Shown here: piece by piece, positions 1 through 41,202 of the stretch
How the letters are laid out: each line of letters opens with the position of its first letter
Numbering within the stretch: position 1 is the first letter of the stretch
Virus record (IMG/VR): IMGVR_UViG_3300048997_000495
Location: 1-41,202 of that record
Reading direction: 5' to 3' (one strand)
Length of the DNA stretch: 41,202 nt
Source of the DNA: a virus
The notes under the pieces: model-generated
Databases searched by the model: none
What the model was told of the DNA's origin: nothing
The model's input: the letters and a program-made list of their open reading frames with translations, nothing else
Translations under genes and position numbers: made by a program

Positions 1-1521
1 TTATTGGCGCGCCGCCAGCTTCTCGGCGGCCAGGCGTACCGGCTCGTCCCAGCCGCCGGGCGCGCTTTGACGGAATAGCCGGGCGGTCGGATACCACGGG
101 CTATCGTCGCGATCGAGCAGCCAGCGCCAATCGCACTGCGTTTCGTGCGAGAGCAGGACCCAGACCGACTTGCCGATCGCCCCGGCCCAGTGTGCCCACG
201 CCGTATCCACCGAGATCACCAGATCCAGCCCGGCGGCGATCGCCGCCGTGGTGGCGAAGGCCTCGGCGCCGGGGTGCACGACATTCGGTCGCTTCGCCAG
301 CCACCGCCGCTCGGCCTGGTCGAGCTGCCTTTGCAGGCTGACGAACCGCACGCCGGGCACGTCCAGCAGCGGCGCAAGGCGCTCGAGCGCCACATCGCGC
401 GTCATCGTGTGGGTCAGCGCCGGATTGCCGGACCACGCCAGCCCGACGAGGCGATCGCTACCATGGGCGAGCCGCTCCCGCCAGGTGGCGGCGGTTTCGG
501 CAGGGAACGAGAGGTAAGGAATGCGCGCCGGCACCGTGTCGACGGTCGTGCCGAACGCAAGCGGCAAGCTCATCAGCGGGCAGTGATAGTCGAAGCCCTG
601 CACCGTTTCCTCCGACGAAATCAGCTTGTCGACGCCGGCGAGGCTCGACATCAGCGGAACCAGGGCCGGCGGGACTTCCAGGATCACGCGGGCCCCGAGC
701 TCGGCCACCATGGGCACGTAGCGCGCGAACTGGATGGTGTCGCCGAGGCCCTGCTCCGCATGCAAGAGGATCGTCTTTCCGGCGAGCCCGGCGTCGCCGA
801 GCCACAGCGGCTGCGGCAGATCGCGAGTTCGAGGCCCCTGGTCGCGCCGCCAACGCGCTTCGAACTTCCGCCAGCCCTCGCGGTAGTCGCCGACGCGCAG
901 CCGGGCAATGGCCTCGTAGTAGGCGCCTTCGCCCCGATCGGGGCTGAGCCGTTGCGCCGCCCGGTAATACCTGAACGCTTCGTCATGCCGACGCAAGGCC
1001 TTCATGGTGTCGCCCAGGGCGACATACGCGACAGCAGAATCCGGTCGAAGCCTGATGACCGTCTCGTAGCGCGCGATTGATTCGCGAAATCTGCCGAGCG
1101 CCTGCAGGGCGTTGCCGGCCATGATATGCGACTCCGGCAGCGCAGGGTCCAGGGCGATCGCCTGTTCGCAGCGCGCGAGCGCCTCGTCAGGCCGCTCGAG
1201 CAGCTGCAGACAGACGGCCGCGTTGGTCAGCGCATCGGCACCCGGGCGCAGGGCGGCCGATCTGAGGAACTGCTCGAGCGCATCACGCACGAGGCGGTTG
1301 CTCACGTCACCTGGCTGAACGCGCACGTCCGCGGTGGGACGGTCCAAACCCTTCAGCACAACCCCGAAGTTGTAGTGCAGATCCGGATCGCCCGGCTTCG
1401 CCGAGAACAGCCACTTAAACGCAACGCGATAGCGTCGCTCGGCCTCCTCGATGCTGCCATGGCGGCTAAGGACCTCGGCCTCTTGAAGCAACTGCAGGGC
1501 TTTTTGCGAAGCAGCGGCCAT
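1..1521 (-). CDS. TPR-repeat protein with glycosyltransferase-like C-terminal domain
   Basis: The 506-residue protein is complete, ending in TAA at the window edge. The first ~220 residues hold tetratricopeptide repeats, for example an A-L-x-P-x-x-A-E-S-H type unit around 120-150 and the next around 155-200. The C-terminal half has features of the GT9/SPINDLY-type fold: LLHAEQGLGDTIQFARY near 255-270 and GLDLVISVDTAWAHWAGAIG near 435-455, a loop typical of ADP-heptose transferase-like proteins. Such proteins often modify surface glycans or flagellin, but the acceptor here cannot be told. It lies beyond the terminator that closes the phage late operon, so it is transcribed separately. No attL is seen between it and the phage genes, so it may be prophage cargo or host DNA. 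The family call is good; the role is inferred. Confidence 0.8.
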   Translation of the reverse strand: MAAASQKALQLLQEAEVLSRHGSIEEAERRYRVAFKWLFSAKPGDPDLHYNFGVVLKGLDRPTADVRVQPGDVSNRLVRDALEQFLRSAALRPGADALTNAAVCLQLLERPDEALARCEQAIALDPALPESHIMAGNALQALGRFRESIARYETVIRLRPDSAVAYVALGDTMKALRRHDEAFRYYRAAQRLSPDRGEGAYYEAIARLRVGDYREGWRKFEARWRRDQGPRTRDLPQPLWLGDAGLAGKTILLHAEQGLGDTIQFARYVPMVAELGARVILEVPPALVPLMSSLAGVDKLISSEETVQGFDYHCPLMSLPLAFGTTVDTVPARIPYLSFPAETAATWRERLAHGSDRLVGLAWSGNPALTHTMTRDVALERLAPLLDVPGVRFVSLQRQLDQAERRWLAKRPNVVHPGAEAFATTAAIAAGLDLVISVDTAWAHWAGAIGKSVWVLLSHETQCDWRWLLDRDDSPWYPTARLFRQSAPGGWDEPVRLAAEKLAARQ

Positions 1522-1585
1522 CGAAGACGAGATCTTACCGCGTGCCCCCAGGGGCCGTGACGATGCTTGAGGTCCTCAGAATGGC

Positions 1586-1628
1586 AAAAGCGCCCAGCAC
1601 CCCACGGTTACGGCCGGGGGCACTGGGC
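1586..1628 (-). terminator. Rho-independent terminator of the late/lysis operon
   Basis: On the minus strand GCCCAG and CTGGGC close a long hairpin with an inner CCCC/GGGG pairing. It is followed by GCGCTTTTGCC, which gives a short T run at 1586-1589. It sits just after the last small ORFs of the leftward late operon and before the TPR gene, so it separates the two units. Confidence 0.65.
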
Positions 1629-1693
1629 GTCTTGCTTCTTATTGTTCGGTCTTTTTTGTTCCAGCTTTTTTTACTGACTTCTTCTTCCGCCTT

Positions 1694-1738
1694 TTAAGTC
1701 CGCACGCTCGCGCGCCGCAGGACCGCTTTTCTCGCCAT
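1694..1738 (-). CDS. Possible short basic peptide (14 aa, or about 32 aa if frameshifted)
   Basis: An ATG at 1738 has a strong Shine-Dalgarno (AAGGAG, 7 nt upstream) and encodes MARKAVLRRASVRT before a TAA. In the +1 frame the sequence continues without a break as KRRKKKSVKKAGTKKTEQ and stops at 1639-1641, just before the operon terminator. One extra base, or +1 slippage at ACT-TAA, would give a strongly basic peptide of about 32 residues. The strong ribosome site argues for translation. The function is unknown, and a chance ORF cannot be ruled out. Confidence 0.3.
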   Translation of the reverse strand: MARKAVLRRASVRT

Positions 1739-1750
1739 CTTCTTTCTCCT

Positions 1751-1825
1751 TCAAGGTTGTTGAACAAGCGCCGGCGCGATCCCCGCCGGCGGGGAAAAAC
1801 TTTTTAGAATTTCCTCCCAGCTCAT
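1751..1825 (-). CDS. Possible 24-residue peptide overlapping the holin stop
   Basis: The ATG overlaps the holin TGA (ATGA), as is usual for coupled genes in this operon. It reads MSWEEILKSFSPPAGIAPALVQQP and stops 12 nt before the next ATG, which has a strong Shine-Dalgarno. It is too short to classify. The support is position and spacing only. Confidence 0.3.
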   Translation of the reverse strand: MSWEEILKSFSPPAGIAPALVQQP

Positions 1826-2373
1826 CGGATGCCCAGCGTCGGCGCCGCCTTGCCTGGGCGCATCGCGTACCACCAGCCGATCGTCGCGCCGGCCATGAAG
1901 GCGATCCAGGCGATCACGTACATCACCAGGTCGTACCACTGATCGTTCGTGAGCGTGATGTTTCGCACCATGAAGGCGTAGTAGAGGATCCAGGCCGCGC
2001 CGGCCGAGGTGACGATGAAGTAGGCGAGCGAGATGAACGGCCGCACGAAGCTGCTGAAGGCCTCCATCTTTCCGCCCGGCGCAGCCTTGGCGAAGTCGTA
2101 GGACTTCGCCAGCGCGTCGAAGCCGGCGAGATCGACCTTGGCCGAGCCCTCGGCCTGGGCGACCTGCAGGCGGCCGGCCCATTCCTTGTCCAGGATCGCC
2201 GCGTCCTTGTCGCGCATGGCGAGCTCGTGCACCTGGCGGTCCTTGGTCTCCTCGCGCTCGAGCCTCTTCGCCTCGAGGTCGGCCTTGCGGTTGAAGAGGC
2301 CCATCACGCCGCCGAACATCGTGCCGAAGCCGGCGCTGCTGATGAGCTTGATGATCATGAGGATGATGGTCAT
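1822..2373 (-). CDS. Holin of the 3TM family
   Basis: This 183-residue protein has a short N-terminal hydrophobic segment (about 2-26), a charged coiled-coil-like middle (28-75) and two C-terminal membrane segments (about 112-133 and 147-167). This resembles the 3TM holin family (PF11351 type) of phages and gene-transfer agents. A holin makes the inner-membrane hole that times lysis. The start ATG overlaps the stop of the upstream gene, and it lies at the end of the late operon, the usual place for lysis genes. The family call rests on overall pattern. Confidence 0.75.
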   Translation of the reverse strand: MTIILMIIKLISSAGFGTMFGGVMGLFNRKADLEAKRLEREETKDRQVHELAMRDKDAAILDKEWAGRLQVAQAEGSAKVDLAGFDALAKSYDFAKAAPGGKMEAFSSFVRPFISLAYFIVTSAGAAWILYYAFMVRNITLTNDQWYDLVMYVIAWIAFMAGATIGWWYAMRPGKAAPTLGIR

Positions 2374-2792
2374 TGCCGGATCTCCAGTACGAAGGGCTTA
2401 CGTTCCATGAGGGTTTCGAAGCGGCGCACCGCGGGCGCCGAGATGAGCAGGGCTTTTTGGCCGTCGATCCAGCCGAGCTTCTCGCCGAGCGCGATGCAGC
2501 CGTTCAGCTGCGCTCGGAAGCCCTTGGCGATGTCGCCCATCAGGTTCGCCGGATGCTCGCGGATCACGACGCGCGGCGCGGTGTCGAGTAGGAGATAAGT
2601 CGGGCGCTTGAAGCGCGGCGAGTAGGCCCAGACGACGCGGTAGCGGCCTGCGGGGATGCAGCTTGCGCCGGTGGCGTTGTCGCGCCAGGGCAACTCGCCC
2701 GTGAAGGAGAACGAGACCCCGCGCGCCAGGATCCGGCCGAAGGTGCCCTGGTCGCCGGAGTCGCCGCGGAGCAGGAGCGCGTCCGCGCTCAT
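2370..2792 (-). CDS. DUF5675-like protein, possible lysis-cassette component
   Basis: The 140-residue protein starts at an ATG that overlaps the upstream stop (ATGA). It has the conserved look of DUF5675 proteins: LLRGDSGDQGTFGRI near the N-terminus, then PWRDNATGASCIPAGRYRV, then LGCIALGEKLG-like NGCIALGEKLGWIDGQKA near 95-112, with a conserved Cys in each of the last two. DUF5675 proteins are common in phage lysis regions, but I know of no proven activity. With the holin next to it and no recognisable lysozyme in the window, it is a candidate cell-wall enzyme. That role is inference. Confidence 0.6.
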   Translation of the reverse strand: MSADALLLRGDSGDQGTFGRILARGVSFSFTGELPWRDNATGASCIPAGRYRVVWAYSPRFKRPTYLLLDTAPRVVIREHPANLMGDIAKGFRAQLNGCIALGEKLGWIDGQKALLISAPAVRRFETLMERKPFVLEIRQ

Positions 2793-3181
2793 ACGCTGTC
2801 GTCCCGGAAGAGCTCGAGTGGGATGGGCTGGAACGGCGCACCTTCCTCGTCGATCGAATATACGACGCCTCCGAGGTCGATCCAGCAGCTTGCCCAGATC
2901 CGCCCGTCCCAGCTGAGCACCGCGGCCCTGAATTTCCCGGCGAGCAATGGGCTGACCTTTTCGCGCAGCGCCTCCAGCACCTTCGCGTCTGTACACGGCG
3001 CGGCGGTGAGCCGCAGCGCGGCGGGGGTGCCGTTGGCGCCTTCGGCCTTGAAGATCGGCGCGGCGCGCGCGACGGCGCAATAGATGAGGCCGACGCCGAA
3101 GAAGCCGATCACGAAGAGCGCGAGCGACCCGCTCCAGAATCGACATGGCGGCTGCGGTTCGAATTCGTACGGGTCGAGCAT
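2789..3181 (-). CDS. Small membrane-anchored protein of unknown function
   Basis: This 130-residue protein uses the ATG at 3181. A short proline-rich N-terminus (MLDPYEFEPQPPCRFW) is followed by one hydrophobic segment at about 18-40 and then a soluble domain of about 90 residues containing two cysteines (CTDAK and ASCWIDLGG). The topology suggests a single-pass inner-membrane protein with a periplasmic domain. It is within the lysis cassette and could be a spanin-like or holin-accessory protein. It has no clear lipobox, so I do not name it. Confidence 0.6.
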   Translation of the reverse strand: MLDPYEFEPQPPCRFWSGSLALFVIGFFGVGLIYCAVARAAPIFKAEGANGTPAALRLTAAPCTDAKVLEALREKVSPLLAGKFRAAVLSWDGRIWASCWIDLGGVVYSIDEEGAPFQPIPLELFRDDSV

Positions 3182-3182
3182 G

Positions 3183-3458
3183 TCAGCCTCCCTTCGGCTT
3201 GAAGTAGAAGTTCCACACCGCAACGGCGCCGGCGACGATCAGGCTCCATACCAGGCCGGAGATTGTTTTTTCCTGCACCGCGATCCGCAGCCGGCGCCGC
3301 TCGTGCAGCAGCTCGATCTGCGCGTCGTGATACCGACAATGCCCGACGTGGTCACCGCCCGGGAAGGCGGCCTCGAACTTGGCGTCCATCTCGTCTCGCC
3401 AACGCTCGAGCGTGTCGAGCCGTTCATCGGTGATCACGTCTTCGCGCGTGCCGCTCAT
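3183..3458 (-). CDS. Small coiled-coil protein with C-terminal membrane segment
   Basis: This 91-residue protein has a charged helical N-terminal region (about 10-60, including LDTLERWRDEMDAKFEAAF) and one membrane segment near the C-terminus (about 67-86) followed by FKPKGG. Charged helix plus C-terminal anchor is common in phage lysis and tail-end cassettes, for example antiholin-like or superinfection-exclusion proteins. Which applies here is not known. The gene starts with ATG and sits 1 nt from the next gene. Confidence 0.6.
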   Translation of the reverse strand: MSGTREDVITDERLDTLERWRDEMDAKFEAAFPGGDHVGHCRYHDAQIELLHERRRLRIAVQEKTISGLVWSLIVAGAVAVWNFYFKPKGG

Positions 3459-3467
3459 GGTCCCTCC

Positions 3468-3767
3468 TCAACTTAGCCCGTGGATCGCCCTTGCGTCGAA
3501 GATGCAGGCGGTGCGCGTGCCGGCGACTTTCGCCGTGATCTGATGATCAACGTTCGCCGGGATCCAGATGAGCGCCGGCGCCTCGTAGTCCACGAGCTTC
3601 TCGCCGATGAGGTAGGACGCGGTCCCGACGAAGAGCCCGCTCAAGTGCCCCACCGGGTGCTGGTGCCGATCGATCTGATCGCCGGCCTTCTCGAAGTCGA
3701 GCAGCACGACTTCGACACTCAGACCCTCATGCTCGGTCTGCGCGTACGACTTACGCGGCGCCGCCAT
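3468..3767 (-). CDS. Small cupin-like protein
   Basis: This 99-residue protein starts at the ATG that overlaps the upstream stop. It has a single-domain cupin pattern: DRHQHPVGHLSGLFVG near 34-49 (metal-ligand-like H-x-H-x4-H), SYLIGEKLVDYEAPALIWIP in the middle, then NVDHQITA with a further His. Cupins bind metals and small molecules, but no substrate can be read from the sequence. Its place between the tail-fibre genes and the lysis genes suggests a virion or fibre-associated role. That is inference. Confidence 0.55.
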   Translation of the reverse strand: MAAPRKSYAQTEHEGLSVEVVLLDFEKAGDQIDRHQHPVGHLSGLFVGTASYLIGEKLVDYEAPALIWIPANVDHQITAKVAGTRTACIFDARAIHGLS

Positions 3768-4132
3768 CAGGGCTTCACCACCGGAATGCTGCCCACGGGC
3801 GCCGCCACCGGCACCCAGGTCCCCTGCGCGATCGCGGCCGCCTCGCGCGCCGCCTGCAGCTGCTCGAGCGCGGCGGTGGGCTCGGCGAGCGCCGGCGCGA
3901 GGCAGGGCGGGGGCTCGACCCGGCCCTCGAGCGGGAACGCGTTGCCCTTCGCGTCGTAGAAGACGAGGATCTTCGACGCCGTGTCGTATTCGAAGCACAC
4001 CATTCCCTCGGGCAGCGGCGGGAGGCTCGCCTTGAGCTCGGCGAGGAAGATCTCCGGCGCCGCGTTGTAGAGCAGCGCGCCGGCGTCGTCGTGCCTGAGC
4101 ACGACGCCGTCGGGGTGAAGCGTGATTTTCAT
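3767..4132 (-). CDS. Tail-fibre-region protein of unknown function
   Basis: This 121-residue protein follows the collar-type fibre gene directly, so it sits where fibre chaperones or accessory proteins are often found. The N-terminal half looks like a compact domain (MKITLHPDGVVLRHDDAG). The C-terminal third is a helical Ala/Glu stretch (about 85-103) and a Pro/Val tail. There is no motif that assigns it to a known chaperone family. Confidence 0.6.
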   Translation of the reverse strand: MKITLHPDGVVLRHDDAGALLYNAAPEIFLAELKASLPPLPEGMVCFEYDTASKILVFYDAKGNAFPLEGRVEPPPCLAPALAEPTAALEQLQAAREAAAIAQGTWVPVAAPVGSIPVVKP

Positions 4133-5113
4133 TTAAGCGATCCTGATGATGAAGTCGGTGACGCCGGTCGCCTGCGTGTTCTGATGCGCCGCCCCGGAAC
4201 CGAAGCTATTCATGCTGGGCGTCCCTGTTGTTGCGTTGGCCGTCGACCCGCCGACTTGGATAAAATTAGTAGCGCCGGTGCCGGGGGCGCCGGAGTATGG
4301 AGAGCCCGGGTTGTTAATGCTCGGCGTGATCACCGGGATCTGCGCGGTCGAGAGCGTGACGGTCTCGGCGCCGCCCGAGCGCCCGGGCACGTTGCCCAGA
4401 ATGCCGGAGCCGCCGCTCGTGAGGCGGTTCGCCGCCGTGCCGCCCATGTCATCGCGCCCGGCCCCCACGAGGCCGCGGCGATCGGGCTTGTGGAAGGTCG
4501 TCGCGCCGTCGCCGTCGCCGTGCGGCGCGCACACCGACGTGTGCACGCCGCTCTGCACACCGCTCGTGTTGATGTTGGCGCCGCCGGGCGTCGCCGCGAT
4601 GTTGTAGTTGTCGGCGTCCACCACCTTCACGAAATATTGGGTGCCGGCCGTCGGGCCGCCATGCGTCCCCGCGGTGATGCCGGTCGGCAGCGCGCCGGTC
4701 GTGAAGAAGCGCACCGGCATGTTGGTGCGAAGCCCGTGCCCGACCTGGTTGACGACCGCCGGCGCGGCGATGCTGATGGTGACGTTCGCCGACTTCATCA
4801 GGACGCTCTGCAGCGTCGGGAACGAGGCGCGCAGGAGCGTGCCGCCGTCGCACCAGTCCCACACCGCGGCGCCGCCGGGCAGCACGAGGCCGGGCCAGTC
4901 GCGGATAAAGCCGATCTCGCCGGCGACCGCCGCCGAGTTCACGCCGTCGTGGTTGTGGTCCTGGATCGCGCCGGCGAAATAGCTCGCGCCGAGCCATTCG
5001 CGCAGGTGCACGACGTCGTCGCGCAAGCCCGTCATCAGCGCCGCGTCGATGGGCGAATCCGGGTCGACCGCCGTGTCGGCGATCGCGACCCAGCCTTTGG
5101 AGATCGCCGTCAC
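4133..5113 (-). CDS. Phage tail collar/fibre protein with an inserted beta module
   Basis: This 326-residue protein starts at GTG, overlapping the upstream stop (GTGA). The tail-collar signature is present but split: WDWCDGGTLLRASFPTLQSV at about 85-104 corresponds to the usual WLLCDG...LF stretch, and GDGDGATTFHKPDRRG at 199-214 to the usual GDGSTTFNLPDLRGR. Between them (about 112-194) lies a beta-type module (FFTTGALPTGITAGT ... YFVKVVDADNYNIAATPGGA) that also occurs in the head-tail connector of this phage. The C-terminus is Gly/Thr/Ser-rich. It probably forms the short fibre or tail-tip appendage that contacts the host. Confidence 0.75.
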   Translation of the reverse strand: MTAISKGWVAIADTAVDPDSPIDAALMTGLRDDVVHLREWLGASYFAGAIQDHNHDGVNSAAVAGEIGFIRDWPGLVLPGGAAVWDWCDGGTLLRASFPTLQSVLMKSANVTISIAAPAVVNQVGHGLRTNMPVRFFTTGALPTGITAGTHGGPTAGTQYFVKVVDADNYNIAATPGGANINTSGVQSGVHTSVCAPHGDGDGATTFHKPDRRGLVGAGRDDMGGTAANRLTSGGSGILGNVPGRSGGAETVTLSTAQIPVITPSINNPGSPYSGAPGTGATNFIQVGGSTANATTGTPSMNSFGSGAAHQNTQATGVTDFIIRIA

Positions 5114-5388
5114 GCTTTGGGCTCCGCGGCGGCCGCCTCGAGCTCGTAGAGCGGACGCCGCGCCGGCTCGCCGGCGCACTTCACGGTATAGCGCACGGCG
5201 AAGGCATGGCTGCTACCCGGGAAGCGATCCTCGAGGCCGCGGAAATGCGGGCACCCCGGGCAATGCTCGCCCATCGCCCGCAGCTTGAATTGCACGAGCG
5301 GGCAGCTCACGCGCACCGTGTCCGGAATGTCGATCGTCTGCGCGCGCGCCTCAGCCTCCGAGACCGCCGGAGGCGGTTTGCCGTTCAT
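5110..5388 (-). CDS. Small cysteine-containing tail-region protein
   Basis: This 92-residue protein uses the ATG at 5388. It has four cysteines in the pattern VSCPL (about 29), HCPGCPHF (43-46) and VKCAGEP (70), which could bind a metal or form disulfides. It lies between the tail hub and the collar protein and overlaps the next gene by 4 nt. It has no recognised family. Confidence 0.6.
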   Translation of the reverse strand: MNGKPPPAVSEAEARAQTIDIPDTVRVSCPLVQFKLRAMGEHCPGCPHFRGLEDRFPGSSHAFAVRYTVKCAGEPARRPLYELEAAAAEPKA

Positions 5389-5402
5389 TGAATCCCCTTC
5401 TC

Positions 5403-7685
5403 CTAAATGATCAGATAGGCCGACGAGCCGTCGGACATGACATCGGTGTCGCCGGCGATGAAGGCGCGCTGGCGCTGGTTGAAGCTCGCGCTCGGGTAGT
5501 CCGGATAGCCGTTCGGGCAGATGAAGGCGTAGCGCTTGCCGAACGTGGTCGAGCGCATCTCGATGTCGATCTGCGCGCCCTGGTCGGTCACCTTCATCAC
5601 GCGATGGCGCAGCGTCAGCGGGTTGCCGGCGGCGTCGACGATCTTGCGCGTCGTCACGTCGCGCAGGGAGCCGAGCGCCACCTCGTCGCGCGGATCCAGG
5701 CTCGCCGTCAGCTTCCACGGCGCGTCGCGCACCGCGAGCAGGCGCCGCTCGACGACGCCGGCGGCGAAGACCGCGTTGGGCGCCGTCAGCCAGCGCGATT
5801 GCCGCGTGTCCGCGCGCACGTCGCCGTAGCCGTTCGGGCTCTCGGCCGCCGTGTCGATGAAGATCTGCACCGTGCGATAGTTGGTGCGCTTCTTCCGGTC
5901 GATGGTCGCCGATACGAGATCGAAATCGATCTCCGAGCGCGTGAGGCGCTCCATGTCCAGCTTCTCGGCGGCCACCTGGCCGAAGATGAAGTTGTCGTCG
6001 GTGAGGCTGCCCGCCGCATCGCCGATCGCCGGCATGTTGACCTTGAACTTCACCTTCTGCTCGACCGGATGCCACCAGACCATCATGTTCAGGTCCTTCA
6101 GCAGGTCGGTGAGAAGCGCGCTGCCCGTCTCCGACTCGCCGATGCAGGCGGTGATCAGCGCCTTGGTGCCGAACCAGTCCGCTTCCTCTTGCGCAAGCTG
6201 CACGAGGTCGAGGTAGCCGTCCGCGAGACTGACGTTGAGCATGTCGCGCACCCAGCTCGAGGCCGTGGCCGCGATCCGGGCGAGGCACTGCTGCGCGCCG
6301 TCGTTCGCCTTGTGGTCGGCGCGCGTGGTGCTGAACTGCGCGCGATAGCTGCCGTCGGGCCAGGACAGGACGTCGCCCGCTTTCGCGCCGTAGCGGATCA
6401 CCTCGTCGCCGACGCGCACGTATTCGTTCCTCAGCGTGACGGCAGGATCGTTGTATTGCGCGCCCTTGCCGGCGCCGACGTTGAGGGAAAGCGGCGCGAC
6501 CTCGTAGAGCGAGGTGGCATCCGGCACCGTGGTCCAGGCGGCCACCGTCGCCGTGCGCGAGAGACCCACGTAGGCCGAGATCACGCGCCGCTGGTTCAGG
6601 CCGAGGCCGCCGGTGATCAGAATCTCCTGGCCGTTGTAGGCGCTGTCCACGGCCGAGGCGCTCGTCGCGAGCACCACACTCGTCGACGTGGCCGAAGCCA
6701 CGATGCCGGTGTTGAAGGTGGCCGGCACGTCGGCCGTGAGCTTGCCGTCGGTCGCCGCCGGGATCTTCACCCGGTCGAGGAGCTTGACCGCGTCCGAGAG
6801 CGCGACATCGACCCGGCCGTTGTCGTCGGGCCCGGCGATCCCCTCGACGATGTAAAGCTCGGTCTGGAAGGTCCCCCAGTCCCAGGGCGAGACGACGTAG
6901 CCCTTGCGCATGCGGGCGAAGCGTCCGATGGCGTTCGGGTTGCGCGCGATGAGGCGCGTCCAGTACGTGCCTGCGGCCGGAGTGGCGCGGTCGGCCGCGT
7001 ACAGGTCCAGGTCGTCGCGGCAGGGCTCGTCCGCGAGGCTGACGGTCGTCTGCGAGCGCGCCGCGAGGCCTTTGGTCGTGTCGATCTCGGTCGGCGTGAA
7101 GGTCGCCGTGGCGATGTAGGGCCGGATCTGCTCGCCCGCCGGCAGCGGCATGCCGCGCGAGCAGAACTTGACCGTCTTCACGCCCTTCGCGTAGTTGGCC
7201 TGGCTCTGGCAGGGTGACTGCCCGGCGAAGACGTTGTAGCAGCCGTTCGCGCGATCGATCACGTCGTAGGTGCTGGTTGCATCCGGCGGCGTGCCCCAGG
7301 CCGTGGTCAGCGTCGCGATCTTCGTCGCGCCGACATAGGACAGGATCTTTCGCTCCTGGAGTGCGCCCGTGCCCCCGGTGAGGCGCACCGTCATGCCCTT
7401 GTAGGAGTCGTCGCCGGCCGAGGCCGCGGCGCGCAGCGTGATCGTGCTCGCCCCGCCGGCCTGCGCCGTGCCGCTGTCCTTGCGCCCGGCGACGCACGGC
7501 GCCACCCCGTAGGTGTTGGTGCAGGTGTCGAGGTCGAGCTCGAGCACCGTCGCCGGCATGCGCTCCTGGCGCGCCTGGGCGAGCGCGCGCGCCGGCGTCG
7601 CGGCAAGCGCCATGGCCACGCCCGTACGCAGGTTCGTCCGCGGCCAATTCGGCCGCTTCGGCGGCCGCGGGCGCCAGGCGCTCAC
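5403..7685 (-). CDS. Tail tip/hub protein with two inserted repeat modules
   Basis: This 760-residue protein starts at GTG overlapping the upstream stop. It has conserved Cys pairs in the N-terminal region (DTCTNTYGVAPC at 53-64, GCYNVFAGQSPC at 148-159) and a later TYWTRLIARNPNAIGR stretch, as in large minor tail proteins of transposable-type and HK97-type siphophages. Two related modules, at about 71-144 and 326-397, interrupt it. Both contain SYxG or AYxG, a GG..G.QxRxI.SYVGxxxxAT core and a W.T.PDATSxYxV end. The C-terminal half probably forms the hub. It is transcribed with the tape measure and fibre genes. The exact baseplate role is inferred. Confidence 0.7.
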   Translation of the reverse strand: MSAWRPRPPKRPNWPRTNLRTGVAMALAATPARALAQARQERMPATVLELDLDTCTNTYGVAPCVAGRKDSGTAQAGGASTITLRAAASAGDDSYKGMTVRLTGGTGALQERKILSYVGATKIATLTTAWGTPPDATSTYDVIDRANGCYNVFAGQSPCQSQANYAKGVKTVKFCSRGMPLPAGEQIRPYIATATFTPTEIDTTKGLAARSQTTVSLADEPCRDDLDLYAADRATPAAGTYWTRLIARNPNAIGRFARMRKGYVVSPWDWGTFQTELYIVEGIAGPDDNGRVDVALSDAVKLLDRVKIPAATDGKLTADVPATFNTGIVASATSTSVVLATSASAVDSAYNGQEILITGGLGLNQRRVISAYVGLSRTATVAAWTTVPDATSLYEVAPLSLNVGAGKGAQYNDPAVTLRNEYVRVGDEVIRYGAKAGDVLSWPDGSYRAQFSTTRADHKANDGAQQCLARIAATASSWVRDMLNVSLADGYLDLVQLAQEEADWFGTKALITACIGESETGSALLTDLLKDLNMMVWWHPVEQKVKFKVNMPAIGDAAGSLTDDNFIFGQVAAEKLDMERLTRSEIDFDLVSATIDRKKRTNYRTVQIFIDTAAESPNGYGDVRADTRQSRWLTAPNAVFAAGVVERRLLAVRDAPWKLTASLDPRDEVALGSLRDVTTRKIVDAAGNPLTLRHRVMKVTDQGAQIDIEMRSTTFGKRYAFICPNGYPDYPSASFNQRQRAFIAGDTDVMSDGSSAYLII

Positions 7686-8434
7686 GGCGCGATCCCCTGG
7701 ACGTCGAGCTGCACGTCGCAAAACGACCCGGCGCGGTGCGGAATCTGGAGCTCGTCACCGGCCTGCACGAGCCGCACATCCTCCGGGAAGAGGTCGGAAT
7801 CCCAGCAGAAGCCGAAGGGCGAACCGCGCAGGTTCGACTTCCACGCCGGCAGGAACGTGTTGCGCGCCCAGGACCACGATACGCTCGGCAGGAGGAGCGT
7901 CGCCTTCCAGGTCTCGAAGTACACCGCGCGCCCGAGCGGGTGGCCGTTCTCGTTGCGGTTGGTCTGCCCCTCCACCGTGCGATCCACCGGGCTGAACGTG
8001 TCCTGCATGTAGACCGTCGACACCAGCGCCGCGCCGATCGCGACGATCGCGAGCGAGGGAGCGAACGCGCCCGTCAGCTTGAAGCGCCAGTAGCGGAACG
8101 ACGCCGAATTGAACGTGAGCAGGAGCGGCAGGTCCGAGGCTGGCGCGCTCGTGGCGACGAGGACATCGGAAGCCGCGAAGTTATCGGTCGAGCCATGGAT
8201 CTCGAGCGTCGCGCTCTGCGTCCAGAGGTTGTGCCCATATACGAGCGCGAAGTCGGCCGCCTTCACCGCGCCGCAGTCGACCGTCACCGTCGCCGGCAGC
8301 GCGGCCGGCTGCCACCAGGTGTAGGGGCGCCAGTCGAGCAGGTTCAGGACGCTGAACGTGCCCGCGGCGGTCGAGCTCGCGACCGGCAGGCCGTCGCCGA
8401 GCCGGTTGTCGTAGAGGAACTTGGGCTTCGCCAC
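7682..8434 (-). CDS. Minor tail protein with discoidin-like fold
   Basis: This 250-residue protein starts at GTG (8434), with GAGGAA about 12 nt upstream. The first ~150 residues look like a galactose-binding/discoidin-type beta sandwich: LLDWRPYTWWQPAALPATVTVDCG-type opening (ligand-face Trp and Tyr), DFALVYGHNL in the middle and FRYWRFKLTG near 120. The C-terminal part is a conserved tail-protein region (AWKSNLRGSPFGFCWDSD). Such proteins occur at the tail tip next to the hub gene, as here. Sugar binding is possible but unproven. Confidence 0.65.
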   Translation of the reverse strand: MAKPKFLYDNRLGDGLPVASSTAAGTFSVLNLLDWRPYTWWQPAALPATVTVDCGAVKAADFALVYGHNLWTQSATLEIHGSTDNFAASDVLVATSAPASDLPLLLTFNSASFRYWRFKLTGAFAPSLAIVAIGAALVSTVYMQDTFSPVDRTVEGQTNRNENGHPLGRAVYFETWKATLLLPSVSWSWARNTFLPAWKSNLRGSPFGFCWDSDLFPEDVRLVQAGDELQIPHRAGSFCDVQLDVQGIAP

Positions 8435-8441
8435 AGCGGAC

Positions 8442-9143
8442 TCAGTTCAGTTCCTCGACCATATAGTCGTACAGCTGCACGCCGTTGCCGGCGTTGGAGA
8501 TCGAGAAGCCCGTCCAGAAGTCGAGCAGGTTCTGGATCGTGGAGTCGAACCCCGTGCCCACCGCCGGCGCCGTCGCCGGCACCGCGAACGCGCCCGCCGT
8601 GTTGACCGCGTCCACCTGGCCGGCGGTCAGCGTGAACTGGATCCCCTGCAGGATGCCCATGCCGAGGAACTTCGCCGCCACGCCCGCGCCGATGCTGTCG
8701 CAGCGCAGGTCCACGACCAGGTTGAACGGCAGCAGCGTGTGTGCCGTGGCGTTCAGCTGGATCGGGCCCGAGGTCCAGACGACGATCGCCCCCATCATGA
8801 TCTGGAAGGTGACCGTGCCCGGCGTGGTCACGATGTTCGAAAGCGCCCCGCGCACCGTCACCCGGTACTTCTTCCCGACGTACAGCGTGTTGGGCAGGAG
8901 CGCGACCAGGTTCGTCGCGTTGATGACCGACTTCGCCACGGTGAACGTGTTGAAGAGCGTGCCGACCGCCGTCTGGAAGGTCAGCGTATTGCTCCAGCCG
9001 AGCCCCAGCACCACCCCGCCCATCGCCGCCATCCCCGGCGAGATGGCCCCCAGCGCCCAGGCGCCCAGGATCAACACCAGCATGAGCACCGGGCGCCGGT
9101 TCGCCTGCAGATAACCGTGGACCACATCGAAGATTCGTTGCAT
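8442..9143 (-). CDS. Tail-region protein with N-terminal membrane segment
   Basis: This 233-residue protein uses the ATG at 9143. Residues ~20-36 form a hydrophobic helix (RRPVLMLVLILGAWALGAI), followed by a Gly/Ala-rich linker and a domain rich in beta-type residues (about 50-210) that resembles a jelly-roll decoration protein. A membrane segment is unusual for a virion component. The gene lies between the tape measure and the discoidin-like tail protein. No known family is recognised. Confidence 0.6.
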   Translation of the reverse strand: MQRIFDVVHGYLQANRRPVLMLVLILGAWALGAISPGMAAMGGVVLGLGWSNTLTFQTAVGTLFNTFTVAKSVINATNLVALLPNTLYVGKKYRVTVRGALSNIVTTPGTVTFQIMMGAIVVWTSGPIQLNATAHTLLPFNLVVDLRCDSIGAGVAAKFLGMGILQGIQFTLTAGQVDAVNTAGAFAVPATAPAVGTGFDSTIQNLLDFWTGFSISNAGNGVQLYDYMVEELN

Positions 9144-9166
9144 GAGCGGGGGCTCCCTTGAAAATG

Positions 9167-11362
9167 TCAGGCGCTGCTGACGGTGATGTTGACGCCGTTG
9201 CCGGCGGCCTGGTTGATGAGCGGAATGATCTCGGTCGCGACCTCGTCGTAGCTGTAGTTCTTGTCCTCGCCGCCGATGAAGGTGATGTGCACGTCCTGCG
9301 GGGTCTGCGCCTTTTGCGCGTCCGCGATCTGCGGCGGCGTGACGGCCGTCGAGCCGATCGGCGCGGTCGGCACGCCCGTGACCGGGTTCGCGCTGAACAC
9401 CGGCGTCGCCGCGGCGCTGCCGGCTGAGCCGCCGCCGCCGAACTGCGTCGACTTGATCTGCTCGACGCGCGCGATGCCGGCCACGATGGCCGCCGCGGCC
9501 GCGGCCGCGCCGAGGAACGGCCCGATGATGGGAATCGCCGCGAGCGCGTTGTACGAGCCCTGCGCCGCCCCGATGGTGTCGATGATCGCCTTGCCGATCG
9601 CCGCAGCCTTGCCGACCTCGAACGCGGCACGGTTGTGGCTCGACATCATCTCGGACATCTGGCCGAGGAAGAATCCGGCCGACTGGAAATCCAGCTGCCG
9701 GTAGACGTTCGCGATGCCGTAGCGCTTCTTCGTTTCCTCGTCGGTGATCCGCGTCTTCTCGTTCTCGTAGGCCGCGTAGACGTTGGCGAGATCGACCCAG
9801 TACTGCTGCTCGTTCCCTGCGTTGGTGCCGCGCCACACATCGAGCGCGCTCTCCTCCTGGGCGAGCTTGTCCTGGAGGAGCTGCAGCTCGGTCAGGTTCT
9901 GGTGCTGGATGCGCGCGACTTCCTTGGCGGCGTGCTGCTTGAAGTCTTTGTCGGCCGCCGCATCGATGGCGGCGGTCCTCGCTTTCGTGACGACCTCGTT
10001 CGCCAGTCGCGCGGCCTGGGCGTGCGCCGCGGCGTCGGCCGCCTGCTGCTGCTTCGCGAGCTCGCCCTTCTTCTTGTAGATCGCCTCTTCCTCTTTGAGC
10101 CCCTTGATCATGACCTGCAGCCGGGCGTCCTCGTTCTGGGCGGTGTACCGAAGGGCGTCCTTCTCGCTCATATCGCCCGCTTTCACGGCCTCGGCGATGA
10201 GCACGTTCTGCGTCTTGATCGCGGCGTCGTAGGTGGCGGTGAAGCCCTTCACCATCGCGATGCGCTGCTCGTAGTGCTTGTTGAACTCCATCAGCTCGCG
10301 CGCGTGCTGCTCGGCGATGACGCTCGCGATCGCGGCGTCGTCGGCGCCGTCGGGCTTCATCGCTTTCTTGACGACGGCCCCCGTCTCCGTCCAGAGCTTC
10401 TGCACGCGCTCGTTGGTGTCGGCGGTGTGCTGCTCGATCTGCGCGTTGGCGTCCAGCAGGATCTGGTTGGCCGCGGTGAATTCGCCCTTCGCCGCCGTGA
10501 CCGCCGCGGCGGCGACGGCGCCGAGGGCTGTGCCGATTCCGTAGAAGACATCGATCGCGGTGAGGCCGACTTCGACGGTGCCTTTCAGCGCGAACGCGAT
10601 CGCCGCCGCGACCTCGGAGACGGCCGAGCCGCCCTTGCCGGTCTCGAGCATGATCTGCGTGATCTGCATGAGCGTGGGCGCGAGATCGCGCGCCAGGCTC
10701 TCATACATCTTGTCGGTGTTGAGCTTGATGTAGACGAACTGGTCGGCGAGCTCCTTCGCCGCCTGCGCCTGCTCGTTCGTCACACGCGCGACGAGCCCGC
10801 CCTGGTCGGTGAGCTCGCGCATCAGCGGGCGCAGCTCGGCGAAGCTCTTGCCCAGAAGCTGGCTCGTGACGTAGCCGGCGACGGTCTGATCCGTCATGCC
10901 GCTGACCGCTTTCGCGAGGTCCACCATCGCCGCCGCCGCGTCCTCGCCGCCCTTGGGGTCGATGCCCAGGGCCTCTAGGAGCGAGCTCTTGCCCGCATCG
11001 CCCAGGCGCGCCTCGCCGATCGACTTGCCGAGCTTCGCGACCGCGCTCGCCACGGTGTCGAGCGAGGTGCCCGCCAGGCGCGCCGGCACGTCGAAGCCGG
11101 AGAAGGTCTCCGCCGTGGTGCCCGCCACCTCGCTCAGGCGCTGGAACTCGGCGACCGCGTGGTTCGCGCCCAGGATCATCGAGGCGAAGTGCTCGACGGT
11201 CAGCGCGCCGACGACGGACTCGAGAGCGTGCTTGACGAACTTGGTCGCCGACTCCATGTCGTCGGCCATCTTCTTGACCCCGCGCGCGCCGTCCTCGGTG
11301 TTCTGCAGCAGGCGCGCGATGGACGCCGCGAACTCGATCGAATAGGTGATGCCGCCAGACAT
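9167..11362 (-). CDS. Tape measure protein
   Basis: The 731-residue protein is mostly helical, with many Ala/Glu/Lys/Gln stretches (for example 375-530) typical of tape measure proteins. It has a small-residue hydrophobic region near the C-terminus (about 630-660, including IPIIGPFLGAAAAAAA) that fits a channel-forming segment. The protein sets tail length and is ejected during DNA entry. It follows the tail assembly chaperone pair, the standard position. From the family rule of roughly 1.5 angstrom per residue, a tail near 110 nm would be expected. It is on the short side for siphophages. Confidence 0.9.
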   Translation of the reverse strand: MSGGITYSIEFAASIARLLQNTEDGARGVKKMADDMESATKFVKHALESVVGALTVEHFASMILGANHAVAEFQRLSEVAGTTAETFSGFDVPARLAGTSLDTVASAVAKLGKSIGEARLGDAGKSSLLEALGIDPKGGEDAAAAMVDLAKAVSGMTDQTVAGYVTSQLLGKSFAELRPLMRELTDQGGLVARVTNEQAQAAKELADQFVYIKLNTDKMYESLARDLAPTLMQITQIMLETGKGGSAVSEVAAAIAFALKGTVEVGLTAIDVFYGIGTALGAVAAAAVTAAKGEFTAANQILLDANAQIEQHTADTNERVQKLWTETGAVVKKAMKPDGADDAAIASVIAEQHARELMEFNKHYEQRIAMVKGFTATYDAAIKTQNVLIAEAVKAGDMSEKDALRYTAQNEDARLQVMIKGLKEEEAIYKKKGELAKQQQAADAAAHAQAARLANEVVTKARTAAIDAAADKDFKQHAAKEVARIQHQNLTELQLLQDKLAQEESALDVWRGTNAGNEQQYWVDLANVYAAYENEKTRITDEETKKRYGIANVYRQLDFQSAGFFLGQMSEMMSSHNRAAFEVGKAAAIGKAIIDTIGAAQGSYNALAAIPIIGPFLGAAAAAAAIVAGIARVEQIKSTQFGGGGSAGSAAATPVFSANPVTGVPTAPIGSTAVTPPQIADAQKAQTPQDVHITFIGGEDKNYSYDEVATEIIPLINQAAGNGVNITVSSA

Positions 11363-11363
11363 G

Positions 11364-11725
11364 TCAGTCTTTTTTCATCCTCGAGAATTCATCCAATGCC
11401 GAGCGCTCCATGACGCGGACCTGCGCGAAAACCTCGTCCGTGTCGGCGAGCTTCGAATGGCGCATCACGATTTCGAGCGCCTCGTAGCGAAGCGCGAGGG
11501 CCTCGCCCGCGACGCCGTACGTCCATTGCCCTGCGCAGGCCATGAAGACGTTGACCGCCTCCCAGTTCTCCGGGAGCACCTCGAACTCCGTAACCGCCGG
11601 CGCCTCCTGGAACCACTCCGGCGGCTCGAAATCCTTCACGCCGAAGGCCGCCATGTCCTCGGCGACGGTGTCGACCACCTTGCCGCCCGCCTGCAGGCCG
11701 GCCCACCAGGCGGCGGCCGCCGTCA
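11364..11725 (-). CDS. DUF1799-like C-terminal extension of the tail assembly chaperone (-1 frame)
   Basis: This open frame is directly -1 to the upstream chaperone and encodes LTAAAAWWAGLQ, then a region like DUF1799 (DFEPPEWFQEAPAVTEFEV, WEAVNVFMACAGQW) and ends 2 nt before the tape measure gene. DUF1799 proteins are the usual partner gene upstream of tape measure genes. It has no well-placed start codon. The first in-frame ATG is at 11654 and a GTG lies at 11678, both inside the conserved-looking region. It is best explained as the extension made by -1 frameshifting at 11726-11732, as in lambda gpG/gpGT. Confidence 0.7.
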
Positions 11726-11732
11726 GTTTTTT
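11687..11732 (-). promoter_or_regulatory. Programmed -1 ribosomal frameshift site
   Basis: The chaperone frame ends xxA-AAA-AAC-TGA, so the canonical slippery heptamer A AAA AAC (11726-11732) is exactly in phase and touches the stop. About 12 nt downstream CCGCCTG (11707-11713) can pair with CAGGCGG (11687-11693) over a 13-nt loop, a possible stimulatory stem. The -1 frame then stays open to 11364. This is the expected layout of the G/GT tail assembly chaperone pair. Confidence 0.75.
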
Positions 11733-12070
11733 CTTGCGGCGGCTCCGCCGAGGACCGATTGCGACCAAGCGCGGCCGATCGCGCTGAAGAGGCCCGGGAA
11801 GAGCTCGCCGAGCTCCTCGAGATCCGCCTTGCGGTAGACCTTGCCGCCTTCCCCCTCGAGGTCGTGGAGCTCGATCAGGATCTCGTCCGCGAATTCCTTG
11901 TCCTTGATCGCGAGATCGCGCGCCCGGCTCAGCAGCTCGTTGGTGCGCTTCTGGCCGAGTGCCTTGAACTCCGCGTCGAAGGCCATGACCTCGGATACGC
12001 CCTGCTTCACGGCGAGGACGTACTCGACGGTCCAGCGGTAGGACTCGCGCTTCTTGATGGTGTAGGCCAT
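11723..12070 (-). CDS. Tail assembly chaperone (G-like)
   Basis: This 115-residue protein starts at the ATG that overlaps the tail tube stop. It is helical and charged (YTIKKRESYRWTVEYVLAVK at the start, then KALGQKRTNELLSRARDLA). Position between tail tube and tape measure, size and the slippery sequence at its end all identify it as the shorter product of the tail assembly chaperone pair. These proteins coat the tape measure while the tail tube is built and are absent from the virion. Confidence 0.8.
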   Translation of the reverse strand: MAYTIKKRESYRWTVEYVLAVKQGVSEVMAFDAEFKALGQKRTNELLSRARDLAIKDKEFADEILIELHDLEGEGGKVYRKADLEELGELFPGLFSAIGRAWSQSVLGGAAARKN

Positions 12071-13014
12071 CAGAGGATCCTCTCGATGATCTCGTCGTTG
12101 CCCGCGCTCGACGGATAGAACTCGAGGTTGAGCTTGTAGAAGAGGATGCTGTCGACCTCCTCTTCCGTGGGGTTGAAGACGCCGACGTTCGCCGCGTCGA
12201 GCTTCCACTTGTTGCCGGCGGTGATGCCGTGCACGATCGCGAGCGCCTGCAGCGTGTTGGCCTTGGCGATGGTGAACCAGTCTTTGGTCCCGATCGCGTC
12301 GGCCTGGATGCTGAGCGAGCCCTTGATCGGCTCGGCGCGGCCGGTGATGCGCACCTCCTCGGCGTTGTTCGGATTGTCGTTCCAGTGGACTTCGACGCCG
12401 TCGTCGAACGAGAGCTTCGCGAACACGCCGGCATAGCCGCCCAGGGTGAAGGTCGTGTTGACCTTGTTCACGACGAGCGGCTTCACCCAGGTCGCGCCGA
12501 AGGTGAGCGCGGGCAGCGCCACGTCGGTGGGCGCGTTGTAGATGCCGTCGCCCGTGAACTTGTACATCGGGATCGCCTTGTTCGACAGATCCCGGGACAC
12601 CGAGCCGCGCCAGCCGGTGACGATGTGCCGCACGCCGTCGCGGTTGACGTACAGCGTGGCGGATTCGTAGGCGCTCGAGATGAGCGAATAGATGACGTCG
12701 GTGCCGGCATTGACCGTCTGCGAGCGCCCACAGGCGCGCAGCAGGCAGCCGTAGGGCGCCGCGGTGCCCGCCGCGCCGGAGCCGGCGATCGGAACCTCGA
12801 ACGTCACCTTGACCGGCGTGCCGCCCACCGCCGGCGCATCGGCGCCGAAGAACGGCCGCACCGGGTTGCGCCCCGCGACCACCAGCGCCATCGGCGTGAT
12901 GCTCAGGTTGTACACGTACATCGCGTCGGTCGCGCCGGCCGGGACGGGATCGGTGGCATACGTCCCTTCGACTTTGGCGAGCAGCGCGCTGCGTTTCGGG
13001 ACACGGAAGGCCAT
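12070..13014 (-). CDS. Major tail tube protein
   Basis: This 314-residue protein has the profile of siphovirus tail tube subunits: RVPKRSALLAKVEGTYATDP at the N-terminus, FEVPIAGSG, a central GDGIYNAPTDVALPALTFGA and a late ITAGNKWKLDAANVGVFNP. It lies in the standard place after the tail completion gene and before the chaperone pair, with a 1-base overlap into the chaperone start codon. It polymerises into the tail tube. Confidence 0.85.
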   Translation of the reverse strand: MAFRVPKRSALLAKVEGTYATDPVPAGATDAMYVYNLSITPMALVVAGRNPVRPFFGADAPAVGGTPVKVTFEVPIAGSGAAGTAAPYGCLLRACGRSQTVNAGTDVIYSLISSAYESATLYVNRDGVRHIVTGWRGSVSRDLSNKAIPMYKFTGDGIYNAPTDVALPALTFGATWVKPLVVNKVNTTFTLGGYAGVFAKLSFDDGVEVHWNDNPNNAEEVRITGRAEPIKGSLSIQADAIGTKDWFTIAKANTLQALAIVHGITAGNKWKLDAANVGVFNPTEEEVDSILFYKLNLEFYPSSAGNDEIIERIL

Positions 13015-13047
13015 GTGCGGATTCCTTTTCTAAAGGCTTGGGTTGAG

Positions 13048-13218
13048 TTACGCGTCGGCGCCCGGCGTGGCCGCCTGCGCTTCCTCGGGGGACTGCGTGC
13101 GCTCGACCAGCCGGCGCACGCCGTTCTCGATCACATAGGAGCCACCCTTGCCGGCGTGCTCGTCCTGGTTGATCTTGTGGAAATCGGTTTCGGGCGGCTT
13201 GGTGCTTTTTTCGCTCAT
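13048..13218 (-). CDS. Small conserved phage tail-region protein
   Basis: This 56-residue protein is short but well supported. Its ATG (13216-13218) overlaps the upstream stop (ATGA), it fills the gap before the tail tube gene, and it reads MSEKSTKPPETDFHKINQDE then GKGGSYVIENGVRRLVERTQ. Small proteins with this HKINQ...GGSY-x-x-x-NG-x-R-x-LVERT pattern are common at this site in related phages. The function is unknown. Confidence 0.7.
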   Translation of the reverse strand: MSEKSTKPPETDFHKINQDEHAGKGGSYVIENGVRRLVERTQSPEEAQAATPGADA

Positions 13219-13643
13219 GGCGTGGTCTCCAGGTGTTCAACGGTGTAGTCGGTGGTGACGAAAAACACTTGCGCCTCGTCGGTCCAGCCCTCGGCGCTCG
13301 AGCCGACGGTGATGTCGTAGAGCGTGGCGCCGGCGAACGGAATGCCGGCGGGCTGGCTCGCGCCGAAGCGCTCGAGCGCAAGACGCACCTGCTCGGCCAG
13401 GGCGTCGGCGCCATCGGCGCTCTTCGCCAGGCAGATGACCTGCATGGTCGCCTTGCAGTAGCCGGGGTCGCCGTAGGTGCCCTGCAGGCGGTCCGTCGAA
13501 ATCAGCTTGTAGGCGATCGCCGGATACGTCGGGTTCTCCGGCAGCCAGAACTTGTAGATGCGATCGTTCGGCGGCACACTCACGAGGGCCGTGACGCCGA
13601 CGACCTGGCCCAGGCGCGCCTTGATAACGTCGCCGGCGATCAA
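13215..13643 (-). CDS. Tail completion/terminator protein (DUF3168 type)
   Basis: This 142-residue protein most likely starts at TTG (13641-13643), overlapping the stop of the gp10-like gene (TTGA). The pattern fits DUF3168: IYKFWLPENPTYPAIAYKLI-type opening strand, an internal VICLAKSADGADALAEQVRLAL helix, and a closing YTVEHLETTP. These proteins cap the tail tube and join it to the head. The neighbours on both sides (HK97-gp10 and tail tube) fit. A longer ORF upstream in the same frame is just a shadow of the gp10 gene. Confidence 0.8.
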   Translation of the reverse strand: MIAGDVIKARLGQVVGVTALVSVPPNDRIYKFWLPENPTYPAIAYKLISTDRLQGTYGDPGYCKATMQVICLAKSADGADALAEQVRLALERFGASQPAGIPFAGATLYDITVGSSAEGWTDEAQVFFVTTDYTVEHLETTP

Positions 13644-14143
13644 TTGCCCTGCTCCGAGAAGATCTGCCGCAGCTTGTCGTCGGCGTAGTCGAAGGCCGCC
13701 TTGAGCGCGGTCTCGCGCGAGGCGGCGTCGGCCTGGGCCATGAACGGCTGCGCCCGCGCGCCCGGGTGCTGCACGACCTGGCGCACCAGACCGCCGAAGC
13801 TGAGCCAGCCGTGGAGCTTCGCCTTGATGAGATGCGCCCGGGTGCCGCCCAGCACCATCGCCTCGTAGAACACGCCCTTCTTCGGGTTGCCGACCTTCAC
13901 GATCGCGCTCGCCACGCCCTGCTTGACCGAGCTCGAGATCCGGATGGTGTCGCGCAGGTGCACGGGCGAGCTCTTCCACTTGTTCAGGCCCGAGCCCACC
14001 GGGGCGCGCGCGATCGCCGCGAGCTGGACCACGCGCGCCGCGGCGCGCACCGCGCCGCGCGTGACGTTCGCTTCGATCTTGGCCGGCAGCTCGGCGAGCT
14101 TCTGCAGCTCGTTCTCGACGCCGTGCACATATTCGTAAGTCAT
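13640..14143 (-). CDS. HK97-gp10 family tail/head-completion protein
   Basis: This 167-residue protein begins with a helical region (GVENELQKLAELPAKIEANV) followed by ARVVQLAAIARAPVGSGLNK, the region typical of HK97 gp10 proteins, and then IRISSSVKQGVASAIVKVG and a C-terminal helix. Gp10 family members act at the head-tail interface. Its ATG overlaps the stop of the head closure gene. Confidence 0.85.
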   Translation of the reverse strand: MTYEYVHGVENELQKLAELPAKIEANVTRGAVRAAARVVQLAAIARAPVGSGLNKWKSSPVHLRDTIRISSSVKQGVASAIVKVGNPKKGVFYEAMVLGGTRAHLIKAKLHGWLSFGGLVRQVVQHPGARAQPFMAQADAASRETALKAAFDYADDKLRQIFSEQGN

Positions 14144-14466
14144 GCCGTCACCGTTTCGCCCTGGATCTCGAGATCCACCTGGCGGCCGAGCTCGACCGCG
14201 TGGCGGATGCTGTAGATGCGTCCGCCGTACACGACACGCGCGACGCCCACGCGCACGTCGGCGCGATAGCAGATGCCGAAGATCAGCATCTCGTCCGCCA
14301 CCAGCTGCGCGGCGGCCGCCGAGTAGTACTCGCGCCCGGAGAGGCCGCGCACGGAGGCGAAGACCGGCACGTCCCCGCCCCAGGCGTCCGTGGGCTCGCC
14401 GGAGGCGCTCGTCCCCTGCGTCTTGAACTGGAGAACGATCAGGCGATCGCGCTGGCCGGCGCGCAT
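14140..14466 (-). CDS. Head closure / head-tail adaptor protein
   Basis: This 108-residue protein starts at ATG 14466, 1 nt from the connector stop. It has the head-tail adaptor pattern: MRAGQRDRLIVLQ at the start, GEPTDAWGG, VFASVRGLSGREYYSAAA and YGGRIYSIRHAVELGRQVD-like end. These small beta-barrel proteins plug the connector after DNA packaging. It lies between connector and gp10, the standard order. Confidence 0.85.
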   Translation of the reverse strand: MRAGQRDRLIVLQFKTQGTSASGEPTDAWGGDVPVFASVRGLSGREYYSAAAAQLVADEMLIFGICYRADVRVGVARVVYGGRIYSIRHAVELGRQVDLEIQGETVTA

Positions 14467-14467
14467 G

Positions 14468-15352
14468 TCAGTACAGGACGATCCGGTACGGATCGAGCAG
14501 GCCTTCGCGGAAATCCTCCGGCAGCTCGACCTGCGTGATGCGCGAGTCGACCGAGACCGATTCACGGTTCTGATACAGCGTGCCGATCGCGAGCATCATC
14601 CAGGCGCGCAGGGCGCCGGGAATCTCGCCGATGAAGCTCTTGCCCGCGCCGGCGGTCGTGAGGTCCAGCAGGCCGCCGCCCGAGGTCGCGGAGAGCGTGT
14701 AGAGGTTGTTGCCGGGCGCGGTGCGCACGTAGAAGTCGGTGTTCGCCGCGAGCGGCGCGGGGAACGAGCCGTCGGCCGTCGCGAGCTCGTCGCGGTTGCT
14801 CACCCGGATCGCGTCGTTCACAGCGAGAATCTTCCAGCCCGGCACCGCGATCGTGTCGGCGGCTGCGTCGGCCACGAGCGGCGCCGCGTGGCCGGCGTCG
14901 AAGGTGACCACCACCGCGCCGATCTGCGGAAGCGTGACCGGCCAGATGGCGCCGAAGGGCGGCGTGATGCGCGCCGGGCTCGAGGACAGGTCCACGACGT
15001 AGTCCGTGCCGGCAACGAGCGTGCGCACGACCCCGCCCGTGTCGGTGTACTGGATCGACACGATCTGCAGCACCGGCCCCTTGGGGATCAGGATCGCGTG
15101 CTCCGGCAGGCCGTAGGGCTTGCCATAGGGCACACCCATCAGGCTCGGGCCCGGGAAGCTGTCCAGCACCAGCTTCCAGCGCGCCGCGACGATCTGGTTC
15201 TGCGTGCGCGTCTCGCAGGCCGCGCGCGCGGCCGCAATCACCGCGTCGAGGAACGCGTCCTCGGCCGTTCCCGTGACCGCGCGCAGCTGCTGCTTCGCTT
15301 GCGCGCGCGAGATCGGCTCGGCCGTCGGGGCGGTGATTTGCTGCAGGGGCAT
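14468..15352 (-). CDS. Head-tail connector protein (HK97 gp6 type) with inserted beta module
   Basis: This 294-residue protein has the gp6-like N-terminus: TAPTAEPISRAQAKQQLRA at 7-25, then a helix DAFLDAVIAAARAACE, and ends with GALRAWMMLAIGTLYQNRES at 246-265. Gp6-like proteins are normally about 180-220 residues. The extra length comes from a module at about 155-240 (IAVPGWKILAVNDAIRVS ... SATSGGGLLDLTTAGAG) placed between the beta part and the last helices. A related module is inside the collar protein. It forms a ring under the portal. Confidence 0.8.
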   Translation of the reverse strand: MPLQQITAPTAEPISRAQAKQQLRAVTGTAEDAFLDAVIAAARAACETRTQNQIVAARWKLVLDSFPGPSLMGVPYGKPYGLPEHAILIPKGPVLQIVSIQYTDTGGVVRTLVAGTDYVVDLSSSPARITPPFGAIWPVTLPQIGAVVVTFDAGHAAPLVADAAADTIAVPGWKILAVNDAIRVSNRDELATADGSFPAPLAANTDFYVRTAPGNNLYTLSATSGGGLLDLTTAGAGKSFIGEIPGALRAWMMLAIGTLYQNRESVSVDSRITQVELPEDFREGLLDPYRIVLY

Positions 15353-15358
15353 CGCGGC

Positions 15359-15616
15359 TTACTTCTTCCGGCCTTTTTCTTCGGCCTCGGCCTCGCGCGT
15401 CGCCTGCGTCTCGCGCTCGAGCTGCGCCTTCGCCTCGGCGTCTTCCGACGAGGCCACCGCGACGTCCATCTCGACGTTCACGAGCTCGGCATCGCCGGCC
15501 TTCACGCGCGTCTGCGTCTCCGGCGTCACCGGATAGTGCTTGCCGGCGGCGTACTTCACTTCGCCCAGCTCGTAGTAGTTCGTGTTGAAGAGGATCCTGT
15601 CGGTTTTCTTGAGCAT
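15359..15616 (-). CDS. Small conserved phage protein near the connector
   Basis: This 85-residue protein has an N-terminal conserved-looking part (MLKKTDRILFNTNYYELGEV, YAAGKHYPVTPETQTRV) and a charged C-terminal tail (about 57-85) rich in Glu, Ala, Arg and Lys. It lies between the capsid terminator and the connector gene. Similar short proteins occur here in HK97-like phages. The function is not known. Confidence 0.65.
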   Translation of the reverse strand: MLKKTDRILFNTNYYELGEVKYAAGKHYPVTPETQTRVKAGDAELVNVEMDVAVASSEDAEAKAQLERETQATREAEAEEKGRKK

Positions 15617-15657
15617 GTGCGCTCTCCCTTTGTTAAGCCTCGGACGATCCGCTGCTT

Positions 15658-15685
15658 AAAAAAAGGACCCGGCGAAACCGGGTCC
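15658..15685 (-). terminator. Rho-independent terminator after the capsid genes
   Basis: On the minus strand GGACCCGG and CCGGGTCC form a perfect 8-bp stem with a TTTCG loop, followed directly by seven T (15658-15664). It lies 33 nt after the stop of the capsid-associated gene and before the connector genes. It should lower expression of the connector and tail genes relative to the capsid unless antiterminated. Confidence 0.85.
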
Positions 15686-15718
15686 GAAATCCCGCCACCT
15701 TCTTTGAGGAGGTTTCGT

Positions 15719-16189
15719 TTAGACGATCTGGACGACCTGTGCGCTGCCCAGGTTGATCGCCGGGTTCGACGTCGCGTCCTTCGGCGGCGCGAAGCGCGCC
15801 ACGCCGGCGAGCAGGTGCGCGCTGATCAGGCTCGCCGCGGCGGCGACGGTCATCGACATGCGGATGAACGAGAAGCCGTTCGGGACGTCGAGCTCGTCGT
15901 CGCGCAGGTCGATCGCCGCCATCTTGTTGTCGCCGGTGGCCTTGACGATCTGCACGATCGCCTTGCCGGCGATGTCCTTCGCGCCGGTGCCGGCGCCGTC
16001 CTGCGCCTGCTGCAGCTTGGCGTCGAGCGTCGCGGCGGCGCCGAGCACGCCGGTGGTGATCAACATCTGGAAGCGCTCGAAGTTCGCCGCGCTCACCCAC
16101 GCGCCGACCACCGTGCCGACGCCCTGGCTGACCGGGTTGATGGCGTCCATGAGGCCCATCTGATCGGAAATCTTTGCATTCGGAAGCAT
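15719..16189 (-). CDS. Capsid-associated protein of unknown fold
   Basis: This 156-residue protein sits directly after the major capsid gene and before a strong terminator, so it should be made at the same high level as the capsid. Residues 15-60 and 100-130 are rich in Ala and Val (VSQGVGTVVGAWVSAANFER, MSMTVAAAASLISAHLLAGV), mixed helix and strand. A decoration or head-stabilising role would fit its place and likely abundance. I do not recognise a named family. Confidence 0.65.
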   Translation of the reverse strand: MLPNAKISDQMGLMDAINPVSQGVGTVVGAWVSAANFERFQMLITTGVLGAAATLDAKLQQAQDGAGTGAKDIAGKAIVQIVKATGDNKMAAIDLRDDELDVPNGFSFIRMSMTVAAAASLISAHLLAGVARFAPPKDATSNPAINLGSAQVVQIV

Positions 16190-16272
16190 GTGTAGTTCCC
16201 TCTGAAAAGGCCGGAGGGCCGGGGCGCGCTAACGCTGCGCCCCGGCCGAGCAGCCCTAAACCTGCCGTTGGA

Positions 16273-17742
16273 TTACCGCGCGCCCAGCTGGACGAAGGGC
16301 GAGAGGTTGCTCGCGCCGTTGAAGGGCGCGATCGGGTTGACGATCTTCGGCTGCGTGTCGACCCGGAACGTGGTGCGGAAGGCGGTGGCATCGGCGTCGA
16401 AGTAGATGTGCATCGAGGTCGCGATGACGATGCCGTTCGCCTTCTGGATGCTGCGCACGTACTGCGGATCGAGCAGCAGCACGTCGCCCTGGTTGGTGAA
16501 GCTCTTGGCGTGCTGGCTGACGATCACCGGCCGGCCGGAGAGCTGGCCGTAGGGGCTCGACTGCATCGCGCCGCTGCCCGCGCCGTAGGGCAGGTAGACC
16601 AGCTGGTTGTTCTGGTTCAGGGTCCAGAGCGCCGGCAGCACGTCGTTGTTGAGCAGCCACACCGCGCGGCCGTAGGACCCGGCCGGCAGGCGCGCGATCA
16701 TCTTCGCGATGTTGAGCGGCAGGAGCGTGAGCGTCGCCTGGCCGCCTTCCTTGACCACGGTGACGACTGCGTTGCCGTTGAACGCGCCCAGAGGCTGGCC
16801 GGCGCCGCTGCCGAACAGGATCGCCTCGTTGGTCTTCCAGCGGATCGAGTCGCCCATCTTCTTCGGCAGATAGGTCGAGAGCGCGTTGGTGTCGTCGGCC
16901 AGCTCGTCGGTGAGCGGCACGAGCCCCATCAGCTTGTAGAGGCGCAGCGTCGACGTGCCGAGCTTCGGCTTGGTCAGGTTCGCGGCGGCCGCCTCCGCCT
17001 GCCAGAAGGCGCGCACGCCGTCCGTGCCCCAGGGCGTGGTCTCGTCCTTCGGGAAGACCATGCTGTTGCCGGTGACGATCGTGCTGTCCGTCATCGGCAG
17101 CAGCGAATCCTCGCCGAGGGAGTGCATGAAGATCTCCTTGGCGTAGTCGGGCGGGACCGCGAAGCCGCCGTCCGGCCCGGCCGCCTCGTTGCCGAAGGTG
17201 GCCGGCGCCGCCGCCTGCGGGCCGCTGCCGAGGTGCAGCTCGCCATTCAGGGCGTAGCCGCTGCCCTGCATGCCGGGCCGCTGCCGCAGCGCCTTGGCGA
17301 AATGGCCGAAGGTGACGAAGCCGCGCTTGCCGTCCTTCTCGCCGTTCTCCTCGACGACGACCGCGCCGTCGGGCAGCGTTGCCACGCCGAGCGCCGCTTC
17401 CTCGGCAATGAGCTCGGCCTCGCGCTCGAGCGAGCCGTTGAGGCCGGCGAGCTTGGCCTTGTGCCCGTCGTAGGCCTTCTGCTCTTCGGCCGTGAACTCC
17501 CGGCCTTCCGCGGAGCTCTGCAGGGCGCGCATCGACGCGACTACTTCGGCCTTCTTGGACTGCAGGCTGCGCATGTTCTTGCTCGTGACGACGGCCGCGG
17601 CGGCCATCGCGCACAGCACGGGCGTTGCCGGCAGAACGGAATGCGCCGTCGACGCGAGCATTGCCTGCGCCTCCGGCACGGCGACCGCGATCGCGGCGAC
17701 TGCCACCGCGACAGCAAGCGCCACGAATAGCGACTTCTTCAT
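16273..17742 (-). CDS. Major capsid protein (HK97 fold) with hydrophobic N-terminal leader
   Basis: The 489-residue protein uses ATG 17742, with GAGGGAGA upstream. Residues ~57-120 are a helical scaffold-like region (MRSLQSKKAEVVASMRALQS and following), as in self-scaffolding HK97-type capsids. The shell domain begins near 185-195 (AAGPDGGFAVPPDYAKEI) and includes a P-loop/E-loop type order ending in TQPKIVNPIAPFNG. What is odd is the first ~53 residues: a signal-like hydrophobic run (MKKSLFVALAVAVAVAAIAV, then AQA) and a second hydrophobic patch. An internal ATG at residue 57 could be the true start, but its ribosome site is weak. The S49 protease upstream probably removes the delta domain. 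Confidence 0.9.
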   Translation of the reverse strand: MKKSLFVALAVAVAVAAIAVAVPEAQAMLASTAHSVLPATPVLCAMAAAAVVTSKNMRSLQSKKAEVVASMRALQSSAEGREFTAEEQKAYDGHKAKLAGLNGSLEREAELIAEEAALGVATLPDGAVVVEENGEKDGKRGFVTFGHFAKALRQRPGMQGSGYALNGELHLGSGPQAAAPATFGNEAAGPDGGFAVPPDYAKEIFMHSLGEDSLLPMTDSTIVTGNSMVFPKDETTPWGTDGVRAFWQAEAAAANLTKPKLGTSTLRLYKLMGLVPLTDELADDTNALSTYLPKKMGDSIRWKTNEAILFGSGAGQPLGAFNGNAVVTVVKEGGQATLTLLPLNIAKMIARLPAGSYGRAVWLLNNDVLPALWTLNQNNQLVYLPYGAGSGAMQSSPYGQLSGRPVIVSQHAKSFTNQGDVLLLDPQYVRSIQKANGIVIATSMHIYFDADATAFRTTFRVDTQPKIVNPIAPFNGASNLSPFVQLGAR

Positions 17743-17839
17743 GGATATCTCCCTCTGGTTGATTGGATGAACTGCGCGCACCACGGCCGTCGGGCCGTAC
17801 GCGCCGGGCTCGTCGGAGCCGGCGCGCTCGAGCTGGTGC

Positions 17840-18766
17840 TCAGCTCAAATCTAGATCTCGCTCCCGCGCGATCGCGGAAGCGGAGCGGCCGGCGGCGCGA
17901 TTGGCCTGCAGCTGCCGGCTCATTTTCTTGATGACCTCGTCGAACGTGGCGATGCCGTCGACCATCTTCTCGGCGAGCGCCTGGTCGGCGCCGAGGACGC
18001 GGCCCTGGCCCATGCCGTCGCGCACGGTGCCGATCGGCACGCCCCGGCCCTTGCTCACCGCCTTGGTGAACGTGCCGTAGTAGTCGTTGCAGCGCGCCTG
18101 CATGAAATCGCGCGCCTCCTGGCTGAGCGCCTCGTAAGGATTGCCCTCGATCTTGAACTTGCCGGCCGAGACGAGCGTGGTCTTCACGCCGGCCTCGTCC
18201 ATCGCCTTCGAGAGATCCTTGTGCGCCATCCAGCAGCCGATCGAGCCGACTTCGCCGCCCGGCGTGACGTAGAGCTCGGCGGCCGCGGAGCCGATCCAGT
18301 AGGCCGCGGACGAACAGCTGCTGTTGGAGATCGCGACTACGAGCTTCTTGCCTCTTGCTTCTAGAATTTCAGTGGCGAGCTCACCGACGCCGTAGACGCT
18401 GCCGCCGGGCGAGTCGATGTCGATCAGAATCGAGCCCACCGTGTCATCCTGCATGACGACGCGGAAGGCGCTCGTGAATAGCTGGGTAGAGCAGCTGCCC
18501 GGGCCCGAGATGTCGTCCACCATGTTGCCGCGCTGCGTGATGACGCCGTAGAGCGGCAGCACCGCGATTCCGCCGCCGCCGGCGCGCGCGGCCTCCTGGC
18601 GACGGGCGGCGCGCGCCGCGCGCGACTCGCCCATCTCGTCGTCGTCCATCGCCTTCGGCGCGCCGGCCATCCAGCGCGCGAGGATCTCGGCGAAGGCCGC
18701 CATACGCTCGGGCTGCAGGGCCCACGGCGTGGACAGGAACTCGGCGATCAGCAGTTCACGGCGCAT
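17840..18766 (-). CDS. S49 family prohead protease (SppA-like)
   Basis: The 308-residue protein has one S49/ClpP-fold domain. VLPLYGVITQRGN at 69-81 opens it, SILIDIDSPGGSVYGV at 112-127 is the glycine loop, and NSSCSSAAYWIGS at 148-160 carries the likely nucleophile Ser153. AGKFKIEGNP at 201-210 holds the candidate Lys. These proteases mature the capsid by cutting the scaffold domain. The gene lies between portal and capsid, the standard place in phages that use an S49 rather than a U35 protease. Confidence 0.9.
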   Translation of the reverse strand: MRRELLIAEFLSTPWALQPERMAAFAEILARWMAGAPKAMDDDEMGESRAARAARRQEAARAGGGGIAVLPLYGVITQRGNMVDDISGPGSCSTQLFTSAFRVVMQDDTVGSILIDIDSPGGSVYGVGELATEILEARGKKLVVAISNSSCSSAAYWIGSAAAELYVTPGGEVGSIGCWMAHKDLSKAMDEAGVKTTLVSAGKFKIEGNPYEALSQEARDFMQARCNDYYGTFTKAVSKGRGVPIGTVRDGMGQGRVLGADQALAEKMVDGIATFDEVIKKMSRQLQANRAAGRSASAIARERDLDLS

Positions 18767-18768
18767 TG

Positions 18769-20373
18769 CTAGCCCTCCTGGGCGGGGTTTGACGGTTGTG
18801 CAGACGTCTGCACTCGGGCCGCGAGTTCGGCGGCCGCGGAGGCATCCCAGGCGTCAAGCAGTGTTGGGACCGCGGTTTTGTCGCTGTCAATCCAAGGTTT
18901 CTGTTCGCGCTTCGTGGCTTTCTGCAGCGCCTCGATCTGTCGCTCGCACCATTCCGCCGCGATGTCTCGCTCGCAGAGGAGGCTGTCCATGACGTACTGC
19001 AGATGCGCCCCATAAAACTCTGACGTCAAATCGGTAAAAGCGACCGCCTTTCCTGCGCAGCGCTCGTAGGCCTTGCGCGCCGCGCTCGTTTCCTTGCGCA
19101 CCACCCGCCCGGCGATCGCGAGCGTCAGGGCCCTGGCGCGCGCATCGGCCGAGTCGTCCGCCGGCTTGTCCGCCGGCGCCGGAACTGGAGCGGGCAGAGT
19201 GCCGGCCGGGACCATGTTGAGCGGCTGCAGCGGCTCGCTCAGGCCGGGGATCGGATTAAAACCCTCTCTCATGCGCGCTTCGTTCCGAAGCAGCCAGCCG
19301 CCGTTGACGCCAAGGTTGTAGTACTCGCCGCGGGTCTTGGAATCGCCGCGCTCCAGGGCGGCGAAGTCGAACTCGACCTCGAGGTCCTCTTCGCCGAGCA
19401 GCTGGGTCTCGATCGCCGCTTCCCAGCGCTCGGCCCAGGGCAGCATGGTGTAGCGCACGAACTCCATCGACTGCCACTCGATGTTGTTGTTGGTCGACTT
19501 CTCCAGGTCCGCGATCATGTGCGGCGGCACGCGGAAGATGCGCGCGATGTCGGAGACCTTGAACTTGCGGCCCTCGATCCACTGGCTGTCGGAGTTGTTC
19601 AACCCGAGCTCGTGGTATTTCATGCCGTTCTCGAGGACGGCGGTCTTGCCGCGGTTGGCGCCCGCTTGCGCAGCTTGCCACGAGGCGGCAAACGCACGGC
19701 GCTTATCGCCATCGCCAAACTTCGACGGATACTCGATCCAGCCGCCGGTCGGGCGCGCGTCGTTGGCGAAGAAGCGCGCGCCGTAGTCCTGCTGCGCCAG
19801 GCCCTCGCCGATCGACTCGCGCGCAATCTCGATCGGGTTCAAGCCGATGAGGCCGTTCGACTGCAGGCCCGTCATCTTGAAGACGTTGCCGGAAGGCAGA
19901 ATCCTGTCTCTGCCGTCCTGTTCCCGGATCCGGTACCGATAGCTGCGGTTGGGCAGCAGCTCGATCTTTGTCTGATCGGGATGCAGGGGCAGCAGCTCGT
20001 CGATCTCGCCGCGACCGTTGGCGACGATCTCGGAGTAGGAATTGCCTCGCAGCGCCAAATGCGCCTGCGCCATCTCGCTCCACTGGAATCGGTCCTGGTA
20101 ACGATTCGGCATCTTCGTGAGGAGCGCGTGCAGCCAGTGGTCGGTGACGAGATCCCGGCCGCCGCTTTTCTTTTTGCGGTACATACAGAACGGCAAGCAG
20201 CCCCTCGTCTCGGCGAGGATCCGCACGCAGGCGTAGACGGCCGTGAGCCGCAGCGCGCCGTCGCCCGACACGCGCATGCCGGCGGAGCTGCGCACCGAGA
20301 TCGGCTCGAACCAGAAGTCGCCGAAGGGCGAGCGATCGTCCATGCCATCGGCGCGGATCTGCGAAAGGAACAT
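18769..20373 (-). CDS. Portal protein (HK97 family)
   Basis: This 534-residue protein has HK97-type portal features: RVSGDGALRLTAVYACVRIL at about 33-52, PNRYQDRFQWSEMAQAHL and LHPDQTKIEL in the N-terminal half, ARIFRVPPHMIADLEKSTNN at about 285-304, and MLPWAERWEAAIETQL after it. The dodecameric portal is the packaging and ejection gate. The C-terminal 130 residues (after DKPADDSADARARALTLAI) are an extra helical, charged region longer than in HK97 gp3 (about 424 aa). Confidence 0.9.
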   Translation of the reverse strand: MFLSQIRADGMDDRSPFGDFWFEPISVRSSAGMRVSGDGALRLTAVYACVRILAETRGCLPFCMYRKKKSGGRDLVTDHWLHALLTKMPNRYQDRFQWSEMAQAHLALRGNSYSEIVANGRGEIDELLPLHPDQTKIELLPNRSYRYRIREQDGRDRILPSGNVFKMTGLQSNGLIGLNPIEIARESIGEGLAQQDYGARFFANDARPTGGWIEYPSKFGDGDKRRAFAASWQAAQAGANRGKTAVLENGMKYHELGLNNSDSQWIEGRKFKVSDIARIFRVPPHMIADLEKSTNNNIEWQSMEFVRYTMLPWAERWEAAIETQLLGEEDLEVEFDFAALERGDSKTRGEYYNLGVNGGWLLRNEARMREGFNPIPGLSEPLQPLNMVPAGTLPAPVPAPADKPADDSADARARALTLAIAGRVVRKETSAARKAYERCAGKAVAFTDLTSEFYGAHLQYVMDSLLCERDIAAEWCERQIEALQKATKREQKPWIDSDKTAVPTLLDAWDASAAAELAARVQTSAQPSNPAQEG

Positions 20374-20573
20374 CAGCCGACCCCGGCGCCGGGCGTCTTC
20401 TCAGTCTTGGGCGCCGCGTTGACGATGCCGAAGCGCAGCGCGAGGAACAGTGTCAGCGCGATCAGCGCGACGCCGGCGATCAGCAGGCCCGCGGCCGGAG
20501 TCCACAGGATGCCGCCGAGCGTCAGCAGAAACCATCCGGCAAGCAGGCAGGCGTTGAAGACTTCGATTTTCAT
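20373..20573 (-). CDS. Small two-pass membrane protein
   Basis: This 66-residue protein is almost entirely hydrophobic up to residue 50 (two segments, about 5-25 and 28-48), then has a polar tail ending KTEKTPGAGVG. It is fused by 4-nt overlaps to TerL upstream and portal downstream, so it is translated with them. Short membrane proteins between TerL and portal are seen in other phages but have no known role. Confidence 0.6.
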   Translation of the reverse strand: MKIEVFNACLLAGWFLLTLGGILWTPAAGLLIAGVALIALTLFLALRFGIVNAAPKTEKTPGAGVG

Positions 20574-22516
20574 ACGACCAGAACCTCCGAAGGTGGGCTG
20601 CTGTCGCCGCGAGTCATCGCCCTGGCGAGCGCCATGATGGTGGCGACCGCTCCGTCGATCTTCTTTTCTTCCGATTCCTTGCGCGGGTAGATGTTGTCTT
20701 TCGCGTCCCGGCGCGCGACTACGTTGCCGACCATCCAGGTGAAGACCGGATCGCCGTTATGATGAAAGCGGCCGTCGATCACGACAGCCTCGAATTCCTT
20801 CATCGGCTCGGACAGGAACTGCACCGTCTGACGCATCTCGACCATCGGCGCGCCCTTCTCGAGCATGTGCGAGGAGAGCTGCGACGCCTGCCACGGATCG
20901 AATGGCACCTCGACGACGTTGAAGCGCTTCATATCGTCCTCGAGGTCCCGCTCGATGACGTCGTAGTCGGTGACGTTGCCCGCCGTCGTGGTGAGCCAGC
21001 CGTCCGTCTTCCAGCCGACGTACTGCGCGTTCACGTCCTCGGTGCAGGCCTCTTCGGGCAGGTAGTGCTTGGCGAACGCGTAGTAGTGCTTCTTCCCATC
21101 GATGAACTTGTCGAAGAGCGTCACCTTGTCCGCGATATCGACCTTGGACGCGAGGTCCAGGGCGATCACCGCTTCCTCGCCCAGGAACTGCTCGATCGCC
21201 AACTCGGGATCCGCGCACTTGTCCCACTTGCGCATGTCCATCCAGGCCTGCGCCGCGTTCACCCAGACGTTGAGCCGCTTGGTGAGGAAGTTCGAGCGCG
21301 CCGACGCCATCCGGATCGCCTTGTCCGCCAGGCGCCGGATGTCTTCCGGGTACACCGAGATGCCGAGGTTCGGGTTCGCCTTCGCCCAGGCGACCGGGTT
21401 GGTCCACTCGTCGCCGTCGTCGATCGAGTAGACGATGCCGAAGTAGGTCTCGTCCTCGGTGAACGCGCCCTTGATCGGATAGCCCAGGCCGTCGTGACGG
21501 CGAAGCACTGAATTCAGGAGCCGCGCCACGTAGCTGCGCTGCTCGTAGCAGATCCCGGCCGTGTCCACGCCGGCAGTGGTGATCGCCCAGAGGAGCGATT
21601 GCGCCCTCGAGCCGGTCGCGGTCTCGATCACGTCCCACACCGCGCGCTTCTTGTGGGCGTGCAGCTCGTCGACCGCGGCGAAGTGGACGTTGAGACCGTC
21701 CAGCGTCGAGCCTTCCGCCGAGAGCGGGATGAAGAGCCCCGTGTACTCGTCGAGCGCGCCGTCGGCTCGCTCCTCGCGGAAGCTCGAGGAGATCGAATGC
21801 ACAAACGGCCGCACCCCGAAGCGCCGGCGCAATTCCGGCGTGCGCAGCGCCATGGCCTTCGCATCGTTGAACACGATGCGCGCCTGGTCCCGCGTCGTCG
21901 CCGCGGAATAGATCTCGGCGCCGGGCTCGCGATCGGCCGTCAGCATGTACAGCGCGATCGCCGAGCTCAGCGTCGACTTCGCGTTCTTGCGCGGGACCTC
22001 GATGTAGACGGTTCTGAAGCGGCGGTACGGCGTGCCCTTTACGAGCCAGCCGAAGACCGTCGTGAGAATGAAGATCTGCCACGGCTGCAGGACGATCGGC
22101 TGGCCCGCCCAGCGCCCCTTGATGTGCGGCAGCAGCTCGATGAAGCGGCAGACGTGCTCCGCGCGCTTGACCGAAAATTCGTATGCCCAAGCTGAGGAAC
22201 TAGGGGCGTCCGGGCTTCGTTCCTCTGCGCTTGCCGTATCTCTCGACCGCCCCTTCTCGCTCGCGTGGTGTATCTCTCCCTGATTCGCGCGCGCCAGGTC
22301 ATCCAGCTGACGCCGGCACGCGGCCTTCGTCCACTTGCACGCCGGGATCTCGCCCGCGAGAACGCCCTCGGCATATCTGCGCGCCTGGTCGACGTAGTAG
22401 CCGTCTTCGCGCCAGACCGGCGTTACATCAGCGGACGCGCGCCCCTCAAGAGCCTTTTGCAGGAGGCGTTCGCCCGCCTCGCCCGCTTCGACGTCGTCGA
22501 TCGCGCCCACGGCCAA
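20570..22516 (-). CDS. Terminase large subunit
   Basis: This 648-residue protein is the packaging motor ATPase and nuclease. YIEVPRKNAKSTLSSAIALY carries the Walker A region (about 193-212), VHFAAVDELHAHK is the Walker B/DE box (about 300-312), and the nuclease part includes EAVIALDLASKVDIADKVTL (about 448-467). The first ~110 residues form a leader with a polar, Ser/Asp-rich patch (about 90-115) not typical of the family. The frame begins at TTG 22516, and a GTG two codons later is also possible. The ribosome site is weak, so the exact start is uncertain. Confidence 0.92.
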   Translation of the reverse strand: MAVGAIDDVEAGEAGERLLQKALEGRASADVTPVWREDGYYVDQARRYAEGVLAGEIPACKWTKAACRRQLDDLARANQGEIHHASEKGRSRDTASAEERSPDAPSSSAWAYEFSVKRAEHVCRFIELLPHIKGRWAGQPIVLQPWQIFILTTVFGWLVKGTPYRRFRTVYIEVPRKNAKSTLSSAIALYMLTADREPGAEIYSAATTRDQARIVFNDAKAMALRTPELRRRFGVRPFVHSISSSFREERADGALDEYTGLFIPLSAEGSTLDGLNVHFAAVDELHAHKKRAVWDVIETATGSRAQSLLWAITTAGVDTAGICYEQRSYVARLLNSVLRRHDGLGYPIKGAFTEDETYFGIVYSIDDGDEWTNPVAWAKANPNLGISVYPEDIRRLADKAIRMASARSNFLTKRLNVWVNAAQAWMDMRKWDKCADPELAIEQFLGEEAVIALDLASKVDIADKVTLFDKFIDGKKHYYAFAKHYLPEEACTEDVNAQYVGWKTDGWLTTTAGNVTDYDVIERDLEDDMKRFNVVEVPFDPWQASQLSSHMLEKGAPMVEMRQTVQFLSEPMKEFEAVVIDGRFHHNGDPVFTWMVGNVVARRDAKDNIYPRKESEEKKIDGAVATIMALARAMTRGDSSPPSEVLVV

Positions 22517-22520
22517 AGGC

Positions 22521-23060
22521 CTACAGCGCCGGGAAGCCGATGACCTTAGCGGTGGTGGCTTGGTCTCCGGCAGCGTTGCCCGCCTTCTCGAAGCCAGGCA
22601 GCGGCAGCTGCACGTCGGAAGGCGTTACGCGCGAGCGTGCAGACGGCGACATCCCGAACTCGCAAAGCATCTTGTGCATCTGCTCGACCGCGCGGTTCGA
22701 GATCTGCAGCCACACGCTCATCTGCGAGTACCCACTGGGCGTGACGCCGACCAGGCCAGGCAGCTTGTCGGGGTCCGCCTTGTTCAGCTCGCGGATCTTG
22801 CGCTCGGCATCGTGCCACCGACCGTACGCCTGGCAGTACACCGCCAGGGCAGCCATGTCGATCTTCGCGACGAGCCCGAGCTCGGCGAGCAGCGGCGTGA
22901 TGCGCTTCCATTCCTTCTTCGCCGCCGGCAGGAGGTGCGTCGGGCAGTCGGGAATCTCGATCGGCGGACGCACCTCGAGCAGCTCGGACAGGTTGATCTT
23001 GCTCGGATTGCCGCGCCTGGCGTGTTCGCTCGCCGGCAGCGGCGTGGGACCTGGTTTCAT
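22521..23060 (-). CDS. Terminase small subunit (P27 family)
   Basis: This 179-residue protein matches the P27 family layout: MKPGPTPLPASEHARRGNPS start (K-P-x-P), then PDCPTHLLPAAKKEWKRITP, LLAELGLVAKIDMAALAVYC at about 58-77, and a C-terminal LCEFGMSPSARSRV. It binds the packaging start on phage DNA and loads the large subunit. It is the first of the core packaging genes after the HNH nuclease, 4 nt from TerL. Confidence 0.9.
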   Translation of the reverse strand: MKPGPTPLPASEHARRGNPSKINLSELLEVRPPIEIPDCPTHLLPAAKKEWKRITPLLAELGLVAKIDMAALAVYCQAYGRWHDAERKIRELNKADPDKLPGLVGVTPSGYSQMSVWLQISNRAVEQMHKMLCEFGMSPSARSRVTPSDVQLPLPGFEKAGNAAGDQATTAKVIGFPAL

Positions 23061-23161
23061 GGCTCACCGTTTCGAGGAGACACCCCCAGCTGCTGGATAC
23101 CCCCCCTCCGAAACTCCCGCTTATAAAAATTTGGGACCAGCGCGGTCTAGCTGGAAACGGT

Positions 23162-23557
23162 CTAGAGGATTTCGCCCCCCCTACCGCCCTCGTTGCCGAA
23201 GCCGCCGTCCTCGCTCGCCGTCTTACGCGAATGGCACTCATGTGCCATCGATCGCCAGTTGCCTGTATCCCAGAACAGGTGCTGATCACCACGGTGAGGG
23301 ATACGGTGGTCCACGTCAGTGGCTACACGTACACGTAGCACACCGGCCTGGCACTCATCGCACTCGCACAGTGGGTGGTTACGCAGGTACGTGGCCCTCG
23401 CCTTCTGCCACCGTGAGCCATAGCCACGCTGTGCAGAGGAGCCTCGCCGGGCATCGTTCTGCTTCTGTCGATCGAGCTTGGCTGAGCCGCGATGATGAAC
23501 GCAGTCCAGAATTCCGCAACCGGGTTTTCTACAGGGTTTTGCGGCGGCGTAGGGCAT
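23162..23557 (-). CDS. HNH endonuclease
   Basis: This 131-residue protein starts at ATG 23557. The same frame is open further upstream, but that would run through the terminator at 23571-23601. An N-terminal Cys motif (KPCRKPGCGILDCVHH) and a second pair (CECDEC) fit zinc sites. The HNH core is VDHRIPHRGD with FWDTGNWRSMAHECHSRKTA. HNH proteins next to terminase in cos-type phages are needed for end cutting during packaging. A roughly 100-nt gap between this gene and TerS may hold the cos site, which I cannot pinpoint. Confidence 0.85.
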   Translation of the reverse strand: MPYAAAKPCRKPGCGILDCVHHRGSAKLDRQKQNDARRGSSAQRGYGSRWQKARATYLRNHPLCECDECQAGVLRVRVATDVDHRIPHRGDQHLFWDTGNWRSMAHECHSRKTASEDGGFGNEGGRGGEIL

Positions 23558-23570
23558 CGGCGGGGGCAAC

Positions 23571-23601
23571 AAAAAACCCGAGGGGCTTTCGCTCGCTCGG
23601 G
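23571..23601 (-). terminator. Terminator between Q and the late genes (tR'-like)
   Basis: On the minus strand CCCGAG and CTCGGG form a stem with a 13-nt loop, followed by six T (23571-23576). It lies about 40 nt after the promoter-like sequence at 23647-23674 and just before the HNH start. It is where a lambda-type late transcript would stop without Q. Confidence 0.8.
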
Positions 23602-23646
23602 CTTCGTACTTCCCGGCGGTGACACACCAAACCACAGGGTAGCGGG

Positions 23647-23674
23647 ATCATACGCATTCGTTTTACTTCGGCAA
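23647..23674 (-). promoter_or_regulatory. Candidate late promoter (pR'-like)
   Basis: On the minus strand TTGCCG, a 16-bp spacer and TATGAT (5 of 6 consensus) lie over the 3' end of the Q gene and its stop. The start point would be near 23640, giving a short leader to the terminator at 23571-23601. Confidence 0.55.
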
Positions 23675-24061
23675 GGGGGTTTGTCCACCTTTGCTCAGCG
23701 CCTCACGCTTGCGACGGCCTCGATCTCGAAGACGCTGAAGGTGGGCGCGTACCCGCGTGTGAGCGTGGTCGAGCCGTCGATAAAACGTCCTCGAAGAACA
23801 TCGCAATTTATGCAGCTTCGAGCGAATCGTGCCCGCGCGCAGCCAGTATTCAGCGACTGCCACGCTGAGCGGGGGCGGTAATTCCTCGATGGCTTTGTCC
23901 ACATCGAGGGCCTCACCGTTCAGCAGCGGAATCGAAACTTCCTCGCGGCGGCCTGGCGCTTCGAGATCGTAGGCACTGGTCGAGGCCAGGCCGATCGGCG
24001 CCCCGCTCTTCCAGCGCGCCCAGTTCGTCATGAGTCGGTGCGTCTCGGAATCGATCGCCAT
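23663..24061 (-). CDS. Q-like antitermination protein
   Basis: This 132-residue protein starts at ATG 24061, with GGAGG about 5 nt upstream; a GTG one codon earlier is too close to it. It opens with AIDSETHRLMTNWARWKSG, as in phage antiterminators of the Q/ArpU-like groups, and has an HTH-type region (LPPPLSVAVAEYWLRAGTIR then LRCSSRTFYRRLDHAHTRVR) and a basic tail. It is the last gene before the late promoter and terminator. This is the position where Q loads on RNA polymerase. Confidence 0.65.
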   Translation of the reverse strand: MAIDSETHRLMTNWARWKSGAPIGLASTSAYDLEAPGRREEVSIPLLNGEALDVDKAIEELPPPLSVAVAEYWLRAGTIRSKLHKLRCSSRTFYRRLDHAHTRVRAHLQRLRDRGRRKREALSKGGQTPLPK

Positions 24062-24083
24062 CACGGCCTCCTGCTGCGGGGAC

Positions 24084-24207
24084 AGCGGGGATGCCGGGGG
24101 TGATTTCCGCTTACTTCCCTAATTTGGCTGTACATAAACCCATTCCTCTCTTTCTCTTCTTTCCTTTTTTCCACGTACGGAAGGAAACAAAGCCCGGCAT
24201 CCCCGCT
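24084..24207. repeat. 15-bp perfect inverted repeat flanking an AT-rich loop (possible replication origin)
   Basis: AGCGGGGATGCCGGG (24084-24098) is repeated exactly inverted as CCCGGCATCCCCGCT (24193-24207). The 94-bp spacer is AT-rich for this genome and has a pyrimidine run at about 24150-24176. The left arm also has tandem GCGGGGA units. It lies next to the primase/helicase gene, a common origin site. The origin role is inferred. Confidence 0.4.
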
Positions 24208-24220
24208 AACCCCGGCAAGA

Positions 24221-24246
24221 AAGGGTGCTGCGTGAACAGCACCCTT
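24221..24246 (-). terminator. Hairpin terminator after the primase-helicase gene
   Basis: AAGGGTGCTG and CAGCACCCTT form a perfect 10-bp stem with a 6-nt loop. On the minus strand it is followed by TCTTGCC, so the stem end plus tail gives a weak T run. It is 27 nt after the primase stop. Partial readthrough to Q is likely. Confidence 0.55.
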
Positions 24247-24273
24247 GAGGGATTTCAACAACGGATCAGACGG

Positions 24274-26856
24274 TTAAGGCTTCTTTCGCTCCTCCACTTT
24301 GTAGAGCAGGGTGTGATCGTGGTTACTCCCGGCGCGCACGATGCACAGGCCGTCCACGAATCGATTCGAATGCTTGCGCAGCCAGTTGCTGAGCCTCTTC
24401 GGGCTCAGGCTGCCATCGCGGTCCTTGCAGATCTCCTTCAGCACGAGGTCGAGCGCCACCCCTTCCTGGTCCGCGCCTGGCGGCGCATCCCGTGCAGACA
24501 CGGCAAGCGCGATCGCCTCGGCGGCCGTGTTGCCCTTCACGCTCTTGCCCTTGTTCTTCAGATCGAAGGCAGCTCTCCAGCAGGCGATCACGCGGCCGAG
24601 CTCGATCCGGTCGGGATCCTCCTTCTCGAGTTCCTTCAGCGAGGCGCACGGGTCCGCGCAATCCAGCCAAATCAGCGGCGCTCGCACCATATCGGTCCAG
24701 GCCTCGAAGCGCCCCCACTGCGGACAGAAATCCCGCGGCTGCTGCTTTGTCGCGATGAACGCCCGCATGATCGTGAGCGCTGCCGCGACGAGCTCGGGCC
24801 GATGCTCGGTGATCCAGGTGCGATACTCGGTGGCGAACTGGCGCTCCTCCGGGCGTTCCTCTTTCGGGTCGAGCCGGCACAACAGGGCGCGGGTGCGCAG
24901 GTCGCCGGCGATCACCAGGTGATTGCCGGTCGCGAGGAAAAGCGTGGTGGTCGGCACGCTCATCATCTCGGTGCGGCCGAGCACCCGTTGCCGGAACGAT
25001 TCCTGCGTGAGCACAACGCAGAGCGTGTCGCCCTCGAGCGGCCGCTCGACGTTGTCGATGAGCACCACCTGGTCGCCCTCGGCAAGGACCGCGAGCATCG
25101 TCTTTGTCATCTCCTCGTCCGTGTCGGCGTACTTCATCGCCGGCGCCGAGACCCCGGTCGCCAGAATCGCGATCCCGTCGGCGAGCAGCGTCTTCCCGCT
25201 GGCCATCACCGGCGCCGTGATCGCACCCAGCGGGGCAGACGTGAGACTGCGGCGCACGATCGCGGTGAGTGCGAGCGCCAGGGCAACCGCCCTGTCGGAC
25301 TCGCTCTCGAATGGAAACGTTTTGAACGCCTCCTTTAGCTTCTCGAGCGCCGCTTGCGCGTCTTCCATCGTCGGGTTGTCCGGGATCGTCGGGAAAACGA
25401 CGCCGCACGGGTCGTACCAGCTCTGCGTCTTCACGTCATAGCCGGGTTCCTGGAGCACGGTGCCATCGCGGCGCAGGGTGGGCGTGCTGATCGCAGACCA
25501 CAGGATCGGCACGTTCCAGTGACCGCGGCGCGCGATGTACGTTTGCGCCGCCTGCTCGGGCGCATTCATCGGCACCCAGGCGCCGAGCTCGCCGGTCTCC
25601 TTGTCCTTCACCTTCGAATTCCACTTTCGCCAACGCGCCGCGCGCGTCATCGACTCGATCAGGTAGGGCGCGTCGACGGTGAGCAGACCGAGCGCCCCGA
25701 GCTGCTGGCGGTTGTAGCGCACCGATGGCGTATGCTTTCGCACCACCCGCACGAGATACCCGGCGCGCTGATAGATCCGCAGCTTCGACTTGATCAGCGC
25801 GTCCTCAGCCTGGTCGACGCACTCGGGCAAGTCGCCCTGGACCCACTTGATGGTCGGCGGCGCCTCGTCGTCCGGCCTGCCCGCCCTTTGGTCGACGTTT
25901 GCAGGCGGTTCTCCCGCATCGCCCGCCGCGGCCGGGTCCGCCCGATCTTCTGCGCGTTTCGCTTTCCGAGGAGCGCGAGGCGGAACATACCCGCCCTGCC
26001 TGGCCAGCTCGAACAGCGTGCCGAGCTTCACGCCGCCGGCGGGCTGGAAGGTCGACCAGCGCCGGCGCGTCTCCTCGCCGCCGGGGTACTTCGTGGCGCT
26101 GCGCGTCGACCAGCGGTCCCAGATCCCGTAGCCCGCGTCGCCGAAGGCGTGCTTGAGGGCGTGGCCGATATCGATCCACGTCTTGTAATCGTCGGCATTG
26201 ACGTAAGTCAGCGCAGCGTCGGCGCGTCGCTGATCATCGTCGGCCTGCGGTTGTGTTCCACGTCCACCAGGCGAGCTCGCCGACGCTGTCGAGGAGGAAG
26301 ATTCCTTCGCGCGCACCGTCGCGCGAAGCCGCCGCAGGTTCTCCGCGCTGAGCGGCCGGATCTCGGTCGTGGCGCCGGCGTAGAGCTCGCCGGTAAACGT
26401 GAAGAACTGCGACCCGCAAAAGACCTCGACACCGATCGCGTTGCGCTTGAACGATTTGAAGCGGCCACACTCGGCCGTCGTTACGAAGATGTGCACACCA
26501 GATCGCGATGGCGAGAGCTCGGTGAACGAATCGAGCGCCTTCATGATCGCCACGTGGCGCTCGTCCATCTCGCCCGTCGCGAGATCGATCATCTTGTCCA
26601 GATCGATGCCGGCGAGGCCGTCGCCCTCGAGGAAGGCGAACCCCACGCCGCCCTTGCCCGTCGGCGGCGCCACCTTCATCGCCTCCGTGTACGTCACCAG
26701 GCGATCGCGGTCCTGCTTGTCGCCCTGCTTGCCCACGCGCTTCCCGCCGTCCGCGTAGTACGGCATCTTGCGCGGCTTCTTCCCCTGCTCCTCGTGCGCC
26801 TCGAAGCGCCAGGTCAACCACTGCGACAGATCACGCAGCGCCTGGGGGACGGTCAT
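24274..26856 (-). CDS. Primase-polymerase with PriCT-2 domain and helicase/ATPase domain
   Basis: The 860-residue protein has three parts. The N-terminal prim-pol-like domain (about 1-185) shows GLAGIDLDKM (acidic pair Asp85/Asp87), SRSGVHIF (His122) and EVFCGSQFFTFTG. A PriCT-2-type region is at about 208-290 (ADDYKTWIDIGHALKHAFGD). The C-terminal motor has a Walker A-like ITAPVMASGKTLL (about 546-558), Walker B DQVVLIDNVER (595-605) and a sensor LFLATGNH (639-646). The protein should prime and unwind phage DNA. The P-loop lacks the usual first Gly (APVMASGKT), as in some phage helicases. It is the large gene of the left early operon. Confidence 0.85.
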   Translation of the reverse strand: MTVPQALRDLSQWLTWRFEAHEEQGKKPRKMPYYADGGKRVGKQGDKQDRDRLVTYTEAMKVAPPTGKGGVGFAFLEGDGLAGIDLDKMIDLATGEMDERHVAIMKALDSFTELSPSRSGVHIFVTTAECGRFKSFKRNAIGVEVFCGSQFFTFTGELYAGATTEIRPLSAENLRRLRATVRAKESSSSTASASSPGGRGTQPQADDDQRRADAALTYVNADDYKTWIDIGHALKHAFGDAGYGIWDRWSTRSATKYPGGEETRRRWSTFQPAGGVKLGTLFELARQGGYVPPRAPRKAKRAEDRADPAAAGDAGEPPANVDQRAGRPDDEAPPTIKWVQGDLPECVDQAEDALIKSKLRIYQRAGYLVRVVRKHTPSVRYNRQQLGALGLLTVDAPYLIESMTRAARWRKWNSKVKDKETGELGAWVPMNAPEQAAQTYIARRGHWNVPILWSAISTPTLRRDGTVLQEPGYDVKTQSWYDPCGVVFPTIPDNPTMEDAQAALEKLKEAFKTFPFESESDRAVALALALTAIVRRSLTSAPLGAITAPVMASGKTLLADGIAILATGVSAPAMKYADTDEEMTKTMLAVLAEGDQVVLIDNVERPLEGDTLCVVLTQESFRQRVLGRTEMMSVPTTTLFLATGNHLVIAGDLRTRALLCRLDPKEERPEERQFATEYRTWITEHRPELVAAALTIMRAFIATKQQPRDFCPQWGRFEAWTDMVRAPLIWLDCADPCASLKELEKEDPDRIELGRVIACWRAAFDLKNKGKSVKGNTAAEAIALAVSARDAPPGADQEGVALDLVLKEICKDRDGSLSPKRLSNWLRKHSNRFVDGLCIVRAGSNHDHTLLYKVEERKKP

Positions 26857-26906
26857 GCGAGGCCCTCGCCGAGGCCCTGCCCGGGTTGTGCAGACGTTAA
26901 GAACAT

Positions 26907-27368
26907 TTAGCCTGGAACCCGGTAGGGCAACGGGCGTGCACGCCCGGGCTGAAAGGCGCGCAGGCGGGAGGCGTGCAGAATCGCGCGCGCGCTCGAGCGG
27001 GGGCCGTCCAGATATTCAAGCTCGACAAACCCGTCGCGCCGGTGCAGCACCACGCGCGCCTCGCGATCGAGCGGCGTCACCACCACCGTATCCTTCTCGA
27101 AGCGCACCTCGAGCGGCACGCCCGCGGCAGGATCCGCCGGTGACTCTGCCGTCTTGAGAGAATATTTCGCTCGCGGGCGGCCGGCGAGCCCCGTCGATTC
27201 GCTCAGCGTCACCTCCAGGCGATGCATCAACACCAGCCTGAGCAGCACCTTCCCCGCCATCGACTTCGTCCACCCGAGCAGCTGCTCGATCTCCGCGCGC
27301 TCGAGCGGCAGCGACGTACGCGCGAGGAGTGCTAGAACCTGGTCGTCAGCGGTGCGCTCTCGCGCCAC
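26907..27368 (-). CDS. Winged-helix DNA-binding protein
   Basis: This 153-residue protein starts at GTG 27368, with AGGGGG upstream. Residues ~8-55 form a winged helix (DDQVLALLARTSLPLERAEI, LLGWTKSMAGKVLLRLVLMH), with the wing near GLAGRPRAKYSL. The second half has beta-type stretches (VRFEKDTVVVTPLD). It lies just upstream of the primase in the same operon, so a replication or regulatory role is possible but not shown. Confidence 0.6.
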   Translation of the reverse strand: MARERTADDQVLALLARTSLPLERAEIEQLLGWTKSMAGKVLLRLVLMHRLEVTLSESTGLAGRPRAKYSLKTAESPADPAAGVPLEVRFEKDTVVVTPLDREARVVLHRRDGFVELEYLDGPRSSARAILHASRLRAFQPGRARPLPYRVPG

Positions 27369-27425
27369 GTTTGCCCCCTTTTGTTGTTGTTCTACGCCGC
27401 GCTTTCGCTCGGCGGTGCTGCAACG

Positions 27426-28118
27426 TTATTCCTTGATGACGCCGCCGGCGCGTTGCGCGCGCCCGATCTCCCGCACGACGTACTCGACGTTCACTTCTTT
27501 CGTGAGCAGAACGGCGAGCGCTTCCGCCTGGAGCGACATCCAGCGGCGCGCGTTCACCGGCTCCGGGTCGCTGGCGGCGATCGCCCGGAGGTCGGCCGCG
27601 ATGGCGGCCGGGGTGCGCGACGGTTGCTGCGGTTTTTCTTTCATGGGATTCTCCCTATGCTGTCGTGCCGGCGTTCGGACAATCGAATCCAGCTGGCTCT
27701 GCGCCGCTCTGCGCGACGTGGGAGTGGCGCCGATCTCGTTGCGCCAGTCGTACAGCCGCAGCAACTCCTTCAGGCAATCCCTGATCTGCTGGTAGCAGTA
27801 AACGACATTCGCTTTGGTCGGAACCTTGTCGGCGATGCAAGCCGGGCACGTCCGATCCCAATGGCGCAGCGGATGGTCAGTGTGCAGAGCTTCCGGCCGC
27901 GCGAAGGAGCAGCCAGTGCGGCCCTCGAAGGTACAGGCTTCCCGAGCTCGGGCGTCACGATCACGCTCGGCGCTCTCGGCTCGAGCACGCAGCCGGCGGA
28001 TAGCGTCCGGGCCATCGGTATCGAGGATCGTCCCCGGCGGGTACGCCTCGCGCACCGCGGCGATCATCTTGAAGGCGAGGCTCTGCCAGAGCTTGAGGCG
28101 TTCGGTGTCGGCGCTCAT
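27426..28118 (-). CDS. Early-operon protein of unknown function, possibly two genes
   Basis: The 230-residue frame starts at an ATG overlapping the stop of the ASCH-like gene. Residues 1-60 are helical, Arg/Ala-rich (AIRRLRARAESAERDRDARA). Then come Cys/His positions (ACTFEGRTGCSF, CPACIADKV). From Met159 (27644) the sequence has a very good Shine-Dalgarno (AGGGAGA, 7 nt) and reads MKEKPQQPSRTPAAIAADLR. That 72-residue part may be a separate gene, with the upstream one ending differently or frameshifted. Neither part is recognised. Confidence 0.5.
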   Translation of the reverse strand: MSADTERLKLWQSLAFKMIAAVREAYPPGTILDTDGPDAIRRLRARAESAERDRDARAREACTFEGRTGCSFARPEALHTDHPLRHWDRTCPACIADKVPTKANVVYCYQQIRDCLKELLRLYDWRNEIGATPTSRRAAQSQLDSIVRTPARQHRENPMKEKPQQPSRTPAAIAADLRAIAASDPEPVNARRWMSLQAEALAVLLTKEVNVEYVVREIGRAQRAGGVIKE

Positions 28119-28390
28119 GCGTGCTTATCTCCATACGGCACATCGAAGAAGCCGAGTTGGCCCTTGTACGGCAGGAACGGGAGGATCTTCGGCTCGCGCA
28201 GCACGAAGCCAAAATCACCGAAGAACCACGGCGATTCGCTGATCGACACGCAATCCGCGATCTCTACCGAGCCCACGATGCCGCCTCGCTCAAGCTGCTT
28301 GAGGGGCGGGAGCGTGCAGGGCGGGTGTCCCCTGCCGTGCCGAGCTTCAATTGCCGTTTCCGCTGCGTTGTAATACTCGTCCTGCGTCAT
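28115..28390 (-). CDS. N-terminally truncated ASCH-domain-like protein
   Basis: The likely 91-residue product starts at ATG 28390 after GGAAAAGG. GGIVGSVEIADCVS, ESPWFFGDFGFVLREP and FLPYKGQLGFFDVP match the C-terminal two-thirds of phage ASCH-domain proteins, which are RNA/nucleotide-binding beta barrels. In full-length homologues the stretch like KGMTQDEYYNAA is in mid-protein, so about 50 N-terminal residues are missing. As read, the frame is open back to 28516 through a different small gene. The truncated barrel may be non-functional. Confidence 0.5.
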   Translation of the reverse strand: MTQDEYYNAAETAIEARHGRGHPPCTLPPLKQLERGGIVGSVEIADCVSISESPWFFGDFGFVLREPKILPFLPYKGQLGFFDVPYGDKHA

Positions 28391-28409
28391 GCCTTTTCCG
28401 GCTTTTCGC

Positions 28410-28516
28410 TCACATCCAGCACGGCGGGTCGAACTCCGCATCGCTATACCCGTGTAGTACGCCTGCCTGTTCACGGTTGCCTCGCAGCGCTGGTCGAACG
28501 GGATGAACTTAGCCAT
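28410..28516 (-). pseudogene. Frameshifted 35-residue phage protein remnant
   Basis: ATG 28516 overlaps the upstream stop and reads MAKFIPFDQRCEATVNRQAY, then in frame it drifts into IAMRSSTRRAG and on into the ASCH gene. If one G is added to the GGG run near 28460, it continues YTGYSDAEFDPPCWM and stops at 28410-28412. That ending looks like a genuine small phage protein. A one-base loss in a G run, or a sequencing error, is the simplest reading. Function unknown. Confidence 0.4.
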
Positions 28517-29714
28517 CTGTCTGCTTCCCGCCGTCTGCTCTATTGTTCACCGCCGCGATCAGTTCGTCGTAGCTCATGCCAATGCCTTCGGAGATGTAGC
28601 GAAGCTGCTGCTCATACGTCGGGCACTTCGCGAGGGCCGCATCGACCTGCGCGAGCCACGCGCGGTCCTTCTCGGCTATTTCCTGCCCGAGCTGCCCGGC
28701 CGCGTGTACGGACTGCATCCTGGTCCGAATCTCTCGAACTACCTGCGCGACCTCGTCTCGCTGCTCCCTGAGTCGCTTGAGTAACGGCATAGCGGTGATG
28801 CGCGGTGTTGCGGACGGCACGCAGGCGAGGAGCTTCGCCGGGAACCGCCACGCCTCGATGCCGCCGATCTCGTAGCTGATGCTCCAATGGCTCCGGTCAA
28901 TCGACCAGCGGTCCTCGTCCTCGAACCATTCCATGTGCGAGTCGAGCTCTTCCTTCGTTTCCTCGTCCTCGGGCTTCAGGCTGCCGCCGTAGATCACGTC
29001 GCACAGCGCCGCACGCACTTCGTCTTTGCTCCGGGCGATGGCGAATCCAGGCGTGTCCTCGTAGCCGACGATGAAATAGGCATCGCCGGTCTTCTGCGGT
29101 GTAGTGGATAGCGATGTTTGGAACTCGGCCAGGGCCTTCGCGCCGTGTTCGATGCGCGCCTTCTCCTGCTCCGGCGCGGTCTGATATTTGAACTCGCGTT
29201 GCGCGCGGTCGATCACCAAGCGCTCGCTGCACCCCACGCCGAAGCTTGTATTGCCTACCCATGCGGGCTCGGTCAGCTTTCCGTCGCCACTGCTCGCGAC
29301 GTGGGATGCGGCAGAAGAGGACAGCACGGCAGGTTCGCCATTTTGAGCCGGGCCAGCCGTTGAACCTGCACCCTCCTGCCGTGCCGTTTTCAATGCCTCG
29401 GCGCGTAACCCGGCGATTGCAAGGTCGCACAACGCGCCAAGCATTGGCTGGATGTCGTGCTCGCCAGGAGGGCTCAGCAAGTGAGCCTTGAAAGCGACGA
29501 GGATTTCTTCGTTCAAGTCTCCAGCGATGAGCCTGCGTTCAACCTCGGCCTGCGTCATGCCGCCGAGGACAAGTTCTTCGGCATCTTTCTGAGGCGGATG
29601 GTTCTTGCGGTATTCCGCAAGCTCTGCGTCGGTCAGGCGGTGGCGGTCCTTGGTGTCGTAGAATCCACCGCGCTTGGCGTCGTAGATGACAGGCGGGATG
29701 TGCGGCAAGCTCAC
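28509..29714 (-). CDS. Large early-operon protein of unknown function
   Basis: This 401-residue protein starts at GTG 29714, overlapping the upstream stop (GTGA). The longer frame upstream is a shadow of the HTH gene. N-terminal part: PHIPPVIYDAKRGGFYDTKD. The middle has acidic patches and an unusual stretch WFEDEDRWSIDRSHWSISYE near 310-330. The C-terminus is helical, Glu/Gln-rich (LREQRDEVAQVVREIRTRMQ). I do not recognise a family. It is in the early left operon between the second HTH protein and the ASCH remnant. Confidence 0.6.
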   Translation of the reverse strand: MSLPHIPPVIYDAKRGGFYDTKDRHRLTDAELAEYRKNHPPQKDAEELVLGGMTQAEVERRLIAGDLNEEILVAFKAHLLSPPGEHDIQPMLGALCDLAIAGLRAEALKTARQEGAGSTAGPAQNGEPAVLSSSAASHVASSGDGKLTEPAWVGNTSFGVGCSERLVIDRAQREFKYQTAPEQEKARIEHGAKALAEFQTSLSTTPQKTGDAYFIVGYEDTPGFAIARSKDEVRAALCDVIYGGSLKPEDEETKEELDSHMEWFEDEDRWSIDRSHWSISYEIGGIEAWRFPAKLLACVPSATPRITAMPLLKRLREQRDEVAQVVREIRTRMQSVHAAGQLGQEIAEKDRAWLAQVDAALAKCPTYEQQLRYISEGIGMSYDELIAAVNNRADGGKQTDG

Positions 29715-30049
29715 GCCGCCACCCCCACCATCGCCCGCGCGAGATCGAGCGCGCTCTCCTCCGCGCGCACCATGCGGAAGCGCTCGATCGTGAGCGACAC
29801 CGCGCGGTTGCCCATGTACCACTCATAGGCATTGATCTTGAACGGCGGCAGGTGCTTCTTGCCGTTCACGATGTTCGTGAAATGCGGCGCCTGGATGCCG
29901 CAGAGCTCGGCCGCGCGGCGCTTCGTCATCTCCTTCACGCGCCGGTTGTTCCAGGCCCACAGGATCGCGGCCTTGACCGCCTTCTGTTCATCGTCGCCGA
30001 ACGAGGCGAGCACGTCTGCCCGAACGAGGTCCGGGCGTCTTAGCAACAT
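29711..30049 (-). CDS. Second HTH regulator of the left operon (CII-like position)
   Basis: The likely product is 112 residues from ATG 30049, with GGTGAG upstream. A GTG start at 30073 (120 residues) is possible but has no ribosome site. A central HTH is visible: MTKRRAAELCGIQAPHFTNI with a following NGKKHLPPFKINAYEWYMGN. Its position just after the Cro-like gene in the leftward early operon is that of lambda CII, so it may set the lysis-lysogeny choice. Near its start lie palindromes at 30076-30121. Confidence 0.6.
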   Translation of the reverse strand: MLLRRPDLVRADVLASFGDDEQKAVKAAILWAWNNRRVKEMTKRRAAELCGIQAPHFTNIVNGKKHLPPFKINAYEWYMGNRAVSLTIERFRMVRAEESALDLARAMVGVAA

Positions 30050-30075
30050 GAGGAGGTTCAGCTCACCCTGCACGA

Positions 30076-30121
30076 TTACACGTCGACTTGTAAATTACAG
30101 GTCGCGTTACACGTCGACCTG
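30076..30121. promoter_or_regulatory. Cluster of palindromic sites upstream of the second HTH gene
   Basis: TTACACGTCGACTTGTAA (30076-30093) is a near-perfect palindrome. TTACACGTCGAC recurs at 30107-30118, with TTACAGGTCG between (30095-30104). CAGGTCG and CGACCTG (30098-30104 and 30115-30121) are a perfect inverted pair. This is a likely operator array for the neighbouring HTH protein or Cro. Different from the CI-type TTAC-N7-GTAA sites. Confidence 0.45.
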
Positions 30122-30161
30122 CCGGTAAAAAAGGGGGATGCGTTGTGAACCGACCGGGCCG

Positions 30162-30407
30162 TCATTGGGCGCGAAGCTCCTCTCCGTAGAAGAAGGCGAG
30201 CAGCTGCTCCTTGGAGAACGCCGCGCCGAACTTCACGCAGGCCTTGTAGAGCTGCTCCATATCGGCCCGGCTTTTGGGCACCCGGCGGGCGCTGACCCAG
30301 TGGGCGGCGATGTTCTTGACGGTACTGCCGGCCTCGGCCGCGAACGCCTCGCGGTCGGTGGCCGAGAGCGCCAGGTAAAAGGTTCGAAAGTCGGCTTGAC
30401 CAGACAT
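30162..30407 (-). CDS. Cro-like repressor
   Basis: This 81-residue protein is transcribed divergently from the CI-like gene. It has FRTFYLALSATDREAFAAEA then GSTVKNIAAHWVSARRVPKS, a small HTH typical of Cro-like proteins of betaproteobacterial phages (SPEERxxFAxRxGTS type). It should bind operators in the 30408-30514 gap and favour lytic growth. From the promoter predicted here the start codon is only a few bases after the transcription start. Confidence 0.7.
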   Translation of the reverse strand: MSGQADFRTFYLALSATDREAFAAEAGSTVKNIAAHWVSARRVPKSRADMEQLYKACVKFGAAFSKEQLLAFFYGEELRAQ

Positions 30408-30415
30408 GGGCGTCG

Positions 30416-30444
30416 ATTGTTTACCAAAACAGTAATTAACGCAA
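30416..30444 (-). promoter_or_regulatory. Leftward early promoter (PL) for the Cro-like gene
   Basis: On the minus strand TTGCGT (30439-30444), a 17-bp spacer and AACAAT (30416-30421) form a promoter. Operator TTACTGTTTTGGTAA fills the spacer. A start point near 30409 would give an almost leaderless message with ATG at 30407. Confidence 0.5.
30421..30435. promoter_or_regulatory. Immunity operator 1 (TTAC-N7-GTAA)
   Basis: TTACCAAAACAGTAA overlaps the leftward promoter. It differs by one base from the reverse complement of the operator at 31272-31286, so it is likely bound by the same repressor. Confidence 0.6.
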
Positions 30445-30478
30445 CACTTCCGGCCGGGGGATTTATCGTTTTATCCCA

Positions 30479-30495
30479 TTTACTATCACAGTAAA
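30479..30495. promoter_or_regulatory. Immunity operator 2 (TTAC-N7-GTAA)
   Basis: TTTACTATCACAGTAAA is a palindrome with a 7-base centre, 20 nt before the CI start. It probably tunes repressor expression. Confidence 0.6.
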
Positions 30496-30514
30496 GAATT
30501 GGTTTACTACTCCG

Positions 30515-31201
30515 ATGAAAGGTGTTTACGATGTCAGGCGAGAGAACCTGCGCGCGCTCATCGCGGAGAAGTTCAGCGCGCGGCAGGTCGAGTTTGCGGA
30601 GCACATGGAATATGAGCCGTCGTTCGTATCGCGACTGCTCAGTGAACGAAAGGGTTCCAAGCAGAACATCGGAAACAAACTCGCCCGGGACATCGAGACC
30701 CGCGTCGGCTTGGAGACGAACTGGCTCGACGTCCCCCATTCGGAACTGCGCCGGGTTGCCCAGGCGCGCGGCGAGTACAACGTTGAGGAAGGGCCGCCCA
30801 TGAGACAGCGTGTTCCGCTGCTGACCTGGGCTCAGGCCTGCAAATGGCGTGAGGTGATGGAGAAGTTGACGCCTGGTGCGCAGCGAGCGGTCGACACCAC
30901 CGCGGTGGTCAGCCGGCACGCATACGCCCTGAAGATCACCGGCGACTCGATGATGAATCCGAATGGCGCGCCGACGTTCCCGGAAGGCATGCTGATCATC
31001 GTCGATCCGGACAAGACCGCCGAGCCCGGCAGCTTCGTCGTCGTTCGCCAGGCTGGCCACGAGGAATGCACATTCAAGCAGCTCGTCCAGGACGGCGACC
31101 GGCGCTATTTGAAGCCCCTCAATCCGCGCTACCCGATCCTCGAGATGGGGCCCAACGACGAGATCTGCGGTGTCGCGGTGCAGGCCGTCGTGGATCTGTG
31201 A
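30515..31201 (+). CDS. CI-like repressor with S24 (LexA-type) peptidase domain
   Basis: This 228-residue protein has an N-terminal HTH (FSARQVEFAEHMEYEPSFVS at 20-39) and a C-terminal S24 domain: ITGDSMMNPNG with nucleophile Ser145, FPEGMLIIVDP and ECTFKQLVQDG with Lys188, then YLKPLNPRYP. It keeps the lysogen by blocking the early promoters, and RecA-stimulated self-cleavage should induce the phage. The usual Ala-Gly cleavage pair appears as Ala-Cys (TWAQACKW, about 104-111), which would be unusual. Confidence 0.85.
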   Translation: MKGVYDVRRENLRALIAEKFSARQVEFAEHMEYEPSFVSRLLSERKGSKQNIGNKLARDIETRVGLETNWLDVPHSELRRVAQARGEYNVEEGPPMRQRVPLLTWAQACKWREVMEKLTPGAQRAVDTTAVVSRHAYALKITGDSMMNPNGAPTFPEGMLIIVDPDKTAEPGSFVVVRQAGHEECTFKQLVQDGDRRYLKPLNPRYPILEMGPNDEICGVAVQAVVDL

Positions 31202-31259
31202 ATATTCCCGAAACAGCGACTTTTGCCGCGCCGATCGGATCATGGATTACTGAAATAGT

Positions 31260-31289
31260 TTGACAAGGACTTTACTGTTTCGGTAATCT
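31260..31289 (+). promoter_or_regulatory. Rightward early promoter with operator in the spacer
   Basis: TTGACA (31260-31265) and TAATCT (31284-31289) are 18 bp apart. TTACTGTTTCGGTAA (31272-31286), a TTAC-N7-GTAA operator, fills the spacer, and a partial site lies at 31247-31261. It should drive the right operon and be shut off by the CI-like protein. Confidence 0.6.
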
Positions 31290-31320
31290 AGCCTCCGCTT
31301 AATCAAAAAGCGGGGGCGAG

Positions 31321-31719
31321 ATGCAGCAACCAGCTGCACTGGAGCGGGGACAGGCGCAAGGCAAGCTCGGCTGCGCGTTCAAGGGCTGCATCGCAGACGC
31401 GCTCGAAGACAGCTTCTGGTGCGAAGCGCACCGGCCCGAGCTCCAGATCGATCAAACCCGCGGCCGGATGCCGCTGCGCTGGCAGATGGCCCTCGCCGGC
31501 GGCTGCACCGCGCTCTTCCTCTGGGTCCTGCCCTGGCTCGCGAGCGCGATCAAGGCCTCGCAAAGCGCGGCCGAGGTCGTGCAGACGTTTGGAATCCACA
31601 TTGCCTGCCGGCGTCCCGAGCTCGGCGAGCAGCTCGTCATCGTCGTTGGCCCCGGCGGCGTGGCGCCCCATGACTGCGTCTACGTCCGAACCCGCCCCAC
31701 CGATGGGGTGACGAAGTGA
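31321..31719 (+). CDS. First gene of the right operon: small membrane protein
   Basis: This 132-residue protein begins about 30 nt after the predicted promoter, with GGGGGCGAG before the ATG. N-terminal CAFKGCIAD and SFWCEAHRPEL could form a Cys3-His zinc site. One membrane segment lies at about 56-76 (MALAGGCTALFLWVLPWLAS). The C-terminal part has two more cysteines. No known family; a membrane zinc-ribbon-like protein expressed early. Confidence 0.6.
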   Translation: MQQPAALERGQAQGKLGCAFKGCIADALEDSFWCEAHRPELQIDQTRGRMPLRWQMALAGGCTALFLWVLPWLASAIKASQSAAEVVQTFGIHIACRRPELGEQLVIVVGPGGVAPHDCVYVRTRPTDGVTK

Positions 31720-31976
31720 GCTTCGATCTCGAGCGCAGCTTCCTGCTCGGGCGAACGATGGGCGATGCGGTATCCATTGAGCGCGAGGAGGTGATCTCCG
31801 GCCTGATCGTGCACGGCTTCAAATACGCGCCCCTGGCGGTGCGCAAGGACCGCAGCTTCGCCGCGTTCTACGCGCTGCGCAGCGACCTCCTCACCAAGAA
31901 CGCCGACGGCGTGCCCGTGAAGATCGCGCTGCGCGTCACCAACCGGATCATCGAGGACGAGAAGCGTGACCACTGA
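31716..31976 (+). CDS. Small phage protein of unknown function
   Basis: This 86-residue protein starts at GTG, overlapping the upstream stop (GTGA). It has the sequence LERSFLLGRTMGDAVSIERE and a later KIALRVTNRIIEDEKRDH. Nothing beyond operon position suggests a role. Confidence 0.55.
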   Translation: MSFDLERSFLLGRTMGDAVSIEREEVISGLIVHGFKYAPLAVRKDRSFAAFYALRSDLLTKNADGVPVKIALRVTNRIIEDEKRDH

Positions 31977-32262
31977 CCGGGTCGACGAGCTCGAGGAGGC
32001 CGTGCCCGAGCTCATCACGCCCGAGCAGTGGGCGCGGATCCTCGGCAACCACCGCAAGGTGCGCTGGCTCGTGACACCGGAGCAGATCGCCTGGGCGGGC
32101 AAGCGCGCGGTGAGCTGCGGCAACTGCGTCAACACGCGCATGTACGGCGACCCGCGCCGCGGCTGGTGCACCGTCCACCGCAAGATGGTCTCGCTCGCCT
32201 TCACCCTGCTGTGTCCCGAGCACAAAACCGAGCCGGCCACCGAGCCGGCCGCCGCGGGCTGA
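31966..32262 (+). CDS. Small cysteine-containing protein of unknown function
   Basis: This 98-residue protein starts at GTG inside the end of the previous gene. SCGNCVNTRMYGDPRRGWCT and LLCPEHK give four Cys and a His that could bind zinc. A helical N-terminal part includes LITPEQWARILGNHRKVRWL. Similar Cys-rich small proteins are frequent in betaproteobacterial phages. Confidence 0.55.
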   Translation: MTTDRVDELEEAVPELITPEQWARILGNHRKVRWLVTPEQIAWAGKRAVSCGNCVNTRMYGDPRRGWCTVHRKMVSLAFTLLCPEHKTEPATEPAAAG

Positions 32263-32588
32263 TGCGCCGAGCGCTCACAGCCGACCAGAAAGCCATCTTG
32301 GATTTCCTTTCCCGTACCACCGACCCAGACCAGGAAGCGCTCGAGCAGCTGATGTTCATGCTCGAGACGAGCCCGATCGCACGCAAGGCCTTCGGCGCCG
32401 AGATGGTCCGCAACCGCCAGTTCGCCGCGCTTTGCAGAAGCCGAAAGCGCGACCTGCCGAACAAGGTCGCCGAGGCCCTCGAGGACCTCGCGCCGCGCTC
32501 GCCCAGCTTCGAGATCCTCGTCGCGCGCGCCGAACGGCTCGGCGAGGCGCCACCGCAGCTCGAGCTCACACCCGAACCGTTCGAATAA
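32262..32588 (+). CDS. Small helical protein of unknown function
   Basis: This 108-residue protein starts at ATG overlapping the upstream stop (TGATG). It is mostly helical and charged (DQKAILDFLSRTTDPDQEAL, RKRDLPNKVAEALEDLAPRS). No family recognised. Confidence 0.55.
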   Translation: MRRALTADQKAILDFLSRTTDPDQEALEQLMFMLETSPIARKAFGAEMVRNRQFAALCRSRKRDLPNKVAEALEDLAPRSPSFEILVARAERLGEAPPQLELTPEPFE

Positions 32589-32599
32589 AGGGAGGAACC

Positions 32600-32770
32600 A
32601 TGGGGCGTCTGCTCAAAGCCATCGCCATCTACCTCGACACGCAGTACAGCTGGCCGACCGCCTGGCGCCTCGCCGGCGACCAGCCCGCGCGCATCGACGC
32701 GCCGGTGCGCACCGTGAAGGGCGAGGACGGACTCGACTACGTCGAGATCCCGGTGCGGTTCGTTCCGTGA
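32600..32770 (+). CDS. Short protein of unknown function
   Basis: This 56-residue protein has a strong Shine-Dalgarno (GGGAGGAA) and ends in a 4-nt overlap with the next gene. It reads MGRLLKAIAIYLDTQYSWPT and ends in DYVEIPVRFVP. Too short for classification, but the ribosome site and coupling make it convincing as a gene. Confidence 0.6.
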   Translation: MGRLLKAIAIYLDTQYSWPTAWRLAGDQPARIDAPVRTVKGEDGLDYVEIPVRFVP

Positions 32771-33054
32771 GCGCCGTCAAGCACCAGCCCGCGACGCCGC
32801 TGCCGTGGATCGTCGTGAAGGATGGCATCTACACGGTGATCGATTCCAAGCCGCCAAATGCGAAGCGAGTCGGCGTAATGAAGTACATCGATGCGCCGGC
32901 AGATCAGAACGCCGCCTATGTCGCCCATTCCGCGAACGCCTACCCGAAGCTGATCGAGGCGCTACAGCGCATGGCGCGCACCCCGGCGGCGTATCCGGCT
33001 GCCGACCGCGCTGCAGCGTTTCAGCTCCTTGGCGAACTCGGGGAAGCAGCATGA
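32767..33054 (+). CDS. Small conserved phage protein
   Basis: This 95-residue protein starts at GTG (GTGA overlap). TPLPWIVVKDGIYTVID and NAAYVAHSANAYPKLIEALQ have the look of the common phage protein family in which a PWxVxxD strand and a NAxxI/VxxxNxxPxLIEAL helix are conserved. The function is not known. Confidence 0.65.
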   Translation: MSAVKHQPATPLPWIVVKDGIYTVIDSKPPNAKRVGVMKYIDAPADQNAAYVAHSANAYPKLIEALQRMARTPAAYPAADRAAAFQLLGELGEAA

Positions 33055-33458
33055 GCAGCGCCGCCATATGTTTTGTCTCGACGTTCATCGCCGTCTTCGC
33101 ACTCGGCCTGCAGAGCCTGAACGTGAACCAGGGGCACTACCTCGCCGCCGCCGTCACGAGCTTGATGATCGGCTCGAGCACCATCGCGCTCTACAAGTTC
33201 ATGCCGGGCGCAAACGCGGCCGACGTCGCCGGCTATCTCGCCGGCGGCGTCACCGGCATCACCTCGAGCATGTGGTTCCACCAGCGCTTCAAGGCGTGGT
33301 GGACCGAGGCGCTCGCGCGCCGGCGCGAGGCACGGCGTCTGCGCGAAGCCATCCAGCGCTGCCGCAGCGGGCAGGTGCCTCCCAAAATCCCTACCCCGAG
33401 CCCATTCTGGCCCCCGACACCTACTAACCAAAACAAACAAAGGGAGAAGACCCCATGA
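33051..33458 (+). CDS. Phage membrane protein
   Basis: This 135-residue protein starts with ATG overlapping the upstream stop. It has three hydrophobic segments (about 5-20, 30-47, 54-73) including FALGLQSLNVNQGHYLAAAV, a pattern known from small membrane proteins of Burkholderiales-type phages. The C-terminal half is basic, Arg-rich, then Pro-rich. Role unknown; superinfection exclusion would be one possibility. Confidence 0.65.
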   Translation: MSSAAICFVSTFIAVFALGLQSLNVNQGHYLAAAVTSLMIGSSTIALYKFMPGANAADVAGYLAGGVTGITSSMWFHQRFKAWWTEALARRREARRLREAIQRCRSGQVPPKIPTPSPFWPPTPTNQNKQREKTP

Positions 33459-33886
33459 CCATCACCGCCGACGCAATCACGTCCGCACTCAAGAAGATCG
33501 GGCCCTGCTCACCGGGCAAGCTTGCCGAGGAGCTCGGCGTCGAGCAGCTGCCCGGCCTCCTGCTAAAGCAGCTGATCGAGGACGAGACCATCAAGGCCGC
33601 CGGCGCCGCGCGCGGCCGCCGCCTGGCGCTGCCCGACCAGAAGATCGAGGACGCCAAGGGCGCCCCCCCCCAGCCGAAAAAACAGCGCAAGGCCAAGAAG
33701 GCTCGCAAAGCGAAGAAGGCGCGCGCGCCACAGACCTCGAGGCCCGCCACACCCGACGAGCGCTTCGTCCCCACGGTCGACGCAGCGAAGCGTCTGCACA
33801 TCATCAACGGCGGCCTGCCCCTGAGTTTCAACGACGAGCAGACCGAGGCGATCGCCACGCTCCTGCTTCAACACTACGGAGCCTGA
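33455..33886 (+). CDS. Winged-helix-like protein with basic linker
   Basis: This 143-residue protein has a predicted small winged helix at 1-50 (ITADAITSALKKIGPCSPGK then LLKQLIEDETIKAAG) and a Lys/Arg/Ala-rich linker at about 70-90 (KKQRKAKKARKAKKARAP) that would bind nucleic acid. The C-terminal part is short. It lies 1 nt upstream of the ParB-like gene and may act with it. Confidence 0.55.
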   Translation: MTITADAITSALKKIGPCSPGKLAEELGVEQLPGLLLKQLIEDETIKAAGAARGRRLALPDQKIEDAKGAPPQPKKQRKAKKARKAKKARAPQTSRPATPDERFVPTVDAAKRLHIINGGLPLSFNDEQTEAIATLLLQHYGA

Positions 33887-33887
33887 C

Positions 33888-35780
33888 ATGAACGCACCCA
33901 CCACCGCGGCCGCGCTGTCGAAGCCCTCCCTGCAGCTGCTCGCGATCGCGAGCATCGTACCGAGCAAGTCTCACGTCCAGGGGCTCCGGCGTGCCCGCTT
34001 CAACCCGGCCTCGCTGCAGAAGCTGGCTGACGACATCAAGCGCAACGGACTGCTGCAGCACCCGCTCGCACGGCCGCTCGACGGCAAGCACGAGCTCGTC
34101 GCCGGCGAACGTCGCTGGCTCGCCGCCAAGCTCGCCGGCCTGAAGGAGATCTTCGTCAACGTCCGCGAGCTCACCGACGACCAGGCCCTCGAGGCGCAGC
34201 TGTCGGAGAACCTGCAACGCGAGGATCTGCACCCCCTCGAGGAAGCCGAGGGCTACGAAGAGCTGATGAAGCTGAAGAAGATCACCGCCGACCAGGTCGC
34301 CGAAATGATCGGCCAGAGCCGGAGCTATGTATACGGCCGCCTCAAGCTCATCGCCCTGTGTCCCGAAGCACGCAAGGCCTTCTACGCCGGCGACTTAGAC
34401 GCTTCGAAGGCGCTGCTCATCGCGCGCATTGGTCATCACGATACGCAACGCCAGGCGCTGAAGGATCTCGTCCAGGGAACTGAGCACGAAGGCCCGCCGG
34501 CGAACTACCGCGACGCGCACAAGCACATCCTCGAGAACTACATGCTCAAGCTCTCGACGGCGCCGTTCGATATCAAGGACGCCACGCTGCTGCCGAAGGC
34601 AGGCGCCTGCGGCCCCTGCCCGAAGCGCACCGGCAACCAGGTCGATCTCTTCGGCGACGTCAAGAATGCAGACATCTGCACGGACCCGAAATGCTTCGAC
34701 GACAAGCGCCAGGCGCACCACGCCGTCGCACGCAAAGCGCTCGAGGCAAAGGGTCGCAACGTGATCTATGGCGCCGACGCGAAGAAACTGATGCCGCACT
34801 GGGAGAACAACGACAACGGCTACATCGCCGGCAACGCCTACGTCAAGCTCGATCAGAATGAATACTTCGGCGGCCGCTACCAGCCGGTTGCCGAGATCCT
34901 GGGCAAGGACTACGTTCCGACGCTCATCCAGCACCCGCTCAGCGGCAAATTCATTGAAGTCGCGCCGCGGTCGACCGTGGCATCGAAGGCCTCCGCCAAG
35001 GCCAAAGAACGCACCAGCCGCTCACGTAGCAGCTCGAGCCAGCGGCCCACGAGCCCCGCGGCGAAGAAAGCCGACATCGAAAAACAGATCGAGCGGCAGA
35101 CCATTGGGCGAATTCTCAAGGCGCTGCACGACAAGATCAACACGCTGGGGAAGGAAGATCTGATCCAGCTGGCCATTCGACCCTATGGCTGGGACACGGA
35201 TTCAGGTCACATGGGCGAGATCTTCGGTTGGAAGAAGAACGTGCACTCGAAGGCGATCGAGGCAAAAGCTCGAGGTATGAAACCCGAGCAGCTGCTGAAG
35301 ATGGGCTTCCTCCTCCATCTCTCGTACGAAGAGAACTCCAACTACGACGATGAACCGCTCCTCGCGGCCGCCAAGCGGTACAAGATCGACCCCAACGCGC
35401 TGAGGAAAGAGGTCGAGGCCGCGCTAAGGAAACCGAAGCTACCGACCTCGAGCAAACCCACCTGGTCGACGCCGGCGCCGTCTGCACCCGCCACGAAGTC
35501 GGATTTCCTCAGGCCGATGCAGCCCTCCGACCAGCTCGCGCAGATCTGCGGCGCCGCGCCCATCACCCGAGTCGACATCACGAAGAAGATCTGGGGCTAC
35601 ATAAAGCGCAACGGCCTTCAGGACAAGAAGAACCGGCGAATGATCAACGCCGACGACAAGCTCGCCATGGTCTTCGCCGGCAAGAAGCAGCTGTCGATGT
35701 TCGAGATGACGAAACACTGCACCGCGCACACCAGGCGGTGCACGTCGACGACGTCGAAGGGCAAGGGGAAAAAGAAATGA
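33888..35780 (+). CDS. ParB/Spo0J-like protein
   Basis: This 630-residue protein carries the ParB signature: VAGERRWLAAKLAGL at about 71-85 (the CTP-binding box region) and LSENLQREDLHPLEEAEGYE at about 104-123. An HTH follows (KITADQVAEMIGQSRSYVYG). ParB proteins are usually about 300 residues. The second half is extra and includes a Cys motif (GACGPCPKRT ... DICTDPKCFDDK, about 236-268) that could bind a metal. In the phage it may regulate replication or recombination rather than partition, as no ParA is present. Confidence 0.8.
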   Translation: MNAPTTAAALSKPSLQLLAIASIVPSKSHVQGLRRARFNPASLQKLADDIKRNGLLQHPLARPLDGKHELVAGERRWLAAKLAGLKEIFVNVRELTDDQALEAQLSENLQREDLHPLEEAEGYEELMKLKKITADQVAEMIGQSRSYVYGRLKLIALCPEARKAFYAGDLDASKALLIARIGHHDTQRQALKDLVQGTEHEGPPANYRDAHKHILENYMLKLSTAPFDIKDATLLPKAGACGPCPKRTGNQVDLFGDVKNADICTDPKCFDDKRQAHHAVARKALEAKGRNVIYGADAKKLMPHWENNDNGYIAGNAYVKLDQNEYFGGRYQPVAEILGKDYVPTLIQHPLSGKFIEVAPRSTVASKASAKAKERTSRSRSSSSQRPTSPAAKKADIEKQIERQTIGRILKALHDKINTLGKEDLIQLAIRPYGWDTDSGHMGEIFGWKKNVHSKAIEAKARGMKPEQLLKMGFLLHLSYEENSNYDDEPLLAAAKRYKIDPNALRKEVEAALRKPKLPTSSKPTWSTPAPSAPATKSDFLRPMQPSDQLAQICGAAPITRVDITKKIWGYIKRNGLQDKKNRRMINADDKLAMVFAGKKQLSMFEMTKHCTAHTRRCTSTTSKGKGKKK

Positions 35781-36204
35781 AGCTCGAGCTCCGCCCCCGC
35801 CTGCAGGCGGACCACGTCACCCGCGTGATGTGCGCGGTCCTGATCTGCGAGTCGGAAGCAGAATCGAAAATCATCGACAAGGTCTTCGGCAACAAGGTCC
35901 TCGACGCCGACGGCCTGATCGCGCGGCGCACCGTCGAGGTCCGGCTCGCCGATGGCTTCCGCGAGCACTACCTGCACATCGCGCCGGAGGCGCCGTGGAT
36001 CCCGGTCGGCGAGCGGCTGCCGACGCACGTGCACAGCGTGCTGATGCTCGTGACGAACGACGGCCTGGCCTCCTTCGACGGGCATCCCTACGTCGAGATC
36101 GGCATCTACAACGCGAAGCGCGGCCGCTGGCAGATGAACTTCGGCGACGACGATGTCGACGTCGAAGTCTCCACTGGATGCCAGAGCCGAGCGTGCGGGT
36201 ATGA
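35777..36204 (+). CDS. DUF551-like protein, frameshifted near its C-terminus
   Basis: The ATG overlaps the ParB stop. The conserved DUF551 stretch is APWIPVGERLPTHVHSVLML and later SFDGHPYVEIGIYNAKRGRW. These proteins end in a conserved HWMPLP-like motif. As read, the frame after VEVS gives TGCQSRACG and runs on to 36583 through the next gene. Adding one C at 36170-36172 restores SHWMPEPSVRV and a stop at 36202-36204 that overlaps the next ATG. A one-base loss in a C run is strongly suggested. Function unknown. Confidence 0.6.
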
Positions 36205-36656
36205 GGCGCGCCATCTGCATCGGCTGCGGCTGCGACGAGGAGCACTGCTGTCCGGCGAAGTACTTCAACGGCCTGGTCGAGCGCGAAATCGGGTGCTGGT
36301 GGCTGCGCTTCGATGCGGGAAGCGTCAGCGGCGTCTGCAGTTCCTGCGAGGACCTCGTCAAAGGCTGGGACAACGGCCCGCACAAGCCGATCCTGCCGTT
36401 GATCGCCGAGCGCTACTACCGCCAGGTCCTCTTCCTGTACGAGGACAAGGCCTCGGCGCTCGCCTGGATGGTGGGGCCTCAGTACCTCCTGCGCCACCGA
36501 TCGCCGCGCGAGCTCATCCTCGCCGGCGAGCTCGAGCAGCTGAGACGTTTGTCGAACAGCTGCAGACCGGAGCGCTCGCCTGATGGCCGCGACCTGGAGA
36601 CAGGCCCACGAGCGCCTCCTGCAGATCCTGCCAGTGCGCGAGCACCGGCGGGTTGA
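36201..36656 (+). CDS. Cys-rich phage protein, probably frameshifted at the 3' end
   Basis: The ATG at 36201 overlaps the restored stop of the previous gene. It opens with AICIGCGCDEEHCCPAKYF and later CSSCEDLVKGW, a likely zinc ribbon. As read it goes to 36656, overlapping the next gene by 74 bp. With one extra G near 36539-36541 (CAG-GCT instead of CAGCT) it continues AETFVEQLQTGALA and stops at 36581-36583, exactly overlapping the next ATG. The family is common in betaproteobacterial phages; the role is unknown. Confidence 0.55.
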   Translation: MRRAICIGCGCDEEHCCPAKYFNGLVEREIGCWWLRFDAGSVSGVCSSCEDLVKGWDNGPHKPILPLIAERYYRQVLFLYEDKASALAWMVGPQYLLRHRSPRELILAGELEQLRRLSNSCRPERSPDGRDLETGPRAPPADPASARAPAG

Positions 36657-36846
36657 AGAGGCAGAGCCGCGCACAGACTTCAACGGCCACCGGACCAAGG
36701 TCGCGCGCGATCACCGCCGGCGGGTAATCCGCCAGTGGCTCTCCGAAGGCGCGACGAAAGAGGCGATGGCCGCCCGCCTGCAGGTCACGGTGCGAGCGGT
36801 GGAGTACCACCTGGCGGCGATCGCTGAGGAGAGCAGCGATGGGTGA
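36583..36846 (+). CDS. Small HTH protein
   Basis: This 87-residue protein has a C-terminal HTH (VIRQWLSEGATKEAMAARLQ then VTVRAVEYHLAAIAEE). It resembles the HTH of LuxR/sigma-like proteins that read DNA. The N-terminal half is charged. A regulatory role in the right operon is likely, target unknown. Confidence 0.6.
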   Translation: MAATWRQAHERLLQILPVREHRRVEEAEPRTDFNGHRTKVARDHRRRVIRQWLSEGATKEAMAARLQVTVRAVEYHLAAIAEESSDG

Positions 36847-37738
36847 CAAGACCACCATCGAGTGGACCGACGCCACCTGGAACCCGGTGCGCGGCTGCTC
36901 GATCGTCTCGAAGGGCTGCACCAACTGCTACGCGATGAAGCAAGCCCACCGCTCGAGCGGCGCCGGCGGCGCGTATGAAGGGCTGACGAAGCTCACTAAG
37001 GGCGGTCCGGTGTGGACCGGCGCGATACGCGAGCTCCCCGAACTGCTCGACCAGCCGCTCAGATGGCAGCGGCCGCGGCGGATCTTCGTCAACAGCATGA
37101 GCGACCTCTTCCACGAGGACGTGCACGGCGACTTCATCGACGAGGTCCTCGACGTCATCAGGCGATGCAACTACGGCGGCGTCGGCCACACCTTCCAGAT
37201 CCTCACCAAGCGCGCGGCGCGGATGCACGACTTCATGAAGTACTACCAGCCGCTGCCGAACCTCTGGCTCGGCGTGAGCGTCGAGGACCAGGCCGCGGCC
37301 GAGGAGCGGATCCCGCTCCTCCTGCAGACGCCGGCGGCCGTGCGCTGGATCTCGGCCGAGCCGCTGCTCGGTCCGATCGATCTTCTGCAGATTACGCACC
37401 ACTTCACCGCGCTCAGCCACGAGGTTTTCAATTCACTCTACAAGAAAGAACCGCTGAATCGCGGCCAGCCTCGTCCGCGCCTGGACTGGGTCGTCGCCGG
37501 CGGCGAGAGCGGACCTGGCGCCCGGCCGATGCACCCCGACTGGGCGCGATCGCTGCGCGACCAATGCGCGGCGGCCGGCGTGGCGTTCTTCTTCAAGCAG
37601 TGGGGCAGCTGGACACCGTACTGCGCACCGCTTGAGGCCGAGCAGGTCCAGCTGGAGGGCTGCAATATGCGCCGCGTCGCTAAGAAGGCCGCTGGCCGCC
37701 AGCTCGACGGCCGCACGCACGACGAGTACCCGGCATGA
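36839..37738 (+). CDS. Phage Gp37/Gp68 family protein (DUF5131)
   Basis: This 299-residue protein has the family start TTIEWTDATWNPVRGC, with cysteines spaced C-x6-C-x2-C (RGCSIVSKGCTNCYA, about 18-33), like a radical-SAM iron-sulfur loop. Later IFVNSMSDLFHEDV, TFQILTKRA, NLWLGVSVEDQ and VVAGGESGPGARPMHPDWAR are conserved marks. Members are widespread in phages, with activity not established. It is well placed in the right operon and full length. Confidence 0.85.
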   Translation: MGDKTTIEWTDATWNPVRGCSIVSKGCTNCYAMKQAHRSSGAGGAYEGLTKLTKGGPVWTGAIRELPELLDQPLRWQRPRRIFVNSMSDLFHEDVHGDFIDEVLDVIRRCNYGGVGHTFQILTKRAARMHDFMKYYQPLPNLWLGVSVEDQAAAEERIPLLLQTPAAVRWISAEPLLGPIDLLQITHHFTALSHEVFNSLYKKEPLNRGQPRPRLDWVVAGGESGPGARPMHPDWARSLRDQCAAAGVAFFFKQWGSWTPYCAPLEAEQVQLEGCNMRRVAKKAAGRQLDGRTHDEYPA

Positions 37739-38313
37739 ACAAGGCCGAGCTTGTCCAGCGCGGCGCGCAGCTCATGGTCTCGTTCTGCGCGACGAACAGT
37801 CTGCCGGCGCCCACCATCCGCGAGGCGGCGCCGGCGGCCTGGGGGCACGGCGTGTGCGCGTTCTACCGCCCCTCGTACGTCGCCATCTGCGTGCCGAGGT
37901 GCGCGGCGATCGGCACGGCCGGCCGCCAGTGGTCCTACCCCGGCTACACGGTCGACCGCACGCCCTACGGCGTCCTGCAGCACGAGCTCGGCCACCACGT
38001 CGACGTGCTGAGAAGCACGCGACGCGGCAACTACTACGGCGATTTCGGTTTGCGCCTGCGGCAAGTCAGCGGCGAGAGGCAGATCACGTCCTACTGTCCG
38101 GATGATGCCGAGTGGTTCGCCGAGATGTTCCGGGTTTTCGTCACCAACCCGGACCTGTTGCGCATCGTTCGCCCGCGCACCTACCGCGAGATCCGCTCAT
38201 GCTTCACGCCGGTCTTCGAGGACACCTGGCGCGATCGCCTCCGTGACGCGCCGGCGCGCACGATCGCCGCGGCCGCGCGGCACGTGGAAGCGGCGGCGGG
38301 CAGCTTGCTTTGA
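37735..38313 (+). CDS. Putative zinc metallopeptidase (HExxH)
   Basis: This 192-residue protein has QHELGHHVDV at about 82-91, an HExxH zinc motif, and DAEWFAEMFRVFVTNPDLL at about 123-141, whose Glu may be the third ligand. The start overlaps the upstream gene by 4 nt. Many small HExxH proteins on mobile elements are involved in antirestriction or protein cleavage. The target is unknown. The catalytic residues look intact. Confidence 0.65.
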   Translation: MNKAELVQRGAQLMVSFCATNSLPAPTIREAAPAAWGHGVCAFYRPSYVAICVPRCAAIGTAGRQWSYPGYTVDRTPYGVLQHELGHHVDVLRSTRRGNYYGDFGLRLRQVSGERQITSYCPDDAEWFAEMFRVFVTNPDLLRIVRPRTYREIRSCFTPVFEDTWRDRLRDAPARTIAAAARHVEAAAGSLL

Positions 38314-38576
38314 TGCCCGGCCCGATCGAGCCGATCAACCTCACCGAGGACGAGCTCGTGCAGGCGTCCGGCGGCCACACACAGCCGCGCCGGCAGCTCG
38401 GCGAGCTGCAGCGTCGCGGCTTCTGGCGGGCGAAGCTGAACATGCACGCGCGGGTCGACCTCGAGCGCGCGCACTACCTGGCGGTGTGCGCCGGCGCCTT
38501 GCCCTTGCCGACGACGGGCGAGGCGCGCGATACTGCGCGCCCGTCGGTGCAGCCGCTCAGGAGGAAAGCCGGATGA
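38313..38576 (+). CDS. DUF4224 family protein, excisionase-like position
   Basis: This 87-residue protein begins LTEDELVQASGGHTQPRRQL, the DUF4224 pattern (LTxxELxxLTGxxxxxxQxxxL), followed by RRGFWRAKLNMHARVDL. It precedes the integrase by a 4-nt overlap. DUF4224 proteins are often next to phage integrases and may act as excisionases (Xis). That role is inferred from location. Confidence 0.75.
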   Translation: MPGPIEPINLTEDELVQASGGHTQPRRQLGELQRRGFWRAKLNMHARVDLERAHYLAVCAGALPLPTTGEARDTARPSVQPLRRKAG

Positions 38577-39649
38577 AGCTGAAAAGGGTGTTCCCGCAGG
38601 ACGGGCGCTACTACTACATCATGGACCTCGACGAGCGCAACCCGAACACCGGGCGCTTCAAGCAGCGCTGGATCCCGCTCACGCGCATCGACCAGGGCGA
38701 CGCCGCGCTCCTCGAGGCGCTGCGCGAGCTGCTCGGGGAGACGCCCGTGCGCCAGGGCAACATGAAAGCCCACATCGAGGACTTCAAGAAAATCCTCTAC
38801 CCGGGCGTCACCGTGTCGGTGCGCGGCGAGTACACCCGGATGTTCAAGGAGATCAACGACGGCTTCAAGCCGTTCGACAGCGCAGGCGTCGAGCCGGGCG
38901 ATGTCATCAAGTTCCTGCAGGACAATTTCGCGACGAAGCTGAACGCGCGCTCGAAGTACAAGGGCCTGCTCTCGCAGTTCTTCTCCTGGTGCGTGGTGAA
39001 TTCGTACACCGGGGTGAAGGTGAACCCCTGCCGCGAGATCAAGATGTCGCGCCCGCCCAAGCGCAAGGGGAAGATGAACGCCGAGCGCTTCTGGAAGATC
39101 TGGGACGCGCTCACACCGATGGGCCGCTGCTTCCTCGAGCTGATGTACTTCAGCCTGCAGCGGCCGACCGAGATCCGGCTGCTGCGCGACTCGCACATCG
39201 GGCCCGAACGCATTCTCTTCGTGCCCACCAAGACCGAGGATGAGACCGCGCTCGACGTCGACATCGTCATCACTCCGGAGATCCGGAAGGTGATCGCGCG
39301 CGCTCGAGCGCTGCGGCCGAAGAAGAAGGTGCAGGGGAAGGTGGTGGAGCTGCCCCGGCGCGAGGATAAATTCATCATCCAGACGCGCACCGGCGACGGC
39401 TACACCAAGAACGGGATCTACGAGGTCTGGCGCGCCGCCGTCGACGCGGCCGGCTACGAGGGCATGAACGTCACCACGCGCGACGTGCGACCCTACGCGC
39501 TGAAGGAGATGGAGAAAGCCGGGCACTCTCTGCGCGACATTCAGACACGCGCCGTACACGCCTCGGTGACCACGACCGAGGGCTACCTCGATCAGCACCG
39601 CGACAGCGTGAGCGACGTGCGGCTGCCGCTGCCGGCGAGGCCGAAATGA
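38573..39649 (+). CDS. Tyrosine recombinase/integrase
   Basis: The 358-residue protein starts at ATG 38573, with GGAGGAA upstream. Catalytic positions are recognisable: Arg197 in QRPTEIRLL, Lys220 in FVPTKTEDE, Arg306 in TTRDVRPYALKEME, His329 in AVHASVTTTEGYL and the nucleophile Tyr338. The usual His of the HxxR box is Arg303 here. It should insert the phage at tRNA-Pro, 1.1 kb downstream. The core-binding helical domain spans about 60-160. Confidence 0.9.
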   Translation: MKLKRVFPQDGRYYYIMDLDERNPNTGRFKQRWIPLTRIDQGDAALLEALRELLGETPVRQGNMKAHIEDFKKILYPGVTVSVRGEYTRMFKEINDGFKPFDSAGVEPGDVIKFLQDNFATKLNARSKYKGLLSQFFSWCVVNSYTGVKVNPCREIKMSRPPKRKGKMNAERFWKIWDALTPMGRCFLELMYFSLQRPTEIRLLRDSHIGPERILFVPTKTEDETALDVDIVITPEIRKVIARARALRPKKKVQGKVVELPRREDKFIIQTRTGDGYTKNGIYEVWRAAVDAAGYEGMNVTTRDVRPYALKEMEKAGHSLRDIQTRAVHASVTTTEGYLDQHRDSVSDVRLPLPARPK

Positions 39650-40035
39650 AGCTCTTCAAGTTCGAGATCGAGCGCGGCCGCAAGGGCAAGGACGTTGTGG
39701 TCCACGCCGAGGATGAGGACGCGGCGCGCGCGCGCGTGGCGAAGAAGTACACGGGCTGGACGGTCCGCGGCGAGATCCACGAGGTAGCCGGCGAGGCGCA
39801 CTTCGTGCTCGCCGACCTCGAGGACGAGGACCCTAGCCCCACTCCAGCCCCGGCGTTAGATAGGGCGATTGAAATGTTGCGCCGCGTCGAATTCAGCGTA
39901 GATACGCACGAGCGCACCGGCAAGGACACGCTTGGCTGTCCGATGTGCAACGGCGGGACCATCGTCGGGCTGCATGGCGAACACGACGCGGACTGCGAGC
40001 TTGCTGCCCTTCTGCGCGATTTGGACGCGCTCTAG
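39646..40035 (+). CDS. Small protein after the integrase with a Cys motif
   Basis: This 129-residue protein starts at the ATG that overlaps the integrase stop. N-terminal half: FKFEIERGRKGKDVVVHAED, which has a beta-rich look. C-terminal half: helix AIEMLRRVEFSVDTHERT, then CPMCNGGTIVGLHGEHDADC with Cys/His spacing fitting a small zinc site. No family named. Confidence 0.55.
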   Translation: MKLFKFEIERGRKGKDVVVHAEDEDAARARVAKKYTGWTVRGEIHEVAGEAHFVLADLEDEDPSPTPAPALDRAIEMLRRVEFSVDTHERTGKDTLGCPMCNGGTIVGLHGEHDADCELAALLRDLDAL

Positions 40036-40052
40036 GCGTTTCGCTATGCGAT

Positions 40053-40067
40053 CCACCCATCGGGTGG
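40053..40067. promoter_or_regulatory. Upstream operator CCACCC-N3-GGGTGG
   Basis: Palindrome CCACCCATCGGGTGG, centre 36 bp upstream of the second copy. It lies about 20 bp upstream of the -35 box. A likely site for the HTH protein encoded at 40219-40416. Confidence 0.55.
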
Positions 40068-40080
40068 GTTCATTCCATCA

Positions 40081-40109
40081 TTGACATTCCACCCATTGGG
40101 TGGATAATG
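40081..40109 (+). promoter_or_regulatory. Promoter with operator in its spacer, driving the tRNA-like/HTH unit
   Basis: TTGACA (40081-40086) is followed 16-17 bp later by GATAAT/ATAATG (40103-40109). The perfect palindrome TCCACCC-ATT-GGGTGGA (40088-40104) fills the spacer, so binding there would block polymerase. Start point would be near 40115. Confidence 0.65.
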
Positions 40110-40133
40110 TGAACCATGCAAACGAACAACAAC

Positions 40134-40202
40134 GGGGCCGGTTCAGGTGAGCAGCGCGGGAGTTTAGACCCTGCGCTGAGGGTTCGAGTCCCTCCGGCTC
40201 CA
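40134..40202 (+). tRNA. Atypical tRNA or tRNA-like element in an operon leader, anticodon uncertain (UUA by symmetric reading)
   Basis: A full cloverleaf can be drawn. The acceptor stem GGGGCCG (40134-40140) pairs with CGGCTCC (40195-40201) with one G-U. The D arm GTTC-AGGT-GAGC is at 40141-40152. A T arm with canonical TTCGAGT loop and GAGGG/CCCTC stem is at 40178-40194. Discriminator is A; CCA is not encoded (TCC follows). It differs from normal tRNAs: no positions 8-9, a 4-nt D loop, an 8-bp anticodon-type stem (40153-40160 with 40170-40177) closing a 9-nt loop AGTTTAGAC, and no variable loop. The symmetric 7-nt register gives anticodon TTA, which would read UAA. It may be functional, a mimic or a decayed tRNA. 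Confidence 0.5.
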
Positions 40203-40218
40203 TCCCTTAGGAGCAGCC

Positions 40219-40416
40219 ATGACGACGCGGAAGGCGCCGGCGCCCGCGGAGATCCGCAAAGCGCGCGAGGCGGCGAGCCTCACGCAGGAGGCCGCGGCCG
40301 AGAAGATTTACAAGAGCCGGCGCGCCTGGGAGAACTGGGAAGGCGGCGTGCGACCGCTCGATCCGGCGCTCTTCGAGCTCTTCCTGATCAAGACCGGGCA
40401 ACTGGAGAAACTGTGA
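40219..40416 (+). CDS. Small XRE-type HTH regulator
   Basis: This 65-residue protein has TTAGGAG 7 nt upstream of the ATG, directly after the tRNA-like element. EIRKAREAASLTQEAAAEKI and SRRAWENWEGGVRPLDPALF form a Cro/CI-type HTH like the short phage proteins of the LRxxLGLTQxxxAxxxGxSxRTWxRWExG family. It probably binds the CCACCC-N3-GGGTGG palindromes and represses its own promoter; that is inferred from context. Confidence 0.65.
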   Translation: MTTRKAPAPAEIRKAREAASLTQEAAAEKIYKSRRAWENWEGGVRPLDPALFELFLIKTGQLEKL

Positions 40417-40727
40417 TGGCTGAAAGCCAGTGCGTGAAAATCGGGTTCGCGGACGCAGTGCGCGAACACGGCGACGGTTGGACCTACGCGGAACAATTCG
40501 GGCAGATCAGTGCTTCAACTTTGAACGCAATGAGAGAGCGTGGTCACTGGCAGGACGCGCTGAGGATGAGTCTCTGCGAGACCAGCGAGAACCGGCTTTT
40601 CCAAGTCGAGCGTCCGCTATATCGTTGTGGCTGCGACGGCCTGTGCGCGAAGCATCCTGATTGCCCAGGTGACGTCTACCAGCAGGGCTATCCGTACAAA
40701 AACTTTGAGACTCCTCAAAGCGGTTAG
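40416..40727 (+). CDS. Unknown cysteine-rich protein of the tRNA-like/HTH unit
   Basis: This 103-residue protein starts at ATG overlapping the HTH stop (TGATG). N-terminal half: VKIGFADAVREHGDGWTYAE and ASTLNAMRERGHWQDALRMS, helical. C-terminal half: YRCGCDGLCAKHPDCPGDVY, four Cys and a His in 15 residues, a likely zinc knuckle. It is the last gene before the attachment tRNA, a common cargo position. No family recognised. Its regulation by a dedicated promoter suggests expression in the lysogen or in a specific condition. Confidence 0.55.
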   Translation: MAESQCVKIGFADAVREHGDGWTYAEQFGQISASTLNAMRERGHWQDALRMSLCETSENRLFQVERPLYRCGCDGLCAKHPDCPGDVYQQGYPYKNFETPQSG

Positions 40728-40755
40728 CGCATGCTCTCTTTAAAAACATCGGAAT

Positions 40756-40790
40756 TGGTCGGGGCGGCGAGATTTGAACTCGCGACCACC
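40756..40790. other. Likely attachment site (attR) in the 3' end of tRNA-Pro
   Basis: The 3' half of tRNA-Pro faces the integrase-proximal end of the prophage, the usual crossover region for tyrosine integrases. I saw no copy of this 3' sequence near the left edge of the window, so the exact core cannot be defined here. Confidence 0.5.
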
Positions 40791-40832
40791 TGCACCCCAT
40801 GCAGGTACGCTACCAGGCTGCGCTACGCCCCG
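40756..40832 (-). tRNA. tRNA-Pro(GGG)
   Basis: The reverse complement folds as a 77-nt tRNA including CCA: acceptor CGGGGCG with CGCCCCG, anticodon stem CCTGC/GCAGG around the loop ATGGGGT with anticodon GGG, and a normal T arm GAGTTCAAATCTC region. CCA is encoded. It lies 25 nt from the MerR stop, as in many Betaproteobacteria. It is intact after phage insertion. Confidence 0.95.
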
Positions 40833-40857
40833 ATTTTGCGGCTGTGAAGCGTGGATT

Positions 40858-41202
40858 CTACCCCTGCAACTGGTCCAGAACGGCGCGCAGCTCGCGCTTG
40901 ATGGCCGCGATATCGACGCCGGCAGTGCCGTTGGCGCTTGCGACGCGGCCGTTGCGCGCCGGCGACTCGGGCTTCTCGTCCTGCGCGAGCGAATTGTCGA
41001 GCCGGTTGCGCGCGCCGCTGATGGTGAAACCCTCCTCGTACAGCAGCTCGCGGATGCGGCGGATGAGCAGCACTTCGTGGTGCTGGTAGTAGCGGCGGTT
41101 GCCGCGCCGCTTCACCGGCTTGAGCTGGGTGAACTCCTGCTCCCAGTAACGCAGGACGTGCGGCTTCACCCCGCAAAGATCGCTTACTTCACCGATCGTG
41201 AA
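40858..41202 (-). CDS. MerR-family transcription regulator, 5' end outside the window
   Basis: The frame is open through the window edge; 114 residues are visible. It starts within FTIGEVSDLCGVKPHVLRYW, the MerR HTH with the typical RYWE motif, followed by LKPVKRRGNRRYYQHHEVLL and IRRIRELLYEEGFTISGARN. The short C-terminus suits the MerR members next to ihfA and tRNA-Pro in Betaproteobacteria. It is host DNA. Confidence 0.9.
   Translation of the reverse strand, partial: FTIGEVSDLCGVKPHVLRYWEQEFTQLKPVKRRGNRRYYQHHEVLLIRRIRELLYEEGFTISGARNRLDNSLAQDEKPESPARNGRVASANGTAGVDIAAIKRELRAVLDQLQG

Follow-up and report, generated by a model that had tools for sequence, protein, structure and literature searches.

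A reduced-core, alanine-type tRNA-like gene near the end of a prophage and its relatives in viruses, transposons and bacteria

The stretch of DNA that we analysed (the window) comprises the 41202 bases of a virus record. At its right end an integrase gene, a promoter with a palindromic operator, a small cloverleaf-forming element (the window element), a helix-turn-helix (HTH) gene and a further open reading frame follow one another ahead of a host tRNA-Pro gene (Table 1). The sigma-70-type promoter is the sole promoter-like site within 39900-40860, and a score of at least 11 is reached by 0.15% of 70-nt segments. The window element starts 18 nt after this 11/12 promoter, and the HTH gene starts 16 nt 3' of the element. 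The window RNA and the HTH mRNA probably lie on one transcript, and the 65-aa HTH protein is likely the regulator of the operon. Similarity to Gammaproteobacteria begins at 40753, at the 3' end of tRNA-Pro(GGG), and is followed by a MerR gene as in three host relatives, which places the prophage end (attR) at tRNA-Pro and not at the tRNA-like element. The window element, 550 nt inside the prophage, and the HTH gene are therefore phage genes. No clear direct repeat was found between the right end and the remainder of the window, and a search for relatives of the integrase and of a 129-aa ORF returned none. Elsewhere in the window, positions 33888-35780 encode a 630-aa protein in which a ParB-type domain is fused to a SWIB domain, an unusual combination in phage.

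Table 1. Features at the right end of the window, in window coordinates.
Feature	Position	Strand	Remarks
Tyrosine integrase	38102..39649	+	Pfam PF00589 3.5e-9; PHROG 1 9.9e-27
Upstream operator-like palindrome copy TCCACCCATCGGGTGG	40052..40067	.	Direct repeat D14, inverted repeat I7
Sigma-70-type promoter TTGACA-16-GATAAT	40081..40108	+	11/12; predicted start ~40115
Palindromic operator TCCACCCATTGGGTGGA	40088..40104	.	Between -35 and -10
Reduced-core alanine-type tRNA-like gene	40134..40202	+	69 nt to discriminator base; fold, covariance model
Acceptor GGGGCCG / CGGCTCC	40134..40140 / 40195-40201	+	7 bp
G3:U70 wobble pair within acceptor	40136 : 40199	+	
D arm GTTC-AGGT-GAGC	40141..40152	+	Joins acceptor directly, bases 8-9 absent
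Long anticodon-type arm AGCGCGGG-A-GTTTAGA-CCC-T-GCGCT	40153..40177	+	
7-nt loop	40162-40168	+	U33 = 40163; triplet UUA = 40164-40166
T arm GAGGG-TTCGAGT-CCCTC	40178..40194	+	
Shine-Dalgarno AGGAG of HTH gene	40209..40213	+	7 nt past discriminator base
65-aa helix-turn-helix protein	40219..40416	+	HTH_31/HTH_19/HTH_3 type, weak Pfam matches
103-aa ORF, function not assigned	40416..40727	+	Overlaps HTH stop (TGATG); reading frame
Host tRNA-Pro(GGG)	40756..40832	-	attR here

The window element runs from the 5' acceptor strand through the 4-bp D stem (GTTC/GAGC) with its GG-containing loop AGGT, the long arm (AGCGCGGG..CCTGCGCT) and the T arm to the 3' acceptor strand and a discriminator A (A73), with no variable loop and no CCA on its 3' side. 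It folds to a four-arm cloverleaf of -38.5 kcal/mol (z = -3.1 against dinucleotide shuffles), and it reaches 76 bits (E 3.6e-18) with a family covariance model whose training set contained neither it nor its relatives L280 and L209-1; the second-best site of the window reaches 12 bits. The cloverleaf at 40134-40202 is real, far beyond chance. Sequence, fold and covariance model thus bear out the sequence-only reading of this DNA, which had placed a cloverleaf between the promoter and the Shine-Dalgarno of the HTH gene, and the anatomy given there (7-bp acceptor, 4-bp D stem with GG, 5-bp T stem with TTCGAGT, no bases 8-9, variable loop or CCA) is correct throughout. The 8-bp stem with a 9-nt loop that it described is one valid pairing of the long arm; the arm can also pair as 5+3 bp, with a bulged A, a 3' bulged T and the 7-nt loop GTTTAGA. 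The G3:U70 wobble and A73 go beyond that reading.

The standard scans that had been suggested as a check passed the element over: ARAGORN called only the host tRNA-Pro in the window, and Rfam at gathering thresholds returned only this tRNA as well, the element lying above none of them. With relaxed Rfam thresholds, its best match was the mascRNA model at 27 bits (cut-off 42.5), and the tmRNA model (RF00023) aligned end to end, with the body deleted, at 21.3 bits (cut-off 47). With bacterial tRNAs the element shares the four-arm cloverleaf, the 7-bp acceptor, the 5-bp T stem and a TTCRANY loop, and it lacks bases 8-9, a D loop of at least 7 nt, a variable region of at least 4 nt, and an ARAGORN call or RF00005 match above the gathering score. 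Its sequence carries the alanine identity set G3:U70 plus A73, and in the bulged pairing it presents UUA in a 7-nt loop with U33 and a purine at position 37, as in an ochre suppressor. The element is a real RNA gene, of a non-canonical tRNA kind.

A first phage pattern, which combined a GGGG..CTCCA acceptor with a T arm and with GG in the D region, matched at least 120 phage contigs. The matches were of two kinds, TLD-only tmRNAs of 75-81 nt with tmRNA motifs and Rfam scores of up to 72.9 bits, and RNAs of ~68-72 nt with the anatomy of the window element. A narrower pattern for the second kind was found in 77 phage contigs and in 109 stretches in bacterial genomes, and the same pattern with G3:C70 instead of G3:U70 in 8 phage contigs as against 77, implying that the alanine pair is under selection. 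The RNAs of the family are small, lack bases 8-9 and have a 4-bp D stem with a GG loop of 4 nt, an anticodon-type stem that is long and bulged, and an alanine charging signal (the pair G3:U70 plus A73), and the covariance model places the window element within it. Among 141 non-redundant hits, taken without a structural filter and with pairing counted at positions that the pattern left free, the acceptor was paired in 84 (12.7 in shuffles), the T stem in 112 (18.9) and the D stem in 69 (11.6). In a 46-member alignment, for which the acceptor and D stems were selection criteria and the anticodon stem was lightly filtered by fold energy, 85% of cells pair, covariation is 0.587 (0.168 when shuffled, 0.11-0.18 when slid), two-sided cells number 292 (107 when shuffled), and two-sided changes occur at all eight pairs of the anticodon stem. 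Covariation is strong in the acceptor, D, anticodon and T stems of the family, which is a widespread and uncatalogued group of miniature alanine tRNAs in viruses, transposons and some bacteria.

Near the window element itself, an exact 19-mer search of viral contigs found no copy, and comparison with INPHARED phages gave unrelated short matches only for its region and zero matches for that of L088. The named phage ctDrO704, which has radC and sprT-like genes, lacks the element in the 5.5 kb around those genes. The covariance model found 0 members in 301 genomes of the host family (best 40.6 bits, a score that ordinary tRNAs reach too; by score and length, matches of up to 41 bits look like such tRNAs), and a pattern search found 0 in 369 genomes of the host class, where family and class are those of G117, the genome whose MerR is nearest to that of the window (82% identity, 185 genomes sampled), and the host genus may differ. 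In the class of G007 (Candidatus Peribacteria), a family member is present in 19 of 288 genomes. The sparse distribution fits a sporadic, mobile gene.

The surroundings of the relatives bear on whether the RNA is a gene or a leader. An intrinsic terminator lies at most 75 nt downstream in 17 of 85 non-redundant members, compared with 3.2% of random positions, and CCA is encoded in 27 of 63 bacterial members and 0 of 21 phage members; together, these terminators and CCA ends are what is expected of a free, charged RNA and point to an RNA gene rather than a leader mimic. For phage members in the integrase region, a 10-11/12 promoter stands just upstream in five of seven (background at most 0.5%), and a perfect palindrome with 6-8 bp arms lies in the promoter of four; that of L186 is imperfect. 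The promoter-operator layout recurs with different palindromes in L209, L088 and L039, and in L209 a single promoter is followed by a tandem pair of members, which face the integrase. The next gene is the HTH gene in the window, a sprT-like gene in L088, L186 and L280, and radC in L039; the operon of L088 has an HTH gene further downstream (this gene and radC were identified by eye from their translations). A same-strand gene follows at 11-250 nt in several relatives, L104 has none right after its element, and the cloverleaf is absent from all 23 loci with relatives of the HTH gene. No conserved partner protein was found among the neighbours, where transposases, HTH, LexA, sprT-like and radC genes recur. 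These features fit a free RNA gene that heads a regulated accessory operon.

The anticodon loop is conserved around the window element. TTTAGA (U33, UUA, G37, A38) is invariant in it and in L280, L209-1, L104, L301, L384, L395 and L316-2, and occurs in L303 too, where the register is ambiguous; one search asked for TTTAGACC, with TTTAGA as input, and the copies from the 77-contig phage pattern and the bacterial-genome pattern are independent of TTTAGA. At least seven further elements thus have the UUA loop on stems that are not alike. In the closest relative, L280, whose last 25 nt are identical to those of the window element, the flanks of the loop, CAGG/CCTG, are unambiguous; they fix the register and support a UUA reading with U33. 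In the window's group (A4), U33, U35, G37, A38 and the C after the loop are all invariant. The loop is CTCTAGA (CUA, amber) in L088 and L186 and CTCTGGA in L039, and ARAGORN calls the relatives L104 and L312 'tRNA-Stop (tta)'. The triplet varies by clade, being UGA in Acidimicrobiia, UGA, UGU, CGA or CGU in Peregrinibacteria-type genomes and variable in Melainabacteria. Other branches have UGA, UGU, CGU, UAC or other triplets, often a C at position 37 and sometimes no U33, which is odd for a decoding tRNA.

Four homologous elements from Melainabacteria and related genomes (L294, L302, L326, L357) have near-identical acceptor, D and T arms and the triplets GAG, GCG, GUC and GAA in a CTNNNAA loop, and two paralogs in G509 share the acceptor, D arm, T arm and UGA triplet with entirely different anticodon stems. 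The anticodon arm is also found repeated: L280 has an exact 20-bp direct repeat of it 98 bp away (3591-3610 and 3689-3708), and L039 has a direct repeat ~70 bp upstream of the element. In Acidimicrobiia (L307, L310, L311, L341, L362), members with an invariant UGA triplet and encoded CCA stand beside selenocysteine genes, with selA ~129 nt upstream in five of five and selB ~105 nt downstream in four of five.

We compared the element with known systems. Canonical bacterial tRNA-Ala has a like acceptor (GGGGCCG/CGGCTCC-A with G3:U70) and T arm, but the window element is without bases 8-9 and the variable loop, its D loop has 4 nt rather than at least 8, its anticodon stem is longer, and UUA is not an alanine anticodon. 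The tRNA-Pyl of Methanomethylophilus alvus and its relatives also lacks the connector between acceptor and D stem and has a 4-nt D loop, an interrupted anticodon stem and a stop-codon anticodon; the window element differs in the alanine identity of its acceptor (G3:U70, and A73 in place of G73), in reading UUA and not CUA, and in its canonical GG and TTC loops, and a scan of the right-end genes showed none that could be recognised as PylRS-like. Allo-tRNAs and natural nonsense or missense suppressor tRNAs likewise combine non-canonical bodies with stop or sense anticodons and occur in metagenomes. In allo-tRNAs the acceptor branch is of the 8/4 or 9/3 type and the variable arm is long, whereas the window element, set against this description, has a 7/5 branch and no variable loop. 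In the E. coli thrS leader, a tRNA-like fold precedes and controls a synthetase gene, that of the enzyme whose substrate recognition it exploits by mimicry; the gene downstream of the window element encodes an HTH protein and no synthetase, and family members are separate genes with terminators and encoded CCA of their own.

The TLD-only tmRNA of Mycobacterium phage DS6A is like the window element in being phage-borne, ~70 nt long and devoid of an mRNA body, with a G3:U70 acceptor, a GG D loop and a canonical T arm. In TLD-only tmRNAs the D region, which contains GG-UUCGAC, is unpaired, GGAC precedes the T stem and there is no anticodon arm, whereas the window element has neither motif, its D stem is paired, an anticodon arm with the UUA loop replaces the SmpB-binding region, and its tmRNA score stays below the cut-off. 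The TLD-type RNAs of phage contigs L086, L060, L042 and L132 reach 51.8-72.9 bits with the same Rfam model. Reports on TLD-only tmRNA list DS6A as the sole phage example (PMC4131195, PMC11915505). Among the distinct hits of the first phage pattern, ~49 of 104 are genes of this type, in these four and ~45 other contigs; they are common in phage contigs, are 59-81 nt long, carry tmRNA motifs and have no room for a tag.

Our favoured reading, with a probability of roughly 0.45, is that the window element is a reduced-core tRNA-Ala that would be alanylated by the host AlaRS and act as an ochre-suppressor-like reader of UAA. The operator-controlled promoter, whose layout is seen, would give one transcript with the tRNA-like RNA first and the HTH gene after it. 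Host tRNA-processing enzymes would excise the cloverleaf, and CCA would be added. The RNA would be charged with alanine via the conserved G3:U70 and A73, which are the major identity elements of AlaRS (PMC7590224). The UUA anticodon would then allow entry into the ribosome at UAA, and some ochre stops would be read as alanine, which is the least certain step; a similar core, in which the connector is missing, the D loop has 4 nt and the anticodon stem is interrupted, is found in the tRNA-Pyl of M. alvus, which is translationally active (PMC7609411). Repression of the shared promoter by the HTH protein is probable and would render the RNA dose self-limiting. Decoding accounts for the conservation of both the acceptor identity and the triplet, and neither a tmRNA decoy nor a nuclease decoy does. 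Against this reading, we found no gene in the window with an in-frame UAA needing suppression, and the phage copies lack an encoded CCA. UAA stops end ~7 of 25 leftward late-side genes (1-28500) and 0 of 13 rightward early-side genes (28500-40727); since late genes use UAA, efficient suppression during lysis would be costly. A recoding of the phage's stop codons was considered and rejected, as no interrupted genes were seen and the terminase and the primase each match their family within a single frame. A broader reading, which we hold only tentatively, is that the family consists of mobile miniature alanine tRNAs whose anticodons match, depending on the clade, stop codons (UAA/UAG), serine codons (UCR) or threonine codons (ACR); carried by phages, by transposons and on some chromosomes, they might make ribosomes insert alanine at these codons and so act as self-regulated modifiers of the genetic code.

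Other explanations were weighed against ochre decoding. We consider it unlikely that the element is a decoy, either an alanylated mimic that titrates SmpB, EF-Tu or AlaRS, and hence trans-translation, or one that absorbs a tRNA-targeting defence nuclease. The end-to-end, sub-threshold alignment to the tmRNA model and the abundance of TLD-type RNAs in the first-pattern hits would suit it, as would the radC and sprT-like neighbours, which occur in accessory operons. In E. coli, tmRNA is inhibited by a molecule similar to the TLD-only tmRNA that DS6A carries (PMC4131195, PMC11915505), and phage tRNAs are known to evade tRNA-targeting defences (PMC10264068, PMC11555353). A tmRNA decoy, however, is hard to reconcile with the paired D stem, the full anticodon arm at the SmpB site and the missing UUCGAC and GGAC motifs, and would have no need of the conserved UUA loop. 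Likewise, a decoy for an anticodon nuclease would not need the conserved G3:U70 and would have no tRNA to mimic, for to our knowledge no standard tRNA carries a UUA anticodon. It appears improbable that the element donates alanine to a reaction outside the ribosome, such as the tailing of a peptide, lipid or protein, with an anticodon that is free to drift. It would explain why the alanine identity is fixed while the triplet varies by branch, as in the four Melainabacteria-type elements, and AlaRS does not read the anticodon. Against it, the neighbours include no recurrent aminoacyl-transferase gene, and the triplet is kept within branches despite changes of the stem (UUA in the branch of the window element; UGA in Acidimicrobiia and also in the paralogs of a single Patescibacteria genome).

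It is also quite unlikely that the cloverleaf is a cis-acting leader, in which it would signal processing or regulation and its cleavage would free the HTH mRNA or control it. The closeness of the HTH start codon and Shine-Dalgarno to the discriminator base, and of same-strand genes in several relatives, speaks for a leader; the relatives' own terminators, the lack of such a gene after L104, the tandem pair of L209 facing the integrase, the varying downstream genes, the HTH-relative loci without the element, and the G3:U70 and encoded CCA, which a leader does not need, speak against it. A relic, that is an attachment-site copy or decayed tRNA-Ala acquired by the phage and now functionless, is very improbable and largely refuted. 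The integrase is near, phages acquire tRNA pieces at attachment sites, and L280 repeats its anticodon arm nearby; but attR lies at tRNA-Pro, 550 bp distant, where the host similarity begins, so that an attachment-site origin was rejected, all four stems are intact and covarying, and unrelated phages share the promoter-operator layout. Of the four readings that the sequence-only account had offered, the ochre-suppressor-like tRNA gains most, from the preference for G3:U70 and the UUA loop of independent relatives; its UUA triplet is backed by the register in L280 and by recurrence, and covariation of the acceptor and long stem, to which it had pointed, was found in the relatives. The control element after the thrS model loses ground through the terminators, the differing next genes, L104 and the HTH loci without the element. 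A processing signal that frees the HTH mRNA is possible at the window locus because the HTH start is so close, and a decoy for an anticodon nuclease is a lesser possibility. That no such unit had been described holds for the exact unit, while the TLD-only tmRNA of DS6A and the reduced-core tRNA-Pyl come close.

The family was missed by Rfam models and mostly by ARAGORN, yet it has kept strong covariation and an alanine charging signal. If the decoding reading is true, phages and transposons hold compact tools for rewriting stop or sense codons as alanine, and the family shows how little of a tRNA body suffices; if a decoy is true, phages would have, beside TLD-only tmRNA, a second RNA means of disturbing translation quality control. 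The window element, L280, L209, L088, L186 and L039 form a defined set amenable to bench work.

Further members stand next to mobile or regulatory genes. Six (L312, L316, L348, L392, L396, L388) precede IS1-like or IS1595-like transposase genes by 35-250 nt, and some of the six have a conserved small gene on their opposite flank; this RNA seems to travel with transposons. In L301 and L390, members lie 180-225 nt upstream of lexA-type genes. Phages with tRNA arrays (L035, L045, L073, L093 and others) carry other reduced-core tRNAs, including a tRNA-Ala (UGC) without bases 8-9.
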